This document shows, one piece after another, positions 1 through 64,000 of a DNA stretch of 64,000 nucleotides. Source of the stretch: Vicia villosa (Eukaryota > Streptophyta > Magnoliopsida > Fabales > Fabaceae); contig NC_081181.1 of NCBI RefSeq assembly GCF_029867415.1, positions 119,289,888 through 119,353,887 of the forward strand. Direction: 5' to 3'. A model generated the notes under the pieces. That model searched no databases. It was given only the letters and a program-made list of their open reading frames with translations, and was not told where the DNA came from. The translations under genes were made by a program, and so were the position numbers. Every line of letters starts with the position of its first letter. Position 1 is the first letter of the stretch.

Positions 1-261
1 AAAGAGAAAGAAATAGTTTTTGAATTTTTTATTATTGTGTCTAACAAGACTTTGTGTCTTTCTCCTACGTATATCAGAGTAAGATAGAGAATTCAAGGCT
101 ACGTAGTTCTGGGTAGCAAATCTTTGTGGGTTAATTTATTTTAGCGAAAGATTCTCAAGTCGCCTTCGAACAGAAAACATTATTGCCCAAAACATGGATA
201 ATTGAACACTATCATCACTTCAAGAATGGATGACTGAATATGGATCAGCATAAATTCTTCC
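1..261. other. Unassigned left flank
   Basis: No coding region is seen. The stretch directly abuts the first LTR and ends in CTTCC, which may be one side of that LTR's target duplication. Its style (non-coding, moderately AT-rich) suggests retrotransposon internal or flanking DNA, but I cannot assign it to a family. Confidence 0.3.
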
Positions 262-1355
262 TGTCATACCCCAAAATTTTCCCATCATATTTCAAATAAT
301 TTGGCTCAAGCACTGAGGAATAAGCTCACTTACTTGTCTCCTAAACAACAACCCTTCAATTAGGATTTTGCTTTTCTCAAGATAAAATCAGGTTCTGATA
401 CCTCAAATAGACTTCATGGCCTCTCATATGCTTCAAAAGATCTTAATGCCAAGTTTCAAGCTCTGATTCATAAGATTGCTCAGTCAACCGCTCAAATGAT
501 CAATAGTTAACTAGTTTGACCTAAAAGTCAACTATGGTCAAATCACAGTCAAAACTCCTGATTTTTGGTCAACATCAATATTTTGAAGTCACATTCATAA
601 TTTGATCAAAAGTTGATCATGATTCATCAAGGAAAGCTTCAAAATCACCAAATGTCTAAGTTACTAATTTAGGGTTTTGAACTAAAAGTCAATTTTGACT
701 GATCATATCTCTCTCATACTTTATCATAAATTCCCCAACCAAAGCTCATTCTAAAATAAATTCAATTATATACAACTTTGATGTTGGGCTCAAGTCCAAG
801 AAATGCATCATTTGAGAGATATGAGCTAATACATTACAGGTCCTTCTAGAAGCTCGCAAAAAGCTGTTTTTTGTCAGGAGCAATATCTTCAAGATAAAAT
901 ACTCAAATGCAAAAAAAGGTTCCATATTCAGAAGGATTTATGATTTACAGAAGTTGGGGAAAATTTGAGAAATACACAAAACCCTAATGGACCAATTTTG
1001 GACTTTTAAGCTAATGGGCCTAAGTTTTGGATTTTAAACATGATCTTGACCAAAATGAGGACCTCTAAACCCATTCCCATATTTTTAAATTTTTTATTTA
1101 TATTTATTTGTATTATAATTCAATTAAAAAAGCAAATAAATTAAATAAAAATATAAAATTATTGAATCAATTCATATGGCTTTGGTGTTAATCATTAGGA
1201 GGCCCAAATAATCACCATTGAAGGTCCAAAAACATGCAGCCCTTGTCATGAGGGATACTATCAAATTTTAGAAAGAAAATCATATCTTTTTTATCAAATT
1301 TCCAACTCATGAAATATCCTAAAGATCCAAGCCCACTCATGACCTAATTCTCTCC

Positions 1356-1366
1356 CATATATACAC
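1356..1366 (+). promoter_or_regulatory. TATA-like box of the first Ogre-like LTR
   Basis: CATATATACAC lies about 1.1 kb into the LTR, and a purine-rich leader follows. The position and composition fit the core promoter at the U3/R boundary. There is no transcript evidence. Confidence 0.4.
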
Positions 1367-2864
1367 TCCACAAGATCAGAATAAGGGGAGGACGAAAAAG
1401 GGGAGCAAAGGAGTAGTGTTTAGGGAATTCAAAATCTAAAAATTTAGGGCACAAAGTTTTTTCTTCCACGACCAATATCAACGAGTTATAAGCATTGCAT
1501 CTTCTTCCTAAGGTCGTTAGGCACCATTACCAATCGCTCTTGGAGATTTAAAACGTTCAGAACCATCACCTCTTATAATTTCGGTTTGCACTCACTTTCA
1601 TGGTCTTAAATTTTCCTATACATGCATCATAAATGATTATTTCTTTCATATAATTCATAACAGTCACCGTTAGAACATGTTCGATGCGTGAGTCGCGAGT
1701 TTTGGTGCAGGAAACCATAGATGCCATGGATGAAGCTTCAAGCTTTCATCTATGCGTATTGGAATTTGCAGGCGTTTTTAGGACCAACGGAGGGCGCCAT
1801 TAGGTTTGCAAGAGTCCAAATAGGGGATCTGGGCACGATTAAAGATTTTCTAACGTGTTTTTTTTCGAGTTTGATTTTACAGAATTTAGCCACGAATTCT
1901 ACGTAGCCAAGTCACAGCCAATATCGCAGCAAATTCGTAGCTAAAGTGTTGTTGAGTTTTGATGAAGAAAACGATACGCGTTGAGCCACACGGTTGGCCA
2001 GTCAACCAAGGCAGTCTCTCTCTCCCATTCACACCACTCATGGAGCAACGCTAGTGGTTGGCCAAAAAGTCTGAATCCCTCTCTCCATCTCTGATTGGCT
2101 AGTACATGCCCCAAGGGCCCACGCTTTGACTGTCCCATTTGCTTTTTAGTTTTTATATATATTGTTTAATGACCATTCAATTTGCAGCAAAAAAACACAT
2201 ACCAAGTGGAAAAGGAGAGGGGTTGGTAATGCATAGGGCGTGTGTTCGAACCCCCAGCGGTGCACAAGTTTTTTTTTATCATTTACATGTTTTGTCTCTT
2301 TCAGATCCAGGGCCACAGGCTAGCATGTACATACGGTACACCAATTCCCACAAGCCATCTGATCATTCTAGGGCCAAATCTAGGGGTGTGCAAAAAAACC
2401 GGTTATTTATAACCAAATTAGTATCCAAATTGATCCACTTTTTAAAACCCAATCCAAATGTTAAAATATAAAATCGGGTATCCATTTTGTTATTCAAATA
2501 TAAACCGGTATCCACAATGATAATGTGGTTTAGTTATTGGATACCCAAATTTTATTATGTATTAAATTTATATGTTTGTTTTTTTTCATGGTTAACCACA
2601 TACTGATGATAATAAAAGTTAAATTTCTCTGATAACAAATTAATAAATCCTGAATTAAAAAATAAATTTTAAACAATTATTTATTAAATTAAAATGAAAC
2701 ATGCTTGCAGTATGTTATTTCTAATATAATATATGATTATGAGACTCAATAAAAAATTGAGTTATTGCCAATCCAAATAAGATTCTAAGTGAAAATGAAA
2801 TTTCTCACTGAAGACCAATTCTAACTCTCCTCACCTATATAATACTAAGTTGAAAATGGAAACC

Positions 2865-3000
2865 TTTTTTTTTGATAGGCAATGATGTATTAATATTAAC
2901 AGCACCCACAGTGCAGAGAAGAAATTCTCAGAACCTTACAAAAGTATAAGGATGCCCAGAAAACTAAACTATAATCAACCTACAAGTATTCTAATGGTCA
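2865..3000 (-). mobile_element. LINE 3' tail fragment inside the hAT element
   Basis: On the minus strand a sequence of the type CTGGGCATCC...TTTTGTAAGGTTCTG...ATTGCCTATC runs into an A-tract (seen as T at 2865-2873 on the plus strand). This resembles the 3' end of legume L1-type LINEs, which end in GCCTATCAAA plus poly(A). A 30-base sequence around ATTCTAACTCTC-TCACC occurs on both sides (about 2818-2848 and 3183-3212). The left boundary at the A-tract is clear; the other is a guess. The assignment is by memory of the family. Confidence 0.4.
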
Positions 3001-3054
3001 CGTCTCATAATTTAATTTTAAACAATTAATCATAAATTAATCATAAGGATCGAA

Positions 3055-3102
3055 GACTCTATGGAGCAAGGGAGAGAAGACTCTATGGAGCAAGGGAGAG
3101 AA
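3055..3102. repeat. Two tandem copies of a 24-bp unit
   Basis: The unit GACTCTATGGAGCAAGGGAG plus AGAA is repeated twice without a mismatch inside the hAT element. It is a recent small tandem duplication with no known role. Confidence 0.8.
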
Positions 3103-5305
3103 GCCTCTATTAGCAATATAAATTACACTGCTATATAAAAAAAACTGACAGTGGATATTGGCAGTGGATATTATAAACCAATTCTAACTCTCTTCACCTA
3201 TATAATATAAATTCTATTAGCAATATAAATTATACTGCTATATAAAAAAAATATCTCCAAATAATTTATGTTATCCACTGCCACTTAAACTAGCTTAAGT
3301 TATATTAACTTAATTAAAATAAAATTGATTTTAAGTATTGAATTGATTTTAAAAAGTTGGTATTCGTTCAAAATAAATAAAATAATTTAAGTCACAAATT
3401 AGTTAAATAAGTTGATATTAATTCAAAGTAAATAAAATTAATTTTAAATATTGAATTGGTTTTGAGAGAAATCGGTTTAAAACTAGTTTTTTTAAAAGTT
3501 GGTTTTTTGTGAGAAACCGGTTTAAAACTGAACCGATCCACATGTAAACCGATTTTAAAAAAATAAACCGGTTTTATAAAAACGGTTTTAAGATCCAAAC
3601 CAAACCATATATATGGTTCAATTTGGTTTGGTTTTTGATCCATGCACACCTAGCCAAATCCAATAACGACGAAGGCGCCTCCTCATGATGGACCTGCAAG
3701 GAGCGATCACACCTGATTCCAACCTCTCTTTTTTGGTTTTATTCTCTTATTTTTATTTTCTTTCTTTTTTAATTTATTTATTAAACTATTAATCCCAACC
3801 ATTAACCTTTAACAGCTAAACTAATTCATTAGTCTTAGAATTAGGGTAACATTAAAATTAGGATTAGGTTTTCTTTTTTAATTAATTATTCTATTTTAGT
3901 TTAATTAGGTTAGTAATTAATTTAATTACCATAAAATCATAAAAGACAACAAAAAATATTCCTTTTTCTTTTTCTTCAATTGTTTAGGTTTTTTAGATTA
4001 ATATAATTTAGGTTAATTAGATAACTATGAATAATTAGGTTTAATCAAATTAGTTTAATCAGATTTAATTTAGAATTAGATTAATTATGCTCGCACTTAA
4101 AAAAATTCACAAAAATTTAATTTCTCGTAATTTTTTCCTCGATTCTCTTCTCATCTCCAAACTCCATTGATTGTCGCATGAGTGTTTATTTTTTTATTTA
4201 TTTAATTTTCGTCATTTAAATTTTAGAAAGTATGTATAGGTCGCAAAAGGTTTTTTTTTGTAATAGTAATTAGAACTTTAATTTCCGCACTTTACTTTTC
4301 TGCATCTGCCTTTTCCCGATTTTTGGTTTTGTAATCCCCTAATCCCGAAGCCATGTAATAGCGTAGGAACTTTTACTTTTCCGCACTTTAATTTTCTGTG
4401 AACTTTAACTGTTAGATGTATGATTAATAGGATTGTATGGCAAGACTAAAATCAACCTAGAATAACCCTAATTTTAAGGATTAAATTAATCAATCACTTT
4501 TTGTTCATGCACTCACCTTTAGGGTAATCCTCTCTTATGCTGCCTTTCGATTAAATAGTCAAGTCCCTAAAATGTGGGGATACCTTAGCAAAAATGTGCC
4601 TTCGATTCAAAAATCATCATAGTCCCTTCGGAATAAAGATCATAGTCCCTTCGAGTTGCCTACAATAAAATGATCTCGTCCCTCGATGTTGCCTTCGATT
4701 AAATGATGATAGTCCCTTCGATTGCTAAGGTATCCTTATTGGTTGCCTTTTATGACTATTCTCATCAACGCATAGGACTTTTTACCCTCCTTATGGTATG
4801 GATATCCCTATAGAAAAACGATGACCCTCGATGACCCTTTACATCCAATGAAAGGACTACCTGCCTAACAATTGGTATGGATAGCCCCTTCAAATAAAAG
4901 ACTTAAAGAACAAGAAAAACTAGCTTAGGGTAGGTATCTTTTAATTGCTTGCTCATAAAAAAATCAAAATTACTTTTCGTACACCTTCTTTTAAAAATGA
5001 TTTCAAAGGCTACACTTATTTACAAGTTAAAGTCCTTTTTCAAAATCTTTTTTGAACACATACGACACTTTTCAAACAGTTCAAACAAACAAGTGAGCTA
5101 AGCAATTAAGAGCCCATGGATAACCATGGATACAAAGGGTGTTTACACCCTCCCTTTGTATAACCTACCCCCCCGAACTCAAAATCGTTCAAAAAGTCAT
5201 TCATGTTCTTTTTGCCTTTCCTAATAGGATAAAATAAAAGTCAGTGGCTACTCTTGCTATCCGCAACATTTTTTAAAAAAAAGTCAGTTTTCCCACTGTA
5301 TTACA

Positions 5306-7108
5306 CTTGCCATCATCACATTCGAGTGGAAAACATTTGATTTTTACATGTGGAAGCATTGTTTGCATCGTCGCTAAATGGAGGGAGCGTCTTTCGTTTA
5401 TGAAAAAGGTTTATGAAAAGGGTTTTGAATAGAAAAGTCAAGAGGAAAAAAGGTTTGAATATGTTGAAATTGATTATATAGGATATAAGTGTCGAATTTC
5501 CGAGATATTCACCTCGTATTCAAAAACTTGGGGAAATGTTGGAAATTCTTCCAACTCGCTCGTTTAATCCTGTTTTATTGAAAAGAGTTAGACTAGTTTA
5601 GTCTTAACTCTTTAATAGTGAGAGAGTATCAAAAGGTCGAGATATTCATCTCGTATTAAAATACTCATGAGAAAAGTATGATATTCATCCAGCTCGCTTG
5701 TTTATTGTCTATTGAGTTCGAATTTAACTCGCTTAATTAAAGTGTTTTGGTAGGAAATTCTTCCAGCTCGTCCATTCAATCCTATTTGTTTAGAAAATAT
5801 TTTTTCCGAAGAAACAAGTTGACGTTGAATTAAGCGTTTGAAATTTATTATGAATGTTTTTGAAACATTGGATCGAGCACTCGCATTGCATTCACTTTTG
5901 AGTTTGATTTTGAAATAGTCACGACATTGGATCGAGTGTTTTTTTATTTTGGAAAAAAATTGCTTTTAGTTATTGTATTATTCAAACAATCTAAACAAAG
6001 ATAAATCAATAGTTAAAAGCGAAACAAAGTACAAGCAAGGGATAATGATACATTTTGTTACATAGGGAGAATGAAAATTAAAAAAATAAAGGAAATAAAA
6101 TACAAAAATAAAATAAATAAATAAATAAAAATTAAAGAAATAATGAAAGGAAAAGGGATGCACTACCAATACAAGAGTGTGAAAGAGTAAAAAAAATAAA
6201 TGGACTTAATTTCCTGGTTCTAAAAAAAAGCAAGAAAAATAAATAAATAAAGCAAGAGTAAAAATGTAATATAATTAAACAAAGAACAGGAATAAGAGCA
6301 TACCTATTTAATAAAAAGAAAGTAATGACTTGAAAGAAAATGAAGAGAAAAATGAAGAGTTTTGACTTAGCTTATTGAATGATTGTTGATGAGATTTGTG
6401 AATGAGAATGAGTTTATTAATAGGCTCTAAAAAAGATAGTTTATGAATTAAGAAAAGGAGGTGGAAAGATTGTGAGTGCATTCTAGAAGCTTATTTAATT
6501 AAATAGTGAATAATTATTCAATAAATCCATGAAATAATGATGTAATCAATAAAAGATATTTTGGGCCTTCTAGAAACTTGATTTTTGCTTTATGATGTAT
6601 GCAAATAATTAATAAAACTCAAATGCATATTATGATGATACTTCAAATGATCATGAATTTATTTTTAAAAAATGCGTAATGAAAAAAAAGAAATTTTAGT
6701 CAATTTATTCAAAATGTAAAATGTGGGTTTTTTCTTTGAATTTTTATTAGATGCATGATATAAATTATTTTTCAACAATGATCAAAGATGAATGAATTTC
6801 TAGTCAAATTTCACAATACATGAACTATTGACTTTTGATATTTGAATGAAATGAACTATAATGCACGTGTGTGTGATTATGTGGTCCTTATTTGATGATA
6901 AAATTTCACATGGCTAAAAAATGAAAAAATTTAGCAAATGGACACGTATCAGGTGAACTTAGAACCAGGCCGGACACAATTGTGATATGATTGCTCCCTA
7001 TTTAATTATATTTTAGCCAGGTGGTGTGAGTGACATCAGTTCTCATAGTATCGTAGCGAAAGATAATTAAATACAGAAGTAACCAAATTTTGTCCCTCGA
7101 TAGAAATG
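5306..7108. other. Unclassified repeat-like DNA between two inverted solo LTRs
   Basis: No convincing gene is seen; the only track-length frame is low-complexity Phe/Tyr-rich antisense at about 5978-6169. Motifs such as TTCGAGTGGAAAACA and repeated CGAGATATTCA(C/T)CTCGTATT resemble the decayed Ogre-like remnant at 41281-42029. It may therefore be an old Ogre internal or LTR remnant. The left edge follows the first solo LTR and the right edge is the GAATG duplication of the next one. Confidence 0.35.
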
Positions 7109-7113
7109 GAATG

Positions 7114-10100
7114 TGTAATACGGTGAACTGACTTTATATCAAAATGTCGCGGTTAAGCAAGAGTCGCCACCGACTTTTATTTTATCCAAATTAATCAGAA
7201 AGGCTAAAAGAACAGGAAAAACCTTTTAAATAAAAACTGAGTTCGGGGGGTAATTATGCAAAGGGAAGCTGTAAGGCACCCTTTGCATCCATGGTTTTCC
7301 ATGGGCTCTTAATTGCCTTGCTCGTTTTTTGAAAAGAAATGTAGAAGAAGAAAGCGGACTTTAGCTCGTAAATGAGCGTAGCCATTTTGAAGATTTATGA
7401 GAAAGAATATGAAAAAGTTTTTTAGAGCAAGGAAAAGCGATTAAGGGCAATTACCTTATAGTTTGAAAAAGGAGTTCTTTTAGCCTTTCAGGGTGAAAGG
7501 GTCTATCCTTGCCATAAGAGGGCAGGAAGCCTTTCATTTGGAGGTTGAAGGGTCATCGAGAGTTCGTTCGCCCTAAGACTGTCCCATGCCATAGAGAGGC
7601 AGGTAGTCTAAGGGAAGAACTAGAATAGCCTTTTCTTAGGCAGCCAGAGGATACCTCAGCCCTTTCGTAGGTAACTTCTGAGGGTCGAGATCATGTATAT
7701 CGAAGGCAGCATCATTAGGGACCATGATCTTTAATCGAGGCAACACGGCTGAGGTATCCTCGTATTCGAGGGACTGGCTATTCTGAAAAAACACAAGGCA
7801 ACAAGGCAACAGGCAACAGGCAACAGAGAGGTTACCCCAAAAGTGTGCGTGTGTGCACCAATCACGTGATCAGTTTCAGATATTTATCTTATAGTTAAGT
7901 GATTCTAGATTCAATTCAAAGTTATCACTCCCTAAAATTACTAACCACAGCAATTAATAATTAAAGCAATAACGGGAGAGGGAAATTGAAACCAGCGGAG
8001 GGAGAGGGGAATTGAAACCAGCGGAATAATAAACAGATAAGTCTAACATAAGTAATAATTAGGGTTTAGGGTTACCGACTATGCGAAGTTTTGGCATTTT
8101 GGCAAACCCTGCAAGGCGGGAAAAATGGCAAACAAAAATAGGGTAAGTGCATTATTGGTTCGGAGGCAAACGTTATAACCCTAAAAATAAAGAATAAATA
8201 AATTTAAAAATAAATAAAGTAAATAGACACTTAGCTTCGAATTTGATCTGATATGGTTGGCGGGAAGCTTCGGGGTTAACCCTGAAAAATGACAAAGCAA
8301 AGGCAAAAGTGAATGCATGCAAGACAAACCCTGATTTAAAAGGGAATAAAATAGACTTTAACATAATAACTAAATAGAATACTTAGCTTCGGATTTTGAA
8401 GAAGGTTGATAGGTGAAGGTTTGCCTCGAGCCTTAAGCATTGACCCTGACCATCAGAGAATTGGCAAAGAAAAAGGAAAGGAATGAATGTAGGAGAAATT
8501 CTATATGCAAGGAGATTAAACCCTAATTAAACAAAATAAAAGGTAAATAATATTAATAAAAAGGTTTAGAACTTAGCTTCATTCTTTTGATGTGGCGCAT
8601 AGTCGGAGCGTATTCGAGAAGTGAACCTGAAAAAAGGCATAGAAAAACAGATATTTTTAGTGTAGGGAACTATCGTTGAAAACCCTGATTAGGGTACGAA
8701 TGGAAAAGAAAAAGAAAACTATTTAATTAACTATTGGTCTGACGACCTAATTAATTAAATCGGTTTGAGAAAATAAAATCGAGCATGAAATATATTTTTA
8801 AGAATAAAAACAAAATATATATGAATTTTGAAATAACATACATGATTAAATATATAAATAAAATAAGAAAAAAGAAAATAAATATAATTAAATAAACATA
8901 TAATAAAATGTATAATTAAAATAAATATATAAAATATATAATATCTAATTAAGAAAATAAAATTAATATGAATAAATATAACTAAATATAATAAAACATA
9001 TTAATTATATAAATAAGTATATTATATAAAATGTATAAAATAAATAAATATATCATATATATAAAAAGTTTTTTATAAATATATATATAAACTTAATATT
9101 AGAAAAGAAAAAAGAAAAAGAAATAAATTTATAAAATAAAACTATGTTATATAATTAAAAATAAAAAAATTTGGAAAATACTTAGCTTATGATCCAATGC
9201 TGCATGGCTCTGAGGGCGTATGGTGGATCTGCAATCCCAGCAGCGTTGGATCAGACTGGGCAGCGATCTAACGGTGGATTGAGTGAGCGTATATCGTAAG
9301 CGGATGAGCGAGAAACATAGGATCCTTCGTCCTCCCAGCCACTCGCGCGCCAAACAAAATTCAAATTGGGCCAATCGCGTCACGCCACGATTTCATCTTC
9401 TTCGTCCAAGAAACCTGCAACATTTCGCTATGGATTTGCTACGGTTTTGCTATGATTTCTGCAAACCGTTTCGTAGCAAATCACCAAACCTGCAAAAACG
9501 TGATAAAAACAAACGAGCTCGACCCAGATCAACATAAAAACACGCCCTGAATTCGAATATACGGTTATTTTGATCAGAGGTGGCCCGTAACATAGGGTTT
9601 CGAAGCTTGGCCGTGATAAACCCTAACCATGGCATAAAGCGTTTTATGCGTGTAACCTTTGAATCAAAGGTTCTATTCCTCTCTAAACATCATCATAAAC
9701 ACATTAGAGGCATCAAATTTTATTGAAACACAGCAAAATATCAAGAACGAAAATTTCACATGATGAACATTATGAACATGGATCATGCAATATGAACGGT
9801 ATGAGACTTGGTTAGAGATTCTTTATTACACTATGATACCTTGTCAACGCAATTGGATGACTGAAAAGTTCTGGAATTGCCTGGAGAAGCTTCACCAAGA
9901 TTGCACTATTCTTTGAATTCTTGAATCTCAAACCCTAATTTTTTCCCCAAAAAACTCGACCCCCTAAGGCTGGAATTGTTGTGTTTATATAGGGAAACAA
10001 TATTAGGGCAGTAGTTTTGGAAAGAAATCAAGAGATTGGAGATAAAAAAATATTGGAGAAATTTGATTTTATTTTTTTCCTAAAATTTGGCCAATATTTT

Positions 10101-11162
10101 TTTTCAATTGCTTTTAATTCCAATTTGCACAGACTTGATTGAGTATTTTGGTGTAAATATAGATTGGATTTGATTGGAATGATTGATTAAATCAAATCTT
10201 TGAATTTCTCCTTGATTTGTTTTGAATTTAACCACTTTAATATGAATAAAAATCCATAATAAATCAAAATAAATTGATTAAATTCGTGGCAATTGGTTCT
10301 TAGGTCTTGGATAACTTGTGGATCAAGATTGAATCAAAATAACTTGGGCCCATTTGCAAAAATATTTCAATTCTTTCACATTTTTCCCTCCAAAATAGTC
10401 CAACTTTCACAAGGCCTATCTCTCTCAATTTTTGAGGTATGGAAGTGTTCTAGGACTTTTTAGAAACCCTAGAGAGTCCTCTAACCAGTGTCTTTGGTCT
10501 CATATCAAAATTATTTTCCATGCTCCTTTTATGACCTTTTGAAAAAAGTGTCTTTTTGTTGACTTTTGAAAAGGACCTATAATGTTTTGGTCCATATCTC
10601 TTAAATGAAACATTTTTAGACTTGGCATGTGAGAGAAAAAATTGTAGAGAATCCAATTTCCTTCAAGATGAGCTTTGTATGGAAAATTTTGGATGTTCCA
10701 TGTGAAAGTTATGGCTGGTCAAAGTTCAGTTGACTTTCTCCTATACAAACCCTAATTTAGAAACCTTTTGATTTGTTGATTTTTGATCTTTTCTTGATGA
10801 ACCATGATCATTTCTTGATCAAATGGTGAATGATACTTTAAGACGAGGATCTTGATAAAAAATCAGGAGTTTTGACTTTACTTTGACCACAGTTGACTTT
10901 TAGGTTAACTTAGTCGACTGTTGACTTTTTGAACAATTGAGTGACCAATTTTTTGAGATGAGACTTGTTACTTGTCATAGAGGTAATGTGAGATATATTG
11001 AGACATGTGAGATGCCTTGGAGCCATTGATTCTCTGATTTTCCTTTGAATAAGCCAAAACCTAATTCTCTGATATTTGCTTAGGAGAATATGTCTAGGAG
11101 CTTTAGGTATTGATTTGAATTTGTGTAAGAGAAATAGTATGGGCAAATTTTGGGGTATGACA
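7114..11162 (-). mobile_element. Ogre-like solo LTR, minus orientation, 4049 bp
   Basis: Read on the minus strand the segment starts TGTCATACCCCAAAATTTGC and ends CCGTATTACA. A perfect 5-bp duplication GAATG flanks it (7109-7113 and 11163-11167). No primer site or polypurine tract adjoins, so it is a solo LTR left by unequal recombination. The GAGTCGCCACCGAC landmark (7161-7174) and the CATGGTTTTCCATGGGC block lie near its 3' end, as in the third Ogre-like LTR. It stands tail-to-tail with the LTR at 262-5305, giving a large inverted repeat. Short antisense and sense frames inside it are not conserved in the sister LTRs, so I do not call genes. Confidence 0.85.
9983..9992 (-). promoter_or_regulatory. 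TATA box of the second Ogre-like LTR
   Basis: CTATATAAAC on the minus strand lies about 1.2 kb from the LTR start, comparable in position to the TATA-like box of the first LTR. It is probably the LTR core promoter. Confidence 0.5.
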
Positions 11163-11558
11163 GAATGCAATGAGTCTTTAGGACTTTATTGAGAATTTAT
11201 TTTACTCTGAATATGGAATAGAATGCAGACTCTGTGGAGATTATGGAAATGAATCCTAAAATAATTTTTACTAGGTATTGAAAGAAGTAAGCAAACTTGT
11301 TGGGGAAACACAAGATACTTCTGAAGATCTGTAAAGGTGACAAGGAAGATCCAATAATACTTGGAATAGGAAGGGACAAACCCTAGAAAAATATTAGGGA
11401 CATCCAGAAAAATATTGGATGCAAAAGAGAAAAATACTCTGGAAAATACATGAGAAACATCTAGAAAAGCATTAAATGTGGAATGAGACCAAATCTGAAG
11501 ATACATCTGAGGCATCAAGGAACGCATTGAATGACAACATTGGATATAGTTATTATCC
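11163..11558. repeat. Degenerate ~55-bp tandem repeats, left part (split by the gypsy insertion)
   Basis: After the GAATG duplication comes DNA in which ACATC(C/T)AGAAAA.CATTGAATG-like units recur about every 52-58 bases (for example near 11399, 11456 and 11512). The same pattern resumes beyond the gypsy element at 27272. The host repeat was therefore continuous before insertion. No open reading frame is kept on the plus strand. Confidence 0.55.
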
Positions 11559-12544
11559 TGTTAGCTGAAGATTTCGCTTGTAATATTTGTCCTTCGAAGA
11601 AGTGGAAAATCGAAGGAAAGATGGTTACTGATGGCCATCCCTTAAAAATAAAAGAATGGCTACTGATGGCCATGCTTCGAGAATAAAGATTTCTAAGTTC
11701 GTTATGAAGATAATGAATACTGAAAGCTAGTGAAAGTATGTGTCTTCGGGGACTTAGACAAAATTTATAAAATATATTCAAGTATTACTACTTAGCGTGT
11801 TTTCGTAGTGTTTTTAATACACTGCCACGCGTCGAAGACGGACTCAGGCGGGAAGATTTGAAATTCGAAGACGGTTTCGTAACTGTCCAAGTAACAGATG
11901 GCGTCGCTGGAAGTTCTTATGAGAGACGTGGCAGCAGATTAGTGTAGGACCGTTAAGGTCGAAACTAGTATAAATATGAGTCTTAATGTTAGGATTCTGT
12001 GTGTTCATTTTGTACAAATCACTCACATATTTACTCAAGTATCAAGCGTTAAGAGAAAGAGTTCGCTGAGAAAATGTACGTATGACACCACCACTTTAAT
12101 ACATGTGTATTATCTTTCGTTTTCAAATATCTTTCAGAATTACTGCATTCCATTTACTTCTTGCCATTTACATTTCTGTATCTTTACTTTAATGTCATTT
12201 ACTTTCGAATTACTTTCATGTTATTTACTTTCAAAGTCTTTAACGTTTCTGCATTCTAAGATTCTTTACGTTTTAACAGTCCTTTTAGTTTCATATGTTA
12301 TGTTACTTATCTTTTCATTGAAATCATACTTACATATAACAAAGTGATTATCAAGATTACTTGTTCTTTAATCGAACAACGCTTATTGAAGGAGACGAAT
12401 CATGAATATGGTTCGAATGAACATTGATAACAATCTTTTTGACTATGTGTCCTAGGATCAATCTAGTCGATCCTGCGAGTAACCAAATCATATTTATTAT
12501 AGTTTGGAAGACTAGCGGTTGTTTACCGGAAATCACCGTAAACA
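11559..12544 (+). repeat. 5' LTR of the Tat-type element
   Basis: The LTR is 986 bp, with a TGTT start and an AACA end. It is nearly identical to 26280-27266. Differences seen are one inserted T near the start of the 3' copy, TTACTG/TTCCTG, AAATATGAG/AAATAGGAG, TGTACAAA/TGTAAAAA and GTTCGC/GTTTGC. It contains an ACGTGGC bZIP-core motif at about 11925-11931, some 40 bases upstream of the TATA box. Confidence 0.95.
11969..11976 (+). promoter_or_regulatory. TATA box of the Tat-type LTR
   Basis: TATAAATA lies 410 bases into the LTR, following ACTAG. The transcript start is expected about 30 bases downstream. The 3' LTR retains the box as TATAAATA at 26691-26698. Confidence 0.7.
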
Positions 12545-12546
12545 AA

Positions 12547-12565
12547 TTGGCACGCCCAGTGGGAC
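12547..12565 (+). other. Primer-binding site
   Basis: TTGGCACGCCCAGTGGGAC begins two bases after the LTR end and carries the TGG that pairs with a tRNA 3' CCA. It is a primer site of the form used by Tat-type elements. I do not assign the tRNA species. Confidence 0.8.
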
Positions 12566-12628
12566 AGTGTCAAGCGGATTGTTTTAATCAATTGCTTTAT
12601 TTTTGTCTAGACAATATCAAGACCTTGT

Positions 12629-13852
12629 ATGAACCTTAGGAACGGTAAATTAACGAACAGTGCACAACCGATTCCCAAACGAAGGTACAACAAGAAAATG
12701 GTCGTTACGGCCAGTGCAGGGGGTGATCAAGATCCCCCACAAGGTTCAGGATCAGGAGCGGCAAATTCGACTTCCACTCAAGGAACACGGGATACAACGG
12801 GTCCAAATGGATCGAGACCTGCAGATAAATCCCAGGCTATGCCTGAAAATAATACAGGACCCTCAGGGACTATTCCAGTTTCAGTGTCAACAACCGCACC
12901 CTCATCCACAAGTGCAGAGGACGTACCGTTTTCCTCGACAAATGCTGCAAACAATTTGTTTGGTCAAGGCACGAATTCTGCTTTCGAATGGAGACCAAAT
13001 AATCCATATGGAATGCCATACCAATATGGAACAGGCGTACGAGGGGCAGGACCTATATATGCCCCAACTAACAATGCGACATTTTCACCGAATGTTAGTT
13101 CAGTGGGTCGAAGTGCACACAACACTAGTTTTTCTACCCAGATGCCCCACTTTACCACAAATAACCAAGCAGCATTTCGACAAGAAATGGATGCAAGCAA
13201 CCATGATATGCTAGGGGCTTTGGCCAGAGAATTGACTTCAATTTTAAACCCACTAGTGACAAATATTGCTACTACAAATAGGGAAAACGTGGAGACTTTC
13301 CAAAAGATATCATCTCAAATGAATCGAATGGCAGAGTTCATGGGAGTAACACCACCTAGAAGGAAAGACAAACAGCCTTCGAATCAAGAAGAGATGCCCA
13401 TTATGGAACGTGTACAAGATATAGTTCCGTTATCTAGGACAGCCACTAGGGATGTAGGCCCCTCACGAAGAACAGAGACGATCGAAGGAACTCCAGTAAT
13501 TAACTTAGAGGCTTCAAATCAAAGAACCGTCCCCGTTCGACAGGAAACGGAGGAAGAGCGACCCAGATTAAGGGTTGTGGGTAGGAACGAACACCCAGAT
13601 GAGGTTGTCCAAAGAGTCAGAAGAGAAAATCTGGCTACAGAAAATAACTTAATTGCCATGATAGAAAGGGTTATGGCCAATAATGGCCTTAGTACTGGAC
13701 TTAGACGTCCAAATTATACATCCCCTATATCAGATTATATCATGCAGACAGAATTGCCCAGGGGCACTAAGGTACCCAAATTTACAAAATTTTCAGGCGA
13801 AACTAATGAGTCAACGGTGGAACATATTGCTAGATATTTGACAGAAGCATGA
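12629..13852 (+). CDS. gag: Gag, N-terminal part (interrupted)
   Basis: The ATG is the first long-frame start after the primer site, and the protein begins MNLRNGKLTN, typical of Tat-lineage Gag. The first 180 residues are low-complexity (Gly/Ser/Thr/Asn-rich). A helical, charged region follows, and residues from about 360 (YIMQTELPRGTKVPKF) enter the conserved retrotransposon Gag fold. The frame stops at a TGA (13850-13852) in the middle of that fold. The same frame continues with homologous sequence beyond the stop, so this is a nonsense mutation rather than a natural C terminus. Gag would form the virus-like particle in the cytoplasm. Confidence 0.85.
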   Translation: MNLRNGKLTNSAQPIPKRRYNKKMVVTASAGGDQDPPQGSGSGAANSTSTQGTRDTTGPNGSRPADKSQAMPENNTGPSGTIPVSVSTTAPSSTSAEDVPFSSTNAANNLFGQGTNSAFEWRPNNPYGMPYQYGTGVRGAGPIYAPTNNATFSPNVSSVGRSAHNTSFSTQMPHFTTNNQAAFRQEMDASNHDMLGALARELTSILNPLVTNIATTNRENVETFQKISSQMNRMAEFMGVTPPRRKDKQPSNQEEMPIMERVQDIVPLSRTATRDVGPSRRTETIEGTPVINLEASNQRTVPVRQETEEERPRLRVVGRNEHPDEVVQRVRRENLATENNLIAMIERVMANNGLSTGLRRPNYTSPISDYIMQTELPRGTKVPKFTKFSGETNESTVEHIARYLTEA

Positions 13853-14614
13853 GACTTAGCGGGAAATGAGGATTGAAGGATCAAATATTTCCCTAGTTCG
13901 CTGACAAAGAATGCCTTCATTTGGTTTACTACTTTGCCACCAAATTCGATAGATGCGTGGGCATACTTAGAAAGGCTGTTCCATGAGAAATTCTATATGG
14001 GCCAAACTAAGATAAGTTTGAAAGAATTGGCCAGTATTAAGAGAAAATTCACAGAAACAATTGATGACTACTTGAATAGGTTCCGTCTGTTGAAATCAAG
14101 GTGTTTTACAACAGTCCCAGAGCATGAACTTGTCGAGATGGCTGCGGGTGGTCTAGATTATTCAATAAGAAAGAAACTAGATACCCAATACCTTAGGGAC
14201 ATGGCCCAATTAGCAGACAGGGTTCGACAGGTCGAACGTCTGAAAGCAGAAAAAGTTAGGGCAAATAAAAGTTATAAGAAGGAAAGGGTAGCGTACGTCG
14301 AAGCCGAGGACGCTGATGATAAGTCTTTCAATGACTCATATAGCCCTGAAGAAGTCGAAATAGACTTGGCTGAGTTGAAAGAAGCGCCACCTTATGCCTG
14401 CAAATTGCTAAATCCTGCAAATGGAAAAAACCCAGTAGAAAACGATAAGAATGATAGGTTCCCTAAGAAAACTTATACATTCGACGTTACCAAGTGTGAT
14501 GAAATATTTGATTTACTGGTAAAAGATGGCCAAATGATACTACCTCCAAATTCCAAAATTCCTCCGTTGGAACAACGGAAGAAAGAGGTTTTTGTAAATA
14601 TCATGGTTTTTTAG
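13853..14614 (+). pseudogene. gag: Gag, central and C-terminal part after two in-frame TGA codons
   Basis: The reading frame is unchanged from the upstream part. A second TGA lies nine codons after the first, at 13877-13879. Then the conserved retrotransposon Gag segment appears: FIWFTTLPPNSI, AWAYLERLFHEKFY, LASIKRKFTETIDDYLNRF and ELVEMAAGGL. The Lys/Glu-rich helix and acidic stretch that follow are usual for this family. The frame ends at 14612-14614, just after a T5 run. The expected Cys-His knuckle lies in the -1 frame (CKYHGFLGHKTSQC, 14593-14634). The break is therefore either a 1-base deletion or a -1 frameshift site. Confidence 0.85.
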
Positions 14615-14679
14615 GCCATAAAACTTCTCAATGTTTTCTTTTCAGGGATCTAATTCAAAATGCTATCAATGATGGAAGG

Positions 14680-16761
14680 TTGAAGTTTGCTGACAAGACC
14701 AAGAGTCACATGAGGGTCGATACCAATCCGCTGAACATTGCTGACGCTAGCCTCTGTGAGGTAGAAGATATCAACATGGTGGAGGCATCTGAAGTCGAAG
14801 TTGTGGAAACTAAAACAATGTTCAATGGAAAGCAGGCTACTGAAAGCCTAAATGGTGACATAGTCTTCAATACTGATGTTGAAGAATCTTCCAAGACAGA
14901 GATAACTGAAGCATCGAAGGAAGAAAACAGTGAGGCCACTGAAGACCTCAGGATGAAACTCCAGAAAATCCAAATCTCTGAAGTTCCTCCAGCAGTGGTT
15001 AACATGGTCAGCGCCAGACGCCCAGTGTCTGAGTTTGGCGAACTAGAGACATGGCTGACGAGGCAAAATGGGGGCATCGAAGTTCCTCCAAAAACTGAGA
15101 GCCTCAAAGACTACCTCTGGAATTGCCATGAGAGAAATGGTGGTAAACAATGGATGTGTCCAAGGTGTTCGATCATGCTGAATCGAAGGGTCGAAGCCAA
15201 CTTCGAAAGGACTCGACGTGAAAGATGGGAACACCCAGGAAGAGAGCCAAATCCCCTACTACAACTGTACCCAAGGATGGAGGAAAGCTTAGTAGGATTT
15301 TTGGTCAGATGCCACAAAGGAAACACTGAAGTTGCTCTGTGCCCCAGATGTGGGGCAGTCTATGATGAAATGCTAGCACGATCATTCGAACGTGTGTACT
15401 GCTACATGAGTCGAGAAACTCAGGGGTTGCGTCCTAACCTGTACGGTTTCGACATATGGACTCCAACAAAGAGGCCTGATAGCCCACACCCCAGAGCTCG
15501 AAGGGTAACATTCAAAATCCCCGCAGATGCACCCAGGGATAGGTGGGTGCAAGCTGATGCAAGAACCAACAAATGGCGAAGTTGGGACCAAGGAGGGAGA
15601 ACTGCAATGGCATATAGGAAACAATTTCAAAGACCAAATCGAGAGGCGTATCGATTGGAGAATTATAAAGGAAAAAATCCTATGTCTCGGTCCCAGTGGA
15701 GAAGACATCAGAGAATAAAAAAGGCTCAGAAGGAATACAGGCCAAGAGAAACTGGAGAATCTAGTAGCAACCAAGTCCCACACCAGGGGGCAAAGTCAAA
15801 CAAACCTCCGGTGGAACGCAGATTATTCGAAGCTGAAAAACTCTTGGATGAAGAAGAAAAGATGCGTTCAAATTCCTGGAAAGAAGAGGATAGAATGACA
15901 AATGATTTTGATTCTGATGGAGTGTCATCTATAAACTTGAATTGCAATGTTGTATCCGTACTCCCTCACGAGTTTAATCAGGAAACTGAAGTGGAAGACT
16001 GTGAAGAGGCTGATATCGAAGAAATGGCAAAACACAGACCTGTGTGTTACTATGTGCTGAATAATGGTGCAGTTGAAGAACAGAATGCTTTCTTCGAAAG
16101 GCCTGATGAGGGTATGCGAAATCATTTGAAGCCACTCTATATCAGGGCTAAGATTGAGAATGTTGGCGTTAATAAAGTCCTAGTTGATGGGGGAGCAGCA
16201 GTGAACCTAATGCCTCAATACATGCTAAAGAGAATTGGTATGTTCGATACGGATATAAGGCCACATAACATGGTTTTATCTAACTACGAAGGCAAAATAG
16301 GACAAACACTGGGAGTCGTTCAGGTCAATTTGACAGTAGGCTCAGTTACCAGGCCAACTATGTTCATGGTTATACCAGCAAAAGCAAACTACAACCTTTT
16401 GCTTGGTAGGGAATGGATTCATGGGGTAGCAGCTGTGCCCTCAATAATGCATCAGAGGGTGACAATTTGGAGGGAAGATGGTATAGTGGAGAATATCGAA
16501 GGTGATCAGAGTTACTATATGGCTGAAGTCAACCAGGTGAATAAAACCAACTTCGATAGGAACCTGGCAAACATAGGCCCTTGTCATGCTGCAGAAGAGA
16601 TGTATACCCCAAATAAAAATGCATTGTACTATTTAACTTTACACCCAAATGGATTCCAATGGGATAGAGAGATCATGGATGGTCCAGCAGATACAGCACC
16701 ATTGGAGAATTATCCAACAGTACGGCCAACAGGCTGGGACGATGACATTAATCATGTCTGA
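14680..16761 (+). CDS. pro: Gag-protease frame: Cys modules and aspartic protease
   Basis: This frame is open upstream of the listed start (non-ATG) through the Cys-His knuckle at 14593-14634, so it is naturally joined to Gag rather than started anew. Residues 1-100 are acidic. Residues 149-163 and 211-224 are two copies of a C-H-x8/9-C-P-R-C module, likely zinc-binding. Residues 270-400 are basic and low-complexity. The retropepsin-like protease spans about 480-600, with VLVDGGAAVNLMP (active-site Asp in D-G-G, residues 503-505) and YNLLLGREWIHG. D-G-G in place of D-T/S-G is common in plant Tat elements, to my recollection. The stop TGA overlaps the ATG of the pol frame. The protease would mature Gag and Pol in the particle. 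Confidence 0.88.
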   Translation: MKFADKTKSHMRVDTNPLNIADASLCEVEDINMVEASEVEVVETKTMFNGKQATESLNGDIVFNTDVEESSKTEITEASKEENSEATEDLRMKLQKIQISEVPPAVVNMVSARRPVSEFGELETWLTRQNGGIEVPPKTESLKDYLWNCHERNGGKQWMCPRCSIMLNRRVEANFERTRRERWEHPGREPNPLLQLYPRMEESLVGFLVRCHKGNTEVALCPRCGAVYDEMLARSFERVYCYMSRETQGLRPNLYGFDIWTPTKRPDSPHPRARRVTFKIPADAPRDRWVQADARTNKWRSWDQGGRTAMAYRKQFQRPNREAYRLENYKGKNPMSRSQWRRHQRIKKAQKEYRPRETGESSSNQVPHQGAKSNKPPVERRLFEAEKLLDEEEKMRSNSWKEEDRMTNDFDSDGVSSINLNCNVVSVLPHEFNQETEVEDCEEADIEEMAKHRPVCYYVLNNGAVEEQNAFFERPDEGMRNHLKPLYIRAKIENVGVNKVLVDGGAAVNLMPQYMLKRIGMFDTDIRPHNMVLSNYEGKIGQTLGVVQVNLTVGSVTRPTMFMVIPAKANYNLLLGREWIHGVAAVPSIMHQRVTIWREDGIVENIEGDQSYYMAEVNQVNKTNFDRNLANIGPCHAAEEMYTPNKNALYYLTLHPNGFQWDREIMDGPADTAPLENYPTVRPTGWDDDINHV

Positions 16762-19700
16762 GTCTTCGTTCTTCGAAAAGATTTCGGCCTATGTGGCCGA
16801 GAACAAAAGGAAGGTGGCTCTCGAAGCCGAACTATCAAATACAAAGATAGATGCAGTTCTAACCAAAGAAGGAATAACAGAATTGGAGATACGTACGAGT
16901 TTCGAACTCTCTGAAGACACGGCTCCAGACGAAGAGATCATAAGAGAAGAACCAAATCAAAGGTTAGATGCAATATACGACGAGGAACCTTTGGGATTCG
17001 AAAAAGACCCAATGGCGTCGAATATAAAGATGTTGGCCCAAGATCCACTTGAAGAAGTAAATCTTGGAGACAATGATCAAAAAAGGGTAACATATATCAG
17101 CGCGAAACTAGAACCAGAATTAAAAGCAACGGTCATCAAAATGCAGAAAGAAAACAGAGATTATTTTGCTTGGGATTATGATGAGATGCCTGGTCTAGGA
17201 AGAGACTTAGTCGAATTAAAATTACCAATAAAAGAAGGGAAGAAGCCTATAAAGCAAACTCCCAGAAGATTCGCGCCAGAGATTCACTCGAAGATTAAAG
17301 CAGAGGTCGAAAGGCTCTTGCGTTGCAAATTTATCCAAACTACAAGGTATGTTGAATGGATTGCTAATATAGTACCTGTAATTAAAAAGAATGGCTCATT
17401 AAGAGTATGCATAGACTTTCGTGACCTTAATGCAGCTACTCCTAAAGACGAGTATCCCATGCATGTAGCAGAAATGCTAGTAGACTCAGCCGCAGGTTTT
17501 GAGTATTTGAGTATGTTGGATGGATATTCGGGATACAATCAAGTCTTTATAGCAGAAGATGATGTATCCAAAACAGCATTTCGTTGCCCAGGGGCAATAG
17601 GCACTTACGAATGGGTTGTGATGCCTTTTGGTTTGAAAAACGCTGGGGCAACTTATCAAAGAGCAATGAATTCTATATTTCATGACTTTATAGAAACATT
17701 CATGCAAGTATATATAGATGACATTGTGGTAAAATCTACCTCGGGTGTGAGTCATCTCGATCATCTGAGCCAATCATTCGAAAGAATAAGGAAATATGGC
17801 TTGAAGATGAACCCCCTCAAATGTGCTTTCTTTGTGCAGGCAGGTGATTTCTTGGGTTTCGTAGTCCACAAAAAAAGGATAGAAATTAACCAGAACAAGA
17901 CAAAAGCCATTATGGAAACCAAGTCTCCATCCACGAAGAAAGAACTACAATCATTATTGGGTAAGATAAATTTCTTAAGGAGATTTATCTCTAACTTGAG
18001 TGGACGCACGCAAGCTTTCTCACCTCTACTACGGCTTAAGCAAGGAAAATTTGAATGGCGTGCTGAACATCAAGAAGCTTTCGATCAGATAAAGCAATAC
18101 TTGACTTGTCCACCAATTCTATCTTCCCCAAATGGGAAGAAGCACATGCGCCTATACATTTCAGCGTCAGATAAAACAATAGGCAGCATGCTGGCACAAG
18201 AAGATGAGAATGGCATCGAAAGAGCCATTTATTACTTAAGTAGAGTACTCAATGATGCAGAGACTAGATACACTGACATAGAAAAGCTCTGCCTTTGCAT
18301 GTATTTATCCTGTATCAAACTTAAGTATTATATAAAGCCAGTTGATGTTTACGTTTCATCTCATTGTGATGTTATTAAACATATGTTATCTAAGCCAATA
18401 CTACATAGTCGAATTGGCAAGTGGGCTTTGGCCCTTACTGAATATTCATTAATATTTCAGCCTCTCAAGGCAATGAAAGGTCAAATTGTGTCAGACTTCA
18501 TTGTCGACCATGCGGTGGTTGAGAATCATCAGCATTATGTAGACTTAAAACCTTGGAAGTTATACTTCGATGGTTCAACACATAGAGAGGGTACTGGAGT
18601 TGGAATGTTGATAATTTCTCCTGATGGAATTCCAACAAAGCTCAAGTATAAAATCGAAGGTCCATTATGCTCCAACAATGAAGCTGAATACGAAGCATTA
18701 ATTGCTGGACTTAAGGCTTTGTTAGAATTGGGGGCAACCAGAGTCGAAATTAAAGGAGACTCCGAATTGGTCATCAAACAATTGACAAAGGAGTACAAGT
18801 GCATCAAAGAGAATTTGATCATGTATTTTGTCATTGCAAATAGGCTACTCAAGAGATTCGAATATGTGGAATTAAAACACGTATCAAGGGTGAATAACCA
18901 GGAAGCAAACGACTTGGCACAATTAGCTTCAGGATATAAAGTATCAAAAGAAAAGTTGGAGGAATTGATTGAAGTAAGAGGAAGAGCAATGTCTACTAAA
19001 CTTTCTCCAAGTGATCTAGAGAACTCACAATTGGGTTATGCCAACGACGAAGAATTCGAAGTACTAAATATAGACTCGTTGGCAGACACAGATTGGAGGA
19101 GTCCAATTATTAACTATCTGAAAAATCCTTCGACGGATACAGACAGGAAAATCAAGTATAGAGCCTTGTCATATTTCCTGATGGGAAATGAATTGTTCAA
19201 GAAAACTCCTGAAGGGGTATTGTTGAAATGCTTGGGTGAAGCAGAATCATACTTGGCTCTGTCGAACGTACATAGTGGGGCATGTGGTGCACATCAAGCA
19301 GGGCACAAAATGAAATGGCTCTTGTTTCGTTATGGGATGTATTGGCCTTCGATGTTAAAAGATTGCATAGAGTTTGCGAAAGGGTGCCAAGAGTGCCAAG
19401 AACATGCAGGTATCCAACACGCTCCAACAAACGAATTAAGTACGATAGTAAAACCGTGGCCTTTTAGGGGATGGGCATTAGATTTGATTGGAGAAATTCA
19501 CCCCAAGTCATCTAAAGGTCAAAGGTACATTTTGGTAGGAATAGACTATTTCACAAAATGGGTCGAAGCAATACCACTGGCAAATGTGGATCAAGAGGCT
19601 GTGATTGAGTTTATTCAGAAACATATTATATATAGGTTTGGAATCCCAGAAAGTATAACAACCGATCAGGGATCAGTCTTTACTGGACGAAAAATGCAAG

Positions 19701-20362
19701 ACTTTGCCAGAGAAATAGGTTTCAAGTTATTTACTTCTACACCTTACTATGCTCAAGCAAATGGACAGGTTGAAGCAGCAAACAAAATAATAATTGGCCT
19801 TATTAAGAAACATGTGGGAAAGAAACCCAAGAACTGGCATAAGACTTTAGATCAAGCACTCTGGGCTTGTCGAACATCTCCAAAAGAAGCTACAAATACA
19901 ACTCCTTTCCAGTTGACATTTGGACATGATGCAGTACTCCCAATTGAGATATATTTGCAATCGGTAAGAATACAAAGACAAGCAGACATTCCTCCCAACG
20001 TGTACTGGGAGTTAATGATGAATGAGTTAGTAGATTTGGACGAAGACAGACTTCGAGCACTGGAAATGATAAAAAGGCAAAAGGAAAGAGTGTCCAGAGC
20101 ATACAACAAAAAGGTGAAAGGTAAAACTTTTGTTAATAATGACTTAGTTTGGAAAGTTATTTTACCTATAGATCGAAAGAATCAGGCACTTGGTAAATGG
20201 TCCCCACATTGGGAAGGACCCTTTCGAATCTTAAAAGTATTTTCGAACAATGCTTACGAAATTGAAGAGTTAGCAGAAGATCGTAGGATCTTAAGAGTAA
20301 ACGGGAAATATTTGAAGAGATATAAACCAAGTATGTACGAAGTAAAGATTGCAAAAACGTAG
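16754..20362 (+). CDS. pol: Pol: reverse transcriptase, two RNase H domains, integrase
   Basis: I place the start at ATG 16754, which overlaps the preceding stop as ATGTCTGA. The same frame also has an earlier ATG at 16649. The product is about 1202 residues and uninterrupted. Domains in order: RT (about 17240-17800) with IDFRDLNAATPKDEYP, MPFGLKNAGATYQR and catalytic YIDD (about 17709-17720); a gypsy-type RNase H/connection region (about 18110-18490); an archaeal-type RNase H (about 18550-18930) with LYFDGST, EAEYEALIAGL, GDSELVI and NNQEANDLAQLA supplying the D-E-D-D residues; and integrase with an H-H-C-C finger (HSGACGAHQAGH, CQECQEH), core D (ALDLIGE), D (TTDQGS) and E (GQVEAANK), and a C-terminal GPF motif (HWEGPFRI). 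Pol copies the RNA and inserts the cDNA. All catalytic motifs look intact. Confidence 0.95.
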   Translation: MSESSFFEKISAYVAENKRKVALEAELSNTKIDAVLTKEGITELEIRTSFELSEDTAPDEEIIREEPNQRLDAIYDEEPLGFEKDPMASNIKMLAQDPLEEVNLGDNDQKRVTYISAKLEPELKATVIKMQKENRDYFAWDYDEMPGLGRDLVELKLPIKEGKKPIKQTPRRFAPEIHSKIKAEVERLLRCKFIQTTRYVEWIANIVPVIKKNGSLRVCIDFRDLNAATPKDEYPMHVAEMLVDSAAGFEYLSMLDGYSGYNQVFIAEDDVSKTAFRCPGAIGTYEWVVMPFGLKNAGATYQRAMNSIFHDFIETFMQVYIDDIVVKSTSGVSHLDHLSQSFERIRKYGLKMNPLKCAFFVQAGDFLGFVVHKKRIEINQNKTKAIMETKSPSTKKELQSLLGKINFLRRFISNLSGRTQAFSPLLRLKQGKFEWRAEHQEAFDQIKQYLTCPPILSSPNGKKHMRLYISASDKTIGSMLAQEDENGIERAIYYLSRVLNDAETRYTDIEKLCLCMYLSCIKLKYYIKPVDVYVSSHCDVIKHMLSKPILHSRIGKWALALTEYSLIFQPLKAMKGQIVSDFIVDHAVVENHQHYVDLKPWKLYFDGSTHREGTGVGMLIISPDGIPTKLKYKIEGPLCSNNEAEYEALIAGLKALLELGATRVEIKGDSELVIKQLTKEYKCIKENLIMYFVIANRLLKRFEYVELKHVSRVNNQEANDLAQLASGYKVSKEKLEELIEVRGRAMSTKLSPSDLENSQLGYANDEEFEVLNIDSLADTDWRSPIINYLKNPSTDTDRKIKYRALSYFLMGNELFKKTPEGVLLKCLGEAESYLALSNVHSGACGAHQAGHKMKWLLFRYGMYWPSMLKDCIEFAKGCQECQEHAGIQHAPTNELSTIVKPWPFRGWALDLIGEIHPKSSKGQRYILVGIDYFTKWVEAIPLANVDQEAVIEFIQKHIIYRFGIPESITTDQGSVFTGRKMQDFAREIGFKLFTSTPYYAQANGQVEAANKIIIGLIKKHVGKKPKNWHKTLDQALWACRTSPKEATNTTPFQLTFGHDAVLPIEIYLQSVRIQRQADIPPNVYWELMMNELVDLDEDRLRALEMIKRQKERVSRAYNKKVKGKTFVNNDLVWKVILPIDRKNQALGKWSPHWEGPFRILKVFSNNAYEIEELAEDRRILRVNGKYLKRYKPSMYEVKIAKT

Positions 20363-20602
20363 ATACTCAGGGTACTACGAAAGCCAAAATGGTCAGGCAT
20401 GTGTCAAAACATATATGTCACATTGATCAAAATGGCTTTACAATCAGAATAGATAGTTAAATGGAAGGAAAAGAGTCTAAAGAGACACCAAGATATTTTT
20501 CATTCAAAACATAGGAGTATGTGCATTACAAAAGGATCCAAAGAACAGGATCTGAGATTACAAAAGAAAAAGAAAGCATAAAAAACCTAAGGTAAATACT
20601 TG

Positions 20603-21337
20603 CTAGTTAATCCTTTGGTCTAAACCTTCCAAGGACAGCACAGGCGAGGGTTCAGCTTCGAACATATCCATGGCTCCAGAATTGCGCATCCTCTTCACTA
20701 CACCTTTCCTAAGGAAAATGTAACTGAGGAGTCTCCCGTATGGAAGACAGGTCACACTCCCTTGACGGTTGACACCAATAGAGACAGCCTTAACAAGTCC
20801 TTTAAAGATCATCAAAGGAATGTTAATTTTCTTCCCTCGAAGACCACAGAGGATAAACTCCAAGTCTTCAACCATGATGTTGTTTTCATCAATCCTCCGA
20901 GGTTGAAAGTTTCCCACGAGCATCTGGTGCCAGATCCTGATAACTTTGGCACTGAAGCGGTCGTTATCCATAAGAGTTCTCAACATGAGATGAGTAGTCA
21001 TGTTGAAACTGTTGTCATCAAAAGTTTCCCCAGAGTTATTGCATCTCATTAGGTTGGCAATAGTGGTGGGAGTGATGCTAAGACGAGCATGTCGAATATC
21101 AGAATCAATGGTGGTCCTACCTTCAGGATCTATGCGTGGGGACGCATTCATCCAGAATTCTGCCAACATGTTAGGGTAGATAGCACCCTCCAAGACTTCT
21201 TCAAAATAGAAGTCCAGTTCTTGATTGACAAAGAGGGTTTCGATGTTGATGAAGTTACGAACAAGTTCATCCTCAGAAAGTCTGAACTCGTTCTTGATGA
21301 GGGCTTTGATGTTATTAAAGGAAAGAGGTTCAGCCAT
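20603..21337 (-). CDS. Antisense gene B: 244-residue protein of unknown function
   Basis: This is a single uninterrupted frame on the strand opposite gag-pol. It starts with ATG at 21337-21335, has a TATA box about 105 bases upstream and ends with TAG. The sequence is globular, with no signal peptide or membrane segment. Segments such as LAEFWMNASPRID, TIANLMRCNN, IRIWHQMLVGNFQPR and ILCGLRGKKINIPLMI resemble the general layout of the so-called putative plant transposon protein domain found in many plant retroelement-linked ORFs. This is a tentative match. The last codons and stop (AAC/TAG/C) resemble those of antisense gene A. Antisense extra ORFs are known in the Tat lineage, so it may be an accessory factor or a regulator of the element. 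I cannot state a function. Confidence 0.75.
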   Translation of the reverse strand: MAEPLSFNNIKALIKNEFRLSEDELVRNFINIETLFVNQELDFYFEEVLEGAIYPNMLAEFWMNASPRIDPEGRTTIDSDIRHARLSITPTTIANLMRCNNSGETFDDNSFNMTTHLMLRTLMDNDRFSAKVIRIWHQMLVGNFQPRRIDENNIMVEDLEFILCGLRGKKINIPLMIFKGLVKAVSIGVNRQGSVTCLPYGRLLSYIFLRKGVVKRMRNSGAMDMFEAEPSPVLSLEGLDQRIN

Positions 21338-21441
21338 TGCAAGGAAAAGAAAGGTTTTTGAGAAAGAAGTTGTGTGTTTTCTTTTTCTGTGTTTAGTTTG
21401 GAGAGAAAGCGCATGAATAAAGAAATGAAGGCAATATTAGA

Positions 21442-21451
21442 CCCTTTATAT
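21442..21451 (-). promoter_or_regulatory. TATA box of antisense gene B
   Basis: CTATATAAAG on the minus strand lies about 105 bases upstream of the ATG at 21337, a normal plant promoter spacing. It is followed by a purine/pyrimidine-rich leader. Confidence 0.7.
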
Positions 21452-21617
21452 AGACTGGGGATACTGAAGGGTGGTTTTAAATTGTTAATGATTGATTGGA
21501 CTGCGTTTGGTTTTCCAAAGAGAGAAGTTATGGCTTCCACCGTTTCCCGCCCTTGGAAGTTGAGAAGTAATCATGAAACTGATGCACGCACGTCTTAAAT
21601 TGACGTTTTGAAGAAAG

Positions 21618-21625
21618 TGACGTCA
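21618..21625 (-). promoter_or_regulatory. TGACGTCA bZIP site upstream of antisense gene B
   Basis: A perfect TGACGTCA palindrome sits about 170 bases upstream of the gene B TATA box. Further TGACG/CGTCA cores lie at about 21601-21605 and 21660-21664. Clustered TGACG motifs resemble as-1-type elements bound by TGA/bZIP factors. Function is inferred only. Confidence 0.5.
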
Positions 21626-21901
21626 CTGTTCAATAATGATTATGGCTAGAGAAGTGGAAACGTCAAGTCTAGAGGCAAGGATGCTGCGAAGGATGTTCAG
21701 GGTCTATACGTTGCATTAAATAAAAGCACTGTAGAAAATCTAAAGATATATTTTGGCAGAAATTGAAAGATTCGCTAAAATAGTGCTGGCGAACATTGTA
21801 GATATAAACGAAGAAAATAGAAGTCAAGCATACGAATAGATGTTTCTACAAAAGCTTCGATTACAAAACGAAAATACAACAAGTTGCAGGATTGGAAACA
21901 G

Positions 21902-22980
21902 CTAGTTAAAATCCTCAGGGAGATTGTTTTTGATCTTCAAGTATTGAGTTTCCCACGAAGACATACGAAGCTCAATTAGTGCCCGTTGTTTCTTCAATCT
22001 TTCGATCTCTGGCACTAATTTCTGTGTAGTCTCGAAATGTTTAATCCCCGACTGCACCACTTCGAGCAAATCCTGTTGGTTGGATTTTTGTATGGCTGCC
22101 TGACAACGTTCAGCTTCCTTTATCTTGTCCTCGAGTACCTTTATCTCTTGTTTCCAGGAGTTGATGTTCTTCTCATAATCATCAAAAGCCTTCTGATTTT
22201 CTGAATGCTTAAGCTTGAGGGCCTCACCTTGTTTCGTTGCATCCACAGCAGAATTCCATGAAGAGTCATGAGAGGCCATTGTCTCAGATAGCTCTTTTTC
22301 GACATTTTGCTTTTGAAGAATGTTGGCCTGGAGTTGATCAATTAGAGAACCTAGCAGAACAATTACCTCTGAAACTTCTGTGGAGACTTGAAGCAAATCT
22401 ACTTTCTTTAAAAGTTGATTTAAGTTGTGACTCTTAATAGGTTCCCGGCTGAGAACATCCACAAGATTGACCCCAAAGAATCTCTCTTTTATTTGTCGAA
22501 GGAGGCTAGGAATATCTTCCTTGTCACCAGATTCTACAGTCACAGCTGGAGAGACATCAAGTTCCGAAGGCGAAGAAGTATTCACATTCATAATAGCCTT
22601 TAGGAAACTAAGAGGATCAGTTTGCTTAAGTTGTTCCAGCTCCGAAGGAGTAGGCTTCGCAGGGGCAAGCGTCGAAGTTGTCCTAGGAATGGCTTCTGTA
22701 TCAAGAGTCGAAGTTCCTTGAGGATCTTGTTTTTCTGGTTTAGAAGTCTCCTCCATAGCATCTTGCTCCGATGCAGTATCTTCGCTGTCATGTGGTTGTA
22801 GGTTCACATTGTCGCTGCCTGAGAATGGGTGATCTTCTTCCAAATTTTTGTCTTGGTGAGTAGGTGGGGATTCGTCAGTGGATTGGCTTTCTTCGACTGG
22901 TTCATTAGGCAATATGGTGGCGATTGGCCTAACATCTTCGAAGACTGGGGAGAGAACATGAGTTTTGTTTTGAGAGGTAT
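21902..22980 (-). CDS. Exon 5 of antisense gene A: acidic region and coiled coil
   Basis: The frame is also open upstream to an ATG at 23008, which would give a free-standing 368-residue protein. I favour splicing into codon 851, at acceptor AATACAG/AT, because a branch-point-like CTAAC precedes it and phase is kept. The first 150 residues are rich in Glu, Asp, Ser, Thr and Pro. From about KKVDLLQVSTEVSEV to the end, heptad-like Leu/Ile/Val spacing with many Lys and Glu predicts a long coiled coil, suggesting oligomerisation or partner binding. The stop is TAG at 21902-21904. Confidence 0.75.
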
Positions 22981-25827
22981 CTGTATTAAACGGAGCAGAG
23001 TTAGTCATAAAGATAAGCCTTTGAGGGGTTTATTGACGAAAGTTAAAGATTGGCGATTACCGTAAAGTTTGTCAACATTAATGGTAAGGCCATGATCCTT
23101 AAAACCTGAAGTGGCAGTGCCAGCATCATCCTGCAATAACAAGGTAAAATGTCAGTTCAATCATTTAGTTAAAATTACAAGATAATGTGTGGGGTGAAAC
23201 CCAAATACCTTGGTTGGGATATTATCTGGACTTGAATTATGACTTTCAACAACGAAAGCATTGCTGGCAACTTTCAAAGGAGACTCTTCAGAGGATGCCT
23301 TATCGCTAGGAGAAGCAGCTTTAGAGGGACTTATCCCTTTCCCTTTTCTTGAAGGGGTAACAGCTTTTTGTTTCTTCCTGTGTCCTTGTCTAGTACGAGG
23401 AGGGGATTTATCTTCGCCATCTGAGGCAGCTGTCGAAGAAACTTTCCGCTTCGAACCTGTTGGGGGTTTCGAGCTCTGGAAAATAGATGATAAGTAAGAT
23501 GAGTACTACTCACAGATTATACAAGATTAAGAATATGAGATGGGTATGTACCGTGGGCTTCTTGTCAGTGACGATGGAGTCACTCTCACTTGGTTTGTTG
23601 CTCTTAGATGTCCCAGAATCCTTTTGGGCAGGAGCTTCCTTAATCTTCCTCCTTCGTGCAACAGCTGTAGTTGAAACTGAAATCAGTATATCAGCAAAGA
23701 AAAGAAAAGTCAGTCGAAAAGATTGTCTGAATCCAAACCTTCAGGTATTGGAGTCAAGACACGAACATGTTCAAGATCTATATGTAGATGTCCTTTGAAA
23801 GTATCCAAGGTATGCTTAGTCGGAACCACTCGTTCGGCGCGTTTTTTAGTACTGTTTTGAAGGTCTTTTAGAACGTTGCCACACACAAACCAATTTGGAA
23901 AAGGAGGGCTCAAAGCCACACCAAAATCCGCACTTGGCAGTGGAGGGAATTTTGGAGGATTAAGTTTGAAAGCCACTTCATAACGTAGTTCTGGTCGAAC
24001 ATACGAGGGCAATTTCAACTTATCCAGTTTGGCAGAAAACATTTCGCGCAAAATGACTGCAGCCTCACGAACGGTCCGACTAAGATCATCAGGCCTGTAG
24101 ATAGTTTCAAAGAATTTTTGAAAAGCTTGGATTTCTTTAATATGAGTTGAAGTACCTTTGTGAAAATTCTCCTGCACATCAGCAAAAGCTGCAGTTAGTT
24201 CTTGAGCAAGACTATCGGCATCAAAGATTTGGGAGCTATAATAATCCGTCCACCATTGGTGAAAATCTGGTGTAGAGTAAAAAGCAGGTTCGAAAGGAAC
24301 AGGAGAAAAATTGGTGGTGCCAACGTATTTGTTGATTTTTGTTTCACATTCTCCTTCAGTCAAGTACAAGGTATGGAAACACATATGGCTCCTTTTCTCA
24401 TATAAGCACTTGGGTTTTATTTGAACCAACCCAAACTGTCTCGAGACCAAATTTGGTTGATAGCACACGAGAATACATTGACCTTTTGATGGTCGAAGGT
24501 GATGAGAAAATAACCTTGGAGTCAGAAAGGCTTCCCAAATTTCCATAGACTCAGTTTGTTGATCCTGAGATGTTGATGGGAATTTTCGAGTAAACCATTC
24601 GGGACCTATTGTTCTGTGTACAAACGGGGCCATAGAAGGATCGAACTGATTACGCTGGGCAAACATCATTGAATACGCCAGAAAGTGTTCACGAAGCTTC
24701 CCAGTTTCTTCTTTTGGAGTTAGGTAAGCTAACCTGGTCCCTTCTATAGTTCGATTCTTGATTTTGCTATCTTCCTCATTGATGTTTCCTCGAAAGGGAA
24801 GATGAGTTTCGAATGTAGCGTTAAGCCACAGTTGCAATATCCAGAAAGGACCAGCATAAAGCAAAGTACCGGATTTGTAATTCTTGGTAAGGTTTGCAGC
24901 TTCGCTGAGGTTTTCATAAAGAAACCCTAAAAGCAGTTGGCTGAGGTTGAGCTTTTTTCCAGCATGCAACTGATTAGCCATGCAAAGGTATCTCTTTGCA
25001 ACTTGTATGGATCTTGAGCAGAAGGCACATCGTGAGAGCCATAGCGCTAAGAAAGCAATATGCTCTTCAGCGGATACTGCCGTTTCGGTGGTGATATGGT
25101 GCTTCTGGATGAATGCAGTATAAGTGACTAGCGAGTCATTAAAACCAATAGTATCAGTATCCATCTCATTGGGATCGAAGGTTTCGCCAGTTGGTCGAAG
25201 TCCTGTAATCGCAGCCACATCGAAAAGAGTGGGGGTAACCATTCCACATGGGAGATGGAAAGTGTTGTGAGAAGCATCCCAAAAGTGAACCGCTGCTACT
25301 AGCATGGGTTGGTTATATTCTAAGCCTGTTTTTGACAGTTGAATCAAATCGTATATTCCTAACGATTTCCAGAAGGATTCTTTCTGTTTCTCTACTTTTT
25401 CTAACCAGGCATAGTACAAATCAGGATCTTTGGCTAAAGGAATTGACCTAAACACTTTTAAAAAGTGGGTCATATAGTTTAACCTAATTTTCGTCAAAGC
25501 CAAAGGGGTTACAGTTGAAGTTTCTTCAATGTTAGCAGATTCTCCTGAGGGAGAACAACCATCTTCATCTATCTTAGTTTTGCTAACTAATGGTCTAGTC
25601 TTGTAATAAGCAGGGAAGAATCTATTCAGAGATGAAATATTTTCACCTGGTAACGGACCCATAAAAGCAAGAGATTTTCCAGAAAGTTCAAAGGGAATGA
25701 TTACCTGGGAAGCGTAAATAGTGAGTACTTCTTCGGTGTTAAGGTTTGGAATGTGCTCTTGTTCCCCAGACCGTGTTGTTGATTGGAGCTTCAGAACAGG
25801 TTGAAGAACATTTGAAGATGAAGCCAT
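21902..25827 (-). CDS. Antisense gene A: five-exon plant-mobile-domain protein, predicted 1209 residues
   Basis: I predict exons at 25827-23739, 23676-23552, 23475-23209, 23130-23061 and 22980-21902. The introns are 62, 76, 78 and 80 bases, all GT...AG. Exon lengths sum to 3630 bases, exactly 1210 codons with the stop, and the frame is open throughout. The fourth intron has a TGACTAAC branch-point-like motif about 20 bases from its acceptor. Exon 1 encodes a plant mobile domain (the aminotransferase-like PMD family). Exons 2-3 encode a Ser/Lys-rich basic linker with RRRK and GHRKKQK, possible nuclear localisation signals. Exon 5 encodes an acidic region and a C-terminal coiled coil. PMD proteins occur as host MAIN/MAIL factors in silencing and genome stability, and inside transposons. 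Here the gene runs opposite to gag-pol with its own promoter. The family call is firm; the role in the element is unknown. Confidence 0.82.
23739..25827 (-). CDS. Exon 1 of antisense gene A: plant mobile domain
   Basis: The 696-codon exon starts at ATG 25827-25825. Residues 115-520 carry the domain. The most diagnostic part is at about 181-222, with HFWDASHNTFHLPCG followed by VTPTLFDVAAITGLRPTG, the usual FW...TNTFH.P.GE.TPTL.DV...GL...G pattern of PMD. Further on, GPFWILQLWLNATFE (about 325-340) is also characteristic. No transmembrane segment is seen. Without splicing the frame runs on to 23710, giving a 705-residue product. The intron with donor AAG/GTTTGG at 23738 continues it instead into the basic exons. 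Confidence 0.85.
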
Positions 25828-25940
25828 AGAGAGATTTTTGATTGAGAAAGCAAGATTTTGAAAAGATTGAGGATGTTGGTTTTTCTGTTGAAGAAGATGA
25901 AGAAATAGGAATGAAAGGTTGTATAGAAGTGCAAGACCAA

Positions 25941-26002
25941 GTATTTAAAGGTTTAACGGAAACCCTTTTTAAATCTTTTGGGTAAAACCCAAAGAACACG
26001 TG
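25941..26002 (-). promoter_or_regulatory. Promoter of antisense gene A: TATA box and G-box
   Basis: On the minus strand CTTTAAATAC (25941-25950) lies about 115 bases upstream of the ATG. A G-box CACGTG in the context GCCACGTGTT (25997-26002) lies about 50 bases further upstream. A TGACGT core occurs at about 26165-26170. G-boxes of this form bind bZIP/bHLH factors and are common in light-, stress- and ABA-responsive promoters. There is no expression evidence. Confidence 0.6.
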
Positions 26003-26267
26003 GCGGCTGGTGATTTAATCCGACGGCGGTCGAATAAATTAGCTTCACTCCTAGTATGTAGGAGTAATGATCAAGAAGTAAGATAAAAAACGTGGGAATG
26101 TAAGTTATGAGAAGACATCTTTGAAAATGACAAGACGTTTCGGGAACAGGGTCATCAATGATTATGACGTTAATCAGCAGTCTTGGAACTCTCAAAGATC
26201 AATAAGAAACGAAATCTTATGATGACAAGAAACGCCTATTTCTGTTGATTTTCGAAACAGGCATTTA

Positions 26268-26277
26268 TTGGGGGCAA
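26268..26277 (+). other. Polypurine tract
   Basis: ATTGGGGGCAA lies immediately upstream of the 3' LTR, the expected place for the plus-strand primer. A TTGGGGGCAA-type tract is common in plant Tat elements. Confidence 0.75.
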
Positions 26278-26279
26278 TT

Positions 26280-27266
26280 TGTTAGCTGAAGATTTCGTCT
26301 TGTAATATTTGTCCTTCGAAGAAGTGGAAAATCGAAGGAAAGATGGTTCCTGATGGCCATCCCTTAAAAATAAAAGAATGGCTACTGATGGCCATGCTTC
26401 GAGAATAAAGATTTCTAAGTTCGTTATGAAGATAATGAATACTGAAAGCTAGTGAAAGTATGTGTCTTCGGGGACTTAGACAAAATTTATAAAATATATT
26501 CAAGTATTACTACTTAGCGTGTTTTCGTAGTGTTTTTAATACACTGCCACGCGTCGAAGACGGACTCAGGCGGGAAGATTTGAAATTCGAAGACGGTTTC
26601 GTAACTGTCCAAGTAACAGATGGCGTCGCTGGAAGTTCTTATGAGAGACGTGGCAGCAGATTAGTGTAGGACCGTTAAGGTCGAAACTAGTATAAATAGG
26701 AGTCTTAATGTTAGGATTCTGTGTGTTCATTTTGTAAAAATCACTCACATATTTACTCAAGTATCAAGCGTTAAGAGAAAGAGTTTGCTGAGAAAATGTA
26801 CGTATGACACCACCACTTTAATACATGTGTATTATCTTTCGTTTTCAAATATCTTTCAGAATTACTGCATTCCATTTACTTCTTGCCATTTACATTTCTG
26901 TATCTTTACTTTAATGTCATTTACTTTCGAATTACTTTCATGTTATTTACTTTCAAAGTCTTTAACGTTTCTGCATTCTAAGATTCTTTACGTTTTAACA
27001 GTCCTTTTAGTTTCATATGTTATGTTACTTATCTTTTCATTGAAATCATACTTACATATAACAAAGTGATTATCAAGATTACTTGTTCTTTAATCGAACA
27101 ACGCTTATTGAAGGAGACGAATCATGAATATGGTTCGAATGAACATTGATAACAATCTTTTTGACTATGTGTCCTAGGATCAATCTAGTCGATCCTGCGA
27201 GTAACCAAATCATATTTATTATAGTTTGGAAGACTAGCGGTTGTTTACCGGAAATCACCGTAAACA
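26280..27266 (+). repeat. 3' LTR of the Tat-type element
   Basis: The LTR is 987 bp and nearly identical to 11559-12544. It ends GTAAACA, followed by the TATCC duplication. On the opposite strand it lies just upstream of the promoter of antisense gene A, so LTR sequences could also influence that promoter. Confidence 0.95.
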
Positions 27267-27271
27267 TATCC

Positions 27272-27660
27272 ATACTTAGAAATATATTAAAGACATCAAG
27301 AAAATAATTGGACGTGAAGGAAATGATACTGAGATTCATCTGAAACATCCAGAAGAGTGTTTAATTTACGGGAAAAGGTTCTGAAAAAACATCTTAAACA
27401 TCCAGAAAGCATTGAATGTATGTGAACTGATTCTAGAGATACGTTTTAATATTCAAAAAAGCATTGAATGCACGGGAACGATTTCTGGAAAAACATCGGA
27501 TAGACGAAACTAGGGTCTAGAAGAAAATTAGAACGACAAACACATCCAAAAAACATCAAAACAAACAAGACATATCCGGAAAAGCATCAGATGAGCATAG
27601 AAAAATTGAATCCACAAGGAAAAAAATAGATTTTGGTAGGTGCCAACAGAGTTGGTGAGC
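27272..27660. repeat. Degenerate ~55-bp tandem repeats, right part
   Basis: Units with (A/G)ACATC(C/A)AGAAA followed by GCATTGAATG recur near 27292, 27343, 27397 and 27449. They continue the array interrupted by the gypsy insertion. They precede the copia pol remnant and may belong to the same element. About eight copies are recognisable over both flanks. Confidence 0.55.
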
Positions 27661-27680
27661 CCCCCCTAATCATACGATTG

Positions 27681-28495
27681 GGGAAGTTATATTGGTTAAA
27701 GGGCTTAAGAATAATTTAATTGGTATAAGACAATTATGTGACAAAGGTAATGGTGTAACGTTTGACCTTTTGGTTGTCGAGTCCTAAAATCTAAAATCAA
27801 AGAAACTCTATTTAAGAAGTGGAAATACCTACGCAATGAATTCAAATAAAATTCATTTAAATGATATATATCTCATGAGTTACTGTGATGAATCTTTGAT
27901 ATGATATAGGAGAATAACTCACATCCACATGGATCACTTGAATAAGTTGTCCCAAAAAAGATCTCGAAGACGGTCTACCACACTTACATTTTTTTAAAGA
28001 ATAAATTATGTGATGCCTAGCAAAAAGGCAAGCAAGTAAAGACCATTCTTATAGCTAAAATTATTGTTTCTACTTATTGACCCTTACAACTAGTTCATAT
28101 GGACCTTTTTGGCCCATCCAGAACCGTAAGTCTATGTGGAAACTTCTATGCTCTTGTTAGTATGAATAAATATTCTCTCTATACATGAACATTATTATTA
28201 TCTTAGGAAAGAGATGCAAATGTTGCCTTTGGAAAATTAGCCAAGGTTATCCAGAAAAAAAAACAAAAGAGTAAGCATTATATCAATAAAAAGTGACCAT
28301 GGTGGATAATTCCTAAATGAGGAATTCGAAAATTTGTGTAATGAGAATGGTATTCGGAAAACATTTTCGGTTCCACGAACTCCCAAAAAAAATGGGGTAG
28401 TAGAAAGCAAAATTAGCTCTCTGGCAGAGCTTGCAAGAAAAATGCTCAATTAGACTAATATTTCTAAATATTTTTGAGCTGATGCAGTAGGCACT
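27681..28495 (+). pseudogene. Sirevirus-like Ty1/copia pol remnant: pre-integrase and integrase core
   Basis: Several frames encode copia motifs in order: LVKGLKNNLIGIRQLCDKGN (pre-integrase), LVHMDLFGPSRT (integrase start), then SDHGGEF, LCNENGIRKTFS and NGVVESKISSLAELARKML (integrase core with the catalytic D and E). Stops and frameshifts are frequent, so it is dead. It breaks off at AVGT where the next element is inserted, and the coding sense resumes at 40799. The wording matches Sirevirus/SIRE-type copia elements of legumes. Confidence 0.8.
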
Positions 28496-29829
28496 TATTG
28501 AAGCGGTAAAGCGGAAGAAAAAAGTAAGTATTTATTTAGTTTTATCATATCGTCTCCATAGTGATTAGTGCTATTGAATTGTCGTTCGACAGTTTCTTGA
28601 GTTTATGAGTTTCGGTTTGAATGGGTTTAAAGTAAATGCGGAAATTAAACATATAAATAGGAAAGAATTAATTCTTTGGAGAAGAGAAACTATCAAGCAT
28701 GAATTCACACCACTAGTCACAAACTTAAACCTATCGGTCAGTTGCACCCAACCTAGAATACTCGTCAAAGTCATCACGTATCTCTCACATCAGTGACAAT
28801 TTTTGCAACACCTATGAGACGTATCATAACTAAGGTTATATCTAACGCAAAGTTGCGAGAACAAATGTATTCTCGCGTCGGCGATCTCTCGCGCGGAACT
28901 CAAACACTGAAGCATTAAGCTTCAATACCCATAAATCTTATTAGCCCTAAATCTATCTCTAGCATCCATAAACTAATAGATATTCATCCTTAATCAAGAT
29001 TTGTGAGGTACATCTCTATAGCAACATAAATCCAAACATAAATGCAAAAAGAACAAGGAAGACAACAAGTTTGATTTCTAAAGGTGGCTTTATACAACAC
29101 CATGAGCCATAAATATACATATGTTTAAAGTAAATATACCAACAAACCCAACAAATGGAAAATACATAGAGAAGAGAAAATATAAATTGGAATACCTCGG
29201 TTCGTCAACACCGATTGAAGCAAATCCACCTCCTAAACATCAAGATGCATGATCCATTGTTGTTTTTGAACTTCTCTCATCAAAAGAATGAGGTGACGGT
29301 GTTGGGACACAAAAATATCCAACTCATAACCTAAAAATATGTTTTTTTGCCCCTAAATACAAGTCTGAAACTCGCAAATCCCGCTTAGCGGCACAGAGCC
29401 TGCTAAGCCCGGTCTGCTGCAACTTGAAATCTTGTTTCGGCCATAACTTGAGAACCATAACTCCAATTTACGCCCAGTTCGAAGCATTGAAAAACTTATT
29501 CAATGATCTATCTAAAAATGCCTAAATATTAACCAAATTGATTATTTTTCTCATCTTTGTTTTGAACCTTATTCTTTGATGAATTGCTCAAAATTACATT
29601 CTTAAAGCTTAGCCATTGGCTTTTATTACTCAATGCTGCAACCATGCATGAATACCTATAAAATTTATAAAAATTGGTCAAACGGTACATAAATGAATTG
29701 AAAAATCAAAGAATACAAAATATGTACAAATATAATGAAAACGTACTCATTCACGCATAAGTTAAGGAAAAAGAGTCGATAAGTACAGCAAAACTATGTA
29801 CAAAAATAACTACAATTTGGCACTTATCA
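28496..29829 (-). repeat. Cyclops-like LTR A (3' LTR of the minus-strand element)
   Basis: Aligns throughout with 39474-40798 and, in inverse orientation, with 48374-49737. It contains CCCGCTTAGCGG and GCTAAGC motifs and the CGCAAAGTTGCGAGAACA palindromic patch. TTGATAAGTG on the minus strand marks its 5' end, next to the polypurine tract. Confidence 0.8.
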
Positions 29830-30575
29830 AACTCTCCCCAACTTGAACTTGTTTGTCCTCAAACAAGGCCAAACGACTCAAAGAAAAAAAGTAATAAACC
29901 GAATAATCATGAATCAGTGTTTTGAAAACGAAAAACAAATGTATGGTTCAAACAAAAACGCACAAGTAAAGTAAATACTTACCACAATCCTACAACGAAA
30001 ATCATGAAAACGAAACGAATCCTAAGTACAACAATCATGCTGAACATTGTAAAACAATACAAGCTCGCATCATGAATCACACCTAACAAAAATTCATCGA
30101 GGGATGAAAAACACACAAAGGTGAGGATTTGGCACTCATCCAACAATCTTGCAAACAAAAGACTAAATTATGCGTTCATCCAAAACTCATATTGAAAATA
30201 CAAAGGCAATAATCCCAAGGGCTTTCAAGGTTGTAATGTGGCTTCGTTAACAAACAAGGGATAATTCCTAAGGCTAATCGAAACAAAAACTTGCCTAAAC
30301 CTAAGGGAGTGATCAACTCATAAAGACTCAAGCACAAAATTCCAATCAAACTTCTTCCACAATCTCAAGTTGTCAAACCAAAACACCATACTTAGTTGCA
30401 CCATTATTTGAACTCTTTTTGTTTTTCTTTATCAAAGATTTTTCAATTTTTTTCTTTCCTTTTTTTTATTTTTCTTTTCTTTTTTTCTCAACCTCATGGT
30501 AATCAACCAATAAGTGAACAATCATTTTTCACTCCAACTTGAATTTAACCAACATCGATGTGTGACTACTCCCTA
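29830..30575 (-). other. 3' internal non-coding region of the Cyclops-like element
   Basis: On the minus strand this holds the TTGAGGACAAACAAGTTC and GTTGGGGAGAG motifs found just before the 3' LTR in Athila-type elements. No ORF is seen. It ends where a plus-strand Athila-like LTR begins (about 30576-30590). Confidence 0.5.
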
Positions 30576-33377
30576 TGATCAGTACATTTTGATGCACATT
30601 CCTCTATGTTTGTACTTATACATTTCCATGGTTTTCTTGTCTTATTTTTGTATTTTATAATGTTTTTATATTTTAATTTATTTTTATTGTTATTTGATTT
30701 TCGTACTTATTTTTTAGCTTTAGCAGTCTACACGAAAACGGTCTTAACTAGAGCTTCGGGGATCTGATCAACGCGTTCTAATAATCATCGGAAAGCTAAG
30801 AGAAAGTGCTACAATTCTCATGTTGGAGTCGAAGTCAGATTCGGAACGCATATTTTCCAAAATTGCGTTTGAAGTTGCAGCAATAGTTTTTTTATTTAGT
30901 TTGGGTCATTTGTATTGGGCTGGGTTATGTATTTGACCCAGTTAGGCTGTAAATTATTTGGTTCTCTCTAGTACCTAGGTTTGACTGTACAATTGAGAAT
31001 TCACGTTATTCACTTGTCATGCCCTCGATTTTTTACCATACCTCTCGTGGAGAGATATACGAACTGACACTCTTTTTTTGCTTTTGTGTTTTTGAAAATC
31101 AGAGAGTCGCCACCGACTTTTATTTTATCCAATTAAGGAAAGGTTTATAAAAGAAATAGAAAAAGACCTTTAAGAGATTTTGGGTAAGGGGGTTGGTTAT
31201 ACAAAGGGAAGGTGTTAGCACCCTTTGTATCCATGGTTATCCATGGGCTCTTAATTGCTTAGCTCACTTGTTTTGAATCATTTTTCTCTTGCCTTGAAAT
31301 GCTTGTATGTGGTTTCAAAAATACCTTTGTAAATTGACTTTGTAATGATCCTTGTGCGGATGTATACAAAGTGTTTTATCTTTCGAAAGATGTTTTGAAA
31401 AAAAGAACGTTAACTTCGTAATGATCCTTGTTTGGATATATACCAAGTATTGTCTTTTTTTGAAAGTTTTATTTTGAAAACAACGGTATATGAGACATTT
31501 GTTTGTTTGATTTGAGCAAACAATTAGGAGGTCTACCCTAAGTTATAAGGTCTTTTCCTATTTCCTTTAGAAAATTCTCCTTTCATCGGATGTAAACGAA
31601 AGTTCGATTTTGCATTTGAAACAGTAGAATTAGATTTTGATTTTGAAAAGAGTAAAAGAGGGATTACCCTAAGAGGTGCAAGTGCGATTGTGTTTTGATT
31701 CAGATATTATATCTTTGAAGTTAGTGACCTAACGCTTCAATTTTTTATCTTTGACATACACGCAGTTTTATATATATACTGAAATTAAAATGCGGGAATG
31801 TAAAATGCGGAAAGTAAATCTACGCTATTACATCGTTTGTGCGAGAAATGTAAACTACGCTATTTACATGATTTTGACAACCTATACATTTTATCTAGGA
31901 ATTTAAATTGCAATAAGATAAAAGAAATATTTTTGGATTTTTTGTATGATTGATTTTAATTAGAATTAATGCATGATTAATTTAATTAAAATGAGAAAAA
32001 GGGGAAATAAACTTTAAACCTAAAAATTATGTCTAAAATATATTCAAAATGCTTATTAATTAATTTTAAAATAAAACTAATTTTTTTTGGAATTTTTGAA
32101 ATTGTTTTGAAAACTATTAAGTTAAATAATCATATAATTATGCAAATAACTACACAAATAATAAAAACTTGAAGAGAAAAATATTCTAAATATGTACAAA
32201 ATTAGTCTATAATATATAAACTAAATTTAATAAAAAAAGAACAATTTTTCTGATTTTTTTGATTGGTTGAAATAATTAAAAAGCCAATATATAAATATAT
32301 ACTAATTAATTAAACAAAATATTCTAATTATTAAGAAAAATAAAATATTTTTGTGTCAAAAAATAATAGATTATTTTTTAAGCCTAAAAATATTTTTATT
32401 ATATTTTTCTGATTTTTTTAAATTATTTTAAATTGATTTTGCAAATAAAATAAAATAAAATAGAAAATAGAAAATAAATGATCATGTGTGATAGGCTGGA
32501 GAGTCCATGGTATGGACTTCTTGTCTGGTGCGTTGGATGTGTTTTTAAAAGAATCTGATGGTACACGTGGAAGGGTGCAAGATAAGCTTAGCAAAAGAGA
32601 TGCGCTGGATCCCTATACATTCAAATCTTTCAGGTGGACCCCACAGATGCGAGCGTGGATGGGAAGACAAGTTGACTGGCCATTGGTGAGCAGCCACGCG
32701 AGCGGAGGGAAGAGTCAGTTTTGACTAACGAACCACGCTTGGACGCGTGGTCGTCTTCAACCTCCGTCTCCTTTATTTTTTACACGCAAATAGCGGCGGT
32801 TTTGAACCCCCACTATTTTCACGATAAAATGCCATATTTTGGTAGCTTCACAAACCTGCAAGAACAAACATCATGAATAATAAAAAGCAACCCAGATCCC
32901 CTAATTATGATGCTCTGAGTCCAAATATGATATTAGTTTCGCTGTTTGAGTGTTGTAGCCATGGATTCGAAGATGTTGAAGCTTGAACATGCATGAGCAC
33001 TTATTAATGGCATTGAGCTATTTTCACGTGGAAATCAACATGTTAGAGCCCGGATCTGTCCTATAAGACCTCATGAACTCATTAGAATGATTAGATTACA
33101 TTGATATTGATTAAATGTAAGAAAACGAAAATTAATTATGCATGAAGATGAAGAGCACTATGCACGTGTTATAATCCTTATAGGACCATATTATGAGCTC
33201 ATTCTTACTCTATGCAACTTCGGAAAATGATTGAAAGTGTTTGTTTGTATTGATAATGGTTGGAAAATGTAAAACGAAAGTTACAAAGTTTTGGTGTTTT
33301 TTGAGAATTTTTGTGAACTTCTTTGCTATGCTCTTGCTATAATTTCGTGTGTCCTTTGTTGCTGAAGCATTCCTCTT

Positions 33378-33388
33378 CATTTATAGGC
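33378..33388 (-). promoter_or_regulatory. TATA box of the third Ogre-like LTR
   Basis: CCTATAAATGA on the minus strand, in a context matching the second LTR's promoter region. It is probably the retroelement core promoter. Confidence 0.4.
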
Positions 33389-35007
33389 CATGGAGGGACT
33401 TAAAAACTAAGCTAACATGCATTGATGATTTTGTTGAATTTTTGAATTTTATAATATATCAAGCTTTGAATTCAAGCAACCATGGCTTGATTTTTCCACT
33501 CTCTTGCTCTAGGCCTGCTGTACCAACTCCTTGTGGCAGAGTTGAATCCATTTTGGTGGCCTTAGCTTAAGATCAAAGCAAAATAACATTATCCTTTATC
33601 ATTTCTTTTTCAATTTAATTTTAAATGTAATAAAATTAAGTAAAAAAAGAAATAAAAATGTTATGGGCCTTGGGTTGGTCGTGGGAGGCCCTTAGCATTG
33701 TTAGAAACATGTTTGGATCATGGAAATTTGGTCTCTTTTGGAAAAAAACACTTTTGATCAATGGTGATTTCATGCATTTTCCCAAAAAATGGCCAACTTC
33801 AACAAGTTATAAATCCCTCAATTTTTATCATATGAAGGAGTTCTTGTACTTTTTAGAAACCTCAAGATGTCCTCTACAAGCCACTTTGGAAACTTTTTTT
33901 CATTTGGAGAAGTTATCTTGATGTTATGGCCTTTGACAAAAAACTACTTTTTGTTGACTTTGAAAATGACCTGTAATGTCTTGGTTCTTATTTTCCAAAT
34001 GGTAAATCTAATGACCATGGGACCAATTGAATTTGAAAGATAATTGAATTTCCTTCAAAATGAGCTTTGGTTGGAATTTTTTGTATGAAGGATGAGAGAG
34101 TTATGACCAGTCAAAGTTCAGTTGACTTTTTAGGAGAAAACCCTAATTTTGAAACTTAGGGTTTTGCTGATTTTTGATCTTTCCTTGATGAATTATGATC
34201 AACCAATGATCAAATGATGAATCTTTTGACAAAATATGGATGTTGACAAAAAATTTCATTTTTTACTGTCTGTTGACTTTTCGGTCAAACTGGTCGTCTG
34301 TTGACTGTTTGAACTGCTGACTGTGCGTCTGAGCGAATTGAAGTTTGAAAATTTGTATGGTGGTACTTTGAGATATATGGAGGTCCATGAAATCCATTTG
34401 AGGTCTCAAAAAACTTGTTCTCCTGAAAAAAACAAAAACCCTAGTTAGGGACTGTTCGTGTAGGAGACAGTTAAGCGTACCTGATTTTTGTGCAGTGCTG
34501 AGTCTCTGCTAATCATGTGATATTCAGAAGACTTCTAGAACAAAAATCTTGGAATTTTGAAATGCAAAAGATTTATTTGATTGATGGTACAAAACACGGA
34601 GAATTGCACTGTCAGCGGGTTTGATTGTCAATTGACTGTTCAGGCATTAACGTAGCAGTTAAAGTGAAAATTCAACAGTCAAAGTTAATTTTTTCTTTTT
34701 GTTTTTTGTTTGTTGTGTTAATGGTGAAAATTTATTTATATGAGTTGTTAGAAAAACACAGACATAATAAATAAATAATATATACTGTATGCGAGCGAAA
34801 TTACCGATAATAACCCTGAAAAACATTTAATGCACAGAAAATAAATATTTAACTGGCAGAAAACACATAAAATATTATCTTAATAATTAAACAACAGTAC
34901 GACAGACAGTACGGCATTTAATACTGACAGTACAAATATTACATCATATAATGAACAGTACGACGAGTAAACGGTACATTATTTAAAAATAAAAGATATG
35001 ACAAACT

Positions 35008-35175
35008 TTAAGAATGACGATTAATAACCCATGCTATAAATAATAACATATAGATGATTGGGAGTGTAAACAACCCAAGTCCGCATTTTTCAGGACTATG
35101 CAGACAGAAGAAGGACATGATTACCACCACGACGGTGATGACCATAAGAAAACACGTATCCATCCGCTTCGCCAT
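35008..35175 (-). CDS. Small ORF with signal-anchor-like N terminus inside an Ogre-like LTR
   Basis: The frame has 55 codons plus a TAA stop. The product starts MAKRMDTC, with two basic residues, then a hydrophobic run (about residues 8-24, CFLMVITVVVVIMSFF), and a second hydrophobic stretch at 34-50. This resembles a signal peptide or a two-pass membrane peptide. A TATA box (35268-35276) and a CT-rich leader precede it, which is the layout of a plant gene. The other two Ogre-like LTRs lack it. It could be a captured first exon, an insertion, or chance. No homologue is recognised. Confidence 0.35.
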   Translation of the reverse strand: MAKRMDTCFLMVITVVVVIMSFFCLHSPEKCGLGLFTLPIIYMLLFIAWVINRHS

Positions 35176-35267
35176 TTTTGCCGGGGAAGAAGAGAGAATG
35201 AATATGATGTAGAAATTTGAGAGATGAGTTAGAATTTGATGTGAGATTTTATGGAAAAAATGAGAGG

Positions 35268-35276
35268 TATTTATAG
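35268..35276 (-). promoter_or_regulatory. TATA box upstream of the small ORF
   Basis: CTATAAATA on the minus strand lies about 93 bases upstream of the ATG at 35175. The intervening leader is rich in C and T, as in transcribed plant 5' UTRs. Confidence 0.45.
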
Positions 35277-36463
35277 AGTGAAAAGAAGGATAGAGACGTT
35301 GGGGAATGAAGTGATTCCGTACAAAAAAGGAAAATTTGAATGGTAGTAGGATTTGAAAGAAAGTGTATGGTAGGGTTTGAAAAAAGAGATGTATAGAATA
35401 AAGTTAGGATTTGATTTTGAAAGAAAGAGAAAGAAAAAGATTTTGAAAATAATAGAATATAGTACAAAAATTAGTGGGAAACAAAAGTTAATAATAATTT
35501 ACTTGTTGTCAGTACAGTCCGAATCCCCAGACTCTGCGCCTGCAAAAGATTTAATTCTGTACCAACTGCGTCAGTACTATTTATCTGCAAACAAATCTCA
35601 AATAAACAGCGTGTGTGAAGTGATTAACAGTAATTGGCGTTTGCGTAAGAATAAATTCAACAGCGAACCAAAATACCGTATAAGAAAATTCTAAAAATCG
35701 AGTATTCATGAAATCAAGATATTTATGAAATAAAATCCAAGATTATATGAAACTCCCAATTTTTAGACAGAAGTCTTCTGAAAAAAGATGTGGGCAAATT
35801 TTGGGGTATAACATCACTATTCAAGATTCACGAATAAAAATACGCTTAGCTTGGACGATGATGAGGAACTAATTTCCCAAGGATCAATCTGCTGTGACTC
35901 GGATTCCACTTTGAGGTTTTTATAAATTTCATGTCAAATTGTTTCCTTTGAATTCTTCCTATAATTCCAATTATTTGCTTAATTTGATTGTTGCTATAGG
36001 ATAAAATTCTTAAATTCAATTGTTGATTGATGATCCTAAATCGATTTCGTGTTAACATAACTTTTATATTATCACGAACGATCAAAGTTGCGTTTGCTTA
36101 ATTCGTAACAATTTTTAATCTGTTTGCTTAATTCGGAATCCAGGAACATCTTTCGTATAATTTCTTTTGCGCTTGTCAGTGGTTGTTATAATCGAATAGG
36201 AACGGACCCGTTAGGGAATTGGAATTTTCTAAGAATTGATGATAAGTAGGAAGCTGATGCAGTAGGTTGATTCGTTTTAGCTTAATTATTAATCACTTAT
36301 TTTATACTCTGAATTATTTGAACAGTACTGAACCAACCCCTCCAATTCGAATTTACATTTGGTTAATAAACAAGAATCCTTGAGAACGATACTCGAGTTG
36401 TCGTTACCGTAACTATATTTCAAAATCACTCGTTTTTGAGCCGTGTGCGACAGCAGATCAAAT

Positions 36464-36481
36464 TGGCGCCGTTGCCGGGGA
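36464..36481 (+). other. tRNA-Asp primer-binding site of the Athila-like element
   Basis: TGGCGCCGTTGCCGGGGA is complementary to the 3' end of plant tRNA-Asp, the primer used by Athila-type elements. It starts three bases after the LTR end at 36460. Confidence 0.85.
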
Positions 36482-36914
36482 TTCTTGTTGTTAGTAATTG
36501 ATATTAGAGTCATAGGTTTAGAGTTATCGCGTTTAGGCCGTAGTTTCCTCACGGTTTTAGCCAATACGCGTTTAGAGTCGAAAAAATCGGTTTTTGGAAA
36601 AATTGTGTTCGATTGTAAAACTTTTTTTGCTTACTGAGAGCAGAAAAATCATGCGATCAATACTCCCATACTCTAGAAGAGTAAGGGAATTCGACCCCAA
36701 ATCTCCAAATTCCACTTTTTTCTATTTTTAGTTAATTTTTTTACTGTTTTTGCTGTTTCAAAACAATCAAAAAAATTCCATAATTCTAATTTCGTCTAAT
36801 TAGATGGAATTCTATGTTTTTATATTTTTCTGTATTTATTTTAATCGTTTTCCTTATTTCTATTTGTTTATGCCTGTTTGGGACATAGTTGATATTTCTG
36901 TGTTTGTTGATGAC

Positions 36915-37430
36915 ATGACTGAACAAAGAACTTTAAGGCAGTCGGCTGCCCCTGATGCGAGCTATAATGGTTTATTCATTGAGTATCCTGATGTTGATGT
37001 ACCTTTTGAATTGAAATCTGGTTTAATACACTTGTTGCCAAGGTTTAGTGGTCTTGCAGGTGAGGATCCACATAAGCATCTGAAGGAATTTCATATTGTT
37101 TGTTCTACACCATTGAGACCTAAAGGAATAACAGAAGACCATATCAAGCTGAGAGTCTTCCCGTTCTCACTTCAAGGTGCTGGAAAAGATTGGTTATACT
37201 ACCTTGAGCCGAATTCTATTACAAGCTGGAATGATCTCAAAAAAAGTGTTCTTAGAAAGATTCTTCCCTCCCCAAGTTACCACTTTTGCATCTTCCGGAC
37301 CTTCACTAGAGGACCTTGTCAAGCAAATGGCTATGAATAATCTCCAATTTCAGCAAAAACAGATTCTATTATTCAGAATTTGCAGACACAGGTTGGACAA
37401 CTTGTAACTTCAATGAATTCCATGCCCAAA
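36915..37430 (+). pseudogene. gag: Athila-type Gag remnant
   Basis: From ATG 36915 (MTEQRTLRQSAAPD) the frame gives the Athila Gag core: LKSGLIHLLPRFSGL, EDPHKHLKEFHIVC, RVFPFSLQGAGKDWLYYL and SWNDLKKSVLRK. The core then breaks. A deletion and frameshift near 37265 bring in a distal Gag segment (SGPSLEDLVKQMAMNNLQFQ) in another frame. An upstream ATG at 36804 is in frame, but its leader is hydrophobic and unlike Gag. Confidence 0.75.
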
Positions 37431-37435
37431 ATGTA

Positions 37436-38085
37436 GTGAATCCAAACGGTCCTAATGTAAGTGTGATTTCCTTAAGTTTCAAAAAGAGTGTTGAACCGGT
37501 TGAACCAACAACAGAAAAAAATAAAGAGGTGGTTAAGTCCATTCCTAAACTTGATTATGAAATTTTTGATGACACTTATAATGATTTGTTTGCAGCTGTC
37601 AATTTTCCATCTTTTTCTAGTTTTGATGATGTTTACTCATGTTCTGATTGTACTAACTCTAACCTTTGTGTTGTATGTGCTGATATTGATGTTGTCTTGC
37701 AGGGTGACATTTTTCCTACAGGTGAAGTTGTCGATGAAGTTTTTTATGCAGTTGAACTTGAAATCTCGGCTGCCCAAAACACACCATCCGTTGAACAACC
37801 ACCTTCTTTAGAGTCTGAACTACTTCCTGGAGATTTAAAGAAACACACCATCAAAGACTGAATTTGAGAATGAAGAGAAATCATTAAAGAAACATAAGAA
37901 TGGAATTGGGTGGACTTTGATTGACATTCTTGATATTATTATATCATGTAATGTGCATAAGATCTCACTTTCAGATGAAGAAAAATTAGTGAGGCAGCCC
38001 TTTCAACCATTGATCTTTGATGTTGTGATAAATGACATCACTTTCACGTGCGCATTCAACACCCTACATTCTAAGGCAAGGCAAA
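37436..38085 (+). pseudogene. Athila-type protease-RT junction remnant
   Basis: A 141-residue frame (37436-37861) with PPSLESELLPGDLK near its end precedes, in shifted frame, HKKHKNGIGWTLIDI and CNVHKISLSDEEKL. These are the sequences that lead into Athila reverse transcriptase. The RT palm and everything downstream are missing. The protease signature is not recognisable. Confidence 0.6.
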
Positions 38086-39449
38086 AATTCATATAACAAC
38101 ACAACACAAAGTTAAGAGTTCAATAAAAAAACAACAATCAAAATTCATACAAAAAGTGAATTAAATACTTATAGACAATCATCAAGTTCAAACAACATGG
38201 ATAATGACAAAAGGTTTAAAGGGGGTTACAAATGATCACACACTCACAAGGTGACTTGACTATTTATCAATGGTAGTTGTGCTTAAAATAAACCAAAAAT
38301 GCCTTAATGCTTTTCATGCCTCATATAATCAACCCAAATAAAAGATTAAGCATAATAAAATCCAGTTAAAACAAGAATGTCGGCCTCCATCATATATGAA
38401 CAATGGCATGCTTCCTCATTTGGGGGGGGGGGGGGGGGTAAAAAGGAACTGAAGCGATTCAATCAAAAAGCAAGTAATGTAAAAGAAAGAATGGCATGGT
38501 AATTGTACAAATGAGAAGTTTCCTAAACATGTTATCCTATAGAAAGCGATAAACAAGTACCTTGAATGATACAGCTTTAAAAACATCATTACCATACATT
38601 TGTAAGCTGAAACAATCACACTCCAGAAATCACCAAATGCAACTTCGAGTTATCAGAACAAAATTAGAGTCCAAACAATAACAAAATAATTAGTAAGACT
38701 ATTGTTATGTATCCTACAGAGCCTTGGTGAAAGTGGGAAAATGGAAGGCAATTGAAACAAAAAGAATTCACTGGTGCAACACGGCTAAGCGCACTAGACC
38801 GTGCTTAGCAGTAGTTATGAAAAATGCAGAAAAAAAGACACCAACTGCATTTTCATGCAACCTCCACTACGCCTACACATCTCAATTTACAAATTTTACA
38901 ACCAACAAATGTCCTCAAGCTAAACACGACAAGCTCATGGAAACACAAACATTAACACATTAACACAAACTACTATAAACATACTAAAAGAAAAGGTGAA
39001 ATTGGATGAACAAGTTGAAAAGTGAAGATTTGAGAATTTTAAGAATTAGTTCAATTGCAACTTGTTTATAAAATTTCATCAAACTACCTATACTACTACA
39101 ATGAAAAACAATAAAGCAACTAAAAACAATAAAACGTGCTTATTTTACGTTGTTAGCTCGGCGCCTATTATTTACAACCATTCACTCCTGCCTTTGCTCT
39201 CATCTCCCCGAGCTCCAACCGAAAATACACACCTAACCACACTTTTGGTTAACGTGAAACAAAACAAGTATATACACTATATCCACAAGTATGCAAAACA
39301 TGTAAAATTCACAAGTATGGTAAGCATAAACAAATAAATGCACAAGTATATATAAGCAGGTCTAATTACACAATATAAATAATATGAATATTATGTGAAA
39401 AACTCAAAACCAAAGAAAATATCGCAATGTGATCCAATAAAAACATTAA
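38086..39449 (-). other. Non-coding 5' internal region of the Cyclops-like element
   Basis: No coding similarity is recognisable. It contains a run of 17 G (38422-38438) and a GCTAAGC/GCTTAGC patch (about 38785-38812) like those in the element's LTRs. It leads into the minus-strand primer site. Confidence 0.4.
38422..38438 (+). repeat. Poly(G)17 tract
   Basis: Seventeen consecutive G residues in otherwise AT-rich DNA. Such a run could form G-quadruplex structure and is prone to length error in sequencing and assembly. Confidence 0.9.
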
Positions 39450-39467
39450 TTCCCGGCAATGACGCCA
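39450..39467 (-). other. Primer-binding site of the Cyclops-like element
   Basis: TGGCGTCATTGCCGGGAA on the minus strand differs at a few positions from the tRNA-Asp complement seen at 36464. It lies six bases inside the right-hand LTR, giving the element's orientation. Confidence 0.75.
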
Positions 39468-39473
39468 TTTTGT

Positions 39474-40798
39474 TGAAGCAGTAAAGCGGTAGAAAAAAGT
39501 AAGTATTTATTTAGTTTTATCATATCGTCTCCACAGGGATTAGTGCTATGGAATTATCGTTCGACAATTTCTTGCATTTATGAGTTTTGGTTTAAATGAT
39601 GTTAAAGTAAATATGGGAATTTAACATACAAAAAGGGAAGAATTCATTATTTGGAGAAGAGAAATTATCAAGCATGAATTTACACCACTAATCATAAACC
39701 AAAACCTATCGATCAGTTGCACTCAACCTACAATACTCGTCAAACTCATCACGTATCTCTCACATTAGTGTCCATTTCTACAACACCTAAGAGACATATC
39801 ATAACTAAATTTATGCCTAACGCAAAGTTGCGAGAACAATCATATTCTCGTGTCGGTGATCTCTCGCACGAAACTCAAACACGGAAGCATTAAGCTTCGA
39901 TACCCATAGTGATTATTAGATTAAATCTAACTCTAGTATCTAGAAACTAAAACATATCCATCCTCAATCAAGATTTGTGAGGTATATCTCTTTAGCAACA
40001 TAAATCCAAACATAAATGCAAAAAGATCAAGGAAGACAACAAGTTTGATTTGTAAAGCAAGCTTTATGCACACCATGAGTGATAAACAAACATATATTCA
40101 GAGTAAATATACAAAAAAACCAACAAATGAAAAATACATAGAGAAGAGAAAAGATAAACATGAATCTTTCAGGTTGTCAACACCGATTGAAGTAAATCCA
40201 CCTCCTAAACATCAAGATGCATCATCCATTGTCGTTTTGAACTTCCCTCCTCAAAAGAATGAAGGTGATGGGGTTAGGAATCAAAAATACCCAACCCATA
40301 ACCTAAAAAAGCTTTTTTGGTCCTAAATACAAGTTTGAAACCCGCAGATCCCGCTTAGCGGTACAAAGCCCGCTAAGTTCAATCTGCTACAACTTAAAGT
40401 CTTGTTTCGACCATAACATGAGAATTGTAACTCTGATTTATGCCTGGTTCGAAGCATTGGAAAACTTATTCAACGATCTATCTAACAATTCCTAAATATG
40501 AACCAAATTTATGATTTGTATCATCTTTTTTTTTAACCTTATTCTTTGATGAATTGTTAAAAATTGCATTCTTGAAGCTTAGTCTTTGGCCTTTGTTACT
40601 CAATGCTCCAACCATGCATGAATACTTATAAAATTAATAAAAAATGGTCAAAAGATATATAAATTAATTGAAAACTCAAAGAATACGTAGTATGTACAAA
40701 TATATGAAAACGTACACATTCACGCACAATTTGAGAAAAAAGAGTCGATGAGTGCTACAAAACTATGTACAAAAATAACTACAATTTGACACTTATCA
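39474..40798 (-). repeat. Cyclops-like LTR B (5' LTR of the minus-strand element)
   Basis: Homologous along its length to 28496-29829, with numerous substitutions and small indels. It ends on the minus strand next to the primer site. Beyond 40798 the copia coding sequence resumes. Confidence 0.8.
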
Positions 40799-41280
40799 GC
40801 AACGCTTGCTATTATATGAATCATGTCTTGATAATACCAATTCTAAAGAGGAATCTTTATGAACTATAAAAAGGAAAAAAAGCTCAATATCTCTCACTTA
40901 CATGTTTTTGGATTCAAGTGCTTTATCCTTAACAACAAGAAAGAAAACCTCTGAAAATTTGATGCAAAAGCTGATGAAGGCATATTCATAGGATACTCAA
41001 CTTTTAGCAAAGATTTTAGAGTCTTTAGTAAAATAAATATGACAACCAAAGAATAATTTCTTGTTACTTTTGATGAATCTAACACTAATCTAGTAGAAGT
41101 AGAAGTTTTCGATTGTGCAAGTATCTTGGAAAAAGATAAATCTAGAGAAAAATGATTAAGAAATAGACCAATGCCAAAATGAAAATTAAGTTGAAGAATC
41201 GTCTCAGGATCAAACTGTAGATACTCCATCAAAACATCCAGATCTTCTGAAAGAATGAAGTTCAATAAGAGACTATCTTA
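40799..41280 (+). pseudogene. Sirevirus-like copia integrase C-terminal remnant
   Basis: It continues the coding sense interrupted at 28495. Motifs YYMNHVLIIPILK, HLHVFGFKCFILNNK, FDAKADEGIFIGYS and FLVTFDESN are those of copia integrase after the catalytic core. Several stops and shifts are present. Similarity ends near 41280, where Ogre-like sequence begins. Confidence 0.75.
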
Positions 41281-42029
41281 TTGTCGCGACAGGAAAAATT
41301 GAGATTAAGCTATTAGTTAAATTAACTCAAAAATAGAGATTCACCACTGATCTTTATTGTTTCCAAAGGAAAGACAAAATATTGATAAAATTCAGCGAGA
41401 AATTAAAACAAAAGAGAGATCTAGATACGGGGGGTCGGTTATGTAATGGGAAGGTATTAACACCCGTCACATCTATGGTAGTCCACAGGAACCTCTTGAA
41501 AATATGTGTTATTATAAAACTAGATTGTTTGCAAAAATATTGGGATGATGAGAAAAGAAGTATTTTATTATTGTTGTGCTCGCCAAGACTTTAAGAGTCT
41601 TGTGCCTATGTATCCTTCATGTGCAATGAAGAAGTCAGAGCCTCGTAGTTCATAGTAAAAGTAAACATGAAAGTCTTTTGATTGATTTTAAATTGGAAAG
41701 ACACTTCATCGTATTCGAGTGGAAAATACAACTTGTTACCCACAAGTATGAGAAAGTGTGCATTTGCGTCATCTTGATATGGAGAATTTTTACTTGAACT
41801 TTCTCATATGTAAATATCTACATTCAAGTAGAAAATGTTAATTACTTTACTACATATCGTAGAAGCATAGTGGTTTGTATAACTGCTAGAATATACTAAT
41901 ATCCATCCTTTTAAAAAGGTTTTAAAAGAAAAGTGCACAAAGGCACAAAAAGAAATTTTATGAGGTTTGTTTCTAGTTCCATGGTTTTTAGATTGACATT
42001 GATTTTGCTAAAACATGGTTCTTAACTAA
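41281..42029 (-). mobile_element. Ogre-like LTR remnant
   Basis: GGGTCGGTTATGTAATGGGA and AACACCCGTCACATCTATGG at about 41430-41480 are decayed versions of the Ogre-like LTR landmark (TTATACAAAGGGAAGGTGTT and CACCCTTTGTATCCATGG). The TTCGAGTGGAAAATAC motif recalls the 5.3-kb region. The ends are unclear. Confidence 0.45.
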
Positions 42030-43049
42030 TGTTGAGAAGATGTTGAAATATCTTGACCAACTCTCATAATAGATTCAGTTGTTATGAGTTTTGAGAAATA
42101 TTCTGTCAGATGTTGTGACATCATATACCAGAACATCATGACATTTTAGACTGGATTTTAATCCTTGAGGATATGATTGAAAAATATGAGATTCTGGAAG
42201 AATCAGACACTCATACAGGCACAACCAATCAAGGAGTTTTTAGGACAAATCCAGATTTGATTTGGTTTTAGAAAAAGGATCATTAAGATATTTTTAGGAA
42301 ACTAAGGTTTGATTTTATTTGTTCTTATTTTGTGTGGATCATGCAGCTGATTTAAAAAGGAGAAGAATGGATTTGTTTCAGAGTCCAATCCCATACTGCA
42401 AGAGTCTATAAATAAGGACTTTCTAAACCTAGTATAATAAGCATTCACAAATAGAAACCGTGAGTTCAAATAAGGGTTAGTGTTTTGGGAGTCCTTTAAG
42501 CTTTTCGTGTGTTTTGTTTGTGTGTTACGCATGTATCTTCTAATACATTGAGGTGGACTGTTTGTTCTCACTCTTCAAGCTTTTAAGAAAAAGAGTTAAG
42601 TATTATTCTTGGTTGGAGCTTTTAACCAAAATCAAGTATTTTTTATTTGAAAGTGTAATCTTTCTATTTGGTTCCTCTAGTCACAAGGTATGTGACTGTT
42701 TTTATCACTGAGGTGATTGGAAGTGAGATGTTGATTTCTCATATCTAGATGTTGATTTCTAGGTAGAAGTTGCACGAGTAGTGATCAGGAGAAAGGTTAT
42801 AAACTGGGATTGTTTAGGCTTTGAACTAATACTATTATAGTAGATTGTCTTCCTGGCTTGGTAGCCCTCAAATTAGGCGTGTTGCACTGAATTGGGTTAA
42901 TAATTACGTGTATTATTTATCATTATGCATTTTGTTTCAATTTTGATATAACTGTGTTGTTAGTGAGCAGATGTCATAACATACGTCTTGACATTCTGTG
43001 GTGTTAGGACATCAGTCTTGACATATGTATTGAAAGTGCCAGAATTTCA
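42030..43049 (+). repeat. Sirevirus-like 5' LTR
   Basis: Starts near TGTTGAGAAGATG and ends TTTCA before a primer site. It carries the repeated GATGTTGTGACATC/GACATC motifs known from SIRE-type LTRs and a TATA box TATAAATA at 42407-42414. Its length of about 1 kb fits. The start is approximate. Confidence 0.6.
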
Positions 43050-43051
43050 AT

Positions 43052-43069
43052 TGGCAACAGAGCAGGCAC
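43052..43069 (+). other. Decayed initiator-tRNA-Met primer-binding site
   Basis: TGGCAACAGAGCAGGCAC differs slightly from the TGGTATCAGAGCAGGCAC of Sireviruses and lies just after the LTR end. Confidence 0.6.
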
Positions 43070-43089
43070 CCTGTTGTATTTATTGAGTG

Positions 43090-43655
43090 AGTTCCAGGGA
43101 GAATATTTTATGGTACTCTAGATAAAGAAGGAGGATACAACACCATACCACCTCTATTGGATGGTTTACAGTATGACTGGTAGAAAGTCACAATGGTGGC
43201 TTTTCTAAAATCCATGGACAGCAAAGGTTGGAAGCCTATTTTAAAAGGATGAGAGCATCCCGTTGAGAAGTTCAAAGAAGGGAATGTGTCCTTAAAACCT
43301 GAAGAAGATTGGTTTGATGAGACTGTTTTCAGGTTAACCAACACTTGTACTATAACGAAGGATACTTGGGAAATCCTCATAACAACTTATGAAGGCAATC
43401 CAAAATGAATATGTCTAGACTTCAGCTTCTCATTTCAAAATTTGAAAATCTGAAGATGAATAATGATGAGACTATCCAGCAATATCATATGTATATTCTT
43501 TAAATCGCAAATGCATATAGTGCCTTGGGAGAAAAGATGTCAGGAGAAAAACTTGTAAGAAAAATTCTTAGGTCTACCTAGGAAATTTGATATGAAGTGA
43601 CAACCATTAAAGAAGCTCATAACATCAGCCCCATGAGAGTTCATGAACTTGTTGG
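43090..43655 (+). pseudogene. gag: Sirevirus-like copia Gag remnant, 5' part
   Basis: Frames give GGYNTIPPLLDGLQYD, VAFLKSMDSKGWKPIL, FRLTNTCTITKDTWEILITTYEG, MSRLQLLISKFENL and ISPMRVHELVG, the UBN2-type Gag of copia elements. Internal stops and a frameshift near 43400 are present. The coding sense breaks at ELVG and continues at 47724 after a solo LTR. Confidence 0.75.
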
Positions 43656-44174
43656 TGTTAGAACAAGATTGAGAATCTATGTTCAGAATCTGGTTTTGAT
43701 GATAACAAGCATATATTTTGTGAGTAACAATTTTATTACTAATGGTTTCATTGAGTGTGCAGATATTATGCTATAAAGCCTTATACGACAGCATCAGAAG
43801 TTCTGTACAAAGAGCAAGAATTCAACAAGACAAGCTTTAAGGATTTAAACAGAAATATCAATATACATGAAGATCCGTTACAACAAGAAGATCACATGAA
43901 TAGAAGATCAGAAGTTCTGATAGAGTAATGCAGTGACATACAAAAAGCTATAACAACAAAGGCACACGCGGACAAGAAAAGAAAATACAACTTCAGCCTA
44001 CAAAGTACAAAAGTTCAAAATCAAAAGAAAAACTGTTACAAACATCATCATTAGCAAAACGGTTGCAATAATTAAATGGAACAACTCCCAAGGTTGATAG
44101 AAGAAGTAACCCACATGCAACTTATTGGAGAAAACAAAAGTAAAAAGCAGCACACAAGCATTTAATGTGCTCTC

Positions 44175-45876
44175 TGTAACACCCTTCTAAACCTCCGATA
44201 ATTTAAATAATATTTTCAGAGTAAACATGCAATTAAGAGCGTTACAACTACTTCAATTAAAATTAAACACTTGTCATGCTATTCTGAGGAACATAAATAA
44301 TTTCAACATGTTTCAAACACATCGGAAATACTTCATTCAGTTGAATAATCAAAACCATCGTCTACCATACTCCAGGCATAAACAATATTATTCTACAATA
44401 AAAACCAAAACAAGAGTTAATATCTAACTCTAAAAACAAACGTTCCCCAGTGTTACAAAACCAGAGCATGACCCGACTCTAAAACAATCGAAATAGCCTA
44501 CGAGCTATCCTCACCAAAGCAAGTACGGATACACTTCAATCTGAAAAATAACAACAGTAAGGGTGAGTCTCATTCACAATTAATCAGTGTTAAAGATTCA
44601 TAAATAACAAGATATCATGCACATCATTCACCCAATTGAATATATTCAGATATTCATCCATACATCAAACATATTAATTACATCAATCACACTACATTAT
44701 AACATTGGACATCTTCCATTCATGTTATAATCATACATACAGCCTAATGCAATGCAACTACATGCATGTGGTACCAAACATGGGATTAACCCATCTCACC
44801 GATCCACCATCGTCAAGGATACGGCTACCTCCACTCACTAATTATGATTATGTATGCATGCACCACCTTAAGCATGTTAGCATCAACACTGACGATATGA
44901 ACAATCTTTATCATATTTCAACACGGAACAACAATCATGGATAACATATCCACACCTCAACATAATCCAAACAATTACATTATGTTATTCATACCGAACA
45001 CAACATTTCATTATAAACATGTTGTCACAACACATCCACATTGTCACATTTATCAACATATGTACACAATGCATAAACTCACCAAAAGGAATTAAATCGA
45101 GATTTCCAAAGTAAAATCAAGCTACTGCTCATTAAACTGATTTATTATGTATAAAATCAAATTATCTTTCCAACGCACAAAACGGCGCTCAAAACGGACT
45201 TACGATTTGAAAGTTACGAGTTTTAGAAAATATTAATTTTTTTAAAACGCTACAGCGTTATCGGTTACATAACGGGTTACCAGTACCAAAACACAATTTT
45301 TCAGAAAATCACATACAGCAACTCAGCACATTCCAAATGTTTCCAAATTGTACGAGCATAGAATCCAGACATTTGACACAATTATATCACAATACAAACA
45401 TTTCCAACATCACTTATCATTCACAACAAATCTATTGCATCACATATCATGAATTGAACCTAAACTTCTCAAAAACCCCAAAATCCCTAACACCCAACAC
45501 ATACCCATTGAATCAAACAACCTACAATTCAATCCTATTATTCATAAATCGATAATAAAGATTAACCGGAAGAGTCCCCCCTTACCTCGAAGGTTGATCT
45601 TGGTTCTTCCTCTTCCTTGCTCTTTCGCACTTCACGTTCACTGCGTTCTCCCAAATGCTCTTGTGTTTCTCTTCTTCCAAAACTCTTGTTTTATGAAAAA
45701 CACAACCTAACTTTAGTAAAGGCCTTAGCTTTAACACCCTCCCTCTTACTAACTACAACAATGGCCCATTACGATTATTCTCCCAATTTCCAATTTAACC
45801 CACCGAATAATTAAATAAAATCAATTAATTAAATTAAAATTCAATTAAATTAATTTATGAAATTACGGGTGTTACA
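44175..45876 (-). mobile_element. Ty3/gypsy solo LTR, 1702 bp, probably Tekay/Del-like
   Basis: Both ends are complementary: TGTAACACCC at the left and GGGTGTTACA at the right. A perfect CTCTC duplication flanks it (44170-44174 and 45877-45881). On the minus strand the order (TGTAACACCCGTAATTTC, T-rich U3, then TGAGACTCACCCTTACTG near the far end) is that of legume chromovirus LTRs, so I give the minus orientation. The family is from memory. Confidence 0.8.
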
Positions 45877-46039
45877 CTCTCCAAAGATCAAGATAACGGA
45901 TACAATCTAAAAGGTACAAATAGAAGAAAGATTCATCATGGAATGTGTGGTTCGAAAAAGATGTAGTGCTCAAGACTGCAAAAATCACTAAAATGATTAA
46001 AGCTTAAACAGAAGCAATCTGAAACACCATCTTTTAGAG

Positions 46040-46880
46040 ACTTTCAAAAAGAGAAAAATAGAAGATTAAAACAAGAAGCAACTCTAAATAAGAACTGTTG
46101 TTCTTAATCTTCTTGAAGAGAAGAATAGAAGATCAAAACAAGAAGCAACTCTGAATAAGAACTGTTGTTCTTAATCTACTTGAAGAGAAGAATAGAAGAT
46201 CAAAACAAGAAGCAACTCTGAATAAGAACTGTTGTTCTTATGGTGTGTTTGGTTTGGCGGTGGACAGAATTGATTCTGGAAGAATTGAGTTTAGTAGAAT
46301 TAATTTCAACAGAATTGAGTTTAGAATAATTGATTTATGTTTGGATACAATATATAGAAGTGATTGACATCAATTAATGTTGTTTGGATAGTTTTATCAA
46401 AAGTGATTTTGAATTGGATAATTACCAAAATGGTAATAAATTCTAATACAAATAAAAAAGAAAAGAAGTAATTGATAAAAATTAAAAAGGGTAAAAAAGG
46501 AAAATTTAAAAAAGTTGTAATAAATAATATATAATATATGTAGAATTGATTCTACTAAACTCAAAAGCTAGGAATTGTAGCTTCTACTAGAATTACTTTT
46601 GGAGTAGGAGAATTGATTTTGAAAAAGTATCCAAACAAGAAAAAAATATCAATTTTCAAGTTGAAGTGCACTAGAAGTGCTTTTGGGGCTTGTAGAAGCC
46701 AATCCAAACATGCACTTAATCTGCTTGAAGAGAAGAATAGAAGATCAAAACAAGAAGCAACTCTGAATAAGAACTGTTATTCTTAATTTGCTTGAAGAGA
46801 AGAATAAAAGATCAAAACAAGAAGCAACTCTGAATAAGAATTGTTATTCTTAATCCGCTTGAAGAGAAGAATAGAAGATG
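46040..46880 (+). repeat. 67-bp tandem array, about 5-6 copies, split by a MITE
   Basis: TTGAAGAGAAGAATAGAAG recurs at 46114, 46181, 46726, 46793 and 46860. Spacing is exactly 67 bases after subtracting the MITE. The unit includes GAAGCAACTCTGAATAAGAA and lies inside the copia-type solo LTR. Copies are nearly identical, so the amplification is fairly recent. Confidence 0.9.
46241..46715. mobile_element. PIF/Harbinger-like MITE, 475 bp
   Basis: The ends GGTGTGTTTGGTTTGGC and GCCAATCCAAACATGCAC are imperfect inverted repeats. A TTA target duplication (46238-46240 and 46716-46718) can be read exactly because the insertion sits in a tandem repeat unit. There is no coding frame. Confidence 0.8.
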
Positions 46881-47723
46881 CAGACTAGAAGATTCAAACG
46901 ATTATTCACTTTAAAGAAATTACTTGTCCTGGTATCAAACAGTTTGTATTTAGAACATCAACTTACTTAAGAAGTACTGTATTGAAACCAATTTAATTTG
47001 GTGATGATGCCTTAAGCGACCAAGAAAAGGTCAGAAGCTTGAGAAGACAATGATGGTGGTCATTGTGGAAATTCTCTTAGAGACCAAGTGAAGGTCAGAA
47101 GTCCAGGAGTCAATGGATGTTGTATTTGTGGATCAGATCACTGAACAGTCCATTGCAGTTTGTCACGAGCAGTTGGCTTGTGCATGGTTACTAGATTGAT
47201 GAATGTTATATCCATATGGGATCACTGAATGGTTCAGTCATCTAGGGGTTAGTCACTCGCGGGTAGCTTGTGCAGGGTTAGTCACAGCAGTTGGCTGTGC
47301 AGGTTATTAGTCACGACGGTTGATCGTGAAGGTGTAATCAAGTTTGGTTATAGTGGATTAAGCCCTCTGTTGAGAGGCAAATCACCTGAGGAGGGTGGAC
47401 TGGAGGTAGCCTTATTCAAAAGGTGAACCAGGATAAAAATGAACGTGTCTTTTACTTTATGTACAATTCATTTAACTTAAATGATTCACGCGGAATGTCT
47501 TCAAAACTATACTGAGGCAAGTCAGAAGTTCTGATGATATAAAGAAGTTAAAATGAACATCTCATTGGTTATGCAACTCCATTCCAAACATGCTTCCGCA
47601 ACATTAAAGCATATCTAGAAGATGAGAAACTAAGAGAAATAAAAGAAATAAAAGAAAGGGAATTTTAATTTGATAAAGAACACAATTCAATCTCCCCCTT
47701 TCTTGTGTTTTTCTCCACCTTCA

Positions 47724-48373
47724 ATTGGCTCACTTCAAACTTTTGAATTGCCTATATGTGACAAGTCTGAGAAAAAGAACAAGAGCATAGCTTTTGTGTC
47801 TAATGTTGAAGATGAAACAGGTCAAATTGATCTAGATACTGAGGAAGGATTGTCCAATACCATTGTGTTACTTGGGAAGAAATTCAATAGAACTTTGAAG
47901 ATAATGGATAGAAGGGGAAAACCATGTATCAAGACCATCTCAACTAACATCGGGAATGATAATGATTCTCAGAATAATACCAGACCTGAAGAGAAGTCCG
48001 GTTAAAGCAAAGGCATTCAATGCTATGAGTGTGAAGGATTTAGTAACATTAGACCATAATTTCTAACTTATCTCAAGAAGTGGAAAAAGGGATTTACTAT
48101 ATCTTGGTCCGATGATGATGATGAGTTAGAAGATGAATCCACAATTGAGACTGCAAAACTGGTGATGGCTCTTTTAGGTAGATGGGCAGGTGAAGTATAA
48201 TCATGTGATAAGAAATACCTCTATAAAGACCTAGATATGTTCTACAATGATCCTTGTGACATGTGTGATGAATGTCTAAAGACAAAAGAAGAACATAGAA
48301 AGATCATTACTGAACTGGAGTATGAAAATAAGAAACATCTATGTAATGTTTCTCATCTTTAAAGAGACGTAAC
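47724..48373 (+). pseudogene. gag: Sirevirus-like copia Gag remnant, 3' part
   Basis: Starts GSLQTFELPICDKSEKKNKS, the expected continuation of the Gag broken at 43655. GIQCYECEGFSN is a decayed zinc knuckle. The acidic WSDDDDELEDES region and a C-D-x2-C-Lys segment follow. The longest frame, 47670-48005, belongs to this Gag. It is interrupted at 48374 by the Cyclops-like LTR. Confidence 0.72.
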
Positions 48374-49737
48374 TCATAAGTGCCAAAATATCGTTATTTT
48401 GAGTATATCTTTATGGCACTTATTGATTTCATTCTTTTGGATTTTATAGTAAAACCCCAACTTTTGTGTAAATAATAGTATACTTGAGTTTTTGATTTTT
48501 TTTTTATGTAATGTTTGACCATTTTCATTCATTTTATAGGTATTGGAGCATCGAGAAATAAAGTGTCAAAGGCACGGATTTAAATACGTAATTTTGGAGC
48601 AATAAAGAAGAAAATGGCCGCAGAGCCAACTTAGCCCGATCCCTAGCGCGCTACCATTTTCATTACAGAGGCACAATTGAATTCGCAAGCGGGCTTAGCA
48701 CGGTGAGTAGGCTTCGTGTGGTCCCGTTTATCCAGGTCAGCTGGCTTAGCCTGGTGAGCAGGCTCAGCGCGGTCCCGCTTATCCCCTCCAGTTGGCTTAG
48801 CCCGGTCCCTTTTCTCAGCAGAAGATATTTTAACGCAGTTAGCTCAGTGAGCGGGCTTAGCCAGATCCGCAGAATTTTGTTTTTCTATAAATAGATTCTT
48901 TCACATTGTTAGGGTATATTTTGGGGGTTTTTTGTCCCAATCATCAACAAACATTCTTTGATAGGATTAGCTTTGAAAACAACAATCGGTCGTGCATTTG
49001 GATGATCAAAGGTGAATATCTCATCAATCGAAGCTGACAACCTATGAGATATTTGGTTTTCTTCTCTTCCTCTTTGTGTATTTATCTTTTGTTGGGTTTT
49101 GTTTGTTTATTTAATCTGAACATATGTATATTTGTTGATCATGGTGTTGTATAAAACTTGCTTTACAAATCATTATTGTTGCCTTCCTTAATCTTTTGCA
49201 TTTATGTTTGGGATTTGTGTTGTTGTAGAGATATACCTCACAGATTCTGATTAGGGATATATTTATGTTAACTTCTAGAGTCTAGAGATGTATTAAGAGC
49301 AAATAATGACTTTGTATCGAAGCTTAATGCTTCCATGTTTGAGTTTCGAACGAGAGATCACTGACGCGAGAATACATATGTTCTCGCAACTTTGCGTTAG
49401 AGTTAACCTTGGTTGTGATATGTCTCATTGGTTCTTCAGAGATGAGCACCTATGTGAGAGATACATGATGCTAATGACGAGTATCATAGGTTGAGAGCAA
49501 CTGATCAACAGGTTTAACTTTGTAACGAGTAGTGTATATTCATGCATGATAGGGTATTCTCTCCAAAGGATGTATTTGTTTTCCTGTTTATATATTTTTG
49601 CTTTTGTTCATCTAAATCCGAGCTCAAAAACATAAAAAAATGTTAAATGGCATTCTAATCAGACCATTCTTTGTGTACATGATAATTCCCGGAGTAATTC
49701 TTCAAAATCTTTTGCTTGCCGCTTATTCGCAACAACA
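48374..49737 (+). repeat. Cyclops-like LTR C, plus orientation
   Basis: Inverse-complement homologue of LTRs A and B. It begins TCATAAGTGCCAAAATATCG, shares the CTCGCAACTTTGCGTTAG patch and ends CAACA before a primer site. It has an expanded GCTTAGC-rich region. The terminal TG is changed to TC. Together with following internal DNA it represents a second, truncated copy of the family. Confidence 0.75.
48640..48880 (+). repeat. GGCTTAGC-rich minisatellite within LTR C
   Basis: About seven diverged units of GGCTTAGCNCGGT(C/G) with interleaved GGTCCCGCTTATCC occur in a GC-rich patch. LTRs A and B carry only one or two of these units (CCCGCTTAGCGG, GCTAAGCCCGG). The patch has expanded in this copy. 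Confidence 0.6.
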
Positions 49738-49740
49738 AAA

Positions 49741-49758
49741 TTGCGTCGTTGCCGAGGA
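49741..49758 (+). other. Decayed tRNA-Asp-like primer-binding site of LTR C
   Basis: TTGCGTCGTTGCCGAGGA differs at a few positions from the tRNA-Asp complement and follows the LTR by three bases. Confidence 0.65.
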
Positions 49759-50240
49759 CTGGTGTTTTGTGTTAGAATTACATCGCAATAGCTTCTATGG
49801 TTTTGAGCTTTCTATATATCGTATATGTCCACTTGTATATTTTCACTTTTACATGTTTCCTTGTATATATTTACATATAAGTATACATTTTTGGTGAATG
49901 TTGGCTAAACAAGTTGAAATTGGACCAGTTCTTAATTACAAAATTTCACTTCTGAACTTGTGAATCCACCATTCACTAAATATTGTAGTATGTTTATAGT
50001 TGTGTTTGTTTTCATGGTTGTATAAATGTCTTGATTAATTTTTGTGTACATATTCGTATATTTTCATTTCTTTTATGTTCGTACAAGTGTTGTATATATT
50101 TGTATCTGTAACGTTTGTTAACTTTTTTGGTTAGGAAACTTTCTTTAGGTTTGTGCACTAAGACATCACCATGGCATGACGAGAGGAAGCTACTGCCCAA
50201 GCACCAAAACAATAAAGGCGTCGAGCTAAATACCTTCACT
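49759..50240 (+). other. 5' internal fragment of the Cyclops-like element
   Basis: AT-rich leader with GTATACATTT and repeated TGTATATATTT motifs, similar in inverse to 38.9-39.4 kb. Around 50150-50220 it reaches CATGGCATGACGAGAGGAAGC, which may be the start of a Gag frame. It then breaks into copia-type LTR sequence. No intact ORF. Confidence 0.4.
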
Positions 50241-50269
50241 TTCCAAGTTAGTTGTACTTAAACTTCACT

Positions 50270-51620
50270 TGCGTGTTGTAGCTAAATACCTTCAATTGTT
50301 AATTATACTATGGGTAGTTTCAACCTTCAACGACTACTTGTACTATGGATAGTTTCAATCTTCAAATGGCTACTTGTACTATGAGTAGTTTCAGTCTCTA
50401 ACAAATATATTTTCTGATTCTATAAATAAAAAAATTGAAGAAGAAGAAGGTGTATGTGTAAGACTTTGTACAAAAGAATGTGATACTAGACCATACAATG
50501 AGTGTTGAAAGAAAATTTGTGTTACACAGAAAACACATATAAGAGAAACACCCAAAAGAAGAAAAAACTAACCAGAAGAATTATTATGTGTTGAAGGAAA
50601 GAGATCAGAGCAAGACATATTCACATATGACTAAGAGATTCAAAATAAAGAACATGTGAAAATGATCAGTAGGGTGAGACATATTCACATATGACTAGGA
50701 TAGTAAAAAGAATATGTGAATATGATTAGCATATCAATAGAACAACAAGACACAACAAATGAATATCATCTGTACAGAAGGAAAAGAAGAGAAAGAATGA
50801 AGATTTCATTCTTATACACTTAGGAGCTACTGAACTTGTATCTTGATCAAAGTGTAAAACCTCTGTGTATTTTCTAAACTAAGAAGCACACATATAAACA
50901 CAAAGGTTAATAACATATTATTTTATTAAAGAATCTAGAGTCTCCAACCATCATGCTTGAGCACAAGTCTCTTTTAGTTATGATTAGGCAAGGAGTCCTG
51001 AACCAAGGTTTAGGCAAGAAAGTATCTTATTTGAGGGCTTGAGCAGGAAGTATCGATCTGGAGGATTGAGCAAGAACTCTCGATCTGTAGAATTGAGCAA
51101 AGAAGTCTATTGCTTGAGGGCTTGAGCAGAAAGTCTCGATCTGGAGGATTGAGCTGGAACTCTCTTGTATGAATACTTGTGCAAGAAGTCTCGATTTTTA
51201 GGATTAAACAAGGAAGTCTCTTGCTTGAAGGTTTGAGCAGGAATTCCTAAACTGTAGGTTTAGACAAAGAAGTTTCGTGCATGCATGCTTGAGCAGTGAA
51301 GTATCTTTCTAGTTTGATTGAGAAAATTGTAAGATGAATGATTATAGTGAAAATCTCTTGTGCTGCAAGGGTTCTTGACTACTCTTAGTTTGGGAGGAAC
51401 CATGATATATCGTGTGACACTTTATTTACTTATGTATTTAATTATTCTGATGTGCACTAAACTATAAAGTCAGACTCTGGTCTAACTTAGCTCTTCTTAA
51501 CACATTATCTAATTTCCTTTACTATGTTCTGAATCGAGATTGCCAAAAGAGGTCAACTTTGATATACACAATTCAACCCCTCTTCTTGTGTGTGTTTTTC
51601 TTACCTTTATAAAAAGTTTC
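50270..51620 (+). repeat. Copia-type LTR fragment
   Basis: Ends with ACACAATTCAACCCCTCTTC, the hallmark 3' end of legume copia LTRs. Before it are repeated GAGGATTGAGCAAGAACTC and CTTGAGGGCTTGAGCAG units (about 50990-51300). The start is not clear, and no TSD is recognised. Confidence 0.5.
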
Positions 51621-52986
<1,366 letters not shown>

Positions 52987-53139
52987 ACGTTATCAGCACG
53001 GAAGGCTACCAAACTTGAAAAGAAAAAAAACATTGAAGTTCTAACTATTAGAGGTGATATTGATATTTTCTTTTATGTTTCTTTTACCATATTAACTTTG
53101 AATTTTGATATGATATTATCTCTTATTAACTTATGAAGC

Positions 53140-53713
53140 ATCCCTGGAGGATCGCAAAATAATAGTTTATTGAAGAAATTACCAAGCATCCCTGAAGGAT
53201 AGCAAAACAATAGTTTAATATATAGTTCTTGAAGAAATTACAAAGCATCTCTAAAGGATAGGAAAATAATAATTTATATTGTTTCTGAAGAACATATGAA
53301 GCATCCCTAAAGGATGGAAAAATATCGAATTTCTTATATTAATCCTGAAGAACATATAAAACATCCCTAAAGAATTGAAATATATTGAATTTCTTATATA
53401 GTTCTTGAAAAACATATGAAACATCCCTAAAGGATAGAAAAATATTGAATTTCTTATATTGTTCCTGAAGAAAATATAAAACATCCGTAAAGAATTGAAA
53501 CATATTGAATTTCTTATATAATTTCTGAAAAACATATGAAGCATCCTTAAAGGATCGAAAAATATTTAATTTTTTTATATTGTTCCAGAAGAACATATGT
53601 AGCATCTTTAAAGGATCGAAAAATATTTAATTTTTTATATAGTTCCTGAAGAACATATAAAGCATCCCTAAAGGATAGCAAAACCTGAAAAACATATAAA
53701 GCATCCCTGAAGG
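53140..53713 (+). repeat. 60-bp tandem array, about 9-10 copies
   Basis: GCATCCCTAAAGGAT-type starts recur at 53301, 53361, 53421, 53481, 53541, 53602 and 53662. Each unit includes AAAATATTGAATTTCTTATA and CCTGAAGAACATAT. The array lies in the leader/gag region of the copia element and resumes for about 80 bases after the hAT MITE. Long antisense frames through it simply reflect the multiple-of-three period. Confidence 0.9.
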
Positions 53714-54479
53714 CAGAGCCGACCCAGTTGATTCGGAGACCCTGTTCTAATTTTATAAATGAGGCTAAATTTTTTAAAAATATATGTTTTTAATACTTAT
53801 TTTGAAAAGGCAGACTAGAATTTATATATTTAATGTTCTATTTATTTTAAATATATTTATTTCTAATAAAAAATTGAACCCTAAAAGTTGTACAATTTAA
53901 TTACATTTGTGAAGGAAAAGGGCTGACTTACAGTTACATCCTTCAAATTTATTTAGAATATACGGAATACAGGTTAATCTACTCCACCCTTCTTTCAAAC
54001 TTCTATTAATATTCCTACAAGTATATTATGAGAAAATGCAATAAGAATTTTTTAGTAAAAAATAAATAAATTGAATAATAATTAACTTATTTAACTTAAT
54101 TACAACTTTAATCTCTCTATTATAATATTATCTTTTAAAAAAGCAATAATAAATAATATGTGTGAAAAGTAATTAATGCAAAGAAAATGTTAAGATAATC
54201 TTAAATATAATATATAAAAAAAATCTTTATTAAATAGTCTAATTAGGAACTAGAATATGCCACGTCCAAATGTAAATTAAGAGAGTGATTTGAAATTAAA
54301 TATTCATGTTAATTAATGTATTATAAATGAACAGTGCCCCTATGAACTGAACCATGCATGAAACATAAAAGTTAAGCGATTTATTTAATTTTTTTCAATA
54401 ATAATATTAAAAAATTGGGCCCCAAAAATATTGGGCCCTGTGCTACAGCACGACTTGCACTTGCTTATCACCGAGCCTG
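53714..54479. mobile_element. hAT-type MITE, 766 bp, inside the tandem array
   Basis: Starts CAGAGCCGAC and ends CCGAGCCTG. It is flanked by 8-bp CCTGAAGG (53706-53713) and TCTGAAGG (54480-54487), one mismatch. A GGGCCC-containing subterminal region is typical of plant hAT MITEs. No transposase is present. Confidence 0.72.
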
Positions 54480-54487
54480 TCTGAAGG

Positions 54488-55737
54488 ATAGAAAAATAAT
54501 GAATATGTTATATAATTCCCGAAACATATAAAGTATACCGAAGGATACAAAAATTTGATAACTAAACAACATGGAGTGGACTCTATAAAGCAGTATAGAC
54601 CTCTTGCACTTGCAAATTTTCAATTAAAAATCAACACTAAGATCATTGCAGATAGGTTGATCATCTTAACTCCTAAATTTATGCACTATCTGATTTTATA
54701 AACTTGTGAATAATTTTATGTACTATCTGATTATTATCAAAATTTATAAATTTTTTGTAGATGTTGAAATTGTAAATAAATTATATGCCACATGTTGAAA
54801 TTGTAAATAATTTTTTTATTATTATTTATTATGGATTGAATCAAATTAGAAGAATAGAATCATATGTAGTATTGTAAATCAGAAGTTTACATATCACACG
54901 AAGTGTACTGTTGATAAAATTGGTTGAGTCATCTCAAACGTATTATGATGCAAAAATTAATTTTGAAGAACTAGAAGTTTCTTCAATCCAAAAAAATTTG
55001 TGTGTTTCTAAAGGAAAATAAAATTATAAGAAATTGAGTTCTTCATGACATTAATTATTGCTTTGACTAAAATATCATGCAAACATTTAATGTCTACTCA
55101 CAACCAGAAGTTTGTGAAGTTGTTTTCTTAGACTAAGATTTCAATTTATGAATTTTTCATAATTTTCTTGATAAGTATCACATATATTATTAAATTTGAT
55201 ATTGAACATCTTATAGCATATATTCACAAAAGAAAATGGACTTGAAGATCCATTTTTTAGACGTCTAAAGTTAATTATATGGTTGATACTTATGAGATCA
55301 TCAACTCTAAATTAAATATTTGAAACACCCAAAATATGATACTAAGATATTTGTTCGCATTAAGCCAAAAAATTATTATATGCTCATTCTCCCTTTTAAC
55401 TTATAAATTATTTTAGGTTAATAACCTAATACTTCTCATCTAAGTAAACTTTTGGATGTGTTGTGTATAATTCAATTGCTCTAATATAGTACACTAAGAT
55501 GAGTCTTGAAAGAATTTTAGGGAAAATATATTTTTATATGAATCTCGTATTTGAAGATATATCTTGACTCTATAATTGGATAGTTGATTGCAATCTGGAA
55601 GACTGATTATTAATTGAAAAATTAATTTTCCTAATATTAGAGGGAGAGAATAAGCGGCTGAACAAGTGAACCAGATAAAGTCGACATTGACAATATATTT
55701 GTATACAATATAGCTCTAAAGATGATAAACGATAACG
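54488..55737 (+). pseudogene. Heavily decayed copia internal region
   Basis: AT-rich DNA between the hAT MITE and the second array. I see only short frames and weak copia-like phrases, with stops in all frames. It is placed in the element by position rather than by clear motifs. Confidence 0.35.
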
Positions 55738-55985
55738 AGGATCATGAACCAAAGTCTACTAAAGATTGTAGACTAAATGAGAATTGGTCAAAATGAACAA
55801 ATCATGAATTAAAGTCGATCAAAGATTGTAGGCAAAGTGAGAATTGACCAGAATGAATATAATATGAATCAAAGTCTATCAAAGATTATTGACAAAGTGA
55901 GAATTGGTCAAAATGAACAAATCATGAATCAAAGTCTATCAAAGATTGCATACAGAGTGAGAATAGACCAAAATGAATATATTCA
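55738..55985 (+). repeat. 60-bp (20-codon) coding tandem array, four copies
   Basis: ATCATGAA(T/C)(C/T)AAAGTC.ATCAAAGATTG units recur four times with a 60-base period. The unit translates as an HE(P/S)KS.KDCRQSENWSK-type peptide. That matches the copia segment normally found once, just before the RT (FGPVV) start. The period keeps frame. Confidence 0.8.
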
Positions 55986-56019
55986 ATTGAAGAAGAATTA
56001 AACTCACTTTACAAGTGAC

Positions 56020-57300
56020 TCGATTTTGGACCTGTAGTCCGAACACCTCAAGGTGTGAAACCAATGAGATATAAACGAGTTTTTGTGAAAAAGCAAAATA
56101 AGAATGGTATAAAGCTTGATTTGATTCTCAATGATTTCCATAAAGACTTAAGATCGAGTTTGATGAAACATATCCACCTGTAGTGGATTCAAATAATTTT
56201 CGATAATTAATTAGTATTGTAGCCCATGAAGGGCTTGATTTGAACATGGTGGATGTTGCAACATTTTATTTGTATGATTCACTTGATAAGGACATAAAAT
56301 TGAACAAGTATATCTATGGGCTAAAACAATATGGACAAAAGTGATATAATTTTCTTAATAAATATTTTCCAAGGGAGAGATATACAAATAAGTTTATAAG
56401 TCCTTGTGTATTTATGAAAAGACTTAGAAAATAATTTTCTATAATAGTTGTCTATGTAGATGACATAAAACTGTTGGAACTCCCGAAGAGATTCCAAAAA
56501 CTATAAATTATTTAAAGAAATTATTTGAAGTGAAGGACTTAGGAAATAAAAAGTCCTCACTAGATCAACATGTAGACAATGGAACTTTTATATACCAAAA
56601 ATGTTATATAGAAAAAATATTGTAACGTTTCTATATGAGTAAATCGCATATATAGCAAAAATGTTAAAATGTTCCTATATGGACAAATATCGTATGTTGT
56701 CTACCTCTATGATGTTGGATAATGGGATGTACAGACAATTTTTTTAAACCTCGATAAGAGGATGAAAAATAAATTGGTCCTGAAGTACCATATCCTAGTC
56801 TAATTAAAGCACTAATCTATCTTGCTAACTATGCACACCATGCTATGTTAATTTATATAACTCTACTAGCAAAATATTATTCTTCACCTACACAAAGACA
56901 TTGGAACGAGGTCTAACATATACTATGCTATCTTAAGGATAAATGGAAATGAGTTTGTTTTATTCCAAAGTGTCCAAATTATAATTAACAAATTATGCAG
57001 AAATAAGTCACTTGTCAAATTCTCATAATGGTACAACTATTTCATGGAGACCTGTGAAATAAATCACAACAACTTCATTAATTATGAAGAATTTTTTAGC
57101 ACTACATGAGGAAAGTCGAGAAGCGCTAGCTTGATTGAGATACCAAATTTAACACACACAAAAGACTTGTGATTTGACTTTTAGAAACTCATTTATGAAG
57201 ATAATAATGCATGCATTGCTCAACTGAAAGATGGTTACATTAAAGGAGATTGAACAAAACACATTTCTCTAAATTTCTTTTTCACTCATGATCTTTAGTA
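56020..57300 (+). pseudogene. Copia reverse transcriptase and RNase H remnant
   Basis: Motifs in order: FGPVVRTPQGVKPMRYKRVFV (split over frames), LYGLKQYGQK, VVYVDDI (the RT Y-V-D-D box), EVKDLGN, then LANYAHHAMLIY and SPTQRHWNEV of the copia RNase H side. Many stops and frameshifts are present. The element cannot encode its own RT. Confidence 0.8.
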
Positions 57301-57737
57301 AAGTGGTGATTTAAGCTCCAACAAAGTTGTTCATCTTACAGACCTTTTTAGTGCAACAAATTAGTCTTCATCATCGAAGAAATGATCGTTCAGCTGAGGG
57401 GGGGAACTGGATTCTTTCAGCTGAGTGGGAGAAATGGATTTTACAAAAGATATGTACTCTTTTTCCTTCACTATATTTGTTTTCACTGGGTTTTTTCCAG
57501 TAAGGTTTTAACGAGGCATGTCTTGAAAAAACATCCGAGAAGGACTATTAAGAATAATAGATTATTGTCTCCCTATACTTTTTTTTTTCTTATTTGTAAT
57601 AATCTGTAATGATTAGTAGTGAGGTAGTTCCTTCACAAAGAATGTTGTACTCTTGTTCCTTCACTATAATTTCTTCCACTGGGTTTTTTCTAGTAAAGTT
57701 TTAATGAGCATATTCTTTATGGACATCCAAGGGGGAG

Positions 57738-57923
57738 TGTTATAAATGGTATGATTATGGATGTCCATCAATTAGGAGATTTCGGGTTGATTTTCTATTT
57801 AATACATATGTCCTATAAATAGGACTCATATTCTATATGAATCTCTTACACTCAGAATATGAATAATAGAATATACTCTCTTCTTCTCTTCCTCTCTTAT
57901 ATTATTTTATTCAATTTCATAAC
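57738..57923 (+). repeat. 3' LTR of the copia element
   Basis: Starts TGTTATAAATGG directly after AAGGGGGAG, ends TTTCATAAC, and runs into TATATATATC. Confidence 0.8.
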
Positions 57924-57975
57924 TATATATATCTTTATCTTTCTCTCTCATCGATTCCTAAATAGGGAGCATATT

Positions 57976-58139
57976 AAGTGAGAGCATTTTATAACGAGAG
58001 ATGAGAGAAATAAATATTTACCATTGAATTTATCAAGAGAGAATGTTAATACATTAATGTGATTATTAATTTCTCTCTCTTGATGAATCCAATGGTTAAT
58101 ATTTGTTCTTCCCATCTCTTATTATAAAATGCTCTCACT

Positions 58140-58141
<2 letters not shown>
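57976..58141. mobile_element. Foldback MITE, about 166 bp
   Basis: AAGTGAGAGCATTTTATAA at the left is matched by its reverse complement TTATAAAATGCTCTCACTT at the right. Imperfect complementarity continues almost to the centre, so the whole unit can fold into one hairpin. The target duplication is ambiguous in the TA-rich flanks. Confidence 0.7.

Positions 58142-58229
<88 letters not shown>
58142..58229. repeat. (TA)n microsatellite
   Basis: About 43 TA units directly after the foldback MITE. Confidence 0.95.
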
Positions 58230-58231
<2 letters not shown>

Positions 58232-59331
58232 TACAATAGAAAAAATCAAGATGAGTACTTTGGCAAGTTTGCCACTTGGCACTCTCTCATGCATTCTTCT
58301 ATTTATATTTCTTCTATAAGTGGAAAGTTTCTTATAATATTCTATTATTATAAGGACACAAATTTTAGATCAAATTTAATCAACTTGCACGCATCGCTTC
58401 ACATTCTAACATTACTGAATGTATTCCACTTAAACTAGTTTAGGAAGATGAAGTTTCAAAACTTCACAACATAAACCAGATTGGGAAGAATTAATAGAAA
58501 AGGAAAGGTAAAGTTTTTTATTTCTTTTTCAGTTCTTGTTCCTAATGTTTAATTTATCGCAATATGATTTAGTCGATTTTTTTAACAACAGTATGCTATT
58601 AGTGAAAGAAGTTTTGAATTTCAAGCGTGAGAAGATTCTTCAAGCAGTTGATGAATCGACTGTGTGTCCCACTTCGGAGAAAAAGTCCGATCGATGAATG
58701 CATCTGCCACGACCATCAGAAACGCATACACGACCATCACTGTCGTACTTTTCTATTGCACCTCCTGTGCTCACCAGATCCGCCGTCGATAGCTTTTCAT
58801 TTTCCTTTCTTCAATTATCGAATATATATCCTTTCCTTTTGATTGTTTCAAATTTGAAAAGTGAAAGTATGAATTTGTGTACTAATATTTTTTAATTGTT
58901 AAATAGAGGAAGAATAATTTTTTATTTATTTGTGAAGTCACTGTATTTTTTTGAATAAGAAAGAAAAGAGGATTTGATTTATTTTTTTTATCTCTATAAT
59001 CGTTATTTTCCATTACTAAATATCTCCATAATTTTTATTTTTATTTTCAAATTTTATCATTAATGGTGCATGTTTAATTATTTAATTTTAAGCATCTTTT
59101 CAATGTAACATTGAAAAGTCCTAATTATTTAAATTCTTATATGTTTTCAATGCTAAAGATATATTTTCTTAAGAAACAAATATACCACTTTAAAGTAACT
59201 AAAACAAATACCACTTTAATTGCGTTTTCATTATTCTTATTTTATTGAAAGTTGGTTACTTTAATTGTCTTTCTATCACCCTTATTTCTATCACCTAACT
59301 TTAAAACAATTCCCCTCCCATAAATCTTCTA
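58230..59331. other. Unassigned sequence
   Basis: No homology is recognised. A 71-codon frame at 58627-58842, with several His/Cys residues, is in a slightly more GC-rich patch (about 58630-58800). It has no recognisable domain or promoter, so I do not call a gene. Confidence 0.3.
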
Positions 59332-59612
59332 CTCCCTCCGTTCCTTTTTAAGTGTCGTTTTAGAAGAATTTTTTTGTTCCTATTTAAGTGTCGTTTTATA
59401 ATTTAATGTTATAATTTGTCATTTATACCCTTATTTTCTCAATAACTCCACCTCAATTTTTTCAATTTCTTATTGGAAAAAGAGTGTATGATTGAATTTA
59501 TTTGGAAAGAGAAAAATAAATAAGGGTATAATAGAAAAAGTAACTCTAATAATCCACTATCTTGGTTGAAGAGCTTTTTGTTAAAACGACACTTAAAAAG
59601 GAACGGAGGGAG
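59332..59612. mobile_element. Stowaway (Tc1/Mariner) MITE, 281 bp
   Basis: Ends CTCCCTCCGTTCC and GGAACGGAGGGAG are perfect inverted repeats of the Stowaway consensus, and a TA duplication flanks both sides (59330-59331 and 59613-59614). Inner arms with AAGTGTCGTTTTA and TTAAAACGACACTT extend the hairpin. Confidence 0.95.
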
Positions 59613-59614
59613 TA

Positions 59615-60740
59615 TTATTTTGTGGGTTGTGGGTTGTTTGCTTAGGATTTAGAATTTTATTACAATATAATATGATTTAGTTGTATTTAGTTGTTTAATA
59701 TTTTTCATTGATTTTGTTTGGTTCGCTGTCATGAATTTTTGGAGGTAAAAAGTTCTGTTTTCTCGTACATTGATAAGTGTTATAATATTTTGGTCTAATT
59801 TGTTGTAACAAACTAATAATATTTGTTATAATGATCATTAAAATCATTAAATTTTAAAGTTTTTTTTACATATATTATTTGTCTGAAATTCAAATATGTG
59901 CATTATTTCTTTAAATAAGAGGGTAACAAAATTTTCTTATATAAGAGGGTAACAAATAAAAGTTATTGATATTATGGTTTAATATCATTTTAATTAAATT
60001 TTTAAAATCTATCAATAATATCACGTGCCAAAAATAAAATAATCAATAATAAAGTAATGTAACAATTATTTTCATTTCATGGTAACAAAATTTACTTATA
60101 ATAATTGCACTCATTGCCTAACTTTTCTTTTTACACAATTTGAAAATTTTTAAACATATATTGATTGCCTACATTTTATTATTATATTATTTATTTTAAT
60201 TAATTTTGTAAAGACATAAAAAATTAAAATTATAACATAATTAATTAGTTTATAAATAGGCTTAAATTATTTATTCCTAACATTATTAGGTACACGCTTA
60301 CATGAATATATCATGAGATAATATATATGACTAATATGTGTCATTTATATGTAATTCATTATTTTATTTGATAATATATTTAATCAATAAAACCCACATT
60401 TAATATATATTATAAGCTCAAATTAATAAAATAACATAAAATCAATAATTACATGTATTATATAAGTAGGATATTTTTAATAATATTAAAAATAATTAGA
60501 CGTCTTACTCATAAATGTTTTATAAATCTCACATAATTATTGTTCCTTACATTTAGGGACATGAAAAATCTCACCTAATTATTGTTCCTTATGAAAAATC
60601 ATTGATTATTTTTAGGCCCAATATATTTGGCATATTAACTCATTAATTTATAGTAGGTTAAATTAATGTTTATATGAAAATTATAATTTTAAATATTATA
60701 TTTTTATAACCATCACTATATTTCTTTATTATTTTTAACG
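59615..60740. other. AT-rich non-coding DNA
   Basis: No gene, element boundary or tandem structure recognised. A small direct repeat around TCTCAC(A/C)TAATTATTGTTCCTTA occurs near 60530 and 60570. Confidence 0.3.
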
Positions 60741-60751
60741 ATATTGCGCGA

Positions 60752-60930
60752 CCCGTGCGAACACACGGATATATGACTATTTAATTACTTTTTTTTTTAT
60801 ATTGAATTATACATTTTGACAGGCCGATATTACTTAATTTACCTATCTTTTATATATTTTTCCCAACCATCACTATACTATATTTATTTATTATTTATAA
60901 CGAAAATACGCGATCCGTGTAAAAGCACGG
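60752..60930 (+). repeat. Two degenerate Helitron-like hairpin motifs
   Basis: ACCCGTGCGAACACACGG (60752-60769) and ATCCGTGTAAAAGCACGG (60913-60930), each with a GCGCGA/CGCGA lead, resemble the better-preserved terminal hairpin at 62139-62155. They may be older or nested ends of the same family. Confidence 0.4.
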
Positions 60931-61009
60931 GTAAAATATAAATCATAATTAATTTATTTATTTATTAATATTGGAAAATTTTTAATCAATTATAAATATT
61001 GAAAAAAAA

Positions 61010-61013
<4 letters not shown>

Positions 61014-61094
<81 letters not shown>
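61014..61094. repeat. (TA)n microsatellite
   Basis: About 39 TA units in AT-rich DNA after an A9 run. Confidence 0.95.
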
Positions 61095-61096
<2 letters not shown>

Positions 61097-62138
61097 AATA
61101 TGACATATTTGGAATATTAATATTCTTTTATTTTACCATGTATTTTTGATTTTTGGTTGAGTGTACGGTTTATCATCTTTATTTTATTTAGTTTGTGTTT
61201 TAATTTGTGTGTTTCTAAATGATGTGTGGTGCTATTATGATTTTTATTGTGCTCTTCCTAATCTTTCATCTATACAAGTATAATAAATAATAAAAAATTA
61301 TTTAATTTATTAAATAAAGTTATTTTAAAATAATCAAGATAATGTAAATTTAAATGCTTTAAAATGATTATAATAATAATTATTTATCAAATAATTTTTT
61401 TTATCAATTTACTTTACCTAGCACTTTGAAATATGCGGTTCATTATCTACCATTTTTAAATACGTTAATACAAATTCACAAGTAAATATTATATTAAAAA
61501 CAAAGATTCTTAATATTTTTTATAAATAATATTTGTAAACAAAAATATATATATTAATTGTAATAAAAAATTACTTTAATGGCTAATGTACTCTCACAAT
61601 TTGTATTCTTTGTTTTGTTTTAGTGAATGAAATAATATACTTTTATCCATAAATCAGCTATTATTATATATTATTATTATTACATATTAATATTATTATT
61701 ATATATTATTATTTATAATAAAATATATTTAAAAAATCAAACTCAAAGAGAAGAGATTTAAAAAATAACGTGGAGATTCTATGGTGTGTGGATCCTCTAA
61801 AATGGTATAACATTTATACTAAAAATTATTATAATATTTGTTTTGAGAAGAAATGTAAGATAATTATGATGTATATAAATCACAATTTTCTCATGTAAAA
61901 ACCAAATTTGCCATTCTTTTTATTTAATTTATTTTATTATATATTAAATATTTATAAGAAAGATGAAAAATGTAAATGTATAATATATGAATTTTATATT
62001 CATATGATATTTTTGTTAATGTAAATTCATACTATACGATCCAAGGCCATGAGTATATCCTTAATCCTTATATAGTTATTTTAAATTTTGTTTTAGTCAT
62101 TCTTATTGGAATCAATCATTTCATCTCATAAATTTAAA
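61095..62138. other. AT-rich non-coding DNA, probably Helitron body
   Basis: No coding frame. It precedes the Helitron-like 3' end and may belong to that element. The 5' TC end is not identified. Confidence 0.3.
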
Positions 62139-62166
62139 CCCGTGCCTCGCACGGGTATACGCACTA

Positions 62167-62167
<1 letters not shown>
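62139..62167 (+). mobile_element. Helitron-like 3' terminus
   Basis: A perfect 7-bp stem CCCGTGC/GCACGGG with a CTC loop (62139-62155) is followed eight bases later by CTAG (62164-62167) and then T. This is the classic Helitron 3' end: hairpin plus CTRR, inserted before T. Confidence 0.6.

Positions 62168-62169
<2 letters not shown>

Positions 62170-62231
<62 letters not shown>
62170..62231. repeat. (TA)n microsatellite
   Basis: About 31 TA units starting just two bases beyond the Helitron-like end. Confidence 0.9.
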
Positions 62232-62234
<3 letters not shown>

Positions 62235-62539
62235 GTTTGTGTGTATGATTTTGAAGGGATAGTTTTGGTGTTAAGGTAGTTAATTGTTTGTGTTGTTGAA
62301 GAGGGTGGTTTTGGTGTTAATTAAGGTAGTTAATTGTTTTTGTAAGTTTATATAATATAAATATAAGATTAGTAAGGAAGATTAAGATCCGTGTGCTATT
62401 CTTTCTCTATAAATTAGTAACAAACTCGTGAATATGCATGAATTCTGTTCGGTTACGCGAATTTGAATACATAATTTATTTTAATTAAAAATGTTAAAAA
62501 AGAAAAAAAAATTAAATAAATAATTGATTATTTTGTATA

Positions 62540-63620
62540 TAAAAATATTTAGATCAATGATGGATTTTTTCCCGTATATCATTTTTGGATTAAAAATATT
62601 TAATCATAAATACCATTTCTCGTATATAAAAATATTTAGGTCAATAATATATTTTTTCACGTATACAGACTTCATTTTTGTTTAGGTATCATTTACAAAA
62701 ATATTTGGATCAATAGTAAATTTCGTATATAAAAATATTTAGATCAATAGTAGATTTTTTCCCGTATACCATTTTTGAATAAAAAATATTTGGATCATAA
62801 ATAACATTTTTCATAAATAATAATACAAATATAATTTTTATTTAGGTATTATGTACAAAAATATTTGAATCAATATTATTTCGTATAAAAAAATATTTAG
62901 ATCAATAATAATTTTTTTTCCGTATACCATTTTTGGATCAAATATATTTAATCATAAATATCATTTCTCGTATATAAAAATATTTAGTTCAATAATAGAT
63001 TTTTTTCCTGTATACCATTTTGGAATAAAAATATATGGATCATAAATACCATTTCTCGTAAATAATAGATTTTTTTTCCATATACAAATATTATTTTTAT
63101 TTAGGTGTCATTTACATCAAATTTTCGTATATAAAAATATTTAAATCAATAATAGATTTTTTGGCCTATTCCATTTTTGAATAAAAAATATTTGGATCAT
63201 AAATAACATTTTTTCGTATTTAAAAATCTTTAGATTAATAATAGATTTTTTTCCCGTATACAAACTTCATTTTTGTTTAGGTATCATTTACAAAAATATT
63301 TGGATCAATAGTAAATTTCGTATATAAAAATGTTTAGATCAATAGTAGATTTTTTTCCGTATATTATTTTTGAGTCAAAAATATTTGAATCATAAATACC
63401 ATTTTCGTAAATAATTGATTTTTTCCGTATACAAATATTATTTTTATTTAGGTATTATTTACAAAAATATTTGGATCAATATTAAATTTTCGTCTATAAA
63501 AATATTTAGATCAATAATAGATTTTTTGAATAAATTTTTCCCATATATCATTTTTGACTAAAAAAATTTCAATCATAAATATTATTTTTCGTATATAAAA
63601 AGAATCAATATTTTTTTTTT
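62540..63620. repeat. AT-rich repeat array with ~595-bp higher-order period
   Basis: Short phrases (CGTATATAAAAATATTTAG, CCGTATACCATTTTTG, ATTTGGATCATAAATA) recur every 60-160 bases. A longer block beginning CTTCATTTTTGTTTAGG recurs at about 62670 and 63265, 595 bases apart. The array is non-coding and satellite-like, and continues nearly to the window edge. Confidence 0.7.
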
Positions 63621-64000
63621 TTAGAAGAAAGAAGTGAAAAACTGATGAAAGACAAAAAAAAAAAATAAAGAATGGAGAGAGATTTGATATGTTTGATAAA
63701 ATATAAGAGTTATATTATTTTAATAATAAAATTAATAACTTTATAGTACAAAGACCACAATATTACAATTTTAATGTGGTGATAAAAAATCAAATAAGAG
63801 TATTTTTTGACTTTTCTACCACCATTAATTTTTTTATATTATAGATTTTCCGATGCATGTATTTGGAATATCTTTGCATTACATACATCGGATAACTTAT
63901 CACATTGGAAATGAAAACTTCTAGAAGTCTATATGTGAAAGATAATATCGATAAGTTGTTTTAGACACATCGACTGATTAGAAAGATACACATATCATTA
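63621..64000. other. Unassigned right edge
   Basis: AT-rich sequence with an A12-like run (about 63655-63667) and no ORF. Nothing can be assigned before the window ends. Confidence 0.3.

What the first reader, a model, noticed from the sequence alone, without database searches (positions are those of the whole stretch)
21902..25827. A five-exon plant-mobile-domain gene carried antisense inside a young Ty3/gypsy retrotransposon
Seen: opposite to gag-pol, four GT-AG introns of 62-80 bases join five exons into an exact 1210-codon frame (3630 bases) with PMD, basic linker and coiled coil. The gene has its own TATA box and G-box. Because it is on the minus strand relative to the element RNA, its introns are not removed from the genomic transcript and can persist through retrotransposition. 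Known: antisense extra ORFs occur in the Tat lineage, and PMD proteins act in plant silencing and genome stability. Inference: the element may carry a self-protection or silencing-interference gene expressed by an independent unit.
Basis: partly seen in the sequence, partly recalled or inferred. Interest (0 to 1): 0.88.

Follow-up and report, generated by a model that had tools for sequence, protein, structure and literature searches.

The report
Antisense PMD gene inside plant retrotransposon
A young plant jumping element carries, on the strand opposite to its own replication genes, an intact five-exon gene for a plant-mobile-domain protein and a second small antisense gene; such accessory genes are already known in this lineage, but the several-intron structure and the pairing make their unknown role easier to test.

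Summary
On the minus strand at 25827-21902, four GT-AG introns (62, 76, 78, 80 nt) join five exons into 3630 nt, 1209 codons plus stop. Exon 1 matches the plant mobile domain (PF10536) at 122.8 bits, E 2.3e-35. A splice-site search recovers exactly these introns; 0 of 200 dinucleotide shuffles reach its score in each of six settings. Scoring codon usage too, it prefers a longer intron 2. The host element is 11559-27266: LTRs differing by 4 substitutions and 1 indel, TATCC duplications, and RT, RNase H, a second RNase H-like domain and integrase, which mark the Tat clade.

PMD genes in Gypsy elements, antisense extra ORFs and their own promoters are published, so this is a new member of a known kind. 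I did not find the introns or the gene pair described, in capped searches. The silencing role is inference only: no transcripts, no relatives, no dN/dS.

The parts
11559..12544 (+). 5' LTR (986 bp)
   Evidence: 99.4% match to the 3' copy over 990 bases; boundary set by TG..CA ends and the TATCC duplication
12548..12565 (+). putative primer binding site, tRNA not identified
   Evidence: stretch starting TGG after 3 bases beyond the 5' LTR
12611..13849 (+). gag N-terminal open frame (413 aa), ended by a stop just before the capsid domain
13877..14611 (+). gag capsid-domain open frame, same frame as the preceding one
   Evidence: PF03732 49.7 bits, profile 1-96 of 97
14512..16758 (+). protease-containing open frame
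   Evidence: PF13975 21.3 bits, below its cut-off of 28.2; frame
16637..20359 (+). pol open frame: RT, RNase H, second RNase H-like domain, integrase
   Evidence: PF00078, PF17919/PF17917, PF13456, PF17921, PF00665
20603..21337 (-). second antisense gene, 244 aa, Transposase_32-like
   Evidence: PF20167 37.2 bits (cut-off 45), E 3.5e-9, profile 13-176 of 177
21445..21452 (-). TATA box (TATATAAA) of the second antisense gene
21902..22980 (-). PMD gene exon 5 with stop (acidic region, then coiled-coil-like region)
22981..23060 (-). intron 4 (80 nt)
23061..23130 (-). PMD gene exon 4
23131..23208 (-). intron 3 (78 nt)
23209..23475 (-). PMD gene exon 3 (basic, S/T/P-rich linker)
23476..23551 (-). 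intron 2 (76 nt; alternative 23430-23589)
23552..23676 (-). PMD gene exon 2 (with the basic stretch RRRK)
23677..23738 (-). intron 1 (62 nt)
23739..25827 (-). PMD gene exon 1, plant mobile domain at residues 157-526
   Evidence: PF10536 122.8 bits, E 2.3e-35
25942..26002 (-). upstream region of the PMD gene: G-box 26002-25997 and TATA-like TTTAAATA 25949-25942
26280..27266 (+). 3' LTR (987 bp), preceded by a G-rich tract (putative PPT)

Best explanation
This is a young Tat-clade Ty3/gypsy retrotransposon whose region between pol and the 3' LTR holds two separate antisense accessory genes. The larger is a five-exon gene for a 1209-residue protein: plant mobile domain, basic linker, acidic region, coiled-coil-like tail. 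It is probably transcribed by Pol II from an internal antisense promoter and spliced. Its introns persist because the element's genomic RNA carries them in the non-spliceable orientation (strand logic). Shown: the open spliced frame, the PMD and the element's structure. Inferred: expression, nuclear location, and function. My most likely function is a nuclear, chromatin-associated protein that acts on the element's own chromatin or transcription, probably by competing with or redirecting host PMD (MAIN/MAIL1-type) silencing. I put about 0.85 on a real spliced accessory gene and about 0.3 on counter-silencing as the function.
For: PMD match over profile 1-346 of 347. Codon preference puts the predicted frame first for exons 2, 4 and 5 and a close second for exon 3; minus-strand frames of the introns are all negative (all-gene training). 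Intron/exon AT contrast. ACGT cores are 3.5- to 4-fold enriched upstream of both antisense genes (9 of 500 and 3 of 500 shuffles reach the count) but not in the 5' LTR, 346 of 500. The second gene has a canonical TATA box. Published parallels: PMD-A1/A2 clades are exclusively Gypsy-encoded and MAIN/MAIL1 silence TEs; antisense gene23 of Grande is transcribed from its own promoter and its protein is nuclear.
Against: No RNA evidence. No relative was found (collections of prokaryotic genomes and viral contigs, where plant relatives are hardly expected), so no selection test. With the LTRs only 0.4% apart, an intact frame says little about selection since insertion. The codon-scored search prefers a different intron 2. 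With other training sets the predicted frame is not first for exon 2 (antisense genes only) or exon 4 (pol and protease only). The shuffle test destroys the open frame as well as the splice sites, so it does not prove splicing alone. The PMD gene lacks a canonical TATA box. The host silencing factors are PMD-C, not the Gypsy-type clade, so a silencing role cannot simply be carried over. Antisense transcription would itself make dsRNA, which could harm the element (raised in PMC7264820).
Confidence: 0.5

Rival explanations
1. The PMD protein helps the element's own replication or integration (nuclear import, integration-site choice, or RNA or cDNA handling), like accessory proteins of retroviruses, and has nothing to do with silencing.
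For: A retroviral-accessory-like role for antisense aORFs is proposed in PMC7264820 (passages). Basic stretch RRRK at residue 704 and a basic linker at 701-800, with 26 K+R against 9 D+E. Generic SMC-like tail, as reported for other antisense aORFs.
Against: No interaction or localisation data. Expression from an independent antisense unit would be an odd way to supply a replication protein in step with gag-pol (inference).
Confidence: 0.3
2. The antisense transcription itself is the functional or self-limiting part (dsRNA and small RNAs), and the protein matters little.
For: Raised in PMC7264820 and PMC12786077 for antisense transcripts of LTR elements.
Against: A 1209-codon spliced frame with a complete conserved domain, plus a second separate antisense frame, would hardly be kept for an RNA-only role.
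Confidence: 0.1
3. No multi-exon gene: the minus strand holds an unspliced 705-codon PMD ORF and a separate 368-codon ORF (21902-23008).
For: Both single-exon ORFs exist, and a survey by ORF finder would report just these. Some of the splice sites are weak.
Against: The linking exons are open in frame with usable splice sites; 0 of 200 shuffles match in each setting. Introns are AT-rich.
Confidence: 0.12
4. A recent capture of a host PMD gene (transduction) or a nested MULE insertion, rather than a lineage gene of the element.
For: PMD-C genes have been captured by MULEs. Introns imply DNA-level origin or long residence (inference).
Against: PMD occurs in 57% of Ogre elements, so inheritance within the lineage is simpler. 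PMD clade membership was not tested here.
Confidence: 0.08

Closest known systems
Gypsy-encoded plant mobile domain proteins (PMD-A1/A2 clades; PMD in Ogre elements)
   Same: PF10536 domain carried by a plant Tat-clade Ty3/gypsy element
   Different: This copy has four predicted introns, lies antisense between pol and the 3' LTR, and is paired with a second antisense gene. Whether published Gypsy PMD genes share this could not be checked; clade membership not tested.
Antisense aORFs of Retand-lineage elements and Grande gene23
   Same: Antisense position between pol and 3' LTR, likely own promoter, SMC-like coiled-coil hits
   Different: Those mostly carry Transposase_28 (PF04195), which gave no match here (exon 1, exon 5 and second gene, E up to 1). 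Internal region 13.7 kb, longer than any in the published Retand table.
Athila 3' aORF with Transposase_32 (sunflower Athila 14)
   Same: Transposase_32-like domain in an accessory ORF after pol
   Different: There it is in sense orientation in an Athila element; here it is antisense, in a Tat element, next to a PMD gene, and under the Pfam cut-off.
Host MAIN and MAIL1 (PMD-C)
   Same: Plant mobile domain
   Different: Host genes that silence TEs, of a different PMD clade; no evidence that this protein acts in that pathway.

Membership tests
Ty3/gypsy LTR retrotransposon, Tat clade | LTRs, 5-bp target duplication, order RT - RNase H - integrase | tested here: met
Ty3/gypsy LTR retrotransposon, Tat clade | additional aRH domain, between RH and INT in angiosperm elements | tested here: met
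   RVT_3 (PF13456) at residues 640-759, between RNase H (470-599) and the integrase zinc domain (from 870); rule from PMC6317226 passages. That PF13456 stands for aRH is recalled.
Retand lineage | antisense ORFs with Transposase_28 between pol and 3' LTR | tested here: not met
   antisense ORFs present, but no PF04195 match at E up to 1 in exon 1, exon 5 or the second gene; exons 2-4 were not scanned at that limit, only the frame around exon 3 at E up to 0.1
Ogre lineage | PMD in an extra ORF (57% of Ogre elements) | tested here: met
   frequency
Ogre lineage | gag-protease and RT-RH-INT frames separated by an intron-like gap (average 274 bp) | tested here: not met
   the frames 14512-16758 and 16637-20359 overlap
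Ogre lineage | position in an RT/RH/INT phylogeny | not testable with these tools
   no reference plant sequences were obtained
Plant mobile domain family (PF10536) | profile match above the curated cut-off | tested here: met
   122.8 bits against 34.9
PMD-A (Gypsy) clade | placement in a PMD tree | not testable with these tools
   protein database switched off; no relatives
Transposase_32 (PF20167) | profile match above the curated cut-off | tested here: not met
   37.2 bits against 45, although E 3.5e-9 over positions 13-176 of 177
Own-promoter antisense accessory gene (Grande gene23 type) | antisense transcription from an internal promoter | not testable with these tools
   no RNA data; sequence motifs only

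The most novel reading that the evidence does not exclude
Some Tat-clade retrotransposons keep a two-gene antisense cassette. A spliced, multi-exon PMD gene and a Transposase_32-like gene, each with its own ACGT-core promoter, make nuclear proteins that counter host silencing of the element. The reversed strand lets the element keep introns in a gene copied through RNA. Surveys built on ORF finders have missed the spliced form.
Probability: 0.15. Interest if true: 0.8.

Novelty: new member of a known kind. Interest (0 to 1): 0.4.

Why it matters
Gypsy-encoded PMD proteins are widespread and their function is open, while host PMD proteins silence transposons. A clean, intact, young copy with predicted junctions gives exact targets for RNA and protein tests. 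If the spliced form is general, extra-ORF surveys that used getorf or ORF Finder would have split such genes in two and missed their middle exons.

Tried and rejected
Relatives: exon 1 scanned against genome contigs (22 pattern matches, none confirmed) and viral contigs (5 matches, none confirmed); pol against viral contigs (no match); second gene against viral contigs (7 matches, none confirmed). These scans use six short peptides and reach close relatives only, in collections of prokaryotic genomes and viral contigs, so the misses say little. Solved structures: no match for exon 1 up to E 1. So dN/dS and a PMD tree could not be made.

Structure: single-sequence AlphaFold models of the second gene (mean pLDDT 32.1) and exon 1 (34.4) are too poor to search; no fold search was run.

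Common origin of the two antisense genes or promoters: BLASTP between the proteins gave 21.6 bits, E 0.038, over 30 residues, not accepted as homology; the upstream regions align no better than shuffles (74 of 300 reach the score).

NCBIfam gave no match for exon 1 or the second gene. The bacterial-type promoter scan found nothing and says nothing about a plant promoter.

Considered and rejected: a chance frame (0 of 200 shuffles per setting); an element without a real PMD. No Rfam match and no tRNA gene in the window.

The splice-site weights, the aRH reading of PF13456 and the substitution rate are recalled, not from a call.
Full report
Element. The window holds one nearly complete LTR element at 11559-27266. 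The two LTRs (986 and 987 bp) differ by 4 substitutions and 1 single-base indel, and both sides carry the 5-base duplication TATCC (a fifth mismatch, at 12545, lies just outside the LTR once the duplication sets the boundary). At 0.4% divergence the insertion is young; with the commonly used grass rate (recalled) this is of the order of 0.2 million years. The plus strand encodes gag, protease and pol. Pol (16637-20359) is one open frame with RT, RNase H, a second RNase H-like domain (PF13456) and integrase. That order is typical of the angiosperm Tat lineages Ogre and Retand (PMC6317226, passages). Gag is split: a 413-codon N-terminal frame ends in a stop at 13850-13852, and the capsid domain lies complete in the next open stretch of the same frame, 13877-14611. 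So this copy's gag is interrupted, although the antisense genes are intact.

The antisense PMD gene. The Pfam match to PF10536, run on the unspliced 705-codon ORF, covers profile 1-346 of 347 at residues 157-526 with E 2.3e-35. Because a 700-base stretch with free choice of splice sites might be bridged by chance, I searched for the best spliced path between the exon 1 and exon 5 frames with approximate plant splice weights (recalled) and repeated it on dinucleotide shuffles. In each of six settings (three thresholds, with and without codon scores) 0 of 200 shuffles reached the observed score; in 199, 198, 109, 111, 34 and 26 of the 200 no path existed. The shuffles destroy the open frame along with the splice sites, so the test speaks for the gene model as a whole. 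With codon scores added, intron 2 becomes 23589-23430; this junction is the least certain.

Coding scores. With training on all genes, the predicted frame is first of six for exons 2 (0.13 against 0.11), 4 and 5, and a close second for exon 3 (0.09 against 0.10 in one plus-strand frame); all minus-strand frames of the four introns are negative, while three plus-strand intron frames are weakly positive (up to 0.10). With training on exon 1 and the second gene only, exon 2 is second (0.0 against 0.04) and one minus-strand frame of intron 1 is positive (0.11). With training on pol and protease only, exon 4 is not first. The support is therefore clear for exon 5, moderate for 3 and 4, weak for 2. 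Residues 701-800 are strongly basic (26 K+R against 9 D+E) and 801-1000 acidic. The tail gives only generic SMC-like matches, E 0.0024-0.027.

A second antisense gene. It matches Transposase_32 (PF20167) at 37.2 bits, E 3.5e-9, over nearly the whole profile, but under the curated cut-off of 45. It has TATATAAA about 110 bases before its ATG. Upstream of both antisense genes, ACGT cores are enriched: 4 observed against a mean of 1.0, and 5 against 1.4; 9 and 3 of 500 shuffles reach these counts. The 5' LTR is not enriched (4 against 4.5). The PMD gene has a perfect G-box but only a TATA-like TTTAAATA. The two upstream regions are not detectably homologous (74 of 300 shuffles score as high).

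What is known. [quoted passage not shown] PMD is found in 57% of Ogre elements (PMC6317226, passages), and it was the most frequent extra domain in a survey of LTR elements (PMC9289625, passages). Antisense ORFs between pol and the 3' LTR are standard in Retand elements, with Transposase_28 in 97% of clusters (PMC11963269, parts 1-3 of 5 read). Grande's antisense gene23 has its own promoter and a nuclear product (PMC7264820, passages). Transposase_32 is known from a sense Athila ORF (PMC11728184, passages). MAIN and MAIL1 act with the phosphatase PP7L (PMC7156037, passages). The original survey of extra ORFs (Steinbauerova 2011) and the Grande gene23 paper were not read.

What I did not find described. 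Searches listed no paper whose title or abstract start describes a multi-intron antisense accessory gene, or a PMD gene paired with a Transposase_32-like gene. This is a limited check: three lists were cut (20 of 73, 20 of 80 and 15 of 70 papers), most listed papers were not opened, and subscription journals are largely missing. Two large surveys predicted ORFs with getorf or ORF Finder, which do not model introns; they would report this gene as two ORFs of 705 and 368 codons. Against a claim of novelty, the PMD phylogeny paper translated the surroundings of TE-associated PMDs with Fgenesh, a gene predictor that models introns (recalled), so spliced Gypsy PMD genes may already lie in its data. 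A 2020 review asks for a search for antisense and spliced transcripts.

Lineage. The element is Tat by its second RNase H. Within Tat it is unresolved: PMD favours Ogre; the antisense 3' position resembles Retand; Transposase_28 was not matched; the internal region (13.7 kb) is longer than any in the Retand table; no tandem arrays lie between pol and the 3' LTR; and the Ogre-type gap between protease and RT frames is absent.

Mechanism. The anatomy supports an independent antisense transcription unit whose introns survive because they are not introns on the genomic RNA. The function remains inference. I favour a nuclear chromatin or silencing-related role, with a replication-accessory role close behind. 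An intact frame in so young a copy is weak evidence for selection, and I could obtain no relatives to test it: the genome search did not complete (eleven tries), the protein database was off, and scans of two contig collections that hold no plant genomes by description found none.

Noticed in passing
   Followed up: yes
13850-13876: Gag of this otherwise young element is interrupted by an in-frame stop just before a complete capsid domain, so this copy may depend on others.
   Followed up: partly
28495-29829 and 39470-40798: Direct repeat pair, 86% identical over 1336 bases, with a further inverted relative at 48902-49597 (76%); possibly LTRs or another repeat family.
   Followed up: no
36804-37340: Separate 178-codon ORF with a weak gag match (PF03732, 21.6 bits, cut-off 24.1), probably a remnant of another LTR element.
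   Followed up: no
46049-46240 and 46715-46879: Two short arrays of the same 67-base unit, 2.9 and 2.5 copies.
   Followed up: no
53184-53683, 55741-55977, 62674-63261: Tandem arrays with units of about 60, 60/120 and 88/157/245 bases.
   Followed up: no
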